Assembly: GCF_026340465.1 (NCBI RefSeq)
Contig: NZ_JAPEPC010000001.1
Coordinates: 4,655,001-4,719,000 of the forward strand
Length of the DNA: 64,000 bases
Direction: 5' to 3'
Source: Streptomyces sp. NBC_01306
GTDB taxonomy: Bacteria > Actinomycetota > Actinomycetes > Streptomycetales > Streptomycetaceae
Part shown: positions 1 through 64,000 of the stretch, piece by piece
Position numbering within the stretch: the stretch's first letter is position 1
How the letters are laid out: every line of letters begins with the position of its first letter
Translations under genes and position numbers: made by a program
Notes under the pieces: model-generated
Seen by the model: only the letters and a program-made list of their open reading frames with translations
Database searches by the model: none
Told to the model about the DNA's origin: nothing

Positions 1-2238
<2,238 letters not shown>

Positions 2239-2313
2239 GTTGCTCGCGTCCACTGTGTTAGTTCTGAAATAACGAACGACTGTGTTGTATCCGGTGTTGG
2301 TTAATTTCATAGT

Positions 2314-2432
2314 GTTTCGGTGGTCATTGCGTTAGGGAAACGCCCGGTTACATTCCGAACCCGGAAGCTAAGCCTTTCAGCGCCGATGGTACTGCAGGGG
2401 GGACCCTGTGGGAGAGTAGGACGCCGCCGAAC
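2314..2432 (+). rRNA. 5S ribosomal RNA
   Basis: Begins GTTTCGGTGGTCATTGCG and ends AGGACGCCGCCGAAC, with the conserved middle CCGAACCCGGAAGCTAAG. Length about 119 nt is normal for Streptomyces. It lies about 75 nt after the 23S 3' end in the usual 16S-23S-5S order and is followed directly by a terminator. Ends may be off by one or two bases. Confidence 0.96.
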
Positions 2433-2440
2433 AATTTTTA

Positions 2441-2483
2441 GCCTCAACCCCGAGCTGTAATAGCTCGGGGTTGAGGCATTTTT
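2441..2483 (+). terminator. rRNA operon terminator
   Basis: A perfect 16-bp stem (GCCTCAACCCCGAGCT pairing with AGCTCGGGGTTGAGGC) with a 5-nt loop is followed by ATTTTT. It sits 9 nt after the 5S gene, so it ends the rRNA operon. One of only two canonical T-tailed terminators in the window (the other follows ssrA). Confidence 0.93.
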
Positions 2484-2832
2484 GCGTCCACGTGCAGTTC
2501 ACTCCCAGGCAGCCGGTACCTGGCCGCTGGCCTTCCCCCTTTCTGGAGTCGGTCTGCTGAGCCCTTCTGCCATGCGGTCGGGCTAACTCCTTCCTGGGCC
2601 CTGTGCGCCGGCCTGGAACCCTCGTACCTCGTACCTCGTACCTCGTACACAGCGTCCAAGGTGCCCGCGCGTGCTGCCCCCGTCCGGCTCGCTGAGGTGC
2701 AGGTGTGCCTGGTCGTCGGCGATGCGGCCGCCGTATGGGACGTCTCGTCGAGGCTCCGACGACGAGAGCCCCAGCGCGCCCACTGGGGGCTTGCTGGGGC
2801 TCTTCGAAGAGGAGTGCCGGTACCGCGGCGGG
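2484..2832. other. Intergenic spacer between rRNA operon and convergent gene
   Basis: No gene is supported in these 349 bases. The only structure seen is a tandem heptamer array at 2620-2647. Open frames across it are extensions or shadows of neighbouring genes and lack a ribosome-binding site. Confidence 0.6.
2620..2647. repeat. Four tandem copies of the heptamer CCTCGTA
   Basis: CCTCGTA is repeated four times without interruption (28 bp). A 7-bp unit is out of frame with any coding sequence, and the array is in non-coding DNA between the rRNA terminator and the stop of the convergent membrane gene. It is likely replication slippage; no function can be read from it. Confidence 0.9.
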
Positions 2833-4080
2833 TCAGCTCCCGGAGGGTTCGTAGCCGGGTACGCCCGCGGATCGTGCGAGGTCGATGTCGAGTGCCTCGC
2901 GGCGGATGCGCTGGTCGACGTAGAGGAGCACCGTCACGCCGGCGGTGAAGGGGTAGGTGAGCGCCGCCGTGAGCGTCGCGCCGATGCCGCTGATGATCAG
3001 GTACGGCCAGCCGAACTCCGGAGCCCTGCTGGAGACAAGGTCGCTGACGCTCTTGCCGTCGGCCATCGTGGCGGCCGCGTTGAACGGCAGATCGATGAGT
3101 CCCGAGACGAGGGCGGTCAGCAGCAGAGTCAGCAGTGTGATCCCGAAGATGCGCCACCAGACGCCCTTCACCAGCTTCGCCGAGCGGCGCAGCGCCGCCG
3201 CGATGCCCTGTCGCTCCAGCATCAGTGCGGGTCCGGCCAGGCTGAAGCAGATCCACAGCCAGACGACCACGACGACCGCGGCGAGCCCGCCGAGGGCGGC
3301 GAGTCCGGCACCCTCGGAGCCACCGACCAGGAGGCCGGGAAGAAGACCGACCGTCATCACCGCGGCGTAGGCGACGGGCAGCAGCAGGCTCAGCCCCACC
3401 AACCGGGAGAGCTGAGGCCTGGCCTCGCGCCAGGCGTCGGCGAGCGTCACCGGGCGGCCCAGCACGGAGCGGCTGACGACCATGGTCAGTACCGCGGTGG
3501 TGAAGATCGTCCCGATCAGCGTGATCGCGTACAGCGGTCCCAGGCCGATCAGGGTCGTCCGCAGCGAGTCCACGCTCTGGTGCAGCTGCTCTGTGGGGCC
3601 GGCCCCGCTGTCGATCTGGGTGGGCTCGGGGAGCAGGTAGTGCTGGACGAGGATCGAGCAGAGCTGGACGGCGGCTGCCACGCCGATCGTGAGGCCGAGT
3701 GCCGTGCGCCAGTGGGCGCGCATCGTCGACACCGCGCCGTCGAGGATCTCTCCCACGCCGAGCGGCCTGAGCGGGATGATGCCCGGCTTGGCCACGACCG
3801 GCTGCTGATATCCCCAGCCGTTCTGCGGCGGTCCGCCCCAGCCGGTGTTCTGCCGGCCGCCGCCGTTACCGGACTGCGCGCGCGGGCCCCGGCGGGACGT
3901 CTGCTGCGGTGGTACGGGAGCCGGGCTCGGCGGAGTCCACTGCGCGGCAGGCGGCTGATTGCTGGACCACTTCGGAGCGGCTTCTCCCTGGCCGGTCGGC
4001 TCGGCGGGGCGGGGGACGCCCGGCTCCTGTCCGTCGGAGGGGGCGGATCCGGGCGAGGCCCAGCCCGGAGAGTCGTTCAT
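2833..4080 (-). CDS. Multi-pass membrane protein, GPDPase-membrane-domain type
   Basis: A 415-residue protein. Residues 1-95 are a Pro/Gly/Gln/Trp-rich, probably disordered cytoplasmic tail. The motif around 98-112 (PGIIPLRPLGVGEILDGA) is typical of the actinobacterial family related to the glycerophosphodiester phosphodiesterase membrane domain. About six hydrophobic segments follow (near 130-152, 185-208, 228-255, 262-286, 310-335 and 365-395). No catalytic phosphodiesterase domain is present, so enzyme activity is not claimed. The start is set at the ATG preceded by GAAGGAGCGACA; the frame stays open upstream to 5073 but that part is antisense to mtnA. It is divergent from mtnA over a 156-bp gap. 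Function unknown; a membrane-organising or transport role is possible. Confidence 0.8.
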   Translation of the reverse strand: MNDSPGWASPGSAPSDGQEPGVPRPAEPTGQGEAAPKWSSNQPPAAQWTPPSPAPVPPQQTSRRGPRAQSGNGGGRQNTGWGGPPQNGWGYQQPVVAKPGIIPLRPLGVGEILDGAVSTMRAHWRTALGLTIGVAAAVQLCSILVQHYLLPEPTQIDSGAGPTEQLHQSVDSLRTTLIGLGPLYAITLIGTIFTTAVLTMVVSRSVLGRPVTLADAWREARPQLSRLVGLSLLLPVAYAAVMTVGLLPGLLVGGSEGAGLAALGGLAAVVVVVWLWICFSLAGPALMLERQGIAAALRRSAKLVKGVWWRIFGITLLTLLLTALVSGLIDLPFNAAATMADGKSVSDLVSSRAPEFGWPYLIISGIGATLTAALTYPFTAGVTVLLYVDQRIRREALDIDLARSAGVPGYEPSGS

Positions 4081-4236
4081 TGTCGCTCCTTCATCATGCC
4101 TGTCCGCCGCATGCCCGTCCGTGCGTCGAGGCAGCAGGTCGGCAGCCATCGTGTCATGCGGGGTGTGGCAGCGGAGCCGCTGCTGTATCTCCTTTGCACC
4201 TTCAATTGTCGGTGCCACACGGGGCAGACTGTGCGG

Positions 4237-5349
4237 ATGGCTGATCAGGACGAGCAAACCCCGCTGGGCGCGGGGCCGCCCATGCTTCCTTCGCTTCGCT
4301 GGGACGAGCCGCCCGAGGGGCCGGAGGGGCCGGTCGTCGTGCTGCTCGACCAGACTCGATTGCCCGGTGAAGAGGTCGAGCTGGTGTGCACGGATGTTCC
4401 CGCGCTGGTCCGGGCGATCCGGACACTCGCTGTCCGGGGGGCGCCGCTGCTCGGGGTCGCCGGGGGGTACGGGGTCGCGCTCGCGGCGGTACGGGGATAC
4501 GACGTGGAGGAGGCAGCGGCGCTCCTCGCGGGTGCGCGGCCCACGGCGGTGAACCTCGGGTACGGGGTGCACCGGGTGGCCGAGGTGTACCGGGCAGCTG
4601 TCCGGGGCGGTGCGGACACCGGTGCGGCGGCGGCGCTCGCCGAAGCCAGGGCGCTGCACCAGGAGGACGTCGAGGCCAGCCGGCAGATGGCGGTCCGGGG
4701 CCTGGAGCTCCTCGATGAGCTGCTGCCGGGCGGCGGGCACCGGATTCTGACACACTGCAACACCGGGGCGCTGGTCTCGGCCGGTGAGGGCACCGCTTTC
4801 GCCGTGGCGCTGGCGGCGCACCGCGCGGGCAGTCTGCGGCGGCTGTGGGTGGACGAGACGCGGCCACTGCTGCAGGGGGCGCGTCTGACGGCGTACGAGG
4901 CGGCCCGCAACGGGATGGCGTACACCCTGCTCACCGACAACGCGGCTGGTTCGCTCTTCGCGGCGGGCGAGGTGGATGCCGTGCTGATCGGTGCCGACCG
5001 GATCGCCGCTGACGGCTCCGTGGCCAACAAGGTGGGCAGCTATCCGCTGGCCGTGCTGGCCAAGTACCACCATGTGCCGTTCGTGGTCGTCGCTCCGACG
5101 ACCACGGTCGATCTGTCCACGCCGGACGGTGCGTCCATCGAGGTGGAGCAGCGTGCGGGCGGGGAGGTCACCGAGTGCGGCGGGGTGCCGGTGGCGCCGT
5201 TGGGGACGCAGGCGTACAACCCCGCGTTCGATGTCACACCCCCCGAGCTCGTGACGGCCGTCGTCACGGAATCGGGGATCGCATCCCCTGTCACCAGGGA
5301 CGCACTCACCGCATTGTGTGACAGGTCACGCCAGGTAACGATTAGCTAA
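4237..5349 (+). CDS. mtnA: S-methyl-5-thioribose-1-phosphate isomerase
   Basis: Converts 5-methylthioribose-1-phosphate to methylthioribulose-1-phosphate in the methionine salvage pathway (cytoplasm). The 370-residue product has the eIF2B-like fold signature: SLRW near 19-22, RGAPLLGVAGGYG near 68-79, and the two catalytic residues expected from B. subtilis MtnA, Cys174 in LTHCNTGAL and Asp254 in IGADRIAADGSVANK. Both are offset by the same 14 residues from the B. subtilis positions, so the family assignment is firm. The ATG at 4237 was chosen over a GTG two codons upstream; no clear Shine-Dalgarno is seen, so translation may be leaderless. It lies 15 bp upstream of mtrA, so read-through into the regulator genes is possible. 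Confidence 0.93.
   Translation: MADQDEQTPLGAGPPMLPSLRWDEPPEGPEGPVVVLLDQTRLPGEEVELVCTDVPALVRAIRTLAVRGAPLLGVAGGYGVALAAVRGYDVEEAAALLAGARPTAVNLGYGVHRVAEVYRAAVRGGADTGAAAALAEARALHQEDVEASRQMAVRGLELLDELLPGGGHRILTHCNTGALVSAGEGTAFAVALAAHRAGSLRRLWVDETRPLLQGARLTAYEAARNGMAYTLLTDNAAGSLFAAGEVDAVLIGADRIAADGSVANKVGSYPLAVLAKYHHVPFVVVAPTTTVDLSTPDGASIEVEQRAGGEVTECGGVPVAPLGTQAYNPAFDVTPPELVTAVVTESGIASPVTRDALTALCDRSRQVTIS
5325..5339. promoter_or_regulatory. Probable MtrA binding site in front of mtrA
   Basis: GTCAC-gccag-GTAAC: two GTnAC pentamers separated by 5 nt, the arrangement described for MtrA sites in Streptomyces. A further GTGAC lies at 5318-5322. The site overlaps the last codons of mtnA and ends 25 bp before the mtrA ATG, where it could mediate autoregulation. 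Sequence match is direct; binding is inferred. Confidence 0.6.
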
Positions 5350-5364
5350 TGGGATGATGTCGGT

Positions 5365-6042
5365 ATGAAGGGACGCGTCCTTGTCGTCGATGACGACACC
5401 GCACTGGCCGAGATGCTCGGCATTGTGCTGCGTGGTGAAGGTTTTGAGCCGTCATTTGTAGCGGACGGCGACAAGGCACTGGCTGCATTCCGTGAGGCCA
5501 AGCCGGACCTGGTGCTGCTCGATCTCATGCTGCCCGGACGGGACGGCATCGAGGTCTGCAGGCTGATCAGGGCCGAGTCAGGTGTGCCGATCGTGATGCT
5601 CACGGCGAAGAGCGACACAGTCGATGTGGTGGTGGGGCTCGAATCCGGGGCCGACGACTACATCGTCAAGCCGTTCAAGCCCAAGGAACTCGTCGCCCGT
5701 ATCAGGGCGAGGCTGAGGAGGTCGGAGGAGCCCGCGCCGGAACAGCTGGCGATCGGTGATCTGGTCATCGATGTGGCCGGTCACTCCGTGAAGCGGGAGG
5801 GGCAGTCGATCGCGTTGACCCCGCTGGAGTTCGATCTGCTGGTCGCGCTGGCCCGTAAGCCCTGGCAGGTGTTCACCCGCGAGGTGCTGCTGGAGCAGGT
5901 GTGGGGGTACCGCCATGCTGCGGACACCCGGCTGGTCAACGTGCACGTACAGCGGTTGCGCTCGAAGGTCGAGAAGGACCCCGAGCGGCCGGAGATCGTC
6001 GTGACCGTCCGCGGTGTCGGATACAAGGCCGGACCGAGCTGA
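5365..6042 (+). CDS. mtrA: Response regulator MtrA (OmpR/PhoB type)
   Basis: DNA-binding output of the MtrA-MtrB system, which in Streptomyces controls development and cell-wall related genes. The 225-residue protein has a receiver domain (acidic pocket Asp9-Asp11, phospho-acceptor Asp53 in LVLLDLMLPG, Thr80 and Lys102 in VKPF) and a C-terminal winged helix (about 130-225, ending VRGVGYKAGPS). Length and sequence match the highly conserved actinobacterial MtrA. Start ATG 5365; a GTnAC site pair lies just upstream. mtrB follows one base after the stop, so the two are co-transcribed. Confidence 0.97.
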   Translation: MKGRVLVVDDDTALAEMLGIVLRGEGFEPSFVADGDKALAAFREAKPDLVLLDLMLPGRDGIEVCRLIRAESGVPIVMLTAKSDTVDVVVGLESGADDYIVKPFKPKELVARIRARLRRSEEPAPEQLAIGDLVIDVAGHSVKREGQSIALTPLEFDLLVALARKPWQVFTREVLLEQVWGYRHAADTRLVNVHVQRLRSKVEKDPERPEIVVTVRGVGYKAGPS

Positions 6043-6043
6043 C

Positions 6044-8065
6044 ATGGCCCGCAGCAGCGCCGCTCCGGCGCCCGGGGAGCCGGGAGCACGGCCGGAGCGG
6101 GCTGCCGGAGCCGCGGTGAACGCGCCCCGGCTCACCGCACCGCCCGCGTCGTCAGGTCCGTCCGACGGCCGGGCGGCCGTGCTGCGCAGGTTCGGCGACC
6201 GTTTTCTGCGGGGTGGCCGGCTGCTCCAGGACGGAGCGCCCGGCGGTCATGTGCTGCGGCTCTTCGCGCGCTGGGTGCGCCGTCCGCTGCTTCCCGCTGT
6301 GCGCCTCTGGCGGCGGAACATCCAGCTCAGGGTGGTCGCGGGCACACTGCTGATGTCGCTGGGCGTGGTCCTGGTGCTCGGATTCGTCGTCATCGGCCAG
6401 GTGCGCAACGGTCTGCTGGACGCCAAGGGGAAGGCCGCGGTCAGTCAGGCCGCGGGTGGTTTCACGGTCGCCAAGGACAAGGCCAACGCGACGACGGTGT
6501 CCGACAGCGACTCCGCCGACACCGGGGCGGCCAGCAACTCCCGCCAGTGGCGAACCGACCTCGTGGCCCAGCTCGCCAGCGGCGGTCAGGGTGCGTACAA
6601 CGTGGTCACCCTCGCCCCGGCCTCCGAGGAGACGGGTGCGGGCAACGGCGGGGAGCGTACGTCCGGCCAGGTGAGCCCCGACAGCGTCTCCGAGAAGCTG
6701 CGCATGAGCGTCGACCAGGGCACCGCGCCGTACAAGACGTACACGGACATCAAGTACGTCGACGGGCGGGCGCCGGAGCCCGGTCTGGTCGTGGGGCAGC
6801 GTCTTGAGGACATCGACCACAAGCCGTACCAGCTCTACTACCTCTTCCCGCTCTCGCAGGAGGAGAAGACCCTCAGCCTGGTGAAGCGCACCCTGGCCAC
6901 CGCCGGGCTGTTCGTGGTGGTGCTGCTCGGGGCGATCGCCTGGTTCCTGGTGCGTCAGGTGGTCACGCCGGTGCGGATGGCCGCCGGGATCGCCGAACGG
7001 CTCTCTGCCGGGCGTCTCCAGGAGCGGATGAAGGTCACGGGCGAGGACGACATCGCCCGGCTCGGCGAAGCCTTCAACAAGATGGCGCAGAGCCTCCAGT
7101 TGAAGATCCAGCAGCTGGAGGAGCTGTCCCGGATGCAGCGCCGCTTCGTCTCCGATGTGTCGCACGAGCTGCGCACCCCGTTGACGACCGTACGGATGGC
7201 CGCCGACGTCATCCATGACGCGCGCAGCGACTTCGACCCGGTGACCGCTCGCTCGGCCGAGCTGCTCGGCGATCAGCTCGACCGTTTCGAGTCGCTGCTC
7301 GCGGATCTGCTGGAGATCAGCCGGTTCGACGCGGGCGCCGCTGCGCTGGAGGCGGAGCCGATCGACCTGCGGGAGACCGTGCGCCGGGTGATATCGGGTG
7401 CCGAGCCGCTCGCGGAGCGCAAGGGCAGCCGGATCCGCGTCGTCGGTGACGAGCAGCCAGTGGTCGCCGAGGTGGACGCGCGGCGGATCGAGCGTGTGCT
7501 GCGCAACCTCGTCGTCAATGCCGTGGAGCACGGCGAGGGCAACGATGTGGTGGTCCGCTTCGGTGTCGCGGGGGGCGCCGTCGCGATCGTCGTGCGCGAC
7601 TACGGTGTGGGGCTGAAGCCGGGCGAGGCGACCCGGGTCTTCAGCCGTTTCTGGCGGGCCGACCCGGCGCGGGCCCGTACGACCGGCGGCACCGGGCTCG
7701 GTCTGTCCATCGCCGTCGAGGACGCGCGGCTGCACGGTGGCTGGCTCCAGGCGTGGGGCGAGCCGGGTGGCGGTTCACAGTTCCGGCTGACCCTGCCGCG
7801 TACTGCGGACGAACCGCTGCGCGGCTCCCCGATACCGCTGGAGCCCGACGACTCGCGCCGCGCCCGCGCCACGCAGGCCGAGGCGGGGCGGCTGGTCGCG
7901 GTGCCGGCCCAGTCCGGTGCGGACCGTTCGCCGCTGCCGCCGCTGCCCCGTGCGATACCGGCCGACCCGACGGCACTGCCGGGCAGCGGTGCCCGGGTGG
8001 TGCCGAGGGCCGGTGACTGTGCAACGCAAGCTTCGGACCGGGAGGACACCGCCCGTGGGCGATGA
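6044..8065 (+). CDS. mtrB: Sensor histidine kinase MtrB
   Basis: Membrane sensor that phosphorylates MtrA. The 673-residue protein has a long cytoplasmic N-terminus, TM1 (about 97-119), an extracellular sensing region of about 165 residues, TM2 (about 284-305), HAMP (about 305-357), a HisKA box with His374 in DVSHELRTPL, and an ATPase domain with the N box (NLVVNAVEHG) and G boxes (GGTGLGLSIA). A poorly conserved tail of about 85 residues follows. The ATG at 6044 was preferred to an in-frame GTG at 6014 inside mtrA. Its end overlaps lpqB by 11 bp, indicating translational coupling in the order mtrA-mtrB-lpqB. Confidence 0.96.
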   Translation: MARSSAAPAPGEPGARPERAAGAAVNAPRLTAPPASSGPSDGRAAVLRRFGDRFLRGGRLLQDGAPGGHVLRLFARWVRRPLLPAVRLWRRNIQLRVVAGTLLMSLGVVLVLGFVVIGQVRNGLLDAKGKAAVSQAAGGFTVAKDKANATTVSDSDSADTGAASNSRQWRTDLVAQLASGGQGAYNVVTLAPASEETGAGNGGERTSGQVSPDSVSEKLRMSVDQGTAPYKTYTDIKYVDGRAPEPGLVVGQRLEDIDHKPYQLYYLFPLSQEEKTLSLVKRTLATAGLFVVVLLGAIAWFLVRQVVTPVRMAAGIAERLSAGRLQERMKVTGEDDIARLGEAFNKMAQSLQLKIQQLEELSRMQRRFVSDVSHELRTPLTTVRMAADVIHDARSDFDPVTARSAELLGDQLDRFESLLADLLEISRFDAGAAALEAEPIDLRETVRRVISGAEPLAERKGSRIRVVGDEQPVVAEVDARRIERVLRNLVVNAVEHGEGNDVVVRFGVAGGAVAIVVRDYGVGLKPGEATRVFSRFWRADPARARTTGGTGLGLSIAVEDARLHGGWLQAWGEPGGGSQFRLTLPRTADEPLRGSPIPLEPDDSRRARATQAEAGRLVAVPAQSGADRSPLPPLPRAIPADPTALPGSGARVVPRAGDCATQASDREDTARGR

Positions 8066-9971
8066 TCGTGGGGGCAGCCGCGGCGTACGGGGACTGAGGG
8101 CGTACGCCTGGCTCGGCTGCGGGGGCGTGCTGCTGGCGGGCTGTGCGTCGATGCCGAACAGCGGGGACATCGAAGCCGTCGATCCTTCGCAGCGCAGCGA
8201 CTCACAGGTCAAGGTGTATGCGGTGCCGCCGCGTGAGGGGGCCGCGCCGGCCGAGATCGTGGACGGTTTCCTGGAGGCGATGACCAGCGATGATCTGCAG
8301 TTCGCCACGGCCAGGAAGTATCTGACGAAGGAAGCGTCGCACAAGTGGGATCCGGGCGCGCGGACCACGGTGCTCGCCGACGGGCCCACGCGCCGGGCGA
8401 ATCCGGCCAACGACCGGGACGCTCCGCAGGTCTCCTCCACCTTCGAACTGAGCGGCACGGAAGTCGCCGTGGTCGACAAGCAGCACGCGTACCAGCCCGA
8501 CAAGGGCACGTACCGCAACTCCATCCATCTGGTGCATCAGAACGGCGGGTGGCGTATCGACGATCTGCCCGCCGGTCTGCTGCTCAGCCTCTCCGACTTC
8601 CAGCGCAACTATCACTCCGTCAACAAGTACTACTTCGCCTCGGTGCCGTCCGGGGCATCCGGGACGTCCGGGGGGTCGGGAGCGTCCGGTTCGCCCGGCG
8701 GCTCGTCCGGCCGCAACTGGCTTGTCGCCGACCCGGTCTATCTCCGTCAGGGCATCGACCCCGAGACGAGGATGGATCCACTGACGCAGACGGTCGCCTC
8801 TCTGCTGGACGGGCCGACCAACTGGCTGCGTCCTGTGGCGAATTCGCGCTTCCCGGTCGGAACGGCGCTCAAGAAGGGTGTCCGGGCCCTGACGCTCGAC
8901 GACCGTAACGGCCTCAAAGTGCCGCTCAACGAGAAGGCGTCGGGCGTCGGGCAGGGGCAGTGCCGGCAGATGGCGGCTCAACTGCTCTTCACGCTGCGCG
9001 ATGTGACGTCCATGCGGGTCGAGCAGGTGGAGCTGGAGCGTACGGACGGCTCGCAGCTGTGTGTGCTCAGCGCGGACCAGTCGCAGGAGTACGCGCCCGA
9101 CCACACATCGGGCAGTCCGGCCGGCGAGTACTTCGTGGATGCCAAGGGCCGGCTCGTACGGATGCAGGCCATCGGCGGTGACAGCTCGGGGAAGGCGGAT
9201 CCCGAGCCTGTCGAGGGTCCGCTCGGCACGGGCGCCAAGCCGCTGAGCACGGTTGCGGTGGCGCGCGACGAACGCCGCGCGGCGGGTGTGTCGAAGGACA
9301 GCAGCACGCTGTCCACTTCGTCGATCGTCTCCGGCGACGAAACGGCCGAGCAGCTGTACACCAGCCATGCGAAGCAGAAGAAGAACCGTCTGTCGGCCCC
9401 GAGTTGGGACGGATGCGGAGATCTCTGGGTGGCTGACCGGAACCCGGCGAATCCGCAGCTGCTGCGGTTCCCCGGCGGTTCGGGCGAGCCGCAGTCCGTC
9501 CCGGTACTGGGGCTGGACGGCGCGCATATCGCCGGGCTGCGGATGTCGTCCGACGGGGTACGGATCGCGCTGCTGCTGACGAAGGACGGGCATACGACGC
9601 TGAAGGTGGGCCGGGTGGTCCGGCAGGGCAGCGCCGACAGCCCGACGGTCTCCGTCGTGGACGAACTGCGCCCGGCCGCACCGCAGATGGCGGATGTGAC
9701 GGCGGTGTCCTGGGCGGGGCGCAGCCGGCTCGTGGTGGTCGGCAAGGAGGCCGGCGGGGTGCAGCAGGTGCGCTATATGCAGGCGGACGGTTCGGTCTCC
9801 GGTGTGAACCCGCTGCCGGGCGCCAACCGGATCACCGCCGTCGCCGCTTCGGACGACGACAGGCTGCCGCTGATGGCGCTCTCGGACGAGGACGGAATTG
9901 TGCGTCTTCCCCCGCGTGCGAATTGGAAAACCGTGGTGGAGGAAGGGAAGTCGCCGGTCTATCCCGGATAG
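8055..9971 (+). CDS. lpqB: Lipoprotein LpqB, MtrAB accessory protein
   Basis: LpqB is the extracytoplasmic lipoprotein partner of MtrB; in mycobacteria it modulates MtrA phosphorylation. The 638-residue product starts at a GTG preceded by GGAGGA 8 nt upstream and overlaps mtrB. A short signal peptide ends in a lipobox LLAGC (Cys30). A GerMN-like region (roughly 170-330) is followed by a beta-propeller-like C-terminal half rich in short beta repeats. A Gly/Ser-rich stretch near 195-215 looks like a local linker insertion. It is the last gene of the operon; an inverted repeat follows 19 bp after the stop. Confidence 0.94.
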   Translation: MGDDRGGSRGVRGLRAYAWLGCGGVLLAGCASMPNSGDIEAVDPSQRSDSQVKVYAVPPREGAAPAEIVDGFLEAMTSDDLQFATARKYLTKEASHKWDPGARTTVLADGPTRRANPANDRDAPQVSSTFELSGTEVAVVDKQHAYQPDKGTYRNSIHLVHQNGGWRIDDLPAGLLLSLSDFQRNYHSVNKYYFASVPSGASGTSGGSGASGSPGGSSGRNWLVADPVYLRQGIDPETRMDPLTQTVASLLDGPTNWLRPVANSRFPVGTALKKGVRALTLDDRNGLKVPLNEKASGVGQGQCRQMAAQLLFTLRDVTSMRVEQVELERTDGSQLCVLSADQSQEYAPDHTSGSPAGEYFVDAKGRLVRMQAIGGDSSGKADPEPVEGPLGTGAKPLSTVAVARDERRAAGVSKDSSTLSTSSIVSGDETAEQLYTSHAKQKKNRLSAPSWDGCGDLWVADRNPANPQLLRFPGGSGEPQSVPVLGLDGAHIAGLRMSSDGVRIALLLTKDGHTTLKVGRVVRQGSADSPTVSVVDELRPAAPQMADVTAVSWAGRSRLVVVGKEAGGVQQVRYMQADGSVSGVNPLPGANRITAVAASDDDRLPLMALSDEDGIVRLPPRANWKTVVEEGKSPVYPG

Positions 9972-9989
9972 GCGGCTGTCCGGGACGGA

Positions 9990-10022
9990 CCGGCTATCCG
10001 GAGGCGGCTTCCGGATAGCCGG
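9990..10022 (+). terminator. Likely terminator of mtrA-mtrB-lpqB
   Basis: Perfect 12-bp inverted repeat CCGGCTATCCGG / CCGGATAGCCGG with a 9-nt loop, 19 bp after the lpqB stop. There is no T-run, as is common for Streptomyces terminators. Several extra CCGGATAG-like motifs surround it. Confidence 0.6.
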
Positions 10023-10093
10023 ATAGCTTCCGGAAGGCTTCGGAAGGGCTTCGGGTGGCTTCGGCATTGTTGCTGGACCGCTGCCGGATGATC

Positions 10094-10143
10094 GCCGGAT
10101 GGCGCTGGACAGTTGTATCCGGATGACCGCTGGACAGTTGTAT
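10094..10143. repeat. Two 25-bp direct repeats upstream of comF-like gene
   Basis: The 16-mer CGCTGGACAGTTGTAT occurs at 10103-10118 and 10128-10143, each preceded by CCGGATG. The whole unit is about 25 bp, duplicated in tandem, and lies 80 bp upstream of the next ATG. It could be a duplicated operator or a slippage product. Confidence 0.8.
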
Positions 10144-10222
10144 GCGGCAGGTGTCCGTGGCCGTCCGCCCCGGTTATCCACAGGGGTGGCCGGAAGCTCC
10201 GTTGCTTGGCAGAGTAGAGGCC

Positions 10223-10945
10223 ATGAGGGGGTGGTGGCAGGAAATCTCCGAAGTGGTGCTGCCGAGCGCATGCGGAGGCTGCGGAAGATCTCGTACGGCG
10301 CTCTGCGCGGAATGCGCCGAGGCTCTCTGCGGCGGTCCGGTGCGCAGGGCCAGACCGGATCCCGAGCCGCCGGGGCTGCCGGCGGTGTGGGGTGCCGCGG
10401 CGTACGAGGACGCGGTGCGGGCGGTGCTGCTCGCGCACAAGGAGCGGGGCGCGCTGGGGCTGGCGGGGGTGCTCGGCCGTGCGCTCGCCACGGCGGTGCG
10501 GGCCGCGGCAGGGCGGAGCGCGGGTGAGGGGACGCTGCTGCTCGTCCCGGTGCCCTCGTCGCGCGGTGCGGTGCGGGCCCGGGGGCATGACGCGGGCCGC
10601 CGGATCGCCTGTGCCGCCTCGGCCGAGCTGCGCAGGAGCGGTACACCGGCGCGGATGCTGGGGGCGCTCAGACAGCGGCGTGCGGTGGCCGACCAGGCGG
10701 GTCTGGATGCCCCGCAGAGGCTGGCGAATCTCTCGGGTGCACTCGAAGTGGTGCCTGGGGGCGTAGGGCTGCTGGACGGGGGCAGGGTGGTGTTGGTGGA
10801 CGATCTCATGACGACCGGAGCATCACTCGTGGAGGCCGCGCGTGCTGTACGGGCAGTGCCCGGCCGGGAATTCGCCGGAGCCATGGAACCGGTGGCCGCG
10901 GTCGTCGCCGCACCGCCGTTGTCTTTCGAAATAAACCGGAACTGA
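10223..10945 (+). CDS. ComF-family phosphoribosyltransferase-like protein
   Basis: A 240-residue protein with an N-terminal zinc-ribbon-like Cys set (Cys17, Cys20, Cys28, Cys31) and a C-terminal PRTase domain with the PRPP loop VVLVDDLMTTGAS (about 188-200) and the RGHD motif typical of ComF. ComF proteins act in DNA uptake in competent bacteria, but actinobacterial homologues have no proven role. It starts at an ATG with a nearby AGAGG; the frame extends upstream to 10142 without a good ribosome-binding site. It stands alone between lpqB and hpf, the usual place in Streptomyces. Confidence 0.85.
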   Translation: MRGWWQEISEVVLPSACGGCGRSRTALCAECAEALCGGPVRRARPDPEPPGLPAVWGAAAYEDAVRAVLLAHKERGALGLAGVLGRALATAVRAAAGRSAGEGTLLLVPVPSSRGAVRARGHDAGRRIACAASAELRRSGTPARMLGALRQRRAVADQAGLDAPQRLANLSGALEVVPGGVGLLDGGRVVLVDDLMTTGASLVEAARAVRAVPGREFAGAMEPVAAVVAAPPLSFEINRN

Positions 10946-11294
10946 TAGCTAACTTGCATCGTTGCAGGTAGCGAGGGAGAAAAACCACCTGAACGGGGGT
11001 ACGCGTGAGTAGCAGGTGCCGATACCCGTCCCAGCGAGCTATGTTCGGTTGTGAGGAATGGCGAAAGCTGTGGCTCACTTGAATACACGGACGTGCATGG
11101 CACTTTCCGGTTTCTGCTGGTTCCGTGGAAACCCGGATGCTTGCGAGGCCGGAGGTTGGTGTGGGTGGGGATCTTCCCGACGGGGGAGGAGGAGGTGAAA
11201 GTCACCAAGTCCGAGACTCCGGTGCTCACCGGGGTCTGGTGCAAGAGGGAGCTGCTCCGCCGCTGAGCGGAGCGATCCGGGAACGGAGTTCTGC
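10946..11294. other. hpf upstream region
   Basis: A 349-bp region that should hold the hpf promoter. A 71-codon open frame (11051-11266) is present but resembles nothing recognised and has no ribosome-binding site, so it is not called. A GGAAT at 11055-11059 followed 18 bp later by CTT is close to, but not identical with, the stress sigma factor SigR consensus (GGAAT-N18-GTT). Confidence 0.4.
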
Positions 11295-11984
11295 GTGGAC
11301 ATCGTCGTCAAGGGCCGCAAGACCGAGGTACCCGAGCGGTTCCGCAAGCACGTCGCCGAGAAGCTGAAGATTGAGAAGATCCAGAAGCTGGACGCCAAGG
11401 TGATCAGCCTTGACGTCGAGGTGTCCAAGGAGCCCAATCCGAGGCAGGCCGACCGTTCGGACCGTGTGGAAATCACGCTGCACTCCCGAGGCCCGGTGAT
11501 CCGGGCGGAGGCAGCGGCAGGCGACCCGTACGCAGCGCTGGATCTGGCCACAGGCAAGTTGGAGGCGCGGCTGCGGAAGCAGAACGAGAAGCGCCACAAC
11601 AGGAGGGGTGCGGGCCGCATTTCGGCGGCCGAAGTCGTCGACGCGGTGCCGGACACGGCGCCGATCAACGGCAACGGTGAGTTCACCGCCGACCTGGCGA
11701 CCCAGACCATTCCGACCACCAGGATGGGTTCGCTCGAAGTCCAGGGCGAAGGACCGCTGGTGGTACGCGAGAAGACGCATATCGCAGCAGCGATGTCGCT
11801 CGACCAGGCGCTCTACGAGATGGAGCTGGTGGGGCACGACTTCTATCTGTTCGTCGACGCGGAGACAAAGGAGCCCAGTGTCGTCTACCGGCGGCACGCC
11901 TACGACTACGGTGTCATCCACCTGACGACCGACCCGCTCGCCGACATGGAGGCGGCCGGCGCCGGCGGTGCGCTCGGCGGATGA
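11295..11984 (+). CDS. hpf: Ribosome hibernation promoting factor, long form
   Basis: Binds the 30S subunit at the decoding centre in stationary phase or stress and dimerises ribosomes to 100S particles. The 229-residue length is the long HPF type: an S30AE domain at 1-110 (starts MDIVVKGRKTEVPERF), a variable linker, and the C-terminal dimerisation domain at about 168-225 (DQALYEMELVGHDFYLFVD). It starts at a GTG with GGAACGGAG just upstream. Monocistronic, between the comF-like gene and a response regulator. SecA is encoded nearby, an order common in actinobacteria. Confidence 0.94.
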   Translation: MDIVVKGRKTEVPERFRKHVAEKLKIEKIQKLDAKVISLDVEVSKEPNPRQADRSDRVEITLHSRGPVIRAEAAAGDPYAALDLATGKLEARLRKQNEKRHNRRGAGRISAAEVVDAVPDTAPINGNGEFTADLATQTIPTTRMGSLEVQGEGPLVVREKTHIAAAMSLDQALYEMELVGHDFYLFVDAETKEPSVVYRRHAYDYGVIHLTTDPLADMEAAGAGGALGG

Positions 11985-12205
11985 CTCCATTACCCGTCGC
12001 GGTGCCCCTGGACGTGTATATGCGCGCCGGGGGCTCCGCCGTGCGGTAGGGATCGGTGCGGGGGATCGGGGCTGGGGATCACCGTTCCGTCGTTCCGGCA
12101 TGAAATCATGGGCGCACGCGCCAACCGGGCTTCTGTGAGCTGCGGTTGGTGTCGTAGGTGAACGTCGTACATGAACTTCGGGCCCATGCTTCAGGGGGAG
12201 GAACG

Positions 12206-12952
12206 ATGGCGGACCGCTTCGGTCCCGCACACGACCGGGACGAGGACCTCATGGACCATGGTGCGGCGGACCATGGTGGGGCTTCGTGCAAGGAGCCGAT
12301 CCGGGTCCTGGTGGTGGACGACCACGCGCTCTTCCGGCGCGGTCTGGAGATCGTTCTCGCGGCTGAGGAGGACATCCAGGTCGTCGGCGAGGCGGGTGAC
12401 GGCGCTGAAGCGGTGGACAAGGCCGCCGATCTGCTGCCCGACATCGTGCTGATGGACGTACGGATGCCCAAGCGCGGTGGCATCGAGGCCTGTACCTCCA
12501 TCAAGGAGGTGGCGCCCAGCGCGAAGATCATCATGTTGACGATCAGCGATGAGGAGGCCGACCTCTACGAGGCGATCAAGGCCGGGGCCACCGGCTATCT
12601 CCTGAAGGAGATCTCGACCGACGAAGTGGCGACGGCGATCCGGGCGGTGGCCGACGGGCAGTCCCAGATCAGCCCCTCCATGGCGTCGAAGCTGCTCACC
12701 GAGTTCAAGTCGATGATCCAGCGCACCGACGAGCGCAGGCTCGTACCGGCGCCGCGGCTCACCGAGCGTGAGCTGGAGGTGCTGAAGCTGGTGGCCACCG
12801 GGATGAACAACCGGGACATCGCCAAGGAGTTGTTCATCTCCGAGAACACCGTGAAGAACCACGTCCGCAACATCCTGGAGAAACTGCAGCTGCACTCCAG
12901 GATGGAAGCCGTGGTCTACGCGATGCGCGAGAAGATCCTCGAAATCCGCTGA
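12206..12952 (+). CDS. NarL/LuxR-type orphan response regulator
   Basis: A 248-residue protein. After an unusual acidic, His/Asp-rich N-terminal extension of about 30 residues comes a receiver domain (Asp38-Asp39 pocket, phospho-acceptor Asp84 in IVLMDVRMP, Lys in GYLLKE) and a LuxR-type HTH (about 178-238, [18 protein letters not shown]). No histidine kinase gene is adjacent, so it is an orphan in this window. Start ATG 12206 with GGGGGAGGAACG; an alternative GTG 16 codons upstream is less well placed. Target genes cannot be read from the sequence. Confidence 0.92.
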
Positions 12953-13013
12953 GGGCACCCGCTGAGCGCATCCGCTGGGGGGGCATCCGCTGGGGAGTGG
13001 ATGGCCGGGGTCG

Positions 13014-14198
13014 CTACCGGGCCGCGTCCAGTGTCCCGGCCAGGGCCGCTGCCAGCGGAGCCCGCAGCTCCGGTTCGTTGATGCGCTCCACCCGCACGTC
13101 CGTGCACCCCACCCAGCCCGCGGCTTCGGTCAGCGCCTCGGCCATCGGCCGCACCGCCTTCCGGTCGGCCAGGGAGATCTGCCTGGCCACCAGGGTGGTG
13201 CCCTCCCGCGCGGGGTCGACCCGCCCCACCAGCTTCCCGCCGGCCAGCAGCGGCATGGAGAAGTAGCCGTGGATCCGCTTGGGCTTCGGCACGTACGCCT
13301 CCAGCCGGTGGGTGAAGCCGAAGATCCGCTCCGTACGGGCGCGTTCCCAGACCAGTGAGTCGAACGGCGAGAGCAGCGTCGTACGGTGGCGGCCGCGCAG
13401 CGGGGACGACAGCGCCTCCGGATCCGCCCAGGCCGGTTTGGACCAGCCCTCGACCTTGACCGGGACCAGGCCCGAGTCCGCGACGACCGCGTCGAACTGC
13501 TCGGCCTTGAGGCGGTGGTAGTCCGCGATGTCCGTACGGGTCCCCACCCCCAGGGACTTACCCGCGAGCGCGACCAGCCGCCGGACACACTCCAGGTCGT
13601 CCAGCTCGTCATGGAGCAGCGGGCCGGGGATCGCGCGCTCGGCCAGGTCGTACACCCGCTTCCAGCCGCGCCGCTCGGTGCACACCACCTCTCCGTACAT
13701 CAGGGCCCGCTCGACCGCGACCTTCGACGCCGACCAGTCCCACCACTCGCCGCCGTTCTTCGCGCCGCCCAGTTCGGTGGCCGTCAACGGCCCCTCCGCG
13801 CGCAGCTGCTTGATCACGGTCTCGTAGGCCGACTCGGGCAGCTCGTGATTCCAGTGCGGGCGGTCGCGGTAGGCGCGGCGGCGGAAGGCGAAGTGCGGCC
13901 ACTCCTCGATGGGCAGGATGCAGGCCGCGTGCGACCAGTACTCGAAGGAGCGGCCCCCCGACCAATACGCGTCCTCGACGGTCCTGCGCCCGACGGCGCC
14001 CAGCCTGGCGTAAGGGATGAGCTCGTGCGAGCGCGCCAGGACCGAGATGGTGTCCAGCTGCACCGCGCCGAGATGGCGCAGCACCCCGCGGACCCCGCCC
14101 CGCCGGTCGGGCGCGCCCAGGAATCCCTGGGCTCGCAGCGCTGTCCGGCGGGCTTCGTCGGCGGAGAGTTCGACGGCTGGGGGCGGCACAGGAGTCAT
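13014..14198 (-). CDS. AlkX/YcaQ-like DNA glycosylase (HTH_42 family)
   Basis: A 394-residue protein of the winged-helix HTH_42 family. E. coli YcaQ (AlkX) and Streptomyces AlkZ of this family remove bulky alkyl adducts and unhook interstrand crosslinks. The catalytic triplet is visible as Gln47-Leu48-Asp49 in GAVQLDTISVLARSHEL, the QxD form of the YcaQ-like branch rather than the QxQ form of AlkZ-type self-resistance enzymes. Other features are HRLEAYVPKPKRIHGYFSMP near the C-terminal third and a closing Arg-rich helix. Start ATG 14198 is preceded by CGGGGC; a GTG eight codons upstream is possible. Convergent with the response regulator. General repair of environmental or self-made alkylation is the likely role, inferred from the motif. 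Confidence 0.82.
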   Translation of the reverse strand: MTPVPPPAVELSADEARRTALRAQGFLGAPDRRGGVRGVLRHLGAVQLDTISVLARSHELIPYARLGAVGRRTVEDAYWSGGRSFEYWSHAACILPIEEWPHFAFRRRAYRDRPHWNHELPESAYETVIKQLRAEGPLTATELGGAKNGGEWWDWSASKVAVERALMYGEVVCTERRGWKRVYDLAERAIPGPLLHDELDDLECVRRLVALAGKSLGVGTRTDIADYHRLKAEQFDAVVADSGLVPVKVEGWSKPAWADPEALSSPLRGRHRTTLLSPFDSLVWERARTERIFGFTHRLEAYVPKPKRIHGYFSMPLLAGGKLVGRVDPAREGTTLVARQISLADRKAVRPMAEALTEAAGWVGCTDVRVERINEPELRAPLAAALAGTLDAAR

Positions 14199-14240
14199 GC
14201 CCCGAACGATAGGGGGCAGCACTGACAGCCGGGGGCGGGC

Positions 14241-14319
14241 CGGTGGATCCGGATCAGGAGCGGTGGACCTGGTCAGGACCGGCGGATCCGGATCAGGGCC
14301 GGCGGATTCGGATCAGTGG
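14241..14319. repeat. Four degenerate 20-bp tandem repeats
   Basis: Unit about CGGYGGATCCGGATCAGGRC, copies at 14241, 14261 (19 bp), 14280 and 14300. The array lies just upstream of the minus-strand glycosylase gene start and downstream of the GNAT gene, in otherwise non-coding DNA. The embedded GGATCCGGATCAG gives several partial palindromes. Confidence 0.8.
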
Positions 14320-14390
14320 AGCAGGCCGATCGCGGTGCGGGGGCCCGGGCGCGCAGGCGGCGGATGCGGTCCGCGTGCAGGCGGCGCGGT

Positions 14391-14966
14391 TCACGGCCCT
14401 GCCGGAAGGTACACGTGTTCCGTGGGCAGCCCCAGGTCGGAGGGGAGTATCGCGCCCAGCCAGGCGTCTCGGCGGGTGCCCTTGTTGAGGAGGTCCGCGC
14501 GCAGCACCCCCTCGACGCGGAACCCGGCCTTCTCCGTCACCGCCCGCGACCCCGTGTTGCCGACCTCGGCCCGCCACTCCAGCCGCTCCGCGCCCAGCTT
14601 GGTCAGCGACCAGTGCGTGAGTACGGTCACGGCCTCGGCCATGTATCCGTTGCCCCGGTGCTCCTTCGCCATCCAGAAGCCGATCTCCCAGGTGCCTGCC
14701 TGTCCGCGCTGGAACACGGAGATCGCACCGATCAGCCGGACGTCCGCGCGGGCCAGCACGGCGAAGGCCAGACTGGTGCCCGCCCGCCAGCCGTCCGGGA
14801 CCATCCGTACGGTGAAACTCTCCGCGTCCTCGCGCCGGTAGGGGGACGGGACGATCGTCCAGCGCTGGATGTCGGGGTCCTGACAGGCCTGGAACACGGC
14901 CTCGGTGTCAGCGGCGGTGAAGGGGCGCAGCAGCAGCCGCTCCGATGTCAGTGTTATAGGGTCCAT
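14391..14966 (-). CDS. GNAT N-acetyltransferase, RimJ/RimL type
   Basis: A 191-residue acetyl-CoA-dependent N-acetyltransferase. It starts MDPITLTSERLLLRPFTAAD, the classic RimJ/RimL opening, and carries the acetyl-CoA loop EHRGNGYMAEAV in motif A and NTGSRAVTEKAGF in motif B. The substrate (protein N-terminus or small molecule) cannot be told. Start ATG 14966 fits the family length, but the Shine-Dalgarno is weak; an in-frame ATG 13 codons upstream would add a Gln/Pro stretch. Divergent from secA. Confidence 0.87.
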   Translation of the reverse strand: MDPITLTSERLLLRPFTAADTEAVFQACQDPDIQRWTIVPSPYRREDAESFTVRMVPDGWRAGTSLAFAVLARADVRLIGAISVFQRGQAGTWEIGFWMAKEHRGNGYMAEAVTVLTHWSLTKLGAERLEWRAEVGNTGSRAVTEKAGFRVEGVLRADLLNKGTRRDAWLGAILPSDLGLPTEHVYLPAGP

Positions 14967-15148
14967 CGGCTGATTCTGCTGCCCGTGCGGAGCAGGTGCC
15001 ATGGCTTTTTCGGGGTTCTCCCGGCACCTTCCGTACGCCCCGACCGTTGTCCTGAGCGGCAGGCCTCCCGGCGCGGCGGGGTCCTCGCTTACGATGGCCG
15101 TTGCTCTACCCCGGTTTGCCGCGTGAAAGTAAGCCGGGCTCCCTGGTC

Positions 15149-15200
15149 GGTCTGTTTCTCCGGCCCGGGTCCGGGGGTAGCACCCCGGGAGGTTCAGACC
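15149..15200 (+). promoter_or_regulatory. Stem-loop in the secA leader
   Basis: GGTCTG (15149-15154) pairs with CAGACC (15195-15200) and encloses an inner hairpin CCGGGG/CCCCGG (15171-15188). An ATG at 15201-15203 opens a frame out of register with secA and overlaps its start. The structure could influence secA expression, but no known Streptomyces regulator is recognised here. Confidence 0.4.
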
Positions 15201-15246
15201 ATGAACTCGACCGCGCCAGGCCCGACCGGCAAGGAGACCAACCCCC

Positions 15247-18060
<2,814 letters not shown>

Positions 18061-18087
18061 CGGCGGCAGCGGCGCGAGCCGCATGTC

Positions 18088-18146
18088 GTAGGGGCCGGGC
18101 CGGACACCGCAGAAGCTGCGGTGTCCGGCCCGGCCCCTACCGTTTT
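18088..18146. terminator. Bidirectional terminator between secA and the convergent gene
   Basis: A perfect 25-bp stem (18088-18112 with 18116-18140) closed by a 3-nt loop AAG, followed by CGTTTT. It lies 28 bp after secA and 11 bp from the stop of the convergent gene, so it can serve both. Confidence 0.93.
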
Positions 18147-18150
18147 CGGG

Positions 18151-18549
18151 TCATACGCCGACGCGTTCGCCGCCCAGCTCCACCGCTGCGCACCGCCAGC
18201 GCAGATCGCCGCCCTGTTCGAGCCGGAACGCCATCGCCTGTACGTGCTCGCCCGAGCCGATCCTGGCGAACGCCTCGATCACGCCGGGCGCCGGGACGAA
18301 CTCGCCGCAGTGGCGTACGACGGGCCGCACCCCGGGCCCTCGCAGCGGTGTGCCGGGTGCCAGCAGCACGAGCTGGTCGTAGGCCTCGCCGATGGTGTGT
18401 CCGAGCATCCAGTGGACGGGCCGCTGCCCGCTGAGCACGGCGAGGAGCCGCTCGGCGAACCAGTAGTGCGGCTTGAGCCGACGGCGCTGGATCGGGGTGG
18501 TGCCTGGCCTGTGCTGGTCGTGCCGGCCCGCCGGCCTGGTCCGCTGCAT
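18151..18549 (-). CDS. Rv3235-like conserved actinobacterial protein
   Basis: A 132-residue protein with a basic N-terminal 25 residues and a compact domain containing FAERLLAVLSGQRPVHWML, LVLLAPGTP and a closing RWRCAAVELGGERVGV. It resembles the Rv3235/DUF6459 family encoded next to secA in mycobacteria and Streptomyces. Function unknown; association with SecA is suggested only by conserved position. No signal peptide or membrane segment is seen. The start at 18549 is the first ATG of the frame and lacks an obvious ribosome-binding site. Confidence 0.75.
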   Translation of the reverse strand: MQRTRPAGRHDQHRPGTTPIQRRRLKPHYWFAERLLAVLSGQRPVHWMLGHTIGEAYDQLVLLAPGTPLRGPGVRPVVRHCGEFVPAPGVIEAFARIGSGEHVQAMAFRLEQGGDLRWRCAAVELGGERVGV

Positions 18550-18898
18550 GAAGTGAGTGCCCCCGCTCTGCCGGGCCCGGTTTCGATACCGGGCGGTAGC
18601 TTCTGCTGAGCCTCTTGTACGGGGGGCGGCGAAGCTGTGGCAAGGGAGCGGGCGGTGTGCGGACGGTGCTGTTCGGGATCACCTATCCGGGTGACGGGGC
18701 CGGTGCCACGGGCGGATGCGGCGTGCTCCCGGACGTCGCCGGGTGGACGCCGTACCGGGCTGCTCCCGGCGCCACGAAGGGGGACCCGGTACGTATCCTG
18801 GGACCCTCTTCATCAGGCATCACCGGGCTCTGCCGGGCCGCCTTCCGGTCCTCCGGACGGAGCCCGGGGCGCCCATCCGACGACGAAAGCGGCCGGCC
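18550..18898. other. Divergent intergenic region
   Basis: These 349 bases lie between two divergent genes and should hold both promoters. Open frames on both strands run through it but none has a ribosome-binding site or recognisable product. No repeat or clear hairpin was noticed. Confidence 0.4.
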
Positions 18899-19405
18899 AT
18901 GCGTGTGTACGTCCCACTGACCCTCCCCGGTCTCGCAGCGGCGCACGCGGCGGGCGAACTGGGCCCAGGACCGCTGACCGCCTACGCCGTGACGCCCGGC
19001 CTGCGGGAGTGGTACGTCTCCGACGACATCGAAGAGCTGGAGTACGCGGCGCTCAACCGGGCCGCATCGGCCTCGCTGCGGCTGCTGGCCGGGGCCCCGG
19101 GCGTCGCCCGCCGCCGGGTGGTCGTCGCTGTCGACGTGCCGGACCAGGACGCGGTGGCCGACCCGGACCGCGGTCTCGACGCGAGTTCGCTCGGTGAGGT
19201 GCGGATCGCTTCCGCCGTGCCGCTGACGAAGGCCGCGGCCGTCCACGCCGACGCGGACGACGCCGAGCCGGACGTCGCGGCCGCGGCTGCCGCCCTGGGC
19301 GCCGCCGATCACGGTGACGACGACGCGCAGTTCACGGTGGACGGCGCCGAGGACCACGAACTGCTCTGGTTCGGTGTGCAGGAGATCCCGCATCTGATCG
19401 CCTGA
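18899..19405 (+). CDS. Conserved actinobacterial protein, probably DUF6912
   Basis: A 168-residue acidic protein starting MRVYVPLTLPGLAAAH. The middle has an alternating pattern of alpha/beta segments (RRRVVVAVDVPDQD, EVRIASAVPLTKAAAVH) and an Asp/Glu/Ala-rich stretch, and it ends LLWFGVQEIPHLIA. No catalytic motif, signal peptide or membrane segment is evident. The ATG was chosen because the sequence becomes protein-like only from there; upstream frame is GC-rich nonsense. It is followed by a HAD hydrolase gene 126 bp downstream. Function unknown; the family name is from memory. Confidence 0.7.
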   Translation: MRVYVPLTLPGLAAAHAAGELGPGPLTAYAVTPGLREWYVSDDIEELEYAALNRAASASLRLLAGAPGVARRRVVVAVDVPDQDAVADPDRGLDASSLGEVRIASAVPLTKAAAVHADADDAEPDVAAAAAALGAADHGDDDAQFTVDGAEDHELLWFGVQEIPHLIA

Positions 19406-19531
19406 TCCCTGCCCGGTCACGGTCTGCGGGGTCCGTTGTCAGACCCCCCGCGTACCGTTGTCGAAGTGGGGAAAGCGGGGCACGGGCGGTGCCCCGCATG
19501 GTCCGGGAGAGGTTCGAACGGGGGGCTGGAC

Positions 19532-20239
19532 ATGAGCGGGCTGGACATGAGCGCGGACGTGGACACCGGGTCGGGTGCCGCACCGGCGGGGACGCACATC
19601 GTCTGGGACTGGAACGGGACGCTGTTCCACGACATCGACGCGGTGATCGGGGCGACGAACGCCTCGTTCGGCGAGGTCGGTATGGCGCCGATCACGCTGG
19701 AGCGCTACCGGGACCTGTACTGCGTGCCCGTTCCGCGGTTCTACGAGCGGCTGATGGGCCGGCTGCCGACGGACGCCGAGTGGGCCGTCATGGACGAGGC
19801 ATTCCACCGGCACTACTGGGCGCTGGCCGAAGGGGCGGGGCTCGCTCCGGGGGCGGAGCAACTGCTCAGGGACTGGCAGGCGTCCGGGCTCACCCAGTCG
19901 CTCTGTTCGCTGGCGCCGCACGACCAACTGATACCGATCGTGCGGACACACGGGATCGAGCGGCGCTTCCTGCGCGTGGACGGCAGGACCGGCCCGTCGA
20001 ACCGGGGGAAGGCGGAGCACATGGTGCGCCACCTGGCCGGGCTCGACGGTGTCGTTCCCGAGCGCGTCGTGGTGATCGGTGACGCGGTCGACGACGCGGT
20101 GGCGGCCGCGCACGCCGGGGCACGGGCCGTGCTGTACACGGGCGGATCGCACAGCCGGGCCAGCCTGGAGACCGCCGGGGTGCCGGTGGTGGACTCGCTG
20201 GCGGAGGCGGTCAGTACCGCACGCGACTGGGCACTCTGA
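19532..20239 (+). CDS. HAD-superfamily hydrolase
   Basis: A 235-residue haloacid dehalogenase-like hydrolase, probably a small-molecule phosphatase. Motif I is WDWNGTLF (Asp26 nucleophile); the second acidic residue of DxD is replaced by Asn28, a form frequent in actinobacterial members. A helical cap follows (about 45-105), then motif II (SLCSLAP), and motif IV VIGDAVDDAVAA. It ends in a Rossmann-like strand (VPVVDSLAEAV). The start ATG 19532 follows GGGGGCTGG; another in-frame ATG lies five codons later. Substrate unknown. Confidence 0.85.
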   Translation: MSGLDMSADVDTGSGAAPAGTHIVWDWNGTLFHDIDAVIGATNASFGEVGMAPITLERYRDLYCVPVPRFYERLMGRLPTDAEWAVMDEAFHRHYWALAEGAGLAPGAEQLLRDWQASGLTQSLCSLAPHDQLIPIVRTHGIERRFLRVDGRTGPSNRGKAEHMVRHLAGLDGVVPERVVVIGDAVDDAVAAAHAGARAVLYTGGSHSRASLETAGVPVVDSLAEAVSTARDWAL

Positions 20240-20583
20240 CCGGTTTCCGCACCTGGCCGAAGTGTCGAAGTGCGGGATGCCGACTTGTACAGATGCGGCC
20301 GGTGACGTCCACCGGTCCGGGGGCGATAGCCTAGGTCCCGTGATCAGCGCGATATCTCGCGGGGGCATTGACGCCTCTGCCCTGCGCCCGGAGCACTACG
20401 GTGTCCGGGTCATCGCTGGCACCCCTCACCCGGACCGGCCTTCGAAAATGGCCAATAACGTCGCGGGTATCTCTCAATGCGGCATAACGTCGACTTCGAC
20501 CGGATACCTCGCGTCGTGGTCGTGGCGTTGCACCGCTTCTTTCACCTACGTCACGCAACGGCGCGCGACAGGAGCCAGAGGAC
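20240..20583. other. gdh upstream region
   Basis: A 344-bp gap before the glutamate dehydrogenase gene. No gene is supported. Its last 15 bases carry AGGAGCCAGAGGAC, the ribosome-binding site of gdh. No strong sigma-70-like promoter or operator could be fixed by eye. Confidence 0.4.
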
Positions 20584-23500
20584 ATGCAGACCAAGCTGGA
20601 CGAACCCAAGGCAGAACTGCTCGCACGCGCGGCCCAGGTGGCTGAGAACAGCCCGACCGGGGGGCAACTTCCGGGTGGGTCCACGAGCGGGGGGAGTCCG
20701 GACCGGGACACCGTCCTTGCGTACCTTGAGCGCTACTACCTGCATACCGCTCCGGAGGACATCGAGAACCGCGACCCCGAGGACGCGTTCGGAGCGGCGC
20801 TCTCGCACTACCGGCTGGCCGAGAAGCGCCCGCAGGGCACCGCGAACGTCCGGGTGCACACCCCGAGCGTCGAGGAGAACGGCTGGACCTGCAGCCACAC
20901 GGTCGTCGAGGTCGTCACCGACGACATGCCGTTCCTGGTCGACTCGGTCACCAACGAGCTGACCCGCCAGGGCCGCGGCATCCACGTCGTGATCCACCCG
21001 CAGCTCCTGGTACGCCGTGACGTGACCGGCAAGCTCATCGAGGTGCTCGGCAAGGACGAGACCGGCGAGGGCCTCCACGACGCCCTGGTCGAGTCCTGGA
21101 TCCATGTGGAGATCGACCGCGAGACCGAGCGCGCCGATCTGAAGCAGATCAGCACGGACCTCCTGCGGGTCCTCTCCGACGTACGGGAAACCGTCGAGGA
21201 CTGGGACAAGATGCGTGACGCCGCCGTCCGCATCGCCGAGGAGCTGCCCACCGAGCCGACCGCGGCCGATCTGCCGGTACGCGAGGTCGAGGAGTCCCGC
21301 GAGCTGCTGCGCTGGCTCGCCGCCGACCACTTCACCTTCCTCGGCTACCGCGAGTATCAGCTGACGGACGAGGACTCACTGACCGCGGTGCCCGGCACCG
21401 GGCTCGGCATCCTCCGCTCCGACCCGCACCACAGCGTCGACGAGGAACACCCGGTCTCGCCGTCGTTCGGCAGGCTGCCCGCCGACGCCCGCGCCAAGGC
21501 CCGTGAGCACAAGATCCTCGTGCTCACCAAGGCCAACAGCCGCTCGACGGTGCACCGCCCCAGCTACCTCGACTACGTCGGCGTGAAGAAGTTCGACGCC
21601 GAGGGCAACGTCATCGGCGAGCGGCGCTTCCTCGGGCTGTTCTCCTCCGCCGCGTACACCGAGTCCGTACGCCGGGTCCCCGTCATCCGCCGCAAGGTCG
21701 CCGAGGTCCTCGAAGGCGCGGGCTTCACGCCCAACAGCCACGACGGCCGCGACCTGATGCAGATCCTGGAGACGTACCCGCGCGACGAGCTGTTCCAGAC
21801 GCCCGTCGACCAGCTGCGCTCCATCGTCACCAGCGTGCTCTACCTCCAGGAGCGGCGCAGGCTCCGGCTCTACCTGCGCCAGGACGAGTACGGGCGCTAC
21901 TACTCGGCGCTCATCTACCTGCCGCGCGACCGCTACACGACCGCGGTGCGGCTGCGCCTCATCGACATCCTCAAGGAGGAACTCGGCGGCACCAGCGTCG
22001 ACTTCACCGCACGCAACACCGAGTCCATCCTCTCCCGGCTGCACTTCGTCGTGCGGGTCCCCGCGGGCACGGAGCTGACCGAGCTCACCGACGCCGACGC
22101 GGACCGGATCGAGGCCAGGCTCGTCGAGGCCGCCCGTTCCTGGGCCGACGGGTTCAGCGAGGCCCTGACCGCCGAGTGCGGTGAGGAGCGCGCCGCCGAA
22201 CTGCTGCGCCGCTACGGCCAGTCCTTCCCCGAGGGCTACAAGGCGGACCACTCGCCGCGTGCCGCCGTCGCCGACCTCGGCCACCTCGAACACCTCCAGC
22301 CGGGCGAGAAGGACTTCGCGCTCTCGCTGTACGAGCCGGTGGGCGCGGCTCCCGGCGAGCGCCGCTTCAAGATCTACCGGATCGGCTCGCAGGTCTCCCT
22401 CTCCGCGGTGCTCCCGGTGCTCCAGAAGCTGGGTGTGGAAGTCACCGACGAGCGCCCGTACGAGCTGCGCTGCGCCGACCGTACACATGCCTGGATCTAC
22501 GACTTCGGGCTGCGGATCCCGCAGATCGAGGGCGTGGGCGGCGACCACCTCGCCGACGACGCCAGGGAGCGCGTCCAGGACGCGTTCGCCGCTTCCTGGA
22601 CGGGCGAGGCGGAGAACGACGGCTTCAACGCCCTGGTGCTCGGCGCCGGGCTGACCTGGCGGCAGGCGATGGTGCTGCGCGCGTACGCCAAGTACCTGCG
22701 CCAGGCCGGATCGACCTTCAGCCAGGACTACATGGAGGACACCCTCCGCAACAACGTCCACACCACCCGGCTGCTCGTCTCGCTCTTCGAGGCCCGGATG
22801 TCGCCGGGCCGCCAGCGGGCCGGCACCGAGCTGACCGACGGGCTGCTCGAAGAGCTCGACGGCGCACTCGACCAGGTGGCGAGCCTGGACGAGGACCGCA
22901 TCCTGCGCTCCTTCCTCACCGTCATCAAGGCGACGCTCAGGACCAACTTCTTCCAGAGCGCCGACGAGAGCGGCGACCGCAAGGGCCGGGGCACCGAGCA
23001 GGGCACGTACCACCCGTACGTCTCCATGAAGTTCGACCCGCAGGCCATCCCCGACCTGCCCGCGCCGCGCCCGGCGTACGAGATCTGGGTGTACTCGCCG
23101 CGCGTCGAGGGCGTGCACCTGCGGTTCGGGAAGGTCGCCCGAGGCGGGCTGCGCTGGTCCGACCGGCGTGAGGACTTCCGTACGGAGGTGCTCGGCCTGG
23201 TCAAGGCGCAGATGGTCAAGAACACGGTGATCGTGCCGGTCGGCGCCAAGGGCGGCTTCGTCGCCAAGCAGCTGCCCGACCCGTCCGTGGACCGGGACGC
23301 CTGGATGGCCGAGGGCATCGCGGCGTACAAGACCTTCATCTCCGCGCTGCTCGACATCACCGACAACCTGGTGGCCGGTGAGGTCGTCCCGCCCACCGGT
23401 GTCGTACGCCACGACGAGGACGACACCTACCTCGTCGTCGCCGCCGACAAGGGCACCGCGACCTTCTCCGACATCGCCAACGCGGTCGCCGAGTCGTACG

Positions 23501-25566
23501 ACTTCTGGCTCGGGGACGCCTTCGCGTCCGGCGGCTCCGCCGGCTACGACCACAAGGGCATGGGCATCACGGCCCGCGGCGCCTGGGAGTCCGTCGAACG
23601 GCACTTCCGGGAGCTCGGCCACGACACCCAGACCGAGGACTTCACCACGGTCGGCGTCGGCGACATGTCCGGCGACGTCTTCGGCAACGGCATGCTGCTC
23701 TCCGAGCACATCCGCCTGGTCGCCGCCTTCGACCACCGGCACATCTTCATCGACCCGACCCCGGACGCGGCGACGTCCTACGCCGAGCGGCGCAGGCTGT
23801 TCGAGATGCCGCGCTCCTCGTGGGCCGAGTACAACACCGCCCTGCTCTCGCCCGGCGGCGGCATCCACCCGCGCAGCGCCAAGTCGATCCCGCTCAACGC
23901 ACACGTCCGTGAGGCGCTCGGCATCGAGTCGGGCGTGGCCAAGATGACCCCGGCCGACCTGATGAGGGCGATCCTCAAGGCCCCGGTCGACCTGGTGTGG
24001 AACGGCGGCATCGGGACGTACGTGAAGTCCTCCGCCGAGTCCAACGCGGACGTCGGCGACAAGGCCAACGACGCCATCCGGGTCAACGGCGAGGACCTGC
24101 GCGCCAAGGTCGTCGGCGAGGGCGGCAACCTGGGTCTGACCCAGCTCGGCCGTATCGAGTACGCCAGGTCGGGCGGCGACGGCACGGGCGGCAAGATCAA
24201 CACCGACGCGATCGACAACAGCGCGGGCGTGGACACCTCCGACCACGAGGTGAACATCAAGATCCTGCTCAACGGGATGGTCACCGAGGGCGATCTGACC
24301 GTCAAGCAGCGCAACAAGATCCTCGCGTCGATGACCGACGAGGTCGGCGCCCTGGTCCTGCGCAACAACTACGCGCAGAACACCGCACTCGCCAACGCCG
24401 AGTCCCAGGCGCCGTCGCTCCTCCACGCCCACCAGCGCTTCATGCGCAGGCTGGTCCGCGACGGACATCTGAACCGGGCGCTGGAGTTCCTGCCGACCGA
24501 CCGCCAGGTCCGTGAACTGCTCAACGCGGGCAAGGGGCTGAGCCAGCCCGAGCTGGCCGTGCTCCTCGCGTACACCAAGATCACCGCCGCTCAGGAGCTG
24601 ATCACCACCGATCTGCCGGACGACCCGTACCTGCAGAAGCTGGTGCACGCGTACTTCCCCAAGCCGCTGCGTGAGCGCTACCCCGAAGCGATCGCGGGGC
24701 ACGCCCTGCGTCGCGAGATCATCACGACGGTCCTGGTCAACGACACGGTGAACACCGGTGGTTCGACCTTCCTGCACCGGCTCCGGGAGGAGACGGGCGC
24801 CTCGATCGAGGAGATCGTACGGGCGCAGGCCGCGGCCCGTGAGATCTTCGGCCTGGCCGAGGTGTGGGACGCCGTCGAGGAGCTGGACAACAAGGTCGCG
24901 GCCGATGTCCAGACCCGTATCAGGCTGCACTCGCGCCGGCTCGTGGAGCGTGGTGCACGCTGGCTGCTCGGCAACCGTCCGCAGCCGCTCGACCTGAGCG
25001 AGACCATCACCTTCTTCACCGAGGGTGTGTCGAAGGTCTGGGGCGAGCTGCCGAACCTGCTCAAGGGCGACGACCTGGAGTGGTACCAGGGCATCCTGGA
25101 CGAGCTGACCGCCGCGGGCGTGCCGGAGGAACTGGCCGGCCGGGTGGCCGGGTTCTCGGGGGCCTTCCCCGCGCTGGACATCGTGGCGATCGCCGACCGT
25201 ACGCACAAGGACCCGATGGCCGTCGCCGAGGTGTACTACGACCTCGGCGACCGGCTGGCGATCTCCCAGCTGATGGACCGGATCATCGAGCTGCCGCGGG
25301 CCGACCGCTGGCAGTCCATGGCCCGCGCCTCCATCCGTGCGGACCTGTACGCGGCGCACGCCGGGCTCACCCTCGACGTGCTCTCGGCGGGGAACGGCGC
25401 ATCGAAGCCGGAGGAGCGCTTCGAGGCCTGGGAGGAGAAGAACGCGTCGATCCTGGGCCGTGCGCGCACCACGCTCGACGAGATCCAGTCCTCGGACGCC
25501 TTCGACCTGGCGAACCTGTCGGTCGCGATGCGGACGATGCGCTCGCTCCTGCGGACGCACGTCTGA
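20584..25566 (+). CDS. gdhB: NAD-specific glutamate dehydrogenase, 180-kDa type
   Basis: Oxidatively deaminates glutamate to 2-oxoglutarate and ammonium with NAD, a catabolic enzyme. The 1660-residue length matches the L_180 class first described in Streptomyces clavuligerus. ACT-like regulatory regions occupy roughly the first 600 residues. The catalytic core includes [20 protein letters not shown] and [18 protein letters not shown] (substrate-binding Lys). The NAD-binding part contains [19 protein letters not shown]. A helical C-terminal domain follows. Start ATG 20584 has AGAGGAC upstream. Monocistronic; ends with a 17-bp hairpin at 25714. Regulation by allosteric amino acids is known for the family, not shown here. 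Confidence 0.95.
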   Translation: [1660 protein letters not shown]

Positions 25567-25713
25567 GGCGCTGAGGCGCCTGAGGCGTCGGAGCATGATG
25601 CGGGGGCCCGCCGCGTGCGTGCCCGCGTGGCTCTCGGCGGGCCCGCCGTGTGCGTGCCCCCCCCCGCGTAACCCAGGGGGCACGCGCCGTGCGTGTGCCC
25701 CCGTCGCGGCCCT

Positions 25714-25754
25714 GGCCCCGGCCCGTCTGTTGTCAGTACAGGCGGGCCGGGGCC
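25714..25754 (+). terminator. Terminator of glutamate dehydrogenase gene
   Basis: A 17-bp stem (GGCCCCGGCCCGTCTGT with ACAGGCGGGCCGGGGCC, one G-T pair) and a 7-nt loop, 150 bp after the gdh stop. No T-run. Confidence 0.75.
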
Positions 25755-25936
25755 GCTGCGTCTCCCAGCGGCGGTAGCGGTGGCGATTGCGGCGCCGGGC
25801 CGTGGCCTGCTGCCGGGGAGCTGCTGATGCTGCCGGGGCCCGCGCCCGTGCTGTACCGGCTGATCACCGGGAACGGTCTGCCCGCGGGCTGCCGGCCGGG
25901 TGCGGCCGCGCTGCCGGCGGGCGGGGAACGACCGGA

Positions 25937-25970
25937 CCGGGTGCTGCTCCGGCTCCGGAGCAGCACCCGG
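25937..25970 (-). terminator. Palindrome, likely terminator of tagG-tagH operon
   Basis: CCGGGTGCTGCTCCGG and CCGGAGCAGCACCCGG face each other with only 2 nt between them. It lies 88 bp beyond the stop of the minus-strand ABC ATPase gene. The tiny loop makes it better as a DNA palindrome than an ideal RNA hairpin, so another role is possible. Confidence 0.55.
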
Positions 25971-26057
25971 CGGGGCGGCTGAGTACGACGGGCATGGGCC
26001 GGCCGACCCGGCGGGGCGGCCGAGCGCAATGGGCTGGGGCCCGGGTGCCCGCAGGCG

Positions 26058-26921
26058 TTACTTCTTGGAGGTGAACTCCTCGTAGGCGGCGACGACTTCC
26101 TCCGCAGGGCCGTCCATCCTCATCGTCCCCGACTCCAGCCAGATGGCCCGCTCGCAGGTCTCCAGGATCGACTTGTTGCTGTGGCTGACCAGGAAGACGG
26201 TGCCCGCCGACTCGCGCAGTTCGGCGATCCGGTCCTGGCTGCGGCGCTGGAACTTCGCGTCGCCGGTGGAGAGCGCCTCGTCGATCATCAGCACGTCGTG
26301 GCTCTTCGCCGCGGCGATGGAGAAGCGCAGCCGTGCGCCCATGCCCGAGGAGTACGTCCGCATCGGCAGCGAGATGAAGTCGCCCTTCTCGTTGATGCCG
26401 GAGAAGTCCACGATCTCCTCGTAGCGGTCGCGGACCTCCTCGCGGGTCATCCCCATGGCCAGACCGCCGAGGATCACATTGCGCTCGCCGGTCAGATCGC
26501 TCATCAGGGCGGCGTTGACGCCGAGCAGCGACGGCTGGCCCTGGGTGTAGACCCGTCCCGACGCGGCGGGCAGCAGCCCGGCGACGGCCTTCAGCAGGGT
26601 CGACTTGCCGGACCCGTTGGAGCCGATCAGGCCGATGGCCTCGCCCTTGTGCGCGACGAAGGTCACCCCCCGGACGGCGTGCACCTCGCGGGTGCCCGGC
26701 CGGGGTTTGCGGGAGACGATCCGGTTGAGGGCGGAGGTCGCGCTGCCCTTGCCGGATCCGGTGCCCTGGATCTTGTAGACGATGTGGAGGTCGTCGGCGA
26801 TGACGGTGGGGGCACCGAGGACCACCGGTGCCGGGGCCTGGGGCACGGTGAAGGGCGTCATGGTCGGCGTCAAGGTGTCCGTCGGGGTCGGGTTCAGGGT
26901 GTTCACCGGGTTCTCAGCCAC
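26058..26921 (-). CDS. TagH-like ABC exporter ATPase
   Basis: ATP-binding subunit of a polysaccharide/teichoic-acid type exporter. The 287-residue protein has a Thr/Pro-rich leader (1-40), Walker A GSNGSGKST (100-108), signature SSGMGARLRF (191-200), Walker B LMIDEAL (211-217), and the switch His in LVSHSN. The Thr/Pro leader and absence of a C-terminal carbohydrate-binding domain make it a short TagH/Wzt form. It starts at a GTG preceded by GAGGAG and overlaps the permease gene by 8 bp. With the permease it probably moves lipid-linked wall polymer across the membrane; the downstream glycosyltransferase and methyltransferase support this. Confidence 0.88.
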   Translation of the reverse strand: MAENPVNTLNPTPTDTLTPTMTPFTVPQAPAPVVLGAPTVIADDLHIVYKIQGTGSGKGSATSALNRIVSRKPRPGTREVHAVRGVTFVAHKGEAIGLIGSNGSGKSTLLKAVAGLLPAASGRVYTQGQPSLLGVNAALMSDLTGERNVILGGLAMGMTREEVRDRYEEIVDFSGINEKGDFISLPMRTYSSGMGARLRFSIAAAKSHDVLMIDEALSTGDAKFQRRSQDRIAELRESAGTVFLVSHSNKSILETCERAIWLESGTMRMDGPAEEVVAAYEEFTSKK

Positions 26922-27852
26922 GTCCGTACTGCTCCTCTGCCTTCCAGAAGTAGATGAAGCCGCCCACGCCTGCCACGACCGCCCAGCCGATGGCCAGCGC
27001 CCAGACATGCGGCGGGAGCTGGTTGGCGTGGTAGCTGTCGATGAGCGCGTAACGCATCAGGCCGATGTAGACCGCGGCCGGGTTGGACTGGAGCCCCAGC
27101 AGGACGAGGTGCGGCAGGTTGTCGTGCGCCAGCACCTTCTTGATGCTCCACATCACACCCGAGACGTACATCCAGGTGCGCAGGATGAACGGCATCAGCT
27201 GCGAGACGTCCGGGGTCTTGGCCGCGAGCCTGGCCATGACCATCGAGATCCCGGTGTTGAACAGCGCCTGGAGGGCCAGTGCGGGGATCGCGAGCAGCCA
27301 GCTGATCTTCGGGTACTCGCCGAAGCAGACCAGGATGACGACCAGCGCGCCCATCGAGAACAGCAGCTGCTGGAGCTGCTGGACGGCGTACGCGATCGGG
27401 AGCGAGGCCCGCGGGAAGTGCAGGGCCCGCACCAGGCCCAGGCTGCCGCTGATGGCGCGGGTGCCCGTCTGGATCGAGTTGCTGGTGAACGTCCAGATGA
27501 AGACGCCGGTCACCAGGAACGGGATGAAGTCGGGGACGCCGTGGCTGGTGCCGAGCAGGACGCCGAAGATGAAGTAGTAGACGGCCGCGTTCAGCAGCGG
27601 CGTCATGATCTGCCAGACCTGCCCCAGCTTCGCCTGGCTGTACTGCGCGGTCAGCCGGGCGGTGGCGAAGGCGGTGATGAAGTGCCGGCGCCCCCAGGTC
27701 CTGCGGATGTACGTGAACAGCGGGGGGCGGGCACCGCTGATGGTCAGGCCGTGCTCGGCGGCCAGCGCGGCCAGATCCTGCGGGGGCTGCGGGGAGACCC
27801 TCGGAATCGCCGCCTCCGTGGCGGGCGCGTTCCGGGCTGTCGTGGGGATCAC
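26914..27852 (-). CDS. TagG-like ABC exporter permease
   Basis: A 312-residue permease of the ABC-2 polysaccharide export type (TagG/Wzm). A cytoplasmic N-terminus with FTYIRRTWGRRHFITAFATA precedes about six hydrophobic segments (for example AVYYFIFGVLLGT, LLFSMGALVVILVCFGEY, LLAIPALALQALFNTGISM and HVWALAIGWAVVAGVGGFIYF). The segment LILRTWMYVSGVMWS-like (ILRTWMYVSGVMWSIKKV) is characteristic. Start is a GTG at 27852 with a weak ribosome-binding site; the frame extends upstream antisense to the TetR gene and is not used. Co-transcribed with the ATPase gene. Confidence 0.87.
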   Translation of the reverse strand: MIPTTARNAPATEAAIPRVSPQPPQDLAALAAEHGLTISGARPPLFTYIRRTWGRRHFITAFATARLTAQYSQAKLGQVWQIMTPLLNAAVYYFIFGVLLGTSHGVPDFIPFLVTGVFIWTFTSNSIQTGTRAISGSLGLVRALHFPRASLPIAYAVQQLQQLLFSMGALVVILVCFGEYPKISWLLAIPALALQALFNTGISMVMARLAAKTPDVSQLMPFILRTWMYVSGVMWSIKKVLAHDNLPHLVLLGLQSNPAAVYIGLMRYALIDSYHANQLPPHVWALAIGWAVVAGVGGFIYFWKAEEQYGRG

Positions 27853-27937
27853 AGCATTCGCTTTCGACGGAGTTCGACGGGATTCACGGGATTCACAGGG
27901 AAGGGCGGCTATGAGCGCGCCCCCGACATACGTCGCA

Positions 27938-28009
27938 ACGGATCCGTATCGTCGTAACGCCGAGGTTAGGACGGATCGACGTCGAAACGCAACCGTCTCG
28001 TCGCGACGA
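27938..28009. promoter_or_regulatory. Three palindromes between tagG-like and tetR-like genes
   Basis: ACGGATCCGT (27938-27947), TCGACGTCGA (27976-27985) and TCGTCGCGACGA (27998-28009) are all perfect palindromes in a 175-bp divergent intergenic region. The last ends 18 bp before the TetR-type start codon. They are good candidates for the operator of the adjacent regulator and may control both directions. Confidence 0.5.
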
Positions 28010-28027
28010 ATAGGTAAACTTCTCCCC

Positions 28028-28651
28028 ATGGCATCCCCTGATCCCCGTACGACTGAGCCCCGTACGACCCGCCGGGCCCCCGCCGGGGCCGCCGTGCTCC
28101 GCGAGGACGTGACGGAGGCGATCCGTGCCGCCGTCTTCGCGGAGCTGGCGTCCGTCGGGTACGCGCGGATGTCCATCGAGGCCATCGCCCGCCGGGCCGG
28201 CGTCGGCAAGACCGCGGTCTACCGCCGCTGGAAGTCGAAGCTGTATCTGGTCCTCGACCTGGTCACCGCGTTCGCGGCGCAGGGCCTGCCCGCACCCGCG
28301 ACCGGCTCGCTGTACGGCGATGTGCGCGCCCTGCTCGCCGTGGCGTCGACGGCGCTGCGGCACCCGGTCGCTTCCCAGGTCATCCCCGATCTGCTGGTCG
28401 AGGCCGCACGCCAGCCGGAGATCGCGGACGCGATCAAGGCGGCGCTGCTCGACAACCAGAAGGGTGTCGCCGCCGCGGTGGTCCGCGACGCGGTGGCCCG
28501 CGGCGAGCTCCCTGCCGACGCCGACCCCGCGCGGGCGCTCGAACTGATCGTGGGGCCGCTCTACTGGCGGCTCGCGGTGGTCAGGGACGACCTGCCCAAG
28601 GGCTATCTGGACGGACTCGCGGCGGCCGCGGTGGCGGCGCTCAAGGCGTGA
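28028..28651 (+). CDS. TetR-family transcriptional regulator
   Basis: A 207-residue repressor. The N-terminal HTH is clear: ARMSIEAIARRAGVGKTAVYRRWKSK (split here as MSIEAIARRAGVG and KTAVYRRWKSK, about 48-71). The C-terminal ligand domain belongs to the TetR_C type found in many Streptomyces regulators (HPVASQVIPDLLVEAARQPE). Divergent from the tagG-tagH pair with palindromes between them, so it may regulate export of the wall polymer; the inducer is unknown. The ATG at 28028 was chosen; no strong Shine-Dalgarno is seen. Confidence 0.88.
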   Translation: MASPDPRTTEPRTTRRAPAGAAVLREDVTEAIRAAVFAELASVGYARMSIEAIARRAGVGKTAVYRRWKSKLYLVLDLVTAFAAQGLPAPATGSLYGDVRALLAVASTALRHPVASQVIPDLLVEAARQPEIADAIKAALLDNQKGVAAAVVRDAVARGELPADADPARALELIVGPLYWRLAVVRDDLPKGYLDGLAAAAVAALKA

Positions 28652-28797
28652 GGGCGGCCGCTGAGCAACGGTGAAACGAGGCGGATCGGCCCTGTACACG
28701 AGAGGGCCACCCGGCGGGCCGGATGTTCCCGGCGATAGTACTGTGCACCCGCAACGAGAGATCGCCGGCGCAGAGCAGTGGGAAACGAGTGCACAGC

Positions 28798-30798
28798 ATG
28801 ACGGTCAAAGTCAGCGTGATCATTCCGGTCTACAACCCGGGGCCCTACATCGAGGACTGCATCGCATCGCTGCTGAGACAGTCGCTGCCTGACGACGCAT
28901 ACGAAGCGATCTTCGTGGACGACGGTTCCACGGACGGCACCGGCGAGCGGCTGGACCGCCTCGCCGAGGCACACCCGCTGGTACACGTCGTCCACCAGGA
29001 GAACTCCGGCTGGTCGGGCAAGCCGCGCAACGTCGGGATCGACGCCGCACAGGGCGAGTTCGTGATGTTCGTCGACAACGACGACTGGCTGGGCGACGAA
29101 GCGCTGGAGCGGATGTACGACTACGGCGTCAAGCACGGCGCCGACGTCGTCGTGGGCAAGATGGCCGGCAAGGGGCGGCCCGTGCCGCGCGAACTCTTCC
29201 GCGTCAACCGGCCACGCGCCACGGTCAAGAACGCCCCGCTGATCGACAGCCTCACCCCGCACAAGATGTTCCGCAGGTCCTTCCTGGACGAGACGGGGCT
29301 GCGCTTCCTCGAAGGGCGCCGCCGTCTGGAGGACCACGTCTTCGTCACGGAGGCGTACCTGCGGGCGAAGAGCGTCGCCGTGGTCAGCGACTACGTCTGC
29401 TACTACCACGTCAAGCGGGACGACGCATCGAACGCGGGCTTCCGGCGCATCGAGCCGGTGGGCTACTTCCACAACCTCGGCGAGGCGCTCGACGTCGTGG
29501 AGAAGTACACCGAACCGGGGCCGCTGCGCGACAAGTTGCACCGCCGCTGGTTCCGCAACGAGATGATCGAGCGGATGCGCGGCGCCCGGCTGCTGGCCAC
29601 GCCCGACGACGGCTACCGGCAGGACATGTTCCAGGAGATGCACAAGCTCGCCGTGGAGCGGTTCGGCCCGGGGGTCGGCGCGTCCCTGCTGCCCACCCAG
29701 CAGCTCGTCGGCGCGCTCATCAGGGCCGACCGCTACCAGGACGTCGAGCACTTCGCCCGCTGGGAGTGCGGCATCGCCGCGCACGCCGAACTCACCGGGC
29801 TCGCCTGGGAGGACGGCACGCTGAAGCTGGCGTTCACCGCAGGACTCAAGGCGGGGGACGAGCCGGTCCACTACGTCAGGGAGGGCGGCGACGAGCTGAT
29901 CGGCCTGCCCGAGGGGCTGGACAGCCCCGAGGCGCTCGCACAGCTCGGGGTGAAGCCCCTGGCGGCCGCCGACCGGGCCAAGGCCGAACTGGTGGTACGG
30001 GAGCGGTCGAGCGCCGCCGAGTTCTACCAGCCCGTCGAGTTCACCAGGGAGCGGGTGGACGGCCCGCGGGCCGGCGAGTTCCGGCTGGTGCTGCGGGGAA
30101 CGGCGGCGGTCACCCCCGGCACGGCGGCCGGCGGCGCACCGCTGGGCGCCGGTGTCTGGGACGTCCTGGTCCGTGTCCACCAGAGCGGCTGGAACAAGAA
30201 CGTCAGGCTCGGCTCGGTACGGACCGAGGCGGTCACGGCCGGGCGGGAGCCGGCCGTGGTGGGCGAGCCCGCCCAGGTCGTCGTGCCGTACTGGACGGCG
30301 CACGGCAACCTCTCGCTCGACGTCGGCGCGACGACCGGCAGCCTCCGCAGGGAGTACCGGAAGCTCGGCGTGCGGGAGGTCCGGGTGATGGACGAACCGC
30401 TGCTCCTCGAAACGCTGCTGCCGCTGCACACCGAGGCCGCCGACGCAGTACCCGCCGAGCTCCACCTCACGGACCGGAAGGGCTCGGGCGACACCGTACG
30501 GGTGGCGGCGACGCTGACCACGTCCAAGGGGCGCGCGGGAACGGTTCTGTGCGCCGAGCGGCCGGCCGGGGAACTGCCCGCAGGTACCTGGGAGATGGCG
30601 GTGAGCGTCGGCGGCGAGGACGCGGAGCGCACGCCGTTGCCGCTGGTGCTCGTCGCTTCCGGGGCCTCCGGCGCGCTGACGGTCCGGCGCCCGCGCGAGA
30701 GCCTGGCGCACCGGCGGGCCCGGCTGATGCGGACGCTCCGGCGCAGTGCGCTGGGGCGCGTGGTGCGCAAGGTGCGGCGGAGGGCTGCGACGCGCTAG
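28798..30798 (+). CDS. GT2 glycosyltransferase, TarS-like
   Basis: A 666-residue glycosyltransferase. The N-terminal GT-A domain (about 1-230) has SVIIPVYNPGPYIEDCI, DDGSTDG (41-47) and the metal-binding DND (93-95) in MFVDNDDWLGDEALE. After a helical linker (about 240-350) the rest (about 350-640) is beta-rich with repeated Ig-like segments, and the end is a basic tail. The arrangement matches S. aureus TarS, which adds GlcNAc to wall teichoic acid. Together with the TagGH-like exporter this suggests decoration of a wall polymer; the sugar and acceptor are inferred, not seen. The ATG at 28798 has GGAAAC upstream; an upstream extension to 28723 is rejected as non-protein-like. Confidence 0.85.
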   Translation: MTVKVSVIIPVYNPGPYIEDCIASLLRQSLPDDAYEAIFVDDGSTDGTGERLDRLAEAHPLVHVVHQENSGWSGKPRNVGIDAAQGEFVMFVDNDDWLGDEALERMYDYGVKHGADVVVGKMAGKGRPVPRELFRVNRPRATVKNAPLIDSLTPHKMFRRSFLDETGLRFLEGRRRLEDHVFVTEAYLRAKSVAVVSDYVCYYHVKRDDASNAGFRRIEPVGYFHNLGEALDVVEKYTEPGPLRDKLHRRWFRNEMIERMRGARLLATPDDGYRQDMFQEMHKLAVERFGPGVGASLLPTQQLVGALIRADRYQDVEHFARWECGIAAHAELTGLAWEDGTLKLAFTAGLKAGDEPVHYVREGGDELIGLPEGLDSPEALAQLGVKPLAAADRAKAELVVRERSSAAEFYQPVEFTRERVDGPRAGEFRLVLRGTAAVTPGTAAGGAPLGAGVWDVLVRVHQSGWNKNVRLGSVRTEAVTAGREPAVVGEPAQVVVPYWTAHGNLSLDVGATTGSLRREYRKLGVREVRVMDEPLLLETLLPLHTEAADAVPAELHLTDRKGSGDTVRVAATLTTSKGRAGTVLCAERPAGELPAGTWEMAVSVGGEDAERTPLPLVLVASGASGALTVRRPRESLAHRRARLMRTLRRSALGRVVRKVRRRAATR

Positions 30799-30823
30799 CG
30801 ACGTGGTGTAGGGCGCGAAGCGC

Positions 30824-30861
30824 ACGAAGGGGCGCGGAGGTCATCCTCCGCGCCCCTTCGT
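30824..30861. terminator. Bidirectional terminator
   Basis: A perfect 17-bp stem (ACGAAGGGGCGCGGAGG with its complement) around a TCAT loop, between the convergent glycosyltransferase and methyltransferase genes. An imperfect direct repeat of about 24 bp (TCGTACGGTGCGGCCGCCGC) follows at 30858-30903. Confidence 0.85.
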
Positions 30862-30908
30862 ACGGTGCGGCCGCCGCGGCTCGTACGGTGTGGCCGCCGC
30901 GGTGCGGT

Positions 30909-31706
30909 TCAGTAGCCGCGCAGGGCCGCCAGCTCCTGGCGTACCGTCCGCAGGCCGGCGGTCCGGCCCCGCCTGCGGGCCAGTGCCGGCCAGATCCGGG
31001 AGCCGAGCAGGGCCTCGGGCTCGACGGCCTCCACCCGTTCGAGCAGCGCCTCCGGGACCTTCTGCGGGTCCGGCGTCAGCCACTCCTGGATGATCCCGTC
31101 GTACCCGTCCTTGAGGATGGTGTTCGAGCGGTCCATGCCGAACACCAGGAAGACACCGGTCGGCTGGGTGTCGACCTGGACGGTGATCAGATCCGGCCGG
31201 TGCTTGGCCACCACCGGGATGAACTTGTAGACGTCCCCGGTCCAGGGGCCGGACGGCGCGACCCGGTCGCGGACGGCCTCCGCGTTGTTGCGCGGCAGCA
31301 TGTCGTCCAGGACCACCACGCTCGACCAGCCGGTGAACCGCTCGGTGTTGATGAAGTCACGCAGCGCGTACTCGAAGAGATGCATCCCGTCGATGAACGC
31401 CAGGTCGACCTGGTTGGCGCCGGTGTACGCGCCGAGCAGCGGGCGGCCCTTGCGCATGTTGCGCAGCGGGTTGCGACAGCTCATCAGATGACCCATCGGG
31501 TGCCGGCCGGCGAAGAAGGTGTCGCTGGTGGCCGTGATCAGCTGGAGGTCGCAGTGCAGCCGCGTCCGGATCTTCGGGGCCGGGTCGACCGCGATGCTGG
31601 GGACGCGGGAGAGGGCGAGGCTCCGCCCGTCGTTGGTCCCGATCTCCAGATAGGTGCGCGGCTTCAGCACCGCGTGCAGCCGCTGCAGGAATTCGTGCCT
31701 GTGCAT
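30909..31706 (-). CDS. Class I SAM-dependent methyltransferase
   Basis: A 265-residue protein starting MHRHEFLQRLHAVLKPRTYLEIGTNDGRSL; motif I is LEIGTNDGRS, and the acidic loop is IAVDPAP. Further on, VDLAFIDGMHLFEYALRD and VVVLDDMLPRN are typical of the Methyltransf_24-like group that often modifies sugars or polysaccharide ends. Convergent to the glycosyltransferase, so it may modify the same polymer; the substrate is not shown. Start ATG at 31706 with GAGAG upstream. Confidence 0.83.
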   Translation of the reverse strand: MHRHEFLQRLHAVLKPRTYLEIGTNDGRSLALSRVPSIAVDPAPKIRTRLHCDLQLITATSDTFFAGRHPMGHLMSCRNPLRNMRKGRPLLGAYTGANQVDLAFIDGMHLFEYALRDFINTERFTGWSSVVVLDDMLPRNNAEAVRDRVAPSGPWTGDVYKFIPVVAKHRPDLITVQVDTQPTGVFLVFGMDRSNTILKDGYDGIIQEWLTPDPQKVPEALLERVEAVEPEALLGSRIWPALARRRGRTAGLRTVRQELAALRGY

Positions 31707-31883
31707 GGGGGCTCTCTCACGTGGGGGGATGGCACATCGTGATCAAAAGGCCATGTCGGGCTTAACGAAGGCGCCATGACGCGGTTGCGCCGGAGCACAT
31801 CCCGGCCGCCCGAACCACCCTTTCGGGCACACGCCGGCCCCCCCGGGCCGGTACGTAACGCCCGTCTGCCCCCGGCCCGGTAC

Positions 31884-31941
31884 GCAGCAGACGGGCGGGT
31901 CCGCCCCCGTACATCCGGGAACGGGCCCGCCCGTCTGCTGC
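31884..31941 (-). terminator. Terminator of sugar ABC operon
   Basis: A perfect 16-bp inverted repeat GCAGCAGACGGGCGGG / CCCGCCCGTCTGCTGC with a 26-nt loop that itself contains short pairs. It lies 65 bp after the stop of the last permease gene. No T-run. Confidence 0.65.
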
Positions 31942-32005
31942 CTGACTCCGCTGCTGCCCGGCTGCTCTGCTTACCCGACTGGCCGTGTCCCACCTCGACG
32001 GTGGC

Positions 32006-32932
32006 CTACTTCACCGCGCCCGCCATGACGCCGTTGACGAACTGCCGCTGGAACGCGAAGAACACCGCCAGCGGGATCACCATCGAGATGAAGGCGCCGG
32101 GTGCCAGCACGTCGATGTTGTTGCCGAACTGCCTGACCTGCTCCTGGAGCGCGACCGTGATCGGCGGGTGCTTGGAGTCCGCGAAGATCAGGGCGACCAG
32201 CATGTCGTTCCACACCCAGAGGAACTGGAAGATCCCCAGCGAGGCGATGGCCGGACCGCCGAGCGGCAGCACGACCCGGGTGAACAGCCGGAGCTCCCCG
32301 GCCCCGTCCAGCCGCGCGGCCTCCAGGAGTTCCCTCGGGATCTCCGCGAAGAAGTTGCGCAGCAGGAAGACCGCGAACGGCAGCCCGAACGCCACATGGA
32401 AGAGGACCACCCCCGCCGTGGTCTCGAAGAGCCCGATCTCGCCGAAGAGTTTCGAGACCGGGATCAGGGCCACCTGGACCGGCACGACCAGCAGGCCGAC
32501 CACGACCAGGAACCACCAGTCGCGACCGGGGAAGTCCATCCACGCGAAGGCGTACGCGGCCAGCGAGCCGATGACCACCACCAGGAGGGTCGCCGGGACG
32601 GTGATCATGACCGTGCTGAGCAGGGAGTCGGTGATGACCTTGTTGTCGAGGATCTTGGAGTAGTTGTCGAAGGTCAGCTGCGAGGGCGCGGTGAAGACCT
32701 TCCACCAGCCGGACGCCGCGATGTCGGACGAGCCGCGCAGCGAGGAGAGCAGCAGCCCGATCGTCGGCATCAGCCAGAACAGGCCGACCAGGACGAGGAA
32801 GACCCGCATCACGCTGCCGCCCGCGCGGGCCGCGATCCGGGAGGCCAGCGGCTCCTTCGGCTTCGCCGCCGGGACCGCGGGCAGCCGGTCGTCGGGGGCC
32901 CGTGGCGCGGGCACCTGGGCTTCGGTGGTCAT
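32006..32932 (-). CDS. Sugar ABC transporter permease (MalG type)
   Basis: A 308-residue inner permease of a carbohydrate importer. An Ala/Pro-rich N-terminal segment of about 35 residues is followed by six membrane segments and the EAA loop EAARLDGAGELRLFTRVVLP, which contacts the ATPase. It ends in the usual FVNGVMAGAVK. The start ATG overlaps the stop of the first permease gene by 4 bp (ATGA). No ATPase gene is present in the cluster; Streptomyces importers commonly share the MsiK ATPase encoded elsewhere. Substrate unknown. Confidence 0.93.
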   Translation of the reverse strand: MTTEAQVPAPRAPDDRLPAVPAAKPKEPLASRIAARAGGSVMRVFLVLVGLFWLMPTIGLLLSSLRGSSDIAASGWWKVFTAPSQLTFDNYSKILDNKVITDSLLSTVMITVPATLLVVVIGSLAAYAFAWMDFPGRDWWFLVVVGLLVVPVQVALIPVSKLFGEIGLFETTAGVVLFHVAFGLPFAVFLLRNFFAEIPRELLEAARLDGAGELRLFTRVVLPLGGPAIASLGIFQFLWVWNDMLVALIFADSKHPPITVALQEQVRQFGNNIDVLAPGAFISMVIPLAVFFAFQRQFVNGVMAGAVK

Positions 32933-34278
32933 CGGCGCCCCTCCTTCCGCATCCTGCGGATGTTGACGAGCATGATCGGGACGACCAGGAGCAGCAGCAG
33001 TACGGCGATGGCGCTGCCGGTGCCCAGATCCGCGTCCGTACCGAACGACGAGCGGTAGAGCTGGAGCGCCAGGACGTTCGCGTCGTCCTGCGAGGAGCCG
33101 GGCGCCACGATGAAGACCAGGTCGAAGATCTTCAGGACGTTGATCATCAGCGTCACCAGCACCACCGCGAGGACCGGAGCGAGCAGCGGGATGGTGATCC
33201 GGCGGAAGACCTGCCACTCACTGGCCCCGTCCACCCGGGCCTGTTCGAGGAGTTCACGCGGGAGTCCGGCCAGGCCCGCCGCGATGAGGACCATGGCGAA
33301 GCCGGCCCACATCCAGACGTAACTGCCGATGATCGACGGGGTGACCAGGGTCGGCCCGAGCCAGTTGACGCCGTTGTACGGCTCGCGGAAGTTCGAGTCG
33401 GGGAGCCGGAGCAGCGCTCCGTCCGCCTTCGCGGGCAGCGTGAACGTACCGTCGGGCGCCGCCTTGGCGCTCGCCACCACCTTGCCGCCCTTGACCGCCT
33501 CGACCGTGACGCCCTTGAGCCCCAGCTCCTTGGGGTCGATGACGTTCGGTTTGCCGCCGCCGCCCAGGGTGAAGTCCAGCCAGGCCGTGCCGGTCACCGA
33601 ACCGGCCGCGGCCTTCGGGGCTTTGGCGGGCTTCGCCGACGACGGCATCTTCGTGGGCAGTACGCCGACGAGCGGCAGCCGGACCGGGGTGCCCGCGTGC
33701 ACCGGCTGCTTGGTCAGGTACGAGCCACCGCCGCCGGACTTGAGCGGGGCCACCGGCAGCGGGTGCGCCCCCGGGTACCCTGCCGACTCGGCGAAGGTGT
33801 CGTGCACGCCCACCCAGACGGCGTTGGCCACCCCGCGCCCCGGATCCTGCTCGTACACCAGCCGGAAGATGATGCCGGCCGCGAGCATCGAGATGGCCAT
33901 CGGCATGAAGACGACCAGCTTGAACGCCGTTCCCCAGCGCACCCGTTCGGTGAGTACGGCGAAGATCAGGCCGAGCACGGTGGCGACGGTCGGGGCGACC
34001 ACGACCCAGATCGCGGTGTTCTTGATCGCGGTGCGGATCGCGTCGTCGGTGAAGAGGGTCTTGTAGTTGTCGATACCGATGAAGCTGGAGCCTGCCTGGT
34101 CGAAGAAGGACCGGTAGACCGAATACCCGATCGGGTAGACCACGAGCGCGCCGAGCAGCACCAGGGCGGGCAGCAGGAAGGCGGCCGCCAGGACTTTACG
34201 TGTGCCTGTCACGCTCTTGTGCGGCTTTCCGGCGGGGGGCGCCCCGTTGAGGACGTCCCCCGCGACAGCGGAGGTCAT
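32929..34278 (-). CDS. Sugar ABC permease (MalF type) with extracytoplasmic insert
   Basis: A 449-residue permease, about 150 longer than its relatives. The first membrane segments lie at about 28-55 and 85-140. Residues 145-305 form an insert facing outside: a Gly/Ser-rich stretch, a Pro/Ala/Lys linker (about 211-225), then a beta-rich module (SVTGTAWLDFTL, LKGVTVEAVKGGKVVASA, APDGTFTLP) like a SdrD B/carboxypeptidase-regulatory fold. The remaining membrane segments contain the EAA loop (EQARVDGASEWQVFRRITIP). E. coli MalF has a periplasmic P2 loop at a similar place, so a docking role for the binding protein is plausible. Start ATG 34278; the binding-protein gene stops 8 bp upstream. Confidence 0.9.
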   Translation of the reverse strand: MTSAVAGDVLNGAPPAGKPHKSVTGTRKVLAAAFLLPALVLLGALVVYPIGYSVYRSFFDQAGSSFIGIDNYKTLFTDDAIRTAIKNTAIWVVVAPTVATVLGLIFAVLTERVRWGTAFKLVVFMPMAISMLAAGIIFRLVYEQDPGRGVANAVWVGVHDTFAESAGYPGAHPLPVAPLKSGGGGSYLTKQPVHAGTPVRLPLVGVLPTKMPSSAKPAKAPKAAAGSVTGTAWLDFTLGGGGKPNVIDPKELGLKGVTVEAVKGGKVVASAKAAPDGTFTLPAKADGALLRLPDSNFREPYNGVNWLGPTLVTPSIIGSYVWMWAGFAMVLIAAGLAGLPRELLEQARVDGASEWQVFRRITIPLLAPVLAVVLVTLMINVLKIFDLVFIVAPGSSQDDANVLALQLYRSSFGTDADLGTGSAIAVLLLLLVVPIMLVNIRRMRKEGRR

Positions 34279-34285
34279 CGCGGCG

Positions 34286-35662
34286 TCAGTTCTTGTACGC
34301 CTTGGCCGCGTCGGACTCCAGCTTCTGCTGTGTCCCCGCGATGTCCTTCGGGTTCTTCAGGAAGTCCTGGAGGTCCTTCCACTCGCCCTTGCCCGGTGTG
34401 CCGCCGAAGGACTGCGGTGCCTGGTCCGACATGTCGAAGCGGATGTCGTCGCCCGCCGCGACCAGTGCTTTGGCGATGGTGCGCTGCACGTCATTGGGGT
34501 AGGCCGACAGGTCCAGGCCCTTGTTGGGCGAGACGAAGCCGCCCGACCCCGCGGCGATCTTCGCCGCGTCCGTGGAGGCCAGCCAGGTCAGCAGCGCCTG
34601 CGCGCCCTTGGAGTCCTTGAGGATCACCGCGGCGTCGCCGCCGGTCACCACCGGCGCCTTGGCGCCCACCGCGGGGAACGGGAAGACCTTCGCGTCGGTG
34701 CCCACCTTCGCCTTGGTCTGCGCGATGTTGGTCTGCGCGAAGTCACCCTCGAAGACCATCGCGCCCTTGGGCTGGTCACCACCGGTGAAGGTCTGGGTGA
34801 CCGACGTCGGGAACTCGGTCTGGAGCGCACCGTCCGCACCGCCCGAGATGAGCGACGGCTTGCCGAAGAGCTGCGCGAGCGTGGTCAGTGCGGCCTTGAC
34901 CGACGGATCCGTCCACTTGATCTTGTGCTGGGCCAGCTGGTCGTACTTGTCCGGGCCCGCCTGGGAGAGATAGACGTTCTCGAACCAGTCGGTCAGGGTC
35001 CAGCCGTCCGCGCCGCCGACCGAGACCGGGGTGACACCCGAAGCCGACACGGTCTCCGCGGTCTTGAGGAACGCCGGCCAGGTCTTGGGTACGGTCGCCC
35101 CCGCGTTCTGCATCGCCTTGGTGTTGTACCAGACCAGGGACTTGTTGGCGGCCTTGAAGTACACGCCGTACTGCTTGCCGCCGACCGTGCCGAGGTCCTT
35201 CCAGACCTGCGAGTAGTTCTTGTCCAGCTGCGCCTGCGCGGCCGGGCCCACCGGCTTGGCCCACTTCTTGGCCACCGCCTGGGTGATCGCGCCCACCTGC
35301 GGCATCATCGCCACGTCCGGCGGGGCGCCGCCGGCGATCTTCGTACCGAGGAAATTGACGATCGGGTCCTGCGCGGGCACGAAGGTGACCGACGCTCCGG
35401 TCCGCTTCTCGAACTCCTTCAGCACCTTGACGAAGTTCGCCTGCTCGGGGCCGGTCCAGACCGCGGCCACTTCGAGCTTCGTACCGCTCAGCTTGGGAAG
35501 CTCGACCCCGGACGCACTGCTCTTCCCCGCGGGCTTGCCGCTCCCGCTGTCCTTCTTGTTGTCGCTACCGCTGCCGCATCCCGCGGCCAGGACCAGCGAG
35601 CCCGCGGCCACCACCGCCAGAACGGTCCTGCGTGAACGTAGAGCTGTGCCTGTTGTGCGCAT
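34286..35662 (-). CDS. Sugar-binding lipoprotein of ABC importer
   Basis: The 458-residue extracellular solute-binding protein (SBP family 1). A twin-Arg-like SRRTVLAVVAAGSLVLAAGC signal ends in a lipobox with Cys29, followed by a Gly/Ser/Lys linker. The mature part has FEKRTGASVTFVPA, PPDVAMMPQVGA, GVYFKAANKSLVWYN and FEGDFAQ, typical of oligosaccharide-binding proteins. First gene of the three-gene importer operon. Start ATG 35662 with GAGAGGTCGGGG upstream. Substrate specificity cannot be read. Confidence 0.92.
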   Translation of the reverse strand: MRTTGTALRSRRTVLAVVAAGSLVLAAGCGSGSDNKKDSGSGKPAGKSSASGVELPKLSGTKLEVAAVWTGPEQANFVKVLKEFEKRTGASVTFVPAQDPIVNFLGTKIAGGAPPDVAMMPQVGAITQAVAKKWAKPVGPAAQAQLDKNYSQVWKDLGTVGGKQYGVYFKAANKSLVWYNTKAMQNAGATVPKTWPAFLKTAETVSASGVTPVSVGGADGWTLTDWFENVYLSQAGPDKYDQLAQHKIKWTDPSVKAALTTLAQLFGKPSLISGGADGALQTEFPTSVTQTFTGGDQPKGAMVFEGDFAQTNIAQTKAKVGTDAKVFPFPAVGAKAPVVTGGDAAVILKDSKGAQALLTWLASTDAAKIAAGSGGFVSPNKGLDLSAYPNDVQRTIAKALVAAGDDIRFDMSDQAPQSFGGTPGKGEWKDLQDFLKNPKDIAGTQQKLESDAAKAYKN

Positions 35663-35816
35663 TTGCCCCGACCTCTCCCATGCGCGTGCGGTCGGCGCGC
35701 CCATGACATCGGCGACGCCGTTGTCCCGTGAGCACAGTCCTACGCCGGGTGACTCCGGCGCCGCAATACCGGGCCTTGGTCCAACTATTCGATTGTGATG
35801 GGCCTGTGACGTTACG

Positions 35817-38800
35817 TCAGGCATTCAGGGAGGGTATGGACATCGCGTCGACGGACCTCGCGGCCCGTTCCAGGGCGCTGGCCAGCAGGGCCAAGTCCGT
35901 TGGTCCGTTGCCGAGTTCGCGGACGGGGCGGCGGTCGGGCGGGTCACCCATCCGCTCCCACTCCAGGGGTACGACGGTGGGGCGCAGCGTCGCCGTACGC
36001 GGAATGCGGCCGGTCACCCTGCCGCCCTGGAACGGGGTCACCCCGCCGTCGGGGCGGCCCAGCCTGCCCCGGCCCGGTGCCGGGGCGTCCGGCGCCGGGG
36101 AGGCCGGCGGGGCGTCGAGCACCACCCGCAGCCTGCTGACCCTGGCCAGCTCGGTGTCGGCCGTACGGTCCGGCCGGGCCGAAGCGGCTATCAGATGGAC
36201 GCCGAGCCGCTCACCGTCCCTGGCCACCGCCTCCAGCGCCCGGACGACCGAGCCCGCGGTGGGGCGTCCGGGGCTGCCGAGCGCCGGTGCGACCAGCGCG
36301 TCGAAGTCGTCGACGATCACCACCAGCCGGGGGAGCGGGGTGGGTCCCGGCATCGGGTCCGTACGCGCTCCGGCCGGGCGCAGCCGCAGGGTGCCGCTGG
36401 TCGGCGACTCGATGTCGCCGCTCTGCTCGGCCTGCCCCGGCTGCCGCCGGCCGACCAGCCGCTCCGCCACCTCACGGGTCCGGTGCCACTCGGCGAAGCT
36501 CCCGGCGCCCAGCAGCTCGGCCCGGCGCTTCAGCTCGCCGCCGAGCGCCTGCGCGAACTCCCGCATCCGGACCGGGTCGGACGCCACCAGATAGGTCGAG
36601 GTGTGCGGCAGCTCCGTGCAGGCCCGCAGGCCCTCGCCGCGCTCACCGCCCGCGCCGTCGACGAGGATCAGCCCGAGCCGGTCCGGCCGGGCGGCCGCCG
36701 CCAGCGAGGCCGCCGCTGCGCGCAGCAGCTCCGTACGGCCGCTGCCCGCCGGGCCCTCGACCAGCAGATGCGGACCCTCGGTCGCCAGGTCCATGGTGAC
36801 CGGGCCGCGGGGGCCCGCGCCGAGCACGGCGGTCGTCTCGGCCGCCGCCGCCCAGCGGGCCATCAGCGAAGCGGGGGTGGCACGGGCGAGCCCCAGCTCG
36901 TCGAGCAGCCGGGACGACGCGGGCAGCGCCGCGGCCTGCCGGGCGGGGGTGCCGGCCGCCGACACGTCGGCCCGCAGTGGTGCGAGCGCCCGGCCGAACC
37001 GCTCGGCCCAGGCCGACGACACCGCGTCGACCACGGCGAACGTGCCGCGGCTCGCGGACTGCCCGCCGGCCGCCGGATGGATCCCGCGCGCGGTGCGCAG
37101 CAGCCGCAGCGAGGTGGCCACATCGCCGCTCAGCAGGGCGGCGGCGCCGCACTCACGGAAGGCGAGCGAGGCTGCGCAGGCCGCCTCGTAGGTCGTTTCG
37201 AGCGGAGAGGCGGGGGAGGCCGCCGCCGTCTCGGCGAGACAGAGGACATGGACCCCGCAGGCGGAGCCCGCCGACGCCAGCCGTGCGGTGGTCTCGCGCA
37301 GGGCGGCCGAGCCGGGGTCGCCGTCCACGATCAGCAGGGTGCAGGGGCCGTCGTACCGCCCGGCCGCCGCCGAGACCGCCGCCGGATCGGCCGAGGCCCA
37401 GCCGGTGCCGAGCGGACTGTCGTCCAGCCGGCGCACCAGCTCAGCGGTGCGGGCGGTCGCCTGGTCCCTGTCGTACGCCAGCAGGAGCCGGCAGTCCTGG
37501 CCGTGGGCGGGCCGCACATGTGGCAGCCAGCCGAGCCAGCCCCAGTCGGATCTGCGGGCCTCCAGCGGGCGGGCCCGGTCCGTGCTGACCAGCACGATCT
37601 CCAGATCGGTGGGCGGATGCAGCGCGGCGAGCTGGGCGACCGCCGAACGGGCCAGCCCGGCCAGCCGCTCACGGGGACCCGCGAGCCCGAGCGAACCGGC
37701 CTCGCGCAGCGAGACCGTCACCGGCACCGCGGGCACCACGCCGACCCCGCCGGGCCCGGTCCGGTCGGCGGTGCCTAGCCGGATGACGAGCGCCTCCCGG
37801 TGGTCGGGGGTGCGCTCCCAGAGCCGGGGTCCCGGTCCCAGCGCGGTGAGCAGCAGCGCGGCCGGGTCGGGCCAGGTGTCCGCGCCGGGGATTCCGGCGG
37901 CCGGGTCCGGTGGCGTGTCGGACGGATCGGCGGACCGCTCCGCCGGACTGTCGCGTACGGCGTCGGGCCGGCTGCCCGCGAGCCGCCTCGCCCAGGCCCC
38001 TATACCGCCGCGTCTGCGGGCGCTGTCGTCCGTGTCGGAGGCGGAATCGGTGCTGTAGCGAGCGCCGTTGCCCCATGTGCCGGTGTCATCCGCGCCGCCG
38101 CTGCCGTCGGCGGGTGCGGCGCCGCGGGTGCGGCCACTGCCGAAGCCGTCCGGTGTCCGCTCGTGGGTCTCCGCGCCCCGGTCGGAGCGGAGCTTGGTGC
38201 CGCGCGGGGGAGTGCCCTGGCGGCCCCGGGAGGTGAACCCGGGGTCCTGGGCGTAGGCCGCCGCGGCCTCGTCGTACAGATTGCTGTAGGGGTCGTGCGG
38301 CTGCTGCGCCCCGACCGCGCTGACGCGCCGCGAGCTCGGTCCGCCGCTCGGTCCGCCGCCCGGTCCGGCGTCAGGGGAGCCGCCCTGCTCGGGTATCCGG
38401 GCCTCGGCGGGGACGGCGGGGGCCTGGCGTGCTCCGGGAACGGCGCCGGCCGGGCGGGCGCCGGTGGCCCCGGTGGCCTGAGCGGGCACGGAGGCGTAAC
38501 GGGGCTCGCCCGCCCCGTGACCGGATCCACCGGAGCCCGGACCCGCCGCGGCGCCCGCCTGCGTACCACCGGGGACGCCGGAACCGGTGCTGGAACGGGA
38601 AGCGGCGCCGGACCCGGAACCCTGAGCGCCGTCCGGGCCAGTGTCCTCGCGGGCGACCCGCAGATGGCCCTCGCCGTCCGGGACAGCCGCAAGCACTCCG
38701 CCGGTCGCCGTGGTGATCCGCAGCGCCGACTCGCCGACCCGGAGCAGGGAACCCGGTGTCATACGGACCGGGGCGTCGCCGACCCCCGAACCGTCCAGCG

Positions 38801-39293
38801 TCGTGCCGTTCGTCGAGCCGAGATCGGCGACGGTCACCCGGCCGTCCTGCTCCACCGTCACCGTGCAGTGCATCCGTGAGACGTCCGGGTCGTCCAGTGG
38901 GACGTCCGCGTCGGCGGAGCGGCCGACACGGATCCGGCCGCCGTGCAGCAGATGGACACCGCCCGCGTCCGGCCCGGCGACCACATGGAGCTGAGTGGCC
39001 GATCCGTCGCCCCGGTCGTCCTCCTCGGCGGGGACCTGGAGAGAGAGCACCGCTCCGTCCACCAGCGGGGGCTCACCCAGCGCGGAGCGTTGCAGGTCGA
39101 GGCGGTGCCCGCCCGCGTACAGCACCACGCTCCCGGACCCTGTGCCCTCCGGACCGGCGGCCGCCGTGGCGAGGCCTGACGCGACCGTGGCCAGCGCGGC
39201 CCCGGCGGGGGCGGTGACGAGCACGTCGCAGGTGCGCGCCTCGGACGCGGAGCGGCCGCTGCGCGGCGCGAGGACGGTCAGCCGGATCTGCAT
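35817..39293 (-). CDS. FHA domain / FtsK-type ATPase
   Basis: A 1158-residue protein. A ubiquitin-like N-terminal part (1-95) is followed by an FHA domain (about 100-190: GRIRVGRSADADVPL, DVSRMHC, LGSTNGTTLDG), which binds phospho-threonine. A disordered Gly/Pro/Ser linker (195-430) leads to FtsK/EccC-like modules: a first with no Walker A (PVTVSLREAGSLGLAGPRERL, WLGWLPH), then one with a P-loop GPAGSGRTE (about 844) in which Arg replaces the usual Lys, and Walker B LVVIVDDFDAL (about 988). No membrane segment is clear. Architecture resembles EssC/EccC of type VII secretion, but no ESX substrate genes are near. Divergent from two Ser/Thr kinases, likely partners for the FHA domain. Confidence 0.86.
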   Translation of the reverse strand: MQIRLTVLAPRSGRSASEARTCDVLVTAPAGAALATVASGLATAAAGPEGTGSGSVVLYAGGHRLDLQRSALGEPPLVDGAVLSLQVPAEEDDRGDGSATQLHVVAGPDAGGVHLLHGGRIRVGRSADADVPLDDPDVSRMHCTVTVEQDGRVTVADLGSTNGTTLDGSGVGDAPVRMTPGSLLRVGESALRITTATGGVLAAVPDGEGHLRVAREDTGPDGAQGSGSGAASRSSTGSGVPGGTQAGAAAGPGSGGSGHGAGEPRYASVPAQATGATGARPAGAVPGARQAPAVPAEARIPEQGGSPDAGPGGGPSGGPSSRRVSAVGAQQPHDPYSNLYDEAAAAYAQDPGFTSRGRQGTPPRGTKLRSDRGAETHERTPDGFGSGRTRGAAPADGSGGADDTGTWGNGARYSTDSASDTDDSARRRGGIGAWARRLAGSRPDAVRDSPAERSADPSDTPPDPAAGIPGADTWPDPAALLLTALGPGPRLWERTPDHREALVIRLGTADRTGPGGVGVVPAVPVTVSLREAGSLGLAGPRERLAGLARSAVAQLAALHPPTDLEIVLVSTDRARPLEARRSDWGWLGWLPHVRPAHGQDCRLLLAYDRDQATARTAELVRRLDDSPLGTGWASADPAAVSAAAGRYDGPCTLLIVDGDPGSAALRETTARLASAGSACGVHVLCLAETAAASPASPLETTYEAACAASLAFRECGAAALLSGDVATSLRLLRTARGIHPAAGGQSASRGTFAVVDAVSSAWAERFGRALAPLRADVSAAGTPARQAAALPASSRLLDELGLARATPASLMARWAAAAETTAVLGAGPRGPVTMDLATEGPHLLVEGPAGSGRTELLRAAAASLAAAARPDRLGLILVDGAGGERGEGLRACTELPHTSTYLVASDPVRMREFAQALGGELKRRAELLGAGSFAEWHRTREVAERLVGRRQPGQAEQSGDIESPTSGTLRLRPAGARTDPMPGPTPLPRLVVIVDDFDALVAPALGSPGRPTAGSVVRALEAVARDGERLGVHLIAASARPDRTADTELARVSRLRVVLDAPPASPAPDAPAPGRGRLGRPDGGVTPFQGGRVTGRIPRTATLRPTVVPLEWERMGDPPDRRPVRELGNGPTDLALLASALERAARSVDAMSIPSLNA

Positions 39294-39820
39294 AGCCGTC
39301 AGCGGTCCCTTCTGCGGAGGGTGCCTGGCAGGAGCCGCCCTGTGATCTCCCCCACCCGGCAGGTCGGCACGGCTTCACAGGACTCCCGACCCCATAACTC
39401 CGTGCTGAAGGCATCCTCGCATCTGCCACTGACAACACGCCCGGGGGTCACCGCTAAGTGATCTTGAATGGTCGGCTCTGGACGTAAAAGTGCCTGGTTG
39501 GGATCGCACCTGACCTGCCAGGAGGTGCCGGCGGGCGTCCCGGGGCAACCAAGGGGACAGTCTTCGCGTCTTCCTTTCGAACACGGCTGGAACACAGCTG
39601 GAACACGACTGGCGCCTGGCCGGAACACGGCCGGCGGCCGGCTGGAACCGGCTCCGGAATCCGATCCCGGACACCGGCCGTCACACCGGCCGCACACAGG
39701 GAAAGCCGCTCCGGAAGATCGTCGGCCAGTGCCCCCGCGGGCGGCACTAGAGTGGGGCGGACATCCGGGCGGGGGGCCGGTGGACCAGGCAAGGGACGAC
39801 GATCACAGGGAGCGCATGAC
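39294..39820. other. Divergent regulatory region between FHA-FtsK and kinase genes
   Basis: A 527-bp non-coding stretch with promoters for both directions. Its main feature is an 11-bp periodic array (39578-39654). Open frames across it do not hold a protein-like pattern because the repeat is not a multiple of three. A GGGAG ribosome-binding site for the kinase lies at 39808-39812. Confidence 0.6.
39578..39654. repeat. 11-bp helical-phase tandem array (GGAACACRRCT)
   Basis: Seven consecutive 11-bp units start at 39578, 39589, 39600, 39611, 39622, 39633 and 39644. Four match CGAACACGGCT, GGAACACAGCT, GGAACACGACT and GGAACACGGCC closely; the others keep GG at the start and CT/CC at the end. 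A unit near one helical turn would place the motif on one face of the DNA. Confidence 0.85.
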
Positions 39821-41521
39821 GTGCGGCCCGTAGGCAGCAAGTACCTGCTCGAGGAGCCGCTGGGACGCGGCGCCACGGGCACCGTCTGGCGTGCCAGCGT
39901 GGGGGCACCCCCTGGCGCGGAGCCCGTCGGAGCCCCTCGGGGGCGGGAGACCGCGGGCGCCGAGGCGGCCGTCGCCGGTCAGCCCGGCGAGACCGTGGCG
40001 ATCAAGGTCCTCAAGGAGGAGCTGGCCGAAGACCCGGACGTGGTGATGCGGTTCCTGCGGGAGCGCTCCGTCCTGCTGCGGCTGACCCACCCCAACATCG
40101 TGCGGACCCGGGACCTCGTCGTCGAGGGCGATCTCCTCGCGCTCGTCATGGACCTGATCGACGGCCCGGACCTGCACCACTACCTCCGGGACAACGGCCC
40201 GTTCAGCCCGGTCGCCGCCGCGCTGCTCACCGCCCAGATCGCCGACGCACTCGCCGCCAGCCATGCGGACGGCGTCGTCCACCGCGACCTGAAGCCAGCG
40301 AACGTACTGGTCAAGCACGACGCCGACGGCCAGATGCACCCGATGCTCACCGACTTCGGCATCGCCCGCCTCGCGGACTCGCCGGGCCTGACCCGTACCC
40401 ACGAGTTCGTCGGCACGCCCGCCTATGTGGCACCGGAGTCCGCCGAGGGCCGCCCGCAGACCTCCGCGGTCGACATCTACGGCGCGGGCATCCTGCTGTA
40501 CGAACTGGTCACCGGGCGGCCCCCGTTCGCGGGCGGCACGGCCCTGGAAGTCCTCCAGCGGCACCTCAGCGAGGACCCGCGCAGGCCCACCACCGTCCCC
40601 GAAGCGCTCTGGACGGTCATAGAGCGTTGCCTCAGCAAGGACCCGGGCCGCCGCCCCAGCGCCGAGAACCTGGCCCGCGGGCTGCGGACCGCAGCCGAGG
40701 GGATCGGCGTGCACGCCACGCCCGCGCAGGTCGCAGCCGCTCTCGGGGTGGCCGCGCTGCTGGCACCGGACCCCGAGCCCGCCGAGGTCCCCGGGACGCC
40801 CGGAGCCGCCGACCCCACCCAGGTCCTGCCGAACAACGCGGGGGCCTACGACCCCGCGGCGCGCACCAGCGTGCTGCCGAGCACGGGTGCTCCGGGTCCG
40901 GACGGCCGCCCCGGCCCCGGCGCCGCGGACCCGACCGCCGTGCTGCCGCCGGTGCCCGGCCGGGCACCGGACCAGCCCGAGCAGCCGCACCCCTGGCAGA
41001 ACCAGCTCAGCGCGGCCCGCGACCGCAACGAGCAGACCCAGGTGCAGTATCTGGCCCCGGAGCAGGACCCCCTGCGCCACCGGCCGCAGCGGCCCCAGCA
41101 GCAGCGGCAGTACCCGCCGCAGCAGTACCCGCAGCAGCAGCCGCAGCAGTACGCGCCGCAGCAGCAGCAGCCCCAACAGCCCCAGCAGTACGCCCCGCAG
41201 CGCCAGCCCCAGCAGCGCCCGCAGCAGCAGTACGCGCCCCCGCAGCAACCCCAGGCGCCCGCCCCGCGCGAGCCACGGGAGCCGAGGCGGCGCAGCGCCA
41301 ACCCGGTGAAGATCCCCGGCCTCGGCTGCCTCAAGGGCTGCCTCGTCATGGTCGTGATCCTCTTCGTGGGTTCCTGGCTGATCTGGGAGCTGACCCCGCT
41401 GCAGGAGTGGATCGGTACCTCCAAGAGCTTCATCTCGGAGATCTCCGACGGCTTCAACTCGGTCAAGGACTTCGTGCAGGGCCTGGGCGGATCCAGCGGG
41501 TCGGGCGGAACCGGAAACTGA
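39821..41521 (+). CDS. Membrane-anchored Ser/Thr protein kinase
   Basis: A 566-residue Hanks-type kinase. Gly-rich loop LGRGATGTVW (14-23), catalytic Lys62 in VAIKVLKEEL, HRDLKPAN (154-161, Asp156), DFG (178-180) and VGTPAYVAPES activation region. About 30 extra residues (27-57, Gly/Ala/Pro-rich) separate the Gly loop from the Lys, an unusual insertion. The C-terminal half is disordered, with a Gln/Pro/Tyr-rich segment (about 410-490), then a basic patch, a membrane segment (CLVMVVILFVGSWLIW) and a short outside tail of about 50 residues without PASTA repeats. It starts at a GTG with AGGGAG upstream. Followed by a second kinase. Confidence 0.9.
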   Translation: MRPVGSKYLLEEPLGRGATGTVWRASVGAPPGAEPVGAPRGRETAGAEAAVAGQPGETVAIKVLKEELAEDPDVVMRFLRERSVLLRLTHPNIVRTRDLVVEGDLLALVMDLIDGPDLHHYLRDNGPFSPVAAALLTAQIADALAASHADGVVHRDLKPANVLVKHDADGQMHPMLTDFGIARLADSPGLTRTHEFVGTPAYVAPESAEGRPQTSAVDIYGAGILLYELVTGRPPFAGGTALEVLQRHLSEDPRRPTTVPEALWTVIERCLSKDPGRRPSAENLARGLRTAAEGIGVHATPAQVAAALGVAALLAPDPEPAEVPGTPGAADPTQVLPNNAGAYDPAARTSVLPSTGAPGPDGRPGPGAADPTAVLPPVPGRAPDQPEQPHPWQNQLSAARDRNEQTQVQYLAPEQDPLRHRPQRPQQQRQYPPQQYPQQQPQQYAPQQQQPQQPQQYAPQRQPQQRPQQQYAPPQQPQAPAPREPREPRRRSANPVKIPGLGCLKGCLVMVVILFVGSWLIWELTPLQEWIGTSKSFISEISDGFNSVKDFVQGLGGSSGSGGTGN

Positions 41522-41619
41522 CGGCCCGCGCGGGCCGGCCGGGGCGGACAGCGCGCCATGCCCCGGCCCCCGTCCCGAGTTCCAGTCCCAGCCCGGCAGC
41601 CGGTCTGTATACATGTCGA

Positions 41620-41651
41620 CTTCTGCGCAATGAATTACCCCCGCAGAAGTG
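41620..41651. promoter_or_regulatory. Inverted repeat between the two kinase genes
   Basis: ACTTCTGCG (41620-41628) and CGCAGAAGT (41643-41651) form a perfect 9-bp inverted repeat with a 14-nt AT-richer spacer, 98 bp after the first kinase and 136 bp before the second. It could be a terminator or an operator. Confidence 0.4.
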
Positions 41652-41786
41652 AGGGTTCCTGCCATCCGGGGCACTGAACACCCCGATGCCCGCGTATTTT
41701 GGGAGCCGGGGACCGCCCGGAACCCGGCGCCTGTCCAGGGACGCACCCCCGGGCACGGCACAGCGCCAGCCGCTGAGGGAGCAGTC

Positions 41787-43067
41787 TTGGCACGGAAGAT
41801 CGGCAGCCGGTACACCGCGCACCAGATCCTGGGTCGCGGGAGCGCCGGCACGGTGTGGCTGGGCGAGGGGCCCTCGGGGCCCGTCGCCGTCAAGCTGCTG
41901 CGTGAGGACCTCGCGGCCGACCAGGAGCTCGTCGGCCGCTTCGTACAGGAGCGCACCGCGCTGCTCGGCCTCGACCACCCGCATGTCGTCTCCGTACGCG
42001 ACCTCGTCGTGGACGGCAACGACCTCGCCCTTGTGATGGACCTGGTCCGCGGCACCGATCTGCGCACCCGGCTCGACCGCGAGCGCCGCCTCAGCCCCGA
42101 GGCCGCCGTCGCCATCGTCGCGGACATCGCGGACGGACTCGCCGCCGCGCACTCCGCGGGCGTCGTGCACCGCGACGTCAAGCCCGAGAACATCCTGCTT
42201 GACATGCAGGGCCCGCTCGGCCCGGGCGGCTCCCACCCGGCGCTGCTCACGGACTTCGGCGTCGCCAAACTGATCGACGCTCCGCGCCGGGCGCTGCCCG
42301 CGGGTCCGGCCGGACCGGGCCGCCCGCAGGCGTCGAAGATCATCGGTACGCCCGACTACCTCGCCCCCGAGATCATCGAGGGCCTGCCGCCGCGCGCGTC
42401 CGTCGACATCTACGCCCTGGCGACGGTCCTCTACGAGCTCCTCGCGGGCTTCACGCCCTTCGGCGGCGGACACCCCGGCGCGGTCCTGCGCCGCCATGTC
42501 ACCGAGACTGTCGTGCCGCTCCCCGGCATCCCCGACGACCTCTGGCAGCTGCTGGTCCAGTGCCTGGCGAAGGCCCCCGCGTCCCGGCTGCGTGCGTCGG
42601 AGCTCGGCGAGCGGCTGCGCGAACAGCTCCCGCACCTCGCGGGCATCCCCCCGCTCGACGTGGACGAGCCCGACGAGTCGGAGCCGGGGGAGCAGCCGTA
42701 CGAGGAGACCTCGTACGAACCGGCCACGCCCACCGAGACCCGCCGCCGCGGCGCGGTCCCGCTCGTCCCCGGCTCCTCCGCCGACTCCAACCGCGACACC
42801 CACACGAGCATGCGCGTCCCGGCCCCCGACGAGCTGGCGGGCGGCCCGCTGGGCACGGCCCGCGCCCCCCGCTCCCCGAGCAGGCCGGGCTCCGCACGCC
42901 ACCGCTCCACGGCCGAGGCGGTGCGCAGACGCCGTATCAAACTGGGCGCAGCCGCGCTGGTCGTCGCCGCCGCGGTGGGCGTCGGCGGCTGGCTGGCCAC
43001 GTCGTCGGGCGACGGCGGCGGACCGGCCCCGCAGGACAGCCACCAGTCGGCGCCGTCCGGACCGTAA
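41787..43067 (+). CDS. Ser/Thr protein kinase with C-terminal membrane segment
   Basis: A 426-residue Hanks-type kinase. Gly loop [10 protein letters not shown] (15-24), Lys36 in [17 protein letters not shown] (128-135, Asp130), DFG (156-158) and [10 protein letters not shown]. The domain ends near 290. A Pro/Ser/Glu-rich linker follows, then a single membrane segment (about 383-403, [20 protein letters not shown]) and a short outside tail. It starts at TTG with GAGGGAG 5 nt upstream, a rare start codon. Paralogous to the preceding kinase, so probably duplicated and co-functional with the FHA-FtsK protein. Confidence 0.9.
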
Positions 43068-43177
43068 GGGCCTGCCCCGGCCCGTCCGGCCCGCCCGGCA
43101 CCGCACCGGGCCCCGTCCCCCCGGTCCGATCGGAAGGGCCGGGGACTGCCCCCGCTCCAAGCCGTTACGCTGGTGGC

Positions 43178-44284
43178 GTGGCAGTCGTCGATGTATCCGA
43201 AGAGCTGAAGTCCCTCTCCTCGACCATGGGGTCGATCGAGGCCGTCCTGGACCTCGACAAGCTGAGGGCCGATATCGCCGTGCTTGAGGACCAGGCCGCG
43301 GCGCCGTCCCTGTGGGACGACCCGGAAGAGGCCCAGAAGATCACCAGCAAGCTGTCGCACCTGCAGGCCGAGGTCCGCAAGACGGCGACGCTGCGCGGGC
43401 GGATCGACGACCTGGGGGTGCTCTTCGAGCTCGCCGAGGCCGAGGACGACGCCGACACCCTCGCCGAGGCCGAGTCGGAGCTGCTCGCCGTGCGCAAGGC
43501 GCTCGAAGAGATGGAGGTCCGCACCCTCCTCTCCGGCGAGTACGACGCCCGTGAGGCGCTCGTCAACATCCGCGCGGAGGCCGGCGGCGTCGACGCCGCG
43601 GACTTCGCCGAACAGCTCCAGCGCATGTACCTCCGCTGGTCCGAGCGGCACGGCTACGGCACCGAGGTCTACGAGACGTCGTACGCGGAGGAGGCCGGCA
43701 TCAAGTCGACCACCTTCGTCGTGAAGGTGCCGTACGCGTACGGCACGCTCTCCGTCGAGCAGGGCACCCACCGGCTGGTCCGGATCTCGCCCTTCGACAA
43801 CCAGGGGCGCCGCCAGACCTCCTTCGCGGGTGTCGAGGTGCTCCCGGTGGTGGAGAAGACCGACCACATCGAGATCGACGAGACCGAGCTGCGCGTGGAC
43901 GTCTACCGCGCATCGGGCCCCGGCGGCCAGGGCGTCAACACCACGGACTCGGCGGTCCGGCTGACACACATCCCCACCGGCATCGTCGTCTCCTGCCAGA
44001 ACGAGCGCTCGCAGATCCAGAACAAGGCCAGCGCGATGAACGTCCTCCAGGCGAAGCTCCTTGAGCGCCGCCGCCAGGAGGAGCAGGCGCTGATGGACTC
44101 GCTCAAGGGCGACGGCGGCAACTCCTGGGGAAACCAGATGCGTTCGTACGTCCTGCACCCGTACCAGATGGTCAAGGACCTGCGTACGGAGTACGAGGTC
44201 GGAAACCCGCAGGCGGTGCTCGACGGCGAGATCGACGGCTTCCTGGAAGCCGGAATTCGCTGGCGCAAGCAGCAGGAGAAGTAG
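43178..44284 (+). CDS. prfB: Peptide chain release factor 2
   Basis: Recognises UGA and UAA stop codons and releases the peptide. The 368-residue protein carries the SPF codon-recognition tripeptide (204-206) and the GGQ catalytic loop (249-251, [16 protein letters not shown]). The reading frame is unbroken, so the programmed +1 frameshift that autoregulates E. coli prfB is absent, as in other actinobacteria. It starts at a GTG without an obvious Shine-Dalgarno; TTACGCT lies a few bases upstream, so a leaderless transcript is possible. Precedes ftsE-ftsX, smpB and ssrA, the usual neighbourhood. Confidence 0.96.
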
Positions 44285-44328
44285 ACCGCCTTTCCGGCGC
44301 CGCCGAACCAGCGCTTTATCGACATAGT

Positions 44329-44371
44329 CAGTAGAGGAACTACCGTCCTGGAGACGGTAGTTCCTCTACTG
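44329..44371 (+). terminator. prfB terminator
   Basis: A perfect 19-bp stem (CAGTAGAGGAACTACCGTC and its complement) with loop CTGGA, 44 bp after the prfB stop and with no T-run. The remaining 217 bp up to 44588 hold only the leader of the next gene. Confidence 0.9.
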
Positions 44372-44588
44372 CGTCACAGTCGTATTCCCGTACGCCGGGC
44401 AAGTCATTGCATTTCAGGCATCGCGCCCGCAACGGCCTTGACGCGGTTCTTAAAAGTGGGAAAAGTGACACGCGGCATGCGTAATTCTGGGGCGCGTGTG
44501 ATCGGGGGGACGGAAACACATGATCCCTACGGCCTGCCTGCCCCGTGCGCTGCACCATTGACAATGAGCTACTGGGGGTAGCAGCCAG

Positions 44589-45497
44589 ATGACCAAGAAG
44601 ACGCGGATTCGCGTAGCGCGCATAGCTGCGGGCGCAGTGATCGCCGCAGGCGCCTCGCTGACCGCCGCGGGCGCGGCACAGGCCGCAGATATTCATGTCC
44701 CGCTTCTCGGCACCGACATCTCGATCACGTCGGGCGACGACGGCGGCGCGGACGGTGGCAGCACCGACGGCGGCACCAACCCGATCGGTGGCGTCGACGG
44801 CGGTTCGTCGGACCAGGGTCAGGACGGCGGTTCGTCCGACCAGGGTCAGACGGGCGGTTCGTCGGACCAGGGTCAGGACGGCGGTTCGTCCGACCAGGGT
44901 CAGACGGGCGGTTCGTCGGACCAGGGTCAGGACGGCGGTTCGTCCGACCAGGGTCAGACCGGTGGTTCGAGTGACCAGGGTCAGGACGGCGGTTCGTCCG
45001 ACCAGGGTCAGACCGGTGGTTCGAGTGACCAGGGCCAGGACGGCGGTTCGTCCGACCAGGGCCAGACCGGTGGTTCGAGTGACCAGGGCCAGACCGGTGG
45101 ATCGTCCGACCAGGGCCAGGACGGCGGTTCGACCACGAGCGGTTCCACCAGCGGCTCGACGAGCGGTTCGACGAGCGGTTCCACCAGTGGTTCGACCACC
45201 AGCGGTTCGACCACCGGTGGTTCGGGCGACAACGGGGGCACCTCCGGTTCCACCGGCGGCTCCCACTCGTCCACCACGGGCGGTTCGTCCACGACCGGCG
45301 GTTCCTCCAGCACCGGCACCCAGCCCGACAACCTCGGCTCCCAGCCGGTCGAGCAGGGCAAGCCCAAGCAGGAGCTCGCCGAGACCGGTGCGGGTGACAC
45401 CACGTTCCTGATCATCGGTGCCGCGACGATGATCGCCGGTGGCATCGGCTTCCGTATGCTGCCGCGTCTCGCCGGCCGCGGCGGGAACCTCGCCTGA
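44589..45497 (+). CDS. LAXTG surface protein with 9-residue repeats (sortase E substrate)
   Basis: A 302-residue secreted, wall-anchored protein. The N-terminal signal ends near AAQAA (about 32). Residues 71-178 are 12 tandem copies of GGSSDQGQ(D/T), alternating D and T almost strictly. A Thr/Ser/Gly stretch (STTSGSTSGST repeats) follows to about 240. The C-terminus has LAETG (263-267), a hydrophobic span (FLIIGAATMIAGGIGF) and a basic tail, the sorting signal for actinobacterial class E sortase. No globular domain is present, so it is a stalk or spacer of unknown function. Start ATG 44589 has weak ribosome-binding site GGGGGTAG. Low sequence complexity means the length may vary among strains. 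Confidence 0.86.
   Translation: MTKKTRIRVARIAAGAVIAAGASLTAAGAAQAADIHVPLLGTDISITSGDDGGADGGSTDGGTNPIGGVDGGSSDQGQDGGSSDQGQTGGSSDQGQDGGSSDQGQTGGSSDQGQDGGSSDQGQTGGSSDQGQDGGSSDQGQTGGSSDQGQDGGSSDQGQTGGSSDQGQTGGSSDQGQDGGSTTSGSTSGSTSGSTSGSTSGSTTSGSTTGGSGDNGGTSGSTGGSHSSTTGGSSTTGGSSSTGTQPDNLGSQPVEQGKPKQELAETGAGDTTFLIIGAATMIAGGIGFRMLPRLAGRGGNLA
44799..45122 (+). repeat. Twelve 27-bp coding repeats
   Basis: Units of GGCGGTTCGTCSGACCAGGG plus CAGGAC or CAGACS, all in frame, encode GGSSDQGQ(D/T). Codon differences are few (TCGTCG or TCGTCC, then later TCGAGT), suggesting recent expansion by slippage or unequal crossing-over. Confidence 0.93.
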
Positions 45498-45519
45498 GGT
45501 TAAGGTTCAGCACGTACGA

Positions 45520-45559
45520 GGAAGGGCCCCGGGTTCCAGTCGGAACCCGGGGCCCTTCC
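45520..45559. terminator. Terminator between LAXTG gene and zinc-ribbon gene
   Basis: A perfect 18-bp stem (GGAAGGGCCCCGGGTTCC and complement) with a 4-nt loop AGTC, 22 bp after the LAXTG protein stop and 35 bp before the convergent stop. Serves both genes. Confidence 0.9.
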
Positions 45560-45594
45560 CCATGTGAGCGGACGGCGCCGTTCAGATGTCTCGT

Positions 45595-45789
45595 TCAGAT
45601 GGTCTGGTGTGCCAGCAGGGCCAGCGCGGCCACCAGCACTATCAGCGCGCTCACCAGAACCAGCGGACTCAGCCCGCCGAAGGAACCCTCCTCCTGCTGA
45701 AGGCGCTCTCTGCTGGCCCGGCAGACCCGGCAGCGGCCTTCACTGACAGGGGACGCGCAATTGGCGCACACCAATCGGTCGTAGGTCAT
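45595..45789 (-). CDS. Small zinc-ribbon single-pass membrane protein
   Basis: A 64-residue protein. Cys8, Cys11, Cys20 and Cys23 form a CxxC-x8-CxxC zinc ribbon (VCANC, CRVC), and residues 43-61 are a membrane segment ([19 protein letters not shown]). Start ATG 45789 is preceded by GGGAGGAGTGCGC, an excellent ribosome-binding site, which rules out the upstream GTG/ATG extensions. Lies divergently upstream of ftsE. Function unknown; the zinc ribbon near the membrane could be a protein-interaction or regulator module. Confidence 0.8.
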
Positions 45790-46035
45790 GCGCACTCCTC
45801 CCATGCGGCGGAGCCGTTCCACGCGCTGTCACTCCCGACAACGCCCGGCGAACCGCAACTGTTCCCCTTACCACTGTGCCAGCTCCCGCGCGTTTCGGCG
45901 CGCCCCGCCGGATTCCACCCGGTCCGTACCCGGGCTCAACGCGGACATACCACGCATCGACGGATGCTGCATGCGGGCGCACTGCGGCTTCGCGTAATGT
46001 CACGCTCACCTATTCCCGGCCGACGTGGTGCACTC

Positions 46036-46725
46036 GTGATCCGATTCGACAACGTCTCCAAGACCTACCCCAAGCAGAACCGCCCCGCCCTGCGGGATGT
46101 CTCCCTTGAGATCGAGAAGGGGGAGTTCGTCTTCCTGGTGGGTTCCTCCGGTTCGGGCAAGTCGACCTTTCTGCGGCTCGTCCTGCGTGAGGAGCGCACC
46201 AGCCACGGCATGGTGCACGTCCTCGGCAAGGACCTCGCGCGCCTGTCGAACTGGAAGGTGCCGCAGATGCGCCGCCAGCTCGGCACGGTCTTCCAGGACT
46301 TCCGCCTGCTGCCCAACAAGACCGTCGCGGAGAACGTCGCGTTCGCGCAGGAGGTCATCGGCAAGCCGCGCGGTGAGATCCGCAAGGCCGTGCCCCAGGT
46401 CCTCGACCTGGTCGGCCTCGGCGGCAAGGAGGACCGGATGCCCGGTGAGCTCTCCGGTGGTGAGCAGCAGCGCGTCGCCATCGCGCGGGCCTTCGTCAAC
46501 CGCCCCATGCTGCTGATCGCGGACGAGCCGACCGGCAACCTCGACCCGCAGACCTCCGTCGGCATCATGAAGCTGCTGGACCGGATCAACAGGACCGGAA
46601 CCACTGTGGTGATGGCCACCCACGACCAGCAGATCGTCGACCAGATGCGCAAGCGCGTCATTGAACTTGAGAAGGGCCGTCTCGTACGCGACCAGTCGCG
46701 CGGCGTCTACGGCTACCAGCACTGA
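46036..46725 (+). CDS. ftsE: Cell division ATPase FtsE
   Basis: ABC-type ATPase that with FtsX controls cell-wall hydrolases at division or growth sites. The 229-residue protein has Walker [10 protein letters not shown] (36-44), LSGGEQQR (139-146) and Walker B LLIADEP (159-165). It starts at GTG 46036, with no strong ribosome-binding site; a longer form beginning at MSRSPIP would overlap the leader. The first gene of ftsE-ftsX, 9 bp before ftsX. A zinc-ribbon gene is divergent upstream. Confidence 0.95.
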
Positions 46726-46734
46726 AAGGACGCC

Positions 46735-47655
46735 ATGCGCGCCCAGTTCGTCCTGTCGGAGATCGGCGTGGGTCTCCGCCGCAATCTCACGATGACCTTC
46801 GCGGTCATCGTCTCCGTCGCCTTGTCCCTCGCCCTGTTCGGTGGCTCGCTGCTCATGCGCGACCAGGTGAACACGATGAAGGGCTACTGGTACGACAAGG
46901 TCAACGTCTCGATCTTCCTCTGCTCCAAGGGTGATGTGGATTCCACCCCGAAGTGCGCCAAGGGTCCGGTGACCGAGGAGCAGAAGAAGTCGATCGAGAC
47001 CGATCTGAACAAGATGACCGACCTTGTCCAGAAGGTGAGTTACGAGAGCACAGACGAGGCGTACAAGCACTACCAGCAGGAGTTCAAGGGCGCCCCGATG
47101 ACGGGCTCCATCACGCCGGACCAGCTCCAGTCCTCGTTCCGCGTCAAGCTCAAGGACCCCACCAAGTACAAGGTGATCGCCACCGCGTTCGCCGGCCGGG
47201 ACGGTGTCATGACCGTCCAGGACCAGCGCGGCATCCTGGAGAACCTCTTCGCGCTCCTCAACGGGATGAACGTCGCCGCGCTCTGTGTGATGGCCCTGAT
47301 GCTGGTGATCGCGCTGATGCTGATCGTCAACACCGTGCGCGTATCGGCGTTCAGCCGCAGACGCGAGACCGGGATCATGCGCCTGGTGGGCGCGTCCAGC
47401 TTCTACATCCAGATGCCGTTCATCATGGAGGCGGCGTTCGCCGGTCTGCTGGGCGGACTTGTGGCCTGCGGGATGCTGCTCGTCGGCCGCTACTTCCTGA
47501 TCGACCACGGACTCGCCCTGCACGAGAAGCTGAACCTGATCGACTTCATCGGCTGGGACGCCGTCCTGTCGAAACTGCCGCTGGTACTGGCGATTGGGCT
47601 GCTGATGCCCGCGCTTGCCGCTCTCTTCGCATTGCGCAAGTACCTGAAGGTGTGA
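46735..47655 (+). CDS. ftsX: Cell division permease FtsX
   Basis: A 306-residue integral protein that couples FtsE ATPase activity to extracytoplasmic peptidoglycan hydrolases. One membrane segment near 22-42, a large outside loop (about 50-175) with two Cys (CSKGDVDSTPKC) that may pair, then three membrane segments (about 180-210, 225-255, 275-300), as in FtsX/MacB-type permeases. Start ATG 46735 is preceded by GAAAGGACGCC. It ends 68 bp before the peptidase gene. Confidence 0.94.
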   Translation: MRAQFVLSEIGVGLRRNLTMTFAVIVSVALSLALFGGSLLMRDQVNTMKGYWYDKVNVSIFLCSKGDVDSTPKCAKGPVTEEQKKSIETDLNKMTDLVQKVSYESTDEAYKHYQQEFKGAPMTGSITPDQLQSSFRVKLKDPTKYKVIATAFAGRDGVMTVQDQRGILENLFALLNGMNVAALCVMALMLVIALMLIVNTVRVSAFSRRRETGIMRLVGASSFYIQMPFIMEAAFAGLLGGLVACGMLLVGRYFLIDHGLALHEKLNLIDFIGWDAVLSKLPLVLAIGLLMPALAALFALRKYLKV

Positions 47656-47723
47656 GACACGCCCCGGGCGCCGTGGGGTGAACGCCCCCTACGGCGCACG
47701 GGCGTCGGTCTACAGTGGTCGCC

Positions 47724-48893
47724 ATGTCAGGCCCGGAATTCGTTTCGCCGCCCCGCAGCCTTCGCCGCGGGGCGGCTCTGGCTTTGGTCTTCGTGAGCGT
47801 TCTCGCCACGGCGGCGGCCACCAACTCCCTGCCGGGAGACGAGCGGACGCCCCGCCCGGCGCGAACACGCGGCGCCGCGTCCACCGTCGACCGCGCCGAA
47901 CTCGTCAGGGCGACATCGGACGCGGTCGCCGACGGCAAGTCCGGTACGAAGGCGGCCGAGGACGTCGTCGGCCGCAGCGGTGACCGCTGGGGCGCCGTCT
48001 ACGACCGGACCGACTACGAGCAGTTCGAGGACGCGCTCGACGGCGAGTACACCGGCGTCGGGCTGTGGGCCAGGCGCGTCCGCGACGGCCGGATCGAAGT
48101 GGCCCGGGTCCAGCCGGGCGGCCCGGCGGCGCGGGCCGGTCTCCGGGCCGGCGACCTGCTCCGTACGATCGACGGCCGCCAGGTCGGCACCCGGCCGGTG
48201 ACCGACGTCGTCTCGCAGCTGCGCGGCGGTGACACCGCGTCCGTCCCGGGTACCCCGGTGGTCGTCGGCGTACGGCGCGGTGGCGACACCGTGACGAGGA
48301 CCCTGCGCAGAGCCAGGCTCACCACCGACCCGGTCACCGTGACGCGGCTGCCCGGCCGGGCGACGCTGATCAAGGTCACCGCCTTCACCAAGGGCTCGGG
48401 CGCCCGGGTGGACAAGGCCGTCCGGACCGCTCCCGCGGGCGGCGGCATCCTGCTGGACCTCCGGGGCAACAGCGGCGGCCTGGTCACCGAGGCCACCACG
48501 GCGGCCTCCGCGTTGCTGGACGGCGGCCTGGTCGCCACGTACGACGTGCACGGCGCGCAGCGCGCCCTCTACGCGCGCCGGGGCGGCGACACGGACCGTC
48601 CGCTGGTCGTCCTGATCGACGGCGGCACGATGAGCGCGGCGGAGCTGCTCACGGGGGCCCTCCAGGACCGTGGCCGGGCGATCACGGTCGGTTCCCGCAC
48701 CTTCGGCAAGGGCTCGGTGCAGATGCCGAGCGCGCTGCCGGGCGGATCCGTGGCGGAGCTCACCGTCGGCCACTACCGCACGCCAGGGGGCCACAGCGTC
48801 GACGGGCGGGGCATCACACCGGACGTGACGGCGGGTGATCGGGCCGAGTCGAGAGCCGAGACAGTATTGAGTGGCCTCGGGGGAGGGGCTTAG
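47724..48893 (+). CDS. C-terminal processing peptidase (S41 family) with PDZ domain
   Basis: A 389-residue secreted or membrane-anchored protease. The N-terminal hydrophobic stretch (14-32) is a signal or anchor. The helical region is followed by a PDZ domain (about 110-195, GVGLWARRVRDGR, VQPGGPAARAGLRAGD) and the S41 domain with catalytic Ser304 in GGTMSAAELL and Lys329 in FGKGSVQ. Shorter linkers than CtpA of E. coli are usual for actinobacteria. The ATG 47724 follows TACAGTGGTCGCC, so transcription may begin near the start. Between ftsX and smpB in the conserved order. Confidence 0.92.
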   Translation: MSGPEFVSPPRSLRRGAALALVFVSVLATAAATNSLPGDERTPRPARTRGAASTVDRAELVRATSDAVADGKSGTKAAEDVVGRSGDRWGAVYDRTDYEQFEDALDGEYTGVGLWARRVRDGRIEVARVQPGGPAARAGLRAGDLLRTIDGRQVGTRPVTDVVSQLRGGDTASVPGTPVVVGVRRGGDTVTRTLRRARLTTDPVTVTRLPGRATLIKVTAFTKGSGARVDKAVRTAPAGGGILLDLRGNSGGLVTEATTAASALLDGGLVATYDVHGAQRALYARRGGDTDRPLVVLIDGGTMSAAELLTGALQDRGRAITVGSRTFGKGSVQMPSALPGGSVAELTVGHYRTPGGHSVDGRGITPDVTAGDRAESRAETVLSGLGGGA

Positions 48894-48911
48894 TGCGAAA
48901 ATGGACGCACT

Positions 48912-49391
48912 ATGGCTAAGGAAACCGGGCGAAAAATGATCGCCCAGCACAAAAAGGCACGGCACGACTACCTCATCCTCGACACGTACGAGTGCGGGCT
49001 TGTCCTGACCGGGACCGAGGTGAAGTCGCTGAGGATGGGCCGGGCGTCCCTGGTCGACGGCTTCGTCCAGATCGACAACCACGAGGCGTGGCTGCACAAC
49101 GTCCACGTACCCGAGTACACCCAGGGCACCTGGACCAACCACAGCGCGCGCCGGAAACGCAAGCTGCTGATGCACCGCATGGAGATCGACAAGCTGGAGT
49201 CGAAGGCACAGGAGTCGGGCCACACGATCGTGCCCCTGGCGCTGTACTTCAAGGACGGCCGGGCCAAGGTCGAGATCGCGCTGGCGAAGGGCAAGAAGGA
49301 GTACGACAAGCGCCAGACCCTGCGCGAGAAGCAGGACCGCCGCGAGACGGACCGGGCGGTCTCGGCGGTCCGCAGGAAGCAGCGCGCCTGA
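48912..49391 (+). CDS. smpB: SsrA-binding protein
   Basis: Binds tmRNA and the ribosome to rescue stalled translation. The 159-residue product has the conserved fold: [33 protein letters not shown], then EYTQGTW and the C-terminal [18 protein letters not shown] basic helix. Start ATG 48912; 19 bp after the peptidase gene and 117 bp before ssrA, its functional partner. Confidence 0.96.
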
Positions 49392-49508
49392 CGGGACGGG
49401 CCGGCGTGACGGGCGACCTGCGGGGAATACAGTGGCACCGTCGTGCGTTGGTCACGTACGATGGCACTGCACCCCACGGGGCGCGGTACCACCTTGAAAA
49501 AACAACAT

Positions 49509-49897
49509 GGGGATGATCGGTTTCGACAGCGGCTGTTGAAGCAGGTGAAGCGAGCCGAGGAAGCGGCAATGATCTCGTAAACCATATGTCGCAAAAAATA
49601 ATCGCCAATTCTAAGCGCGATTCCCAGTCCTTCGCCCTCGCTGCCTAATAAGCAGTGACTGAAGGACCCTAAATGGGTGTCAGCCCGGGGAAGTTCCCGA
49701 CCCGGATCCTGGCATAAGCTAGGGAACTAAACCACCGGTCCCGGTCACGGGGATCGGTGGGAAATCAAACAGTGACTGGGCCTGTCGGAGACTTGTTCGC
49801 GAGATCTCCGGGGCCGAGAAAATCGCAGCGAACTGCGCTCGGAGAAGCCCTGGTTCTGCACCGTTGGACGCGGGTTCGATTCCCGCCATCTCCACCA
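49509..49897 (+). ncRNA. ssrA: tmRNA
   Basis: Trans-translation RNA; starts GGGGATGATCGGTTTCGACA and ends in a tRNA-like acceptor GGTTCGATTCCCGCCATCTCCACCA. The tag frame begins at 49604 and encodes ANSKRDSQSFALAA followed by TAA-TAA (49646). Length about 389 nt is normal for Streptomyces. The mature 5' end is judged by pairing with the acceptor; exact ends may vary by a base. Next to its partner smpB. Confidence 0.96.
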
Positions 49898-49907
49898 CCC
49901 CATGTGT

Positions 49908-49953
49908 GGCTCATGCCCTGCCGGAATTTTCCGGTGGGGCATGAGCCTTTTTT
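49908..49953 (+). terminator. ssrA terminator
   Basis: GGCTCATGCCC (49908-49918) pairs with GGGCATGAGCC (49937-49947), loop includes a CCGG/CCGG inner pair, and six T follow. A canonical rho-independent terminator 10 nt after the tmRNA CCA end. Confidence 0.95.
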
Positions 49954-49995
49954 GTGGTCCGGGCTGCTGTGCGGGTGCCGCGCCAGAAGCGGGAT

Positions 49996-50457
49996 TCAGG
50001 GCCAGTCGACCAGCCCACGGAACAGCAGGAAGACAAGCAGCAGGGAAACTGGGGCGGCCAGGGCGAGGAGCAGTCGGCGGTCGTTGTTGCGCTGCTGCCG
50101 CGGCAGGGACCAGCTGGCGAACAGAAAGCCCAGAGGCAGCAGGAGGCCCAGAACGAATACGTTGAAGCCGAGAGTGGAGTTAAGAAGATCGGCCACAGCT
50201 TGTTCATCGTGTGTATTGCTGCAGACGCCGGCGGCTTGTATATGGCCGCGCGCCCCGTCGAATGCTCCGAGGAGGTAGGCCAGAAGGAGGCCGATGGCTT
50301 GGCGCAGCTGCTTCGGCTGCCCTGAGGGAAGTCCCGAGGTGCTGACCAGCTGGTTCACGGAGCGGTTGGTCCGGCGGGCGACTTTGGTGATCTCGCTGCA
50401 GCTCAGGGCTCGATGGGCTTCCCGCCATGCTGGCGTAGGACTTCGGCTTGTTTGCAA
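49996..50457 (-). CDS. Possible small membrane protein
   Basis: The frame encodes two hydrophobic segments at the C-terminus (STLGFNVFVLGLLLPLGFLFA and LLLALAAPVSLLLVFLLFRG). The GC bias of the third codon positions supports coding at least from about 50196 to the stop. The start is uncertain: the TTG at 50457 gives 153 residues with a non-membrane, Arg-rich N-terminus, while a GTG at 50196 gives 66 residues; neither has a good ribosome-binding site. No family recognised. It is the first gene of the accessory region after ssrA, on the minus strand. Confidence 0.42.
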   Translation of the reverse strand: MQTSRSPTPAWREAHRALSCSEITKVARRTNRSVNQLVSTSGLPSGQPKQLRQAIGLLLAYLLGAFDGARGHIQAAGVCSNTHDEQAVADLLNSTLGFNVFVLGLLLPLGFLFASWSLPRQQRNNDRRLLLALAAPVSLLLVFLLFRGLVDWP

Positions 50458-50563
50458 CCATGCCCGCTCGGGACCGTGCCACCCGTGGTGGTATCACCCC
50501 GCGGTTACAGATAGCGTTGGGATCTTACTCAGCCTTTACCCTCCACCCTCTGGGAGTCCTCGC

Positions 50564-51220
50564 GTGAACCGCCCGACCCGGCTCGTGACAGCCGCGCTCA
50601 CCGTGTCCGCTGCTCTGTTGCTGGCTGCCTGCGGCTCGGGGGGCGGTAGTGACTCGACCTCGGGCAAGATCAAGGGGGCTGATGACGGGACCGGGAAGGC
50701 GTCGGCTCCGGCCGGTGATGCGACTTCGGCGGCGCCCGGTGGGGCCAAGCGACCGGTGATCACGTTCCCGAGTGACTTCCAGGTGGAATTCGAGGGCTGG
50801 ACGAACAGTGACCCGAAGCTTCAAGCCATCTTGAATGACGGGCGGGAGGAGCTGAAGTCCGAGTACGCCGCGATTATCGCCGCAGATTCAAACTTGGATG
50901 CGGTTACGTTCTACAATTCCGGTGAGTCCCTGACGTCAGCGCACAAGTGGATCAAGAGCTTCGTCGACGACGACAACAGCTTGACCGGTGCAATCCGGGT
51001 CTTCACTCCCAAGGCAGCTATCAGCGATACCGGTTCAGCCGCGCTCTTCTTCTGCGTCGACGAGCGGAAGTCATCCACGAAGAATCGCAAGACCCACAAG
51101 GTGGTGCACACCCCGGACGAGGCTGATTCCGTACTTCAATACCGTGCCAAGCTGCAAAAGAGTGGCCAAGGCGTATGGAAGACGGTCTATGTGGACACCA
51201 TCGCCGGCGGATGTCGCTGA
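50564..51220 (+). CDS. Secreted lipoprotein of unknown function
   Basis: A 218-residue lipoprotein. The GTG start has GGGAG 8 nt upstream. The signal ends in a lipobox LLAAC (Cys23), followed by a Gly/Ser/Asp/Ala linker. The mature domain starts VITFPSDFQVEFEGWTNSDPKLQAIL, contains a predicted helix (DGREELKSEYAAIIAADS) and a beta-rich end with one more Cys (FFCVDERK). No known family is recognised. The stop overlaps the start of the next gene (TGATG), so the two are co-translated and may work together outside the membrane. Confidence 0.78.
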   Translation: MNRPTRLVTAALTVSAALLLAACGSGGGSDSTSGKIKGADDGTGKASAPAGDATSAAPGGAKRPVITFPSDFQVEFEGWTNSDPKLQAILNDGREELKSEYAAIIAADSNLDAVTFYNSGESLTSAHKWIKSFVDDDNSLTGAIRVFTPKAAISDTGSAALFFCVDERKSSTKNRKTHKVVHTPDEADSVLQYRAKLQKSGQGVWKTVYVDTIAGGCR

Positions 51221-52293
51221 TGCGGTTGGTTATGAAGGCCCTTGTCTGTGTCCCCGCCTCGGTGCTTACTCTCACCTTCTGCGCGTCGACGGCCTTGGCG
51301 ATCGGGGAGGGTGATCACCACAAGCATCCCCCTGCTGATGGCCCGACCGGGGATGCCTCAGGCAACACCCTCACTGCGGCAGCCGGTGCCAGCAGCATCA
51401 AGGTCAGCCAGGTGAGCGGAGGTTTCGGTGGCAATAGGCCCAAGGCCCTCACACCTGTTGACCCCAATTGGAAGCCCCCGGCGTGCTGGTACGAGCCTGT
51501 CGCAACCCCCGAGCAGTTGAAGTCGGCTGTGGACCGGCTTAAGAAGGGTGGGGATCTGGTGCATGTCACCCCGACGCTCAGTTGGGGTGAAGACTTGATG
51601 GTGAGCAGCTATGAGAAGGACAAGTCGGCGGGTGCTGGTTTGCCGAGCTATAAGAACTACAACCTGGGTAAGAGCGGGATGTTCTGGCGTGGAGTCATGA
51701 ACAAGGACCTGAAAGATGACCCGGAGTCCTGGTCCTGTGAACGCAACCTGTTTTGGCAGGAAGCCAATACAGTCCCCGACGACAAGCACGCCCCTACGCC
51801 TGACGTTCTCGCTGCCTACGCCTACGACCGGATCAACGTCCCGGACACGAAGTTCGAACTCAAGCCGGCCACCAAATCCACGGTGAATCTGCCGACTTGG
51901 GTGTGGTCGGACAAGGGCAGGTTCCAGGACGTCAAGGTCCGCGCTGAATTGCCGCATACGAATCTGTGGGCCGAGACAACGGCCAAGCCGGTCAGTCTCC
52001 ACCTGGAGGCCGGTACGCCGGACGCGGAGACGTACCCCGCATCCGGCGAGTGCGCCATCAACGACGACGGCACTATCGGCGCCCCCTACAGCAAGGGGGA
52101 CGCGGAAAAGACACCCCCGTGCGGCATCACGTACCTGCGGGCGACCGACGGCAAGCCGTATCAGCTGAAGGCATCGGTGACGTGGCAGATCTCGTGGACG
52201 GGGTCCGGCGGGGCGAACGGGGATCTCCCGGACGGGACCTTCGAGTCCACGCAGGACATGAATGTCCAGGAGATCCAGTCCGTCAATCGCTGA
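51220..52293 (+). CDS. Secreted protein of unknown function (PPACWYEP type)
   Basis: A 357-residue secreted protein. The signal peptide (MRLVMKALVCVPASVLTLTFCASTALA) ends near 27. The mature part has PPACWYEPVATPEQL, an SYKNYNLGKSGMFWRGVMN-like segment, and four more Cys (SCERN, ECAIN, PPCGI) that could pair. The Cys/Trp/Tyr opening recalls a family of secreted proteins seen in many Streptomyces but of unknown function. The ATG at 51220 overlaps the upstream stop; an ATG at 51211 is also possible. It forms an operon with the lipoprotein gene, so a surface complex is likely. No catalytic motif is seen. Confidence 0.72.
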   Translation: MRLVMKALVCVPASVLTLTFCASTALAIGEGDHHKHPPADGPTGDASGNTLTAAAGASSIKVSQVSGGFGGNRPKALTPVDPNWKPPACWYEPVATPEQLKSAVDRLKKGGDLVHVTPTLSWGEDLMVSSYEKDKSAGAGLPSYKNYNLGKSGMFWRGVMNKDLKDDPESWSCERNLFWQEANTVPDDKHAPTPDVLAAYAYDRINVPDTKFELKPATKSTVNLPTWVWSDKGRFQDVKVRAELPHTNLWAETTAKPVSLHLEAGTPDAETYPASGECAINDDGTIGAPYSKGDAEKTPPCGITYLRATDGKPYQLKASVTWQISWTGSGGANGDLPDGTFESTQDMNVQEIQSVNR

Positions 52294-52313
52294 CTCGCGG
52301 CAGGGGTGCCTCG

Positions 52314-52808
52314 CTACTGTTGCCGGGTGAAGCTGTAGGCGGCCACCGCCGAGGTCTTTCCGTACGGCCGCAGAGCGAGCCCCGTCAGGTCGCCTCCCTG
52401 GAAGCTGAATTCTGCTGGCTTCCCTCCGCATTCCACCGTGGGGATGTCGCCCGCGTGTGGCCTCTTGGTTGTCCGTAGCACGTCGAAGCTTCCCTCGCCT
52501 CCGCAGGCCACGACGAATTTCACTCTCTTCGCGGTGGTGGCAGGGATGGGAACGAGCACCTCTGATGCCGTGACGCGCAGCCAGTTGCTTTCGATCGGGC
52601 GCTCAGAATCCGTCGGCGGCGGCAGAGCCTTCACCGCTGCCGCTCGCAACTGCGCAGCACTGGTTTCCCGGTGGGCTGGCGACGCGTTCGTCGTCGGCTG
52701 ATGCCTGCCTCCGGAGCCACCGCCCACGCATCCGGTCGCGAGGATGACGGTCCCGAAGAGGCAGCAACTTGCGCTCATGAGGCGGGATCCCGTTCCGGGC
52801 GCCATCAT
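52314..52808 (-). CDS. Small lipoprotein of unknown function
   Basis: A 164-residue lipoprotein with signal ending in ILATGC (Cys27). The mature domain is beta-rich (VTASEVLVPIPATTAKRVKFVVACGGEGSFDVL, YGKTSAVAAYSFTRQQ) with two Cys (VACGG, VECGG) that could form a disulfide. No known family. Its ATG overlaps the stop of the upstream PH-like gene (ATGA), so both come from one mRNA. Confidence 0.72.
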   Translation of the reverse strand: MMAPGTGSRLMSASCCLFGTVILATGCVGGGSGGRHQPTTNASPAHRETSAAQLRAAAVKALPPPTDSERPIESNWLRVTASEVLVPIPATTAKRVKFVVACGGEGSFDVLRTTKRPHAGDIPTVECGGKPAEFSFQGGDLTGLALRPYGKTSAVAAYSFTRQQ

Positions 52809-53227
52809 GCTGCCGGCCGGTAGCCCGTCAGCATTCCCAGTAGGTGGTCCATCTCCGGGCGCCAGATGCGGTGCACGTTCATCTTGGTGGGCTTGGGCTG
52901 GCCCGGCAGTTGGAGGCGGAACGAGCTCCACAGGGAGCCGCGCTTGATGTTGCTGACCGCACTCATGGCCTCGGCCGGCTGGAGGGCGTGGACGATCTCG
53001 TGTGGGCGGTTGCTCATGCGGCTGGCCTTGTGGATCAGGACGGCCTGGTCGGTCACGGTGACGAAGTAGTACGTGAGGAACGACTGGCCGATGACGCCCA
53101 GCAAGCTCATCAGTACCGGGTTCGGGCCCGCGATGGCCTGGATGGAGACGTGCGGGCGGTCGGTCGGGTTGGCCTGAGCGATGGCCGCGTTGATCTGCTC
53201 TTGGATGGTCGCCTTACGTATGGCCAT
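52805..53227 (-). CDS. PH-like domain protein
   Basis: A 140-residue cytoplasmic protein with no signal or membrane segment of its own. After a helical N-terminus (MAIRKATIQEQINAAIAQAN) the remainder has a PH/GRAM-like alternation of beta strands: SFLTYYFVTVTDQAVLIHKA, PHEIVHAL, WSSFRLQLPGQPKPTKMNVHRIWRPEMDHLL. Start ATG 53227 has GGGGGAGGG upstream. Co-transcribed with a lipoprotein gene. A membrane-lipid or protein binding role is suggested by the fold only. Confidence 0.68.
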   Translation of the reverse strand: MAIRKATIQEQINAAIAQANPTDRPHVSIQAIAGPNPVLMSLLGVIGQSFLTYYFVTVTDQAVLIHKASRMSNRPHEIVHALQPAEAMSAVSNIKRGSLWSSFRLQLPGQPKPTKMNVHRIWRPEMDHLLGMLTGYRPAA

Positions 53228-53384
53228 GAGGCCCTCCCCCTGTGGTGATGAACGATGCAGAGTAGCGGGGGAGATCATGGGGCTTCCGGGCGGGGTGTCT
53301 GGTGGTGGCACGCCTTTCTCTGCGAACCCTCGTGCTCGTCTTTATGGTTGGCTGCGCTGAATGGCCGTGTTGTCCATCGTCGGG

Positions 53385-53531
53385 CTATCGGGGGCGGAAG
53401 CGGCTCTGCTTGTTCGCCTCACGGACCCTGGCGAGCAGTTCCTCGCGGCGGCGCTGCGCGGCGGATTCCTCCTTCTTCTCCTTCTCTTCCTTCCGTAACT
53501 CCTCTTCCTGTTGCTCGGGCACGCTGGTCAT
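53385..53531 (-). CDS. Very small charged coiled-coil protein
   Basis: A 48-residue protein, nearly all Glu/Lys/Arg/Gln (QEEELRKEEKEKKEESAAQRR), certain to form a charged helix. Its ATG overlaps the stop of the preceding minus-strand gene (ATGA), so it is translationally coupled to it. No family can be given. It may be a partner of the upstream coiled-coil protein. Confidence 0.6.
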   Translation of the reverse strand: MTSVPEQQEEELRKEEKEKKEESAAQRRREELLARVREANKQSRFRPR

Positions 53532-53755
53532 GTGGCACGCCGCCGCAGGACTTCCGCCAGACGCCGGGCCACATCGGGGTTGCACCGTCCGAGTTCCACG
53601 AGAGGTGGCAGATAGTCGCTGGCGAGCGAGACCGGGTCGAGCCCCAGCGATGGCAGGAGGACGTCCGCCGCCGTCAGCGCTTCGCGCAGTTCGTCCCGGG
53701 CCGACTCCGCGTCGCGTAGCTGTGCAACTGCCTTGCTGTGATGCGCCGTTCCCAT
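53528..53755 (-). CDS. Small helical protein, unknown function
   Basis: A 75-residue helical protein: AVAQLRDAESARDELREALTAADVLLPSLGLDPVSL, then PPLVELGRCNPDVARRLAEVLRRRA. Start ATG 53755 with GGGAAAGG upstream. The next minus-strand gene overlaps its stop by 4 bp. Divergent, 113 bp away, from the WhiJ-like regulator gene. Unknown function; a partner or accessory of that regulator is possible. Confidence 0.62.
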   Translation of the reverse strand: MGTAHHSKAVAQLRDAESARDELREALTAADVLLPSLGLDPVSLASDYLPPLVELGRCNPDVARRLAEVLRRRAT

Positions 53756-53868
53756 GACCGTCGTGCCTTTCCCTCTGCCTGTACCTTTCACTCAAAGCAT
53801 CGGTGTGTAGAGCTTCGGTCACCAGGGGTAGCGGTTTTCGGAGCGCTGGAACGAAAACGGGAGCGACT

Positions 53869-54711
53869 GTGCCTGCGCCGAAGGAACTCGACCCGTCCGC
53901 ATCACTCGCCGCGTTGTACGGGACGAAGCTGCGCAAGCTCCGTACGTGTGCCGGTTGGACGCAGCGGGAACTCGGCGACAGGATTCCCATCGCGCACAGC
54001 CGGATCGCGCAGTTCGAGCTGGGTAACGAAACCCCGCCGGAGGACGTCAACAGGAAGCTGGACGCGTTGCTGGGCGCGGATGGCGATCTGGTTGATCTGT
54101 GGGTCCATGTCAGACGGACCCCGTTCCCCGACTGGGTGCAGACGTTTGTGACCTATGAGGCCAAGTCCAAGATGATGCGTAAGTTCTCGCAGATCATCCC
54201 GGGCCTGGCGCAGACGGAGGCGTATGCGCGAGCGGTACTGCACGCAGGACAGATTTATGACGACGGGGATCCGGAGGAGAAGGTCAGGGCCAGGCTCGCC
54301 CGCCAGGCTGTCCTTGAGCGCACTGATTCTCCCTGGGTGTGGATAGTCCTGGACGAGGCTGTTCTGTATCGCGTGGTTGGCAGCAGGATGGTCATGCGAG
54401 ACCAGCTGGCGCGTCTGCTGGATTTAGGGGAGAGGCCGCGCATCCATGTGCAAGTGCTTCCCTTCGGGGCTACGGACCCCGCTGCCATGGGAGGCTCGTT
54501 CACGCTCCTGACCCTGCCGGATGGGCGCGAAGTGGGTTATGAAGAGGGAATCATCTTCGGGCGCCTTGTCGAGGACGCGGACGAGGTCATGCGGAGGGCC
54601 GTCCTTTACGATCGGCTGCAAGCCAATGCCCTGTCCCCGGCAGCGTCAGCTCAGTTGATCCGATCGGCCATGGAGGAGCACGACTCATGCGCGTCATCCG
54701 AGAAGCCTTGA
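53869..54711 (+). CDS. WhiJ-like HTH regulator (XRE HTH with DUF5753)
   Basis: A 280-residue regulator. The N-terminal XRE helix-turn-helix (about 15-70: LRKLRTCAGWTQRELGDRI, HSRIAQFELG) is followed by a DUF5753 region (about 85-265: FSQIIPGLAQTEAYARAVL, RQAVLERTDSPWVWIVLDEAVLYR, IHVQVLPFG). WhiJ and its relatives repress development in Streptomyces until opposed by small acidic partner proteins. The GTG start has GGGAG 6 nt upstream. It overlaps the DUF397 gene by 25 bp, the standard two-gene module. Ligand and target are unknown. Confidence 0.9.
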   Translation: MPAPKELDPSASLAALYGTKLRKLRTCAGWTQRELGDRIPIAHSRIAQFELGNETPPEDVNRKLDALLGADGDLVDLWVHVRRTPFPDWVQTFVTYEAKSKMMRKFSQIIPGLAQTEAYARAVLHAGQIYDDGDPEEKVRARLARQAVLERTDSPWVWIVLDEAVLYRVVGSRMVMRDQLARLLDLGERPRIHVQVLPFGATDPAAMGGSFTLLTLPDGREVGYEEGIIFGRLVEDADEVMRRAVLYDRLQANALSPAASAQLIRSAMEEHDSCASSEKP

Positions 54712-54890
54712 CGAGCGCGCAGTGGCGCAAGAGCAGCTACAGCAACGCTGCCGGCGGCGATTGCCTGGAGGTCGCCGATGGCATATCGGGTGTTGTCCCC
54801 GTCCGGGACAGCAAGAACCCCACCGGCCGTTCGTTGGTCTTTCCGGGGGCTGCCTGGACCGCGTTCATAGACGGCGTACGTCGGGATTGA
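54687..54890 (+). CDS. DUF397 small partner protein
   Basis: A 67-residue DUF397 protein: WRKSSYSNAAGGDCLEVADG, VPVRDSKNP, FPGAAWTAFIDGVR. DUF397 proteins are the usual partners encoded beside WhiJ/DUF5753 regulators and are thought to antagonise them. Start ATG 54687 with GGAGGAGCACGACTC upstream, inside the regulator gene. Ends a two-gene operon. Confidence 0.92.
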   Translation: MRVIREALTSAQWRKSSYSNAAGGDCLEVADGISGVVPVRDSKNPTGRSLVFPGAAWTAFIDGVRRD

Positions 54891-55235
54891 GTAGCAGGTT
54901 GCGACTCGCCAAGTCCGTTGCTGTAAGCCCGCGTTCGCGCAGGTCGGCGCCGGGGCCCGGGATTCCGCGTCCCGGTCGGGCGCGCTCCTTTTTAAAGCAA
55001 CGGGAGAGAACCAACTACCCAACCCCACCGCCCAACTGCCCCCGTCACACGTACGGGTGATGGCGCAGTCGGTTGTCGGATCGGTGCGGTACGGTCGGCC
55101 GCAGCGGTGCCGTTACGTACGGACCATTACCTACGCACCGCCGCGTACTCACCACCACAACCGAAAACAGACGGCCCCCGACAGGACGGCAATCCTGGCC
55201 GAGGGCCTGACCACCCTGGAAGAAAGAGCTTCCCG
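54891..55235. other. Non-coding region with palindromic and repeated GTACGG motifs
   Basis: These 345 bases hold no supported gene. Near 55040-55130 several imperfect palindromes and repeated GTACGG/CCGTAC words occur (for example TCACACGTACGGGTGA at 55045-55060 and CGTTACGTACGG at 55112-55123). An origin-like or operator role for the following winged-helix gene is possible but unproven. Confidence 0.4.
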
Positions 55236-56156
55236 ATGGCTGATCCGCAGTTTAGCGCTGGCATGTCCGCGCTCCCCGAGGGCGTTCCGCGTGCCGGAGT
55301 CCTCCACGTACGTCACCGTCATACCGACCGGTTCACGGTGATCGGCAACCACCTCGCCCAGCATCCGCGTCTCTCCGCGACCGCGATGGGCCTTGCCCTG
55401 CACATCCTGTCGCTCCCCGATGGCGCCTCCGTCACCGCCAAGGCGCTGACCTTGCGCTTCCCGGAGGGCGAGACGACCATCCGTAGAGCGCTCAACGAGC
55501 TTGAGAGGGCTGGTTACTTGGAGCGTCGACGGGTCCCGTTGGGTGGTGGGCGGGTCGCTACTCGTACCTTCGCCTATGACAAGCCGGGGTGCGTATCTGA
55601 GCCGGACTCGCACCCGGCTCAGGACCTCGCCCCGTCGGTCGTCGCGCGGGCCGGTCGTCGGCTGCCCGCCACCGATTCGGTGCGGCGTCCCGTCGCCCCC
55701 GTACAGCCCCGGCCGCCGTCGCCGTCCCCGCCGTCCCCGCCGTCGCCCTCCCCGCCGTCACTTCCGCCGCCGCCCGCGACCGGGCCCGCCGCCGATCTTC
55801 TGGCCCGGCTTCGGGCTGCCGACCCCAGGCTCCTTCTCTCCGCCCGTGACATCCAGCGCCTCGCCCCGGCCGTTGAGGACTGGTTCGCCCGCGATGCCGC
55901 GCCCGCCCAGGTCACGCGCACTCTCACCGCGAACCTGCCACGCGAGCCCGAGCCCATCCGGCACCCGGCCCGATTCCTGGAACACCGCCTCGCCACGCTT
56001 CTCCCCCCACCGCTTCCGGCCGGCCCCGCGCGGCACACCCTCGCCCCGCTCCACACCTGCGACGGCTGCGAACGCGCACACCGCACCCATGACCCGGCCG
56101 AGCTGTGCGCCGACTGCCGTCCGGCAGCCCGTGCGACAGCCCGTGCCGCGGCCTGA
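55236..56156 (+). CDS. Winged-helix protein with C-terminal Cys4 zinc motif
   Basis: A 306-residue protein. Residues about 35-105 form a winged helix (FTVIGNHLAQHPRLSATAMGLAL, SVTAKALTLRFPEGETTIRRALNELERAGYLERRRV), resembling replication-initiator or plasmid DNA-binding winged helices. The central part is very Pro-rich (about 160-185). A C-terminal helical region ends in CDGC-x12-CADC, a candidate zinc knuckle. The Streptomyces family is known as HTH proteins of unknown role. Start ATG 55236 with GAAAGAG upstream. A replicative or mobile-element link is inferred only from fold. Confidence 0.72.
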   Translation: MADPQFSAGMSALPEGVPRAGVLHVRHRHTDRFTVIGNHLAQHPRLSATAMGLALHILSLPDGASVTAKALTLRFPEGETTIRRALNELERAGYLERRRVPLGGGRVATRTFAYDKPGCVSEPDSHPAQDLAPSVVARAGRRLPATDSVRRPVAPVQPRPPSPSPPSPPSPSPPSLPPPPATGPAADLLARLRAADPRLLLSARDIQRLAPAVEDWFARDAAPAQVTRTLTANLPREPEPIRHPARFLEHRLATLLPPPLPAGPARHTLAPLHTCDGCERAHRTHDPAELCADCRPAARATARAAA

Positions 56157-56212
56157 CGGCTGCCCTAAAGCGAGGAATACCGCATGAGCTCCGCATGCAA
56201 GGAGGAGACACC

Positions 56213-56797
56213 TTGGCAGGTCAGGTCCACCCCTCCATCCCCGTTCGCCGGGGGCATCTGCGTGAGGCCGCCGAGAGCATCGAGCAGGCCACAGGCATGC
56301 GAGTCGAGATCATCGGGGGGACTCTCGTGATGCCCCCGAGCCCCAGCGGCAAGCGCGCGGGGATCGTCATCGATCTTCGGGACGCGATCAGGCCCGGTCT
56401 GGCCGCCGTGAATGAAGCGTTCGAGAATGTGTCTGTTCCGATGGCCGATGACCCCGACGACTACGCGACGCCGGATCTGACCATCGGCCCGCGCGCGTTC
56501 AAGGACGCCGACGAGTGGCTGCTGGACGCGGACGCTGTCGAGCTGGCGGTGGAGGTCATCTCCCCGAGTGAACGGCTCAAGGGCATCAACGAGAAGACCG
56601 CGTGGTACGCCGCCGCAGGTGTCGCGCGGTTGCTGCAGATCGATCCGCGTACGGGGACGTGGTCGCTGTTCACCCGGCCCCGTGCGGACACGTACCAGGG
56701 GGGCGTCCATGGTCTGTACGGCGAGCCGGTACCGCTGCCCGCAGAGCTCGGCGGAGATCTCGGCACCGGTGGGCTCTCCCGGTACGGCCCCCGCTAG
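56213..56797 (+). CDS. Uma2-family (PD-(D/E)XK-like) endonuclease
   Basis: A 194-residue member of the Uma2/DUF820 family. Motifs: PDLTIGPRAF (acidic Asp of the nuclease core), AVELAVEVISPSERLKGINEKTAWYAAAGVARLLQIDP. These proteins are predicted restriction-like nucleases, common and multi-copy in actinobacteria; function is unproven. It probably starts at the TTG at 56213 preceded by AAGGAGGAGA, although an ATG six codons upstream is in frame. Its stop touches the left end of an IS remnant. Confidence 0.82.
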   Translation: MAGQVHPSIPVRRGHLREAAESIEQATGMRVEIIGGTLVMPPSPSGKRAGIVIDLRDAIRPGLAAVNEAFENVSVPMADDPDDYATPDLTIGPRAFKDADEWLLDADAVELAVEVISPSERLKGINEKTAWYAAAGVARLLQIDPRTGTWSLFTRPRADTYQGGVHGLYGEPVPLPAELGGDLGTGGLSRYGPR

Positions 56798-56865
56798 ATG
56801 ATCGATTCCAATGGTTGGCTGCGCGTGAGACGCGGGAGCCCACAGCCAGGTTTGTGACGCCAGAC

Positions 56866-57120
56866 ATGGACTCCCTCGCGACCGCGCTTTACGTCAAGAC
56901 CGACGACTTGCTGAAGGGTTCGCCGCAGCTCGCCCCGTGGCGGCCGGTGGCCGGCATGGCGCCACAGCTCGGCGATGCCGAATTGGTGCCGCTTCCGATG
57001 ATGCGGCCAATGCTCGGCTACACCTCCGAAGCTCGGTGGCTGCGCCATGCCCGAGCGTATCTGCGACGCCTGTTCCCGTACCTGCCGAAGCAGCCCGGCT
57101 ACAAGAAGAGGCTGCAGCTA
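56866..57120 (+). pseudogene. Truncated IS982-type transposase
   Basis: About 85 N-terminal codons resemble Streptomyces IS982-family transposases: MDSLATALYVKTDDLLK, GDAELVPLPMMRPMLGYTSEARWLRHARAYLRRLFPYLPKQPGYKKRL. Sequence continuity is lost after the PGYKKRL motif, where the DinB gene begins about 11 bp later. The DDE catalytic part is absent, so it cannot be active. Confidence 0.8.
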
Positions 57121-57130
57121 CGGTTCCGCC

Positions 57131-57634
57131 ATGACAACTATGAAGCCCCGCACCGATCTTCGACCCCCCGGCCTGAACGTCGACGAGAAGACCACCCTGC
57201 TGACCTTCCTGGACTACCTGCGCGAGTCCGTGCTCGTGAAGGCGGCCGGTGTCCCGGAGCCGGCGGTCCGCACGGCCGGCGTCCCTTCCGGGACAAGCCT
57301 GCTCCAACTGCTCAAGCACCTGACGGCCGTTGAGCTCAACTGGTTCGTCTGGGCCTACGCCGGCGCCGACCGCGAGCAGTGGGAGGACGAGGGTACGGTG
57401 TCCGCCGACGACACCGCCTCGGACTTGGCAGACGCCTATCGCGAGGCGGTCGCCCGGGCCAACGAGGTCGTCCTCGCCTGTACCGACTTGGACCGCCCCG
57501 GTGCCCGCTCGCTGCGCGAGACCCCGGCGCCGTCGATGCGCTGGGTGCTGGTCCACATGATCGAGGAGACCGCCCGGCACGCCGGTCACGCGGACATCCT
57601 GCGCGAGCAGATCGACGGTTCGGTCGGGCGGTGA
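57131..57634 (+). CDS. DinB-family protein (DUF664)
   Basis: A 167-residue four-helix DinB-like protein, probably a thiol- or metal-dependent enzyme. It has the opening FLDYLRESVLVKAAGVPE, LLQLLKHLTAVELNWF (metal-ligand His region) and HMIEETARHAGHADILREQ at the C-terminus with further His ligands. No ribosome-binding site is visible upstream of the ATG because that sequence comes from the truncated transposase; expression may be low or from a new promoter. It is flanked by inverted repeats of the IS remnant. Confidence 0.82.
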   Translation: MTTMKPRTDLRPPGLNVDEKTTLLTFLDYLRESVLVKAAGVPEPAVRTAGVPSGTSLLQLLKHLTAVELNWFVWAYAGADREQWEDEGTVSADDTASDLADAYREAVARANEVVLACTDLDRPGARSLRETPAPSMRWVLVHMIEETARHAGHADILREQIDGSVGR

Positions 57635-57812
57635 TGCGGGTGCGGTAAATCAGGTGCGATCGCACCGGCCAATCGATCATCCGAGCCCTGACCGCCTGCG
57701 ACCACCAAGCCCCTTGAATCGATCATCCAGAGACCGGTTCCAAGAACACGCGGGCGAGCCGGGCACGCTGTCAGAGTGGGTCTGTGCGGGCGAAGAGAGG
57801 GGTACGCAGGTC

Positions 57813-58838
57813 GTGGACGTAACACGCAAGGTGGTCACCCGTGATCACCTGGAAGGTGTCGCGCGCGCGGCTCTGGGGGACGGACGCCGCCTCGCCGGCG
57901 TGGCACGGCTCCGCGGTGGCAGCAAGAAGGGCGTGTACCGCCTCACCTTCGACGACGACTTCACTGCGATCGTCTATATCTGGGACGACGCCGAGAACTT
58001 CTGGCCCACCACGGATCCCGGTGACGCCGACAGCCACACTGCCGACGACCATACGGACCCGTTTTCGCACGCCTCCGGCATCGATCTGTTCCAGGCTGCC
58101 AACAGGCGTCTCGACGCCCTCGGGATCCGCACGCCCCGGATTCTTCTGGCGGATCGGAGCAGGAGCCACTATCCGGCGGACATCGCGGTCGTCGAGGACG
58201 TTCCCGGTGAGAACCTTGAGGCGCTCCTCCACCGCGAACCGCACCGTATGGAGGCGACCTTGGCGGCGCTCGCCGAGACGCTCGGCGTGATGCGGCGGCA
58301 CACAGGGCCGGGGTTCGGCAAGGTCGCCCTGATCGACGGCGGCGGCGTTTCCCGGGGCCGGTCGTGTGAGCAGGGCGTCCTCGACCGCGCGCTCGACGAC
58401 CTCGCCGAGGCCGCCTCGCGCGACAGCCGGATCGGACGCGTCCGCCGGCACCTGGAGGAAGAGGTTCGCGGGCTGGCCGCCGCCGTGCGTCCACGCTCGG
58501 AGTACGGGCTCATCCATGGCGAACTCGGACCTGACCACGTGCTCGTGGACCGGCTCGGGCAGCCCGTCCTCATTGACATCGAGGGCCTGATGTTCTTCGA
58601 CGTCGAATGGGAGCACGCGTTCCTGCGCATCCGTTTCCGGGAGCACTACCGATGGTTCGACAGCCGGGGTCTCGATGAACAGCGGCTTGCCTTCTACACC
58701 TTGGCGATGCGACTGTCACTCGTCGCCGGACCTCTGCGGCTCCTGGACGGGGACTTCCCCGACCGCGACGCGATGATGGGCATCGCCGAGCACAATCTCC
58801 AGCAGGCGCTTGCCTTCCTGCCCTCGGGTGACTGCTGA
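57813..58838 (+). CDS. APH-fold phosphotransferase-like protein
   Basis: A 341-residue protein of the aminoglycoside phosphotransferase/choline kinase fold (ATP-binding N-lobe about 25-130; C-lobe from 135). The catalytic loop that is HxDxxxxN in active APH enzymes is read here as LIHGELGPDHVLV: His235 then Glu237, and His242 in place of Asn. The metal-binding DxD/DxE is DIEGL (Asp255, Glu257). So catalysis may be altered or lost, and the substrate is unknown. It starts at GTG 57813, with no clear Shine-Dalgarno. Adjacent to the TetX-like gene but convergent with it. Confidence 0.78.
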   Translation: MDVTRKVVTRDHLEGVARAALGDGRRLAGVARLRGGSKKGVYRLTFDDDFTAIVYIWDDAENFWPTTDPGDADSHTADDHTDPFSHASGIDLFQAANRRLDALGIRTPRILLADRSRSHYPADIAVVEDVPGENLEALLHREPHRMEATLAALAETLGVMRRHTGPGFGKVALIDGGGVSRGRSCEQGVLDRALDDLAEAASRDSRIGRVRRHLEEEVRGLAAAVRPRSEYGLIHGELGPDHVLVDRLGQPVLIDIEGLMFFDVEWEHAFLRIRFREHYRWFDSRGLDEQRLAFYTLAMRLSLVAGPLRLLDGDFPDRDAMMGIAEHNLQQALAFLPSGDC

Positions 58839-58904
58839 ACTTTGCTGTCTGGATGCCTTGTTGCCTGCGAGTCGAGTCCGGGGACGTACGACGGCGGAGT
58901 CTGC

Positions 58905-60038
58905 TCAGTGGTCCTGCTGGTGTTCGGGGTCCAGAGCGAGAAGGCTTTCAGCGACGCCGTCGCCGAACATTTCCTCAAGGTGCAGGGACGTCTCCTCGCC
59001 GGCCTGGCTCATGCGGGTGAACATGGCCTGCTCGTATTCGGCGAGGCCGGCCTCTACGTCGTCCGGGTTGGCGGCGAGCGCATTGGCGAGTTCGGCGCCG
59101 TCGTACATGGCCCTGTTGGCCCCTTCGCCGTCGGGAGCCAGCAGGTGGGCGGCGTCGCCGACCAGAGTCACTCCGGGCGTCCGGTCCCACTGGTGCCTGT
59201 CGGGCAGGGCGTAGTGCGGGCGCAGGACCGGCGGGGTGTCCGTGTCGGTGATCAGTGCGGTGAGCTGGGGCGCCCAGCCGTCGAACTCCGCCGCGACGCG
59301 GGTGGCGGCCGCGGCCGGATCGGCGAAGTCGATGCCGTCGAACCACTCCAGCGGCCTGGTGAGCTCCACATAGGCGTGCAGGGTGTCGCCGCGTTCGCGG
59401 TGGGCGTGGATCACCTTCCCCGGGGCGGGGGCGAACATCGCGCCGCCGCCGACCGCCTCCGCGACGGCCGGGTGCCGCCTGTCGGCGTCGTACAGGTAGG
59501 TCTCGACGAACGACGTGCCGGCGTACTCGGGCATCGACTCCGACAGCAGCGGGCGGACCCGCGACCAGGCGCCGTCCGCGCCGACCAGCAGACTCGTGGT
59601 GACGGTGCTCCCGTCGGCGAAGGTCACCTCGTGGCGGCCGCCGCCGAGGTTCCGCGCGCCGGTGACCTTGCGGCCCCACCGGACGGTGCCTTCCGGGAGC
59701 GCGTCGAGCAGCATCCGCCGCAGGTCCGCGCGCTGGGCTTCCGGTCGGCCGCCCGTGCCGTCGTCGGCCTTCTCGAACAGGACGGCGCCGTCCTGGCCCA
59801 GAGCACGTATCGCCTGGCGGCCCTCCAGGACGATGGCGCGGAACTCCTCCATCAGACCGGCCGCTTCGAGGGCGAGCTGCCCGTTGTAGTCGTGGATGTC
59901 GAGCATCCCGCCCTGCGCCCGTGCCTCCGGCGAGGCCTCTGCCTCGTAGACTTCGACCGGGATGTCGTGGGTGTGCAGGACGCGGGCCAGCGTGAGGCCG
60001 CCAAGTCCGGCGCCGATGATCGTGACGGGGGTGCGCAT
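58905..60038 (-). CDS. TetX-like FAD-dependent monooxygenase
   Basis: A 377-residue class A flavoprotein monooxygenase. FAD-binding GAGLGG (9-14), second FAD motif VTLVGDAAHLLAPDGEGANRAMYD-like segment (about 295-320), and the arrangement EARAQGGMLDIHDYNGQLALEAAGL closely parallels TetX (EARxFGGTLDLH). TetX inactivates tetracyclines; many Streptomyces homologues oxidise other aromatics, so antibiotic resistance is not assumed. Start ATG 60038 with AAGGAG. It lies beside an MFS exporter gene (minus) separated by a repeat-containing region. Confidence 0.85.
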   Translation of the reverse strand: MRTPVTIIGAGLGGLTLARVLHTHDIPVEVYEAEASPEARAQGGMLDIHDYNGQLALEAAGLMEEFRAIVLEGRQAIRALGQDGAVLFEKADDGTGGRPEAQRADLRRMLLDALPEGTVRWGRKVTGARNLGGGRHEVTFADGSTVTTSLLVGADGAWSRVRPLLSESMPEYAGTSFVETYLYDADRRHPAVAEAVGGGAMFAPAPGKVIHAHRERGDTLHAYVELTRPLEWFDGIDFADPAAAATRVAAEFDGWAPQLTALITDTDTPPVLRPHYALPDRHQWDRTPGVTLVGDAAHLLAPDGEGANRAMYDGAELANALAANPDDVEAGLAEYEQAMFTRMSQAGEETSLHLEEMFGDGVAESLLALDPEHQQDH

Positions 60039-60130
60039 GGTGGCTCCTTCGGATCGGGCCGCCCGGTGACTTCCGGCCGGCTGTCTCTGGAACAGTGCCG
60101 GACCCCACCGACACGCTTCCGACATCCGGC

Positions 60131-60216
60131 CGACAGCCCTCGATGCCGCCTGACAGATGGCCGACAGGCCTCGACAGCCCTCGACAGCCCTCGACAGGCC
60201 CGGCATGTTCCGACAG
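60131..60216. repeat. Phased TCGACAG motifs upstream of TetX-like gene
   Basis: CTCGACAGCC is tandemly repeated three times with 10-bp period at 60170-60199 (last copy CTCGACAGGC). Additional CGACAG words occur at 60131, 60162 and 60211, and TGACAG at 60151, with spacings near 10 or 20 bp. The array lies about 130 bp upstream of the TetX-like start, where an operator would be. Confidence 0.65.
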
Positions 60217-60260
60217 CGCAGGTCAGTGCCGGTTCCCGGCGCCCGGGTCGCCTTCTTCAG

Positions 60261-61637
60261 CTACTCGCCCCCGGATTCCGCGGTCCGGGGCCCGCCCCGG
60301 TGCGTGGCCGCGCACAGCAGCAGGGCGATGGCTGCCGCCGATGTGGGGATCGTGTAGCCGGTGGTGGGGCTCAGGCGTTCCACTACCCAGCCCGCCGTTG
60401 CCGAGCCCGTTGCTATGCCGCCCAGCAGTGCCGTGACAGTCAGGGTCATTCCTTCGTTCAACTGGCCCTGCGGGGTGATGCGTTGCACCACCGCCATACC
60501 GGTGACCATCGTCGGTGCGGTGGCCGCGCCCGCCAGGAGCAGGGCGGCCGACAGGGCGAGCAGCGAGCCGGTCGCCGATGCCGCGATGAGTGGGCCCGTC
60601 ATCAGTACGGTCATGGCGGCCAGGCAGCCGAGCAGGCGCCGCCTTACGTTGCGTGCCGGGCGCGCCGATCCGTACAGCAGGCCCGTGATGCATGAGCCGG
60701 CTGCCTGGAGTGCGAGGACCGCGCCCGCCGCCGAACGGTGGCCCTGCGCGTCGGCGAAGGCGATCGTGGTCACCTCCATCGCGCCGAAGACCACGCCGGC
60801 CGCGAGGAAGACCGCGATCAGGGACGGGAATCCGGGGGCACGGAGCGGTGAGCGCGTCGTGGTCGTACGGGGTGCCGGGGGCGGTTCCGTGGCACGTTGG
60901 GCGGCGAAGATCAGTACGCCGGTGACCAGGAGTACCGCTCCCACCAGGGTGCCCGCCTCCGGGAAGAGCGACGAGCAGAGGAACGCCGCCACCACCGGGC
61001 CGAGCATGAAGCAGAGCTCGTCCACCGCCTGTTCGAAGGAGTTGGCGGTGTGCAGGGTGTCCGGGTCGCCGCGGTGCAGATGCGACCAGCGCGCCCGGGA
61101 CATCCCGCCGGTGTTGGGGGTGGTGGCGGTGGCCGCGTAGGCGGCGAACAGCGTCCAGTCGGGGGCCTCGTACCGTACGCAGAGCAGCAGGGCCAGCGAG
61201 CCGAGCGCCGCGAGCAGCGTGGCGGGTACGGCGATCCTGGCCTGGCCGTAACGGTCGACCAGGCGCGCCGTCCACGGGCCGACGACCGCTGTGGCGGCGA
61301 GACCGGTGGCGGTGACGGACCCGGCGAGCCCGTACGAGCCGCGCGACCCGGCGATCATGATCACGGCGCTGACGCTGAACATCCCCATGGGGAGCCGGGC
61401 GAGCAGATTGCCCGCGGTGAAGGCGCGGGCGCCGGGGGTGGCCAGCAGCCGGCGGTACGGGGCGAGGGCTCCGCCGCCCGCGGTGCGGGGGGTGGGGGGA
61501 GGCTCCGTGGTGGTGGGGCTGGGGCTGTTGCTCATAGTGCTGGTGGTGCTCGTGGTGCTCGTGGTGCTCGTGGTGCTGCTGGTGGTGGGGTTGGGGTTGG
61601 CCGTTCGGGGGTCTGCGCGGGTGTGTTCCGGCTCCAT
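60261..61637 (-). CDS. MFS transporter
   Basis: A 458-residue major facilitator of the drug-efflux type with about 12 hydrophobic segments (for example AFTAGNLLARLPMGMFSVSAVIMIA, LLGCLAAMTVLMTGPLIAASA). An N-terminal Thr/Ser/Pro-rich low-complexity tail (about 45 residues, TTSTTSTTSTTST) precedes the first segment. The start is uncertain: the ATG at 61637 gives the long form; an ATG at 61535 omits the tail. No substrate. Divergent from a LysR regulator 84 bp away that likely controls it. Confidence 0.88.
   Translation of the reverse strand: MEPEHTRADPRTANPNPTTSSTTSTTSTTSTTSTMSNSPSPTTTEPPPTPRTAGGGALAPYRRLLATPGARAFTAGNLLARLPMGMFSVSAVIMIAGSRGSYGLAGSVTATGLAATAVVGPWTARLVDRYGQARIAVPATLLAALGSLALLLCVRYEAPDWTLFAAYAATATTPNTGGMSRARWSHLHRGDPDTLHTANSFEQAVDELCFMLGPVVAAFLCSSLFPEAGTLVGAVLLVTGVLIFAAQRATEPPPAPRTTTTRSPLRAPGFPSLIAVFLAAGVVFGAMEVTTIAFADAQGHRSAAGAVLALQAAGSCITGLLYGSARPARNVRRRLLGCLAAMTVLMTGPLIAASATGSLLALSAALLLAGAATAPTMVTGMAVVQRITPQGQLNEGMTLTVTALLGGIATGSATAGWVVERLSPTTGYTIPTSAAAIALLLCAATHRGGPRTAESGGE
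61543..61578 (-). repeat. 9-bp minisatellite at the MFS N-terminus
   Basis: GTGGTGCTC occurs three times exactly and once nearly (GTGGTGCTG). On the minus strand it encodes repeated Thr-Ser-Thr triplets in the N-terminal tail, if the long start is used. Confidence 0.8.
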
Positions 61638-61721
61638 GCGTGTCAGGTTCTCGGGCTCGCCCTGATGTGGTCCAACACCTGTTCGGGGCCGATTGACGCA
61701 GTTCCGTTGTAAGTTCGGCGG

Positions 61722-62714
61722 ATGCCTCAGCGCCTCCCGGATATCGACCCCCGTCTGCTGCGTGCCTTTGTCGCCGTCGCGGAGGATCTGCATTTCACCC
61801 GCGCTGCCGCCCGTCTCTATGTGGCGCAGCAGGCGCTGAGCCGGGATGTGCGGCGGGTGGAGCGGGAGTTGGGGGCCGAGCTGTTCGTACGGACCACCCG
61901 GCAGGTCTCGCTCACGGCTGACGGCGTGCGGCTGCTGCCGTACGCCCGGCGGGTGCTCGCCGCGTACGACGAGCTGGCGGCGGCCTGGACGCATGACGAG
62001 CGCCCCCTGCTGGTGGATGTGGGATCCCCGGTCAGCACGGCCTCGCGGTTGCTGGCGCGGGCCCGGGAGATCGCGCCCGATGTCGAGTTCGTGGCGCGGT
62101 TCCACAGTGGTCTGACGGGGGGAGCGGCGGAGATCGTGGCGGGCCGCCTCGATGTCTCGGCCGGCCGGATCGCCGGGCTCGCTCCCGAGGTGCTCGATCT
62201 GCTCGGCCATCGACCGGTCCGGTTCGAACGGATGGCCGTCCTGCTGCCCGAAGAGCACCGTCTCGCCGGCCTCGACGAGGTTCCGCTGGACGCGCTGGCG
62301 GGGGAGACGCTCTATGCCGCGGCGGGAAATCCAGCCACCGCGGAGTGGACCGATCTGGCAGCACGGTTGTTCGCCGGGCGGGGGATCGCGCTGGCGGAGT
62401 CCTTCCCGGAGATCGACGGGGAGGAGGAGTTCGCGCGTGTGATTCGCAAACGCCGCTGGTCGGTGCTGGCGAGCACGGTGTTCATCGGGGTTCCCGGCAT
62501 GGTGCTGCGTCCTCTGGTCGAGCCCGTACCGCTGTCACCGATCTCGCTCGTATGGCGAAAATCCTTGCGACACCCGGGACTCAGTGCACTTCATCAGGCG
62601 ATCGACGAGGGTGTGGCCTCTCATGGCTGGCTGGACATGCCTGCTGGGGCCTGGCTCCCTGCCGTGGACATGGCGATGTGCGGGCAGATCAGGGGCCGAT
62701 ATGAGCAACTGTGA
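61722..62714 (+). CDS. LysR-family transcriptional regulator
   Basis: A 330-residue regulator. HTH at about 10-70 (LLRAFVAVAEDLHFTRAAARLYVAQQALSRDVRRVERELG), then the effector-binding domain (about 95-295). Length is usual, with an additional C-terminal 20 residues. The divergent MFS gene is its likely target; the palindromic LysR-type box was not fixed by eye. Start ATG 61722. A membrane-protein gene follows on the same strand 121 bp downstream. Confidence 0.9.
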   Translation: MPQRLPDIDPRLLRAFVAVAEDLHFTRAAARLYVAQQALSRDVRRVERELGAELFVRTTRQVSLTADGVRLLPYARRVLAAYDELAAAWTHDERPLLVDVGSPVSTASRLLARAREIAPDVEFVARFHSGLTGGAAEIVAGRLDVSAGRIAGLAPEVLDLLGHRPVRFERMAVLLPEEHRLAGLDEVPLDALAGETLYAAAGNPATAEWTDLAARLFAGRGIALAESFPEIDGEEEFARVIRKRRWSVLASTVFIGVPGMVLRPLVEPVPLSPISLVWRKSLRHPGLSALHQAIDEGVASHGWLDMPAGAWLPAVDMAMCGQIRGRYEQL

Positions 62715-62835
62715 ACAAGCGTCCTGAAGTGGCTTGAAGCTGCGCTAGATTCGCCCACCGGACGAGCAGCGTAGGGGGCGCTCGGGCCTGGGTGGGGACT
62801 CGGCCCGGCGGTATCCGTCCGGTCAATGACGCGCA

Positions 62836-63786
62836 GTGAATCGACCTTGGGGGGATGTGTGGACAGCGGTGGAAAAATGGCGAGAAGGCGCCCGTTTCGG
62901 GCGGATGCATGAACCGCATGATGTGACGGTTCAACTCGATGGGCTGGGGCGGGAGTTGCCCGGACCCGGACCCGGACCCGGACCCGGCGCCGGTCCCGGG
63001 CCCGGCGCCGGTGACCGCAGCTCGGGCTCCGGGCCCGGCGCCGACCTCGTCCCCGTCCCCGTCCCCGTTCCTGGTCCGCCGACCCGCGTCGGTCAGGGGC
63101 GTGAGGTGCGTGAGGTGCGCCAGGTGCCTGAGACGGGTGGAGTGTCTGAAGCGGGCGAGGTGCGTGCGGTGCCGGACGGTGGGGACGTGCCCTCGGTCAC
63201 CGACAGTCCCGTCTTCGTGGACGCCAGTGGCCGCCGGGGCCGTAAGTACCGCCGTATCGGCTGGTTTCTCGCCTTCGCCTGTGCCTCCTACGCGGTGCTG
63301 CTGGTGTTCGCCGTCGTCGGCGGGGATTCCGCCGCCCCCTGGCTGCTGATCCCCGGGCCCTCCGCCGGGAAGAAGGCGGACACCGTCAGGATCCCGGCCG
63401 GATCTGTGGCATCCCCGGCGCCGGGGCAGGGCGGTCCGGGCGTGACGCCCGCACCCGTACCGGTGGACGTGGCGTCCACCGGGGCGCCAAAACCGGTCAC
63501 CGTCGTCGCCCACGGGGTACGGGTCACGCCCACGCCCCCCGGTGCCCGAAGCGCCCCGCCCAACAAGGGCGCCAAGTCAGGAAAGTCGGGTAAGTCAGGC
63601 AAGTCCGGCAAGCCTGCGCCACCCGTCCGGGGCCCCGGGGGCGGCTCCACGGATCCGGCGCCCGTGGTGTCCGGTCCGCCGTCCGGTGGCGGTCACACGT
63701 CGTCGCCGTCCGCACCGGCCCCTTCGGGCAGCGCGACCGCGCCGACCGGATCCGAGCAGTCCGCATCCCCAGAGAGCGCACCGTAA
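62836..63786 (+). CDS. MatA-like low-complexity membrane protein
   Basis: A 316-residue single-pass protein. The N-terminal third contains PGPGPGPGPGAGPGPG (43-58) and PVPVPVPVP (72-79). One membrane segment lies at about 141-163 (IGWFLAFACASYAVLLVFAVVGG). The C-terminal outside half is Gly/Ser/Pro/Lys-rich with KSGKSGKSGK repeats. No catalytic motif. In S. lividans and S. coelicolor the mat locus (matA-matB) is located beside a LysR gene and smpB, and makes an extracellular poly-GlcNAc that causes mycelial aggregation. Position and partial partner gene fit, so MatA is proposed by synteny. The GTG start is uncertain (GTG 62857 and ATG 62905 are alternatives). Confidence 0.58.
   Translation: MNRPWGDVWTAVEKWREGARFGRMHEPHDVTVQLDGLGRELPGPGPGPGPGAGPGPGAGDRSSGSGPGADLVPVPVPVPGPPTRVGQGREVREVRQVPETGGVSEAGEVRAVPDGGDVPSVTDSPVFVDASGRRGRKYRRIGWFLAFACASYAVLLVFAVVGGDSAAPWLLIPGPSAGKKADTVRIPAGSVASPAPGQGGPGVTPAPVPVDVASTGAPKPVTVVAHGVRVTPTPPGARSAPPNKGAKSGKSGKSGKSGKPAPPVRGPGGGSTDPAPVVSGPPSGGGHTSSPSAPAPSGSATAPTGSEQSASPESAP
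62961..62984 (+). repeat. CGGACC hexamer microsatellite
   Basis: CGGACC is repeated four times and then varies (CGGCGC, CGGTCC). It is in frame and encodes the Pro-Gly dipeptide run of the MatA-like protein. Such hexamer arrays can vary in length between strains. Confidence 0.85.
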
Positions 63787-63789
63787 GCA

Positions 63790-64000
63790 ATGAGAACAGC
63801 CCGAGGACCGAGGGCCGTACAAGCCAAGAGGCCCACCCGGCCGACGAAGCCAGCCCCCGCCTCCGTCTCCACCTCCGCCCCCGCCTCCGTCTCCACGCCC
63901 GCCAAGCGGACCGTCCGCCGGCGCAGGCCGCCCATGCGGTACCTCCTGCCGCTGCTCCTGCTCGTCGCGCTCTTCGGGATGCTGGTGATGCGCGGCTACG
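63790..64000 (+). CDS. Membrane protein, N-terminal part, probable MatB
   Basis: An open frame starts at ATG 63790, 3 nt after the previous stop, and runs to the end of the window without a stop. The 70 codons seen are a Lys/Arg/Pro/Ala-rich cytoplasmic tail (MRTARGPRAVQAKRPTRPTK, PASVSTSAPASVSTPAK) followed by a membrane segment (MRYLLPLLLLVALFGMLVM). MatB is a bifunctional polysaccharide deacetylase/glycosyltransferase; its catalytic domains would lie beyond the window. Identification rests on synteny and coupling to the MatA-like gene. Confidence 0.5.
   Translation, partial: MRTARGPRAVQAKRPTRPTKPAPASVSTSAPASVSTPAKRTVRRRRPPMRYLLPLLLLVALFGMLVMRGY

Follow-up and report, generated by a model that had tools for sequence, protein, structure and literature searches.

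It is about an even chance, in our judgment, that a type VII secretion system (T7SS) ATPase of the FHA-containing EssC/EccC type has become, at its own chromosomal site, a cytosolic pseudo-ATPase that serves as a scaffold and reads the output of the two Ser/Thr kinases, PkaA and PkaB, encoded beside it in the 64,000-nucleotide stretch of Streptomyces sp. NBC_01306 DNA analyzed here (the window). The protein is probably a signaling scaffold and not a motor, since its membrane anchor and ATP residues have been lost, its FHA domain is intact and the kinases are nearly always adjacent. Judged from its sequence, it is a remnant of EccC/EssC that has kept the FHA domain, the DUF domain and one ATPase domain, and that has lost the transmembrane (TM) segment, ATPases 2 and 3, the Walker B Glu and, in most loci, the Walker A Lys.

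A preliminary description of this DNA had placed an FHA-FtsK reading frame opposite two membrane Ser/Thr kinases, and Pfam matches, hydrophobicity and open reading frame positions confirm that layout. The FHA-EccC-like protein (1158 aa; 35817–39293, minus strand) is the orthologue of SCO2975 by position, and matches Pfam FHA at aa 121–187 (9.7e-17) and FtsK_SpoIIIE (PF01580) at aa 828–1041 (1.5e-17), both above cut-off. Its parts, all on the minus strand, begin with an N-terminal domain (aa 1–86; 39036–39293), to which an AlphaFold model (m2030bf1efe2f, mean pLDDT 81.9) gives a beta-grasp-like topology of strand-strand-helix-strands. A ubiquitin-like (YukD/EccD) N-terminus found no support in the sequence: a profile of aa 1–95 did not match the YukD part of the EccD encoded in this genome (probability 0.3 percent), and its best match among PDB sequences had an E value of 0.5, so that the possible beta-grasp comes from the topology of the model; in the fold comparison of the N-terminal model, the aligned rows span the FHA domain only. 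This FHA domain (aa 98–196; 38706–39002), found by Pfam and by fold comparison, carries the residues GR, SRxH and STNG, and its nearest solved folds are those of DgcB, GarA, OdhI and the FHA domain of FhaA (Z 17–19). GarA and OdhI, FHA regulators linked to PknB-type kinases and thus among its closest structural relatives, act on metabolic enzymes and lack an ATPase body. The nine motif residues (GR, S-x-x-H and N-G) are identical in 79 of the 79 loci that have the N-terminus, and are thus canonical; the domain has the motif for pThr binding, and may bind PkaA or PkaB. The FHA half seemed to be lost in 34 of 91 loci, but this impression came from the composition statistics of BLAST and from contig ends: once those statistics are switched off, the FHA half is present in 79 of the 91, and the other 12 start at a contig end too near the ATPase part to contain it.

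Between the FHA and DUF domains lies a Gly/Pro-rich linker (aa 197–474; 37872–38705), which the alignment shows to be rapidly evolving and without TM. None of the 56 aligned linkers reaches a Kyte-Doolittle (KD) value of 1.8. No TM segment is seen in the window protein as a whole, because its top 19-mer has a KD of only 1.68 (aa 24) and lies inside the N-terminal domain; the lack of a membrane segment had been noted at the outset, and stands. In at least five orthologues, a 19-mer outside the linker exceeds KD 1.8, either in the N-terminal domain or in the body. At least one segment of KD 1.8 or more is found in 12 of 15 relatives' proteins, the three without one being L123, L132 and L134. In Streptomyces, the linker has a short GAWARRLAG-like patch at about aa 430–440; an amphipathic helix was considered for it and rejected, the hydrophobic moment of 0.5 being under the highest values in the protein. 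Behind the linker follows the EccC DUF domain (aa 475–776; 36966–37871), identified by fold and by sequence: its model superimposes on the M. tuberculosis EccC5 DUF (8rin_A) with a Z of 21.4 and 3.5 Å over 237 aligned residues, and 8rin is found by sequence as well. The FtsK/EccC ATPase fold (aa 820–1060; 36114–36836), recognized from PF01580 and EccC matches, resembles EssC, EccC and FtsK folds with Z 24–27. The EssC/EccC-like architecture proposed earlier is borne out, with an ATPase fold of the FtsK/SpoIIIE kind after a DUF, and from its place behind the DUF and its best sequence match the ATPase domain is assigned as ATPase 1. There is one PF01580 stretch only in the protein, which ends at aa 1158, so ATPases 2 and 3 are absent; the genome's own EssC-like gene has two such stretches and its EccC three.

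Does this ATPase domain still work as a motor? The Walker A motif, GPAGSGRT (aa 847–854; 36732–36755, minus strand), has Arg in place of Lys, and across 91 loci this position holds Arg in 81, Val in 5 and Lys in 4, and is lost in 1. The four Lys-bearing loci (L026, L030, L096 and L097) are all Streptomyces, and family f3 of the order has Val or Ile. In Walker B, DD (aa 995–996; 36306–36311, minus strand), the catalytic Glu is replaced: its position reads D in 51, N in 4 and G in 1 of 56 aligned rows, which comprise the 53 of the 91 loci for which both ends were found together with L115, L117 and the window. The same Glu is kept in all 16 readable EccC/EssC relatives, and EccC/EssC controls retain both it and the Walker A Lys. 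At the same time, dN/dS over three pairs is 0.18–0.36 for the ATPase part and 0.20–0.29 for the FHA domain, compared to 0.50–1.09 for the linker. The catalytic residues are thus gone across the clade while the fold is retained under selection, as in a pseudo-ATPase, and hydrolysis is probably absent. That an FHA-docked FtsK/EccC ATPase nevertheless hydrolyzes ATP, and moves DNA or protein once a kinase has phosphorylated its partner, is improbable. It would account for the retained P-loop shape and ATPase fold, for the purifying selection on the domain and for the few Walker A Lys, and in the S. aureus work cited below Arg and Asp count as canonical in the EssC D2 motifs. However, such a motor would have to run with no catalytic Glu in any row, with Val or Ile in Walker A in f3, and with neither a TM in the linker nor ATPases 2 and 3. 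The translocating motor first proposed was consequently not sustained, the Walker A Lys being lost in 87 of 91 loci. Arg and Asp are in themselves no proof of an inert site, because an Arg also occupies Walker A in D2 of S. aureus EssC; the authors of the work on that protein write G[K/R][S/T] and D[E/D] for the two motifs, and a D2 Walker mutation disrupts translocon assembly. By analogy with EssC D2, the FHA-EccC-like protein may still bind nucleotide.

What might a secretion ATPase without turnover do beside two kinases? Under the scaffold interpretation, envelope stress would raise PkaA through sigmaE, PkaA would autophosphorylate on its conserved TxT activation loop, and the FHA domain would dock at the membrane, either on PkaA itself or on a protein phosphorylated by PkaA/PkaB. 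Partners would then be retained there by the DUF/ATPase body, perhaps as an ATP-bound ring that does not turn over. The more specific proposal, that a T7SS ATPase has become a non-hydrolyzing FHA platform at its own site, used by both kinases for the sigmaE envelope stress signal, is a genuine but tentative possibility. The closest known parallel is in the T7SSb of B. subtilis and S. aureus, where the single-TM pseudokinase EssB/YukC is described as held by the FHA region of EssC/YukB (PMC9600267, PMC9436818). FHA-type EssC/YukB proteins and their actinobacterial relatives, for example those of loci L124, L125, L126, L130 and L136, share the FHA N-terminus, the DUF and the FtsK-type ATPase with the protein described here; the latter, on the other hand, lacks the TM, ATPases 2 and 3 and the catalytic residues, has no adjoining WXG100 gene, and its neighbors are real kinases (the PkaA TxT is found in 65 of 66) in place of a pseudokinase. 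The scaffold would thus parallel the EssC/YukB–EssB/YukC pair, except that its kinases are real ones and a channel for secretion is absent. The EccC proteins of T7SSa (ESX), such as EccC5 of M. tuberculosis and the EccC of Thermomonospora curvata, share the DUF, as in 8rin, and the ATPase folds, by both sequence and model, whereas here an FHA domain replaces their N-terminal TM region and the match to TIGR03924 is only 157 bits (cut-off 509). The match to TIGR03928 (80 bits, cut-off 778) is likewise under its cut-off, as are those of the genome's own EssC-like gene (435 and 593 bits for TIGR03924 and TIGR03928). If the more specific proposal is true, a secretion core consisting of a single-TM kinase-fold protein and an FHA-ATPase has been turned into a signaling complex, and this would suggest that the EssB–EssC (pseudokinase–FHA) contact of T7SSb goes back to signaling by real kinases. 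The scaffold interpretation would provide a clear example of a secretion motor that has lost catalysis and is still under selection, and a natural reference for the way in which type VII machines are held together by FHA and kinase-fold partners. A hypothetical-protein gene, whose FHA half gives a single match in every one of the 60 genomes examined from the order, would also gain a testable role as the likely reader of PkaA/PkaB.

The genome does have type VII genes, and the search for them found them only elsewhere, at C2:2.24–2.83 Mb. An ESX locus at C2:2.24–2.25 Mb contains EccC, EccD/YukD, EccB and WXG100 genes, and a second EssC-like gene is accompanied by WXG100 genes at C2:2.83 Mb. None of the five genome-wide WXG100 matches (three above cut-off) falls in the window, and a second scan found none there either. 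The earlier remark that there are no ESX genes nearby accordingly holds for the window with respect to WXG100, EccB and EccD; the same three gave no match in 80 Streptomyces loci (L020–L099), in 11 further loci (L112–L122) or in L137. The WXG100 profile used for this consisted of six rows, one of which (L017) was read in the wrong frame, but it still recovered L136 (47.7 bits), a control left out of its construction, along with the genes already known in L018 and L019; EccB and EccD were sought by tblastn with the genome's own proteins only. Could the protein, then, have no motor role of its own, and instead insert into the separate EccC/EssC machines of the genome, or titrate their partners, so as to couple kinase signals to secretion? 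It shares its DUF and ATPase fold with those machines, ESX loci exist elsewhere in the genome, WXG100 genes occur in 12 of 12 tested genomes from the order and class, and a plasmid-borne S. aureus EssC mutated in the D1 Walker motifs acts as a dominant negative, according to the work cited above. The protein lacks, however, the TM through which EccC and EssC join the channel, and its position is conserved with the kinases, with no WXG100, EccB or EccD match in the 80 Streptomyces loci, which makes a regulator of secretion unlikely.

How did an EccC/EssC remnant come to lie here? In a tree of 46 chosen rows, the window clade falls on one side of a branch (98/94), and its sister (85/86) is L136, a class-level relative that has its homologue at the same prfB site. 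The L136 neighborhood contains a WXG100 gene, located between the homologue and the kinase, as well as a T2SSE gene, prfB, an ftsE-like ABC gene and ftsX. Since this homologue sits at the prfB/kinase site with a WXG100 gene and an intact Walker A, it suggests that the module descended from a type VII locus. L136 has one kinase rather than two, its support in the tree is moderate, and it comes from a genome with a stated contamination of 6% in which the ATPase gene is cut by a contig end. The complete ESX locus in relatives that the preliminary description named as counting against its reading is thus seen only half-way: L136 has the WXG100 flank and an intact Walker A, but its locus is not a complete ESX. 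Lys-intact FHA-EssC genes also occur near prfB in L124 (G044) and L130 (G159). A full-length T7SS in situ beside prfB in further families was considered and rejected: the stretches of L124 and L130 have no WXG100, and in the tree neither locus belongs to the branch shared by L136 and the window clade.

The kinases themselves accompany the FHA gene with great regularity. Among the 62 of 80 Streptomyces loci with sufficient flank (18 were left out because the flank was too short), the first kinase is present in 62 and the second in 61, and both are co-conserved with the FHA gene in other families of the order as well, so the expected co-conservation of the three genes proved strong. In L033, pkaB and prfB are missing beside the FHA gene; L121 has both kinases, with prfB missing from the 3.3 kb next to pkaB; L137 has both kinases and prfB (by tblastn). 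It is unlikely that these genes are neighbors without partnership, their adjacency left over from an old gene order near prfB-ftsEX while the FHA domain reads other kinases. Streptomyces has many other kinases, and the prfB-ftsX neighborhood is itself old and stable. However, a kinase adjoins the FHA-EssC homologue even in L136, and the three-gene arrangement is kept at FHA-protein identities of only about 40%. In the window, prfB (43160–44284, plus strand; TIGR00020, 486 bits) encodes release factor 2 and serves as a syntenic anchor outside the proposed mechanism. Downstream of it lie ftsE/ftsX-like genes. An FtsK-type protein acting with the nearby ftsE and ftsX in septation, with phosphorylation as the switch, is very improbable: the ATPase domain does resemble the FtsK motor (Z 24–25), but the sequence is of the EccC/EssC type with an EccC DUF, and the FtsK gamma domain is absent from the Pfam scan.

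The divergent region between the FHA gene and pkaA (39294–39751) is 458 nt long, measured to the first listed start, and includes a predicted sigmaE-type promoter of pkaA, GGCAAC-N17-CGTCTT (39544–39572, plus strand). The pattern occurs ahead of pkaA in 49 of 49 related regions, always with a spacer of 17, compared to 12 of 147 shuffles; these 49 are the loci, out of 67 with a clear pkaA, for which the start of the FHA gene was found, and over a wider stretch the pattern is present in all 67. With its AAC-N17-CGTCT elements, pkaA is predicted to be under a sigmaE-type promoter. A sigmaE site with the same spacing has been published before sco2974, and that paper, the only one found to mention sco2975, lists sco2974 and sco2975 as sigmaE targets in S. 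coelicolor and prints sco2975 as a hypothetical protein (PMC6767563). Because sigmaE-type sites occur here on the pkaA strand only, being found on the FHA-gene strand in none of the 49 regions, co-regulation of the FHA gene is unsupported, which would also be expected if the genes were merely neighbors. A literature search, mostly without subscription journals, found no paper on the function of the FHA protein.

Both kinases match Pkinase (4.6e-51 and 7.4e-45 in Pfam) and each carries a single strongly hydrophobic segment close to its C-terminus (KD 2.33 and 2.02). The first (39752–41521, plus strand) is the PkaA orthologue, with a TM at about 41327–41383 and the activation loop GLTRTHEFVGT; the second (41649–43067, plus strand) is the orthologue of PkaB/SCO2973, with a tail anchor at about 42942–42998. 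The Hanks domain, the single C-terminal TM and the tandem position next to prfB identify them as such, and little is known about PkaB according to a published passage. The pkaA start may be GTG 39821 instead of 39752. That of pkaB is probably TTG 41787, since the first 20 nt from there are identical to a published SCO2973 primer; with this match and the shared spacing of the sigmaE site, no difference from the S. coelicolor pkaA/pkaB/sco2975 module is known.

The FHA protein (1158 aa; 35817-39293, minus strand) carries FHA and FtsK_SpoIIIE domains scoring above the Pfam cut-offs, and faces two Hanks-type kinase ORFs on the plus strand (39752-41521 and 41649-43067), each with a single C-terminal hydrophobic segment. 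An FHA-FtsK ATPase opposite two membrane Ser/Thr kinases, as in the preliminary description, is thus confirmed. Downstream of both kinase ORFs lie the release factor 2 gene, prfB, and then an ftsE/ftsX-like pair. By its sequence the second kinase is the PkaB/SCO2973 orthologue, since the published SCO2973 cloning primer is identical over 20 nt from TTG 41787 and the tail is like the PkaB tail anchor shown in the same publication. That study reports experimental evidence that PkaB is integral to the membrane and tail-anchored (PMC3087755). By position beside the PkaB orthologue, the first kinase would be PkaA/SCO2974 and the ATPase SCO2975. The catalytic HRD and DFG motifs are intact in both of these single-TM kinases. 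The TxT activation loop, which in PkaA we take to be PknB-like, is kept by PkaA in 65 of 66 loci and by PkaB in 4 of 66. Between the kinase domain and TM segment of PkaA there is a Gln/Pro-rich low-complexity stretch (41090-41330, residues ~450-525).

How far are the three genes kept together? The 80 related loci are all from Streptomyces, and the 62 with at least 5.5 kb upstream were used. PkaA was found in 62/62, PkaB in 61/62 and prfB in 61/62, the sole exception for the latter two being L033 of S. beijiangensis. (There, at 4525-8794, identity of the pkaA orthologue falls to 62%, and the place expected for pkaB and prfB is taken by a different kinase-like stretch.) Five further loci of the genus (L118-L122) have both kinases in 5/5 and prfB in 4/5. 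Seven loci, four of them from one genus, represent other families of the order: L112, L113, L115, L116, L117 and L137 have both kinases and prfB, and in L114 PkaA is seen up to the contig end. The N-terminal FHA half gives exactly one match per genome at E 1e-30 in 60/60 genomes of the order. On these counts across Streptomyces and the order, kinase and ATPase genes stay together, and the co-conserved kinase-FHA module suggested earlier is supported.

In the structural model, residues 1-86 adopt a beta-grasp-like fold and residues 98-196 an FHA domain (mean pLDDT 81.9) closest to those of DgcB, GarA, OdhI and FhaA. At nine FHA motif positions, all 79 loci with the N-terminus carry the same residues, a count that leaves aside 12 loci starting inside the gene. 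A Gly/Pro-rich, fast-evolving linker follows; none of 56 aligned linkers reaches KD 1.8, in agreement with the first reading, which saw no membrane segment. Residues 470-776 resemble the EccC DUF domain (8rin_A: 237 aligned, Z 21.4, 3.5 A). Residues 788-1158 (model pLDDT 74.5) match the ATPase fold of EssC, EccC and FtsK at Z 24-27. Both domains bear out the proposed EssC/EccC-like architecture. The ATPase fold matches are equally to ATPases 2-3 and FtsK as to ATPase 1, and the assignment to ATPase 1 rests on the place after the DUF and on sequence matches. The protein ends after this single ATPase domain, ATPases 2 and 3 being absent. Its NCBIfam EccCa score is 157 bits versus a cut-off of 509; the EssC-like gene of the same genome scores 435.

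WXG100, EccB and EccD had no match in the window, the 80 Streptomyces loci, L112-L122 or L137, so the claim of no ESX genes nearby stands. The same scan detects them in the genome's own ESX stretches, and WXG100 in a left-out control locus, L136. Absence nearby is not absence from the genome, because there is an ESX locus at C2:2.24 Mb (EccC, EccD/YukD, EccB, WXG100) and a second EssC-like gene at C2:2.83 Mb, accompanied by WXG100 genes and by a kinase of AfsK-like type; the proposed genome search thus finds ESX components at both places and none beside the FHA gene. The AfsK-like kinase that adjoins the genome's own EssC-like gene and its WXG100 neighbours (L018:11605-18555) has PQQ/BamB-type repeats and scores 343 bits, where the AfsK cut-off is 1300. 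Two kinases also adjoin an EssC-like gene in L128.

Is the ATPase still a motor? At the Walker A Lys position, 91 loci have Arg (81), Val (5) or Lys (4), and one has lost it. The second acidic residue of Walker B, in 56 rows, is Asp (51), Asn (4) or Gly (1), never Glu. EccC/EssC rows outside the window clade have Lys in 17/17 and, where Walker B is readable, Glu in 16/16. In a tree of 46 rows, built after removal of motif columns, the window clade (29 rows) is one side of a branch (support 98/94). A single change on this tree explains the loss of the Walker B Glu; five are needed for the Walker A states, with the gap in L117 treated as a state. The Lys-bearing Streptomyces loci (L026, L030, L096, L097) nest as one group (100/99), so Lys was probably regained there, a possible reversion; the Walker B Glu is missing in these too. 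Between the window and three Streptomyces, dN/dS is 0.18-0.36 for the ATPase part and 0.50-1.09 for the linker, and purifying selection on the ATPase part stays strong. The motor is probably dead. With the Walker A Lys mostly lost, the Walker B Glu absent in 56/56 and no ATPases 2-3, the suggested Thr-phosphorylation-gated translocating motor is unsupported; the protein is more probably a type VII ATPase turned FHA pseudo-ATPase, and what the alignments establish beneath this reading is loss of catalytic residues together with conservation. The D2 Walker A of S. aureus EssC also has Arg, which its authors count as canonical, and mutating it is reported to break complex assembly (PMC9436818). 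By this analogy, the Streptomyces protein may bind nucleotide, and such binding may have a structural role. Val/Ile forms of Walker A in family f3 of the order argue that binding is dispensable there.

Full-alignment matches occur in 74/148 class-level genomes, those outside the genus mostly inside long EssC-like frames; 12/15 long EssC-like proteins read have a TM segment. In L136, from genome G027, an FHA-EssC-like gene shares one row with a WXG100 gene (75 bits) and a divergent kinase; the row also includes a T2SSE gene, prfB, an ABC gene resembling ftsE, and ftsX. Walker A is intact in the FHA-EssC-like gene, which is cut by the contig end and encodes a TM-like segment (KD 1.78); in the tree its product is placed, at moderate support (85/86), as sister to the window clade. 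The simplest history, based on this one genome with a stated contamination of 6%, would start from a small type VII locus in this place, from which the WXG100 gene, the TM segment, ATPases 2-3 and catalytic activity disappeared, while the FHA domain and one kinase, later a kinase pair, stayed. Among nine class-level genomes with FHA-type matches, WXG100 lies at most 2.5 kb from the ATPase match in G027, G066 and G031 and not within that distance in G044, G046, G062 and G159, with G029 and G078 excluded for contig breaks. Two FHA-EssC loci near prfB (L124:2112-3325, L130:4779-5985) have, on the far side of the EssC gene, a gene for an alternative sigma factor next to a HATPase_c_2 gene, the latter scoring below cut-off in L124 and above it in L130.

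In T7SSb, the single-TM pseudokinase YukC/EssB is described as associating with the FHA region of YukB/EssC (PMC9600267, PMC9436818), whereas PkaA and PkaB, also with one TM segment each, have catalytic HRD and DFG. Given this association, these motifs and the PkaA TxT loop, the FHA domain might dock on PkaA in its phosphorylated form, or else on a shared substrate, with the DUF-ATPase body as a proposed assembly platform. PkaI, kinase of the spore-wall complex, is a reported interaction partner of PkaA (PMC4416010), which fits an envelope role.

The sigmaE regulon is reported to include sco2974 (pkaA) and sco2975, the pkaA promoter being among those with conservation in 9 or more of 19 genomes (PMC6767563). 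In the window, GGCAAC-N17-CGTCTT lies upstream of pkaA at 39544-39572. A looser form of this site, AAC-N16/19-CGTC[TC], is present on the pkaA strand of 49/49 intergenic regions, with a spacer of 17 throughout, compared with 12/147 shuffles; no sigmaE-type site was found on the FHA-gene strand of the same regions (0/49). Because the regions are related by descent, the count speaks for conservation, not independence. Following the FHA gene, likewise on the minus strand (32006-35824), a solute-binding-like gene (SBP_bac_11 20 bits, below the cut-off of 25) and a BPD_transp_1 permease probably encode a sugar-type ABC transporter; the former is present in 79/80 Streptomyces loci and, among L112-L117, in L117 only. 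On the plus strand, a 302-aa protein (44589-45497) with no Pfam match has a repeated DQGQ[DT]GGSS unit, a C-terminal LAETG-like motif and a hydrophobic tail, and resembles a small repeat protein anchored by sortase.
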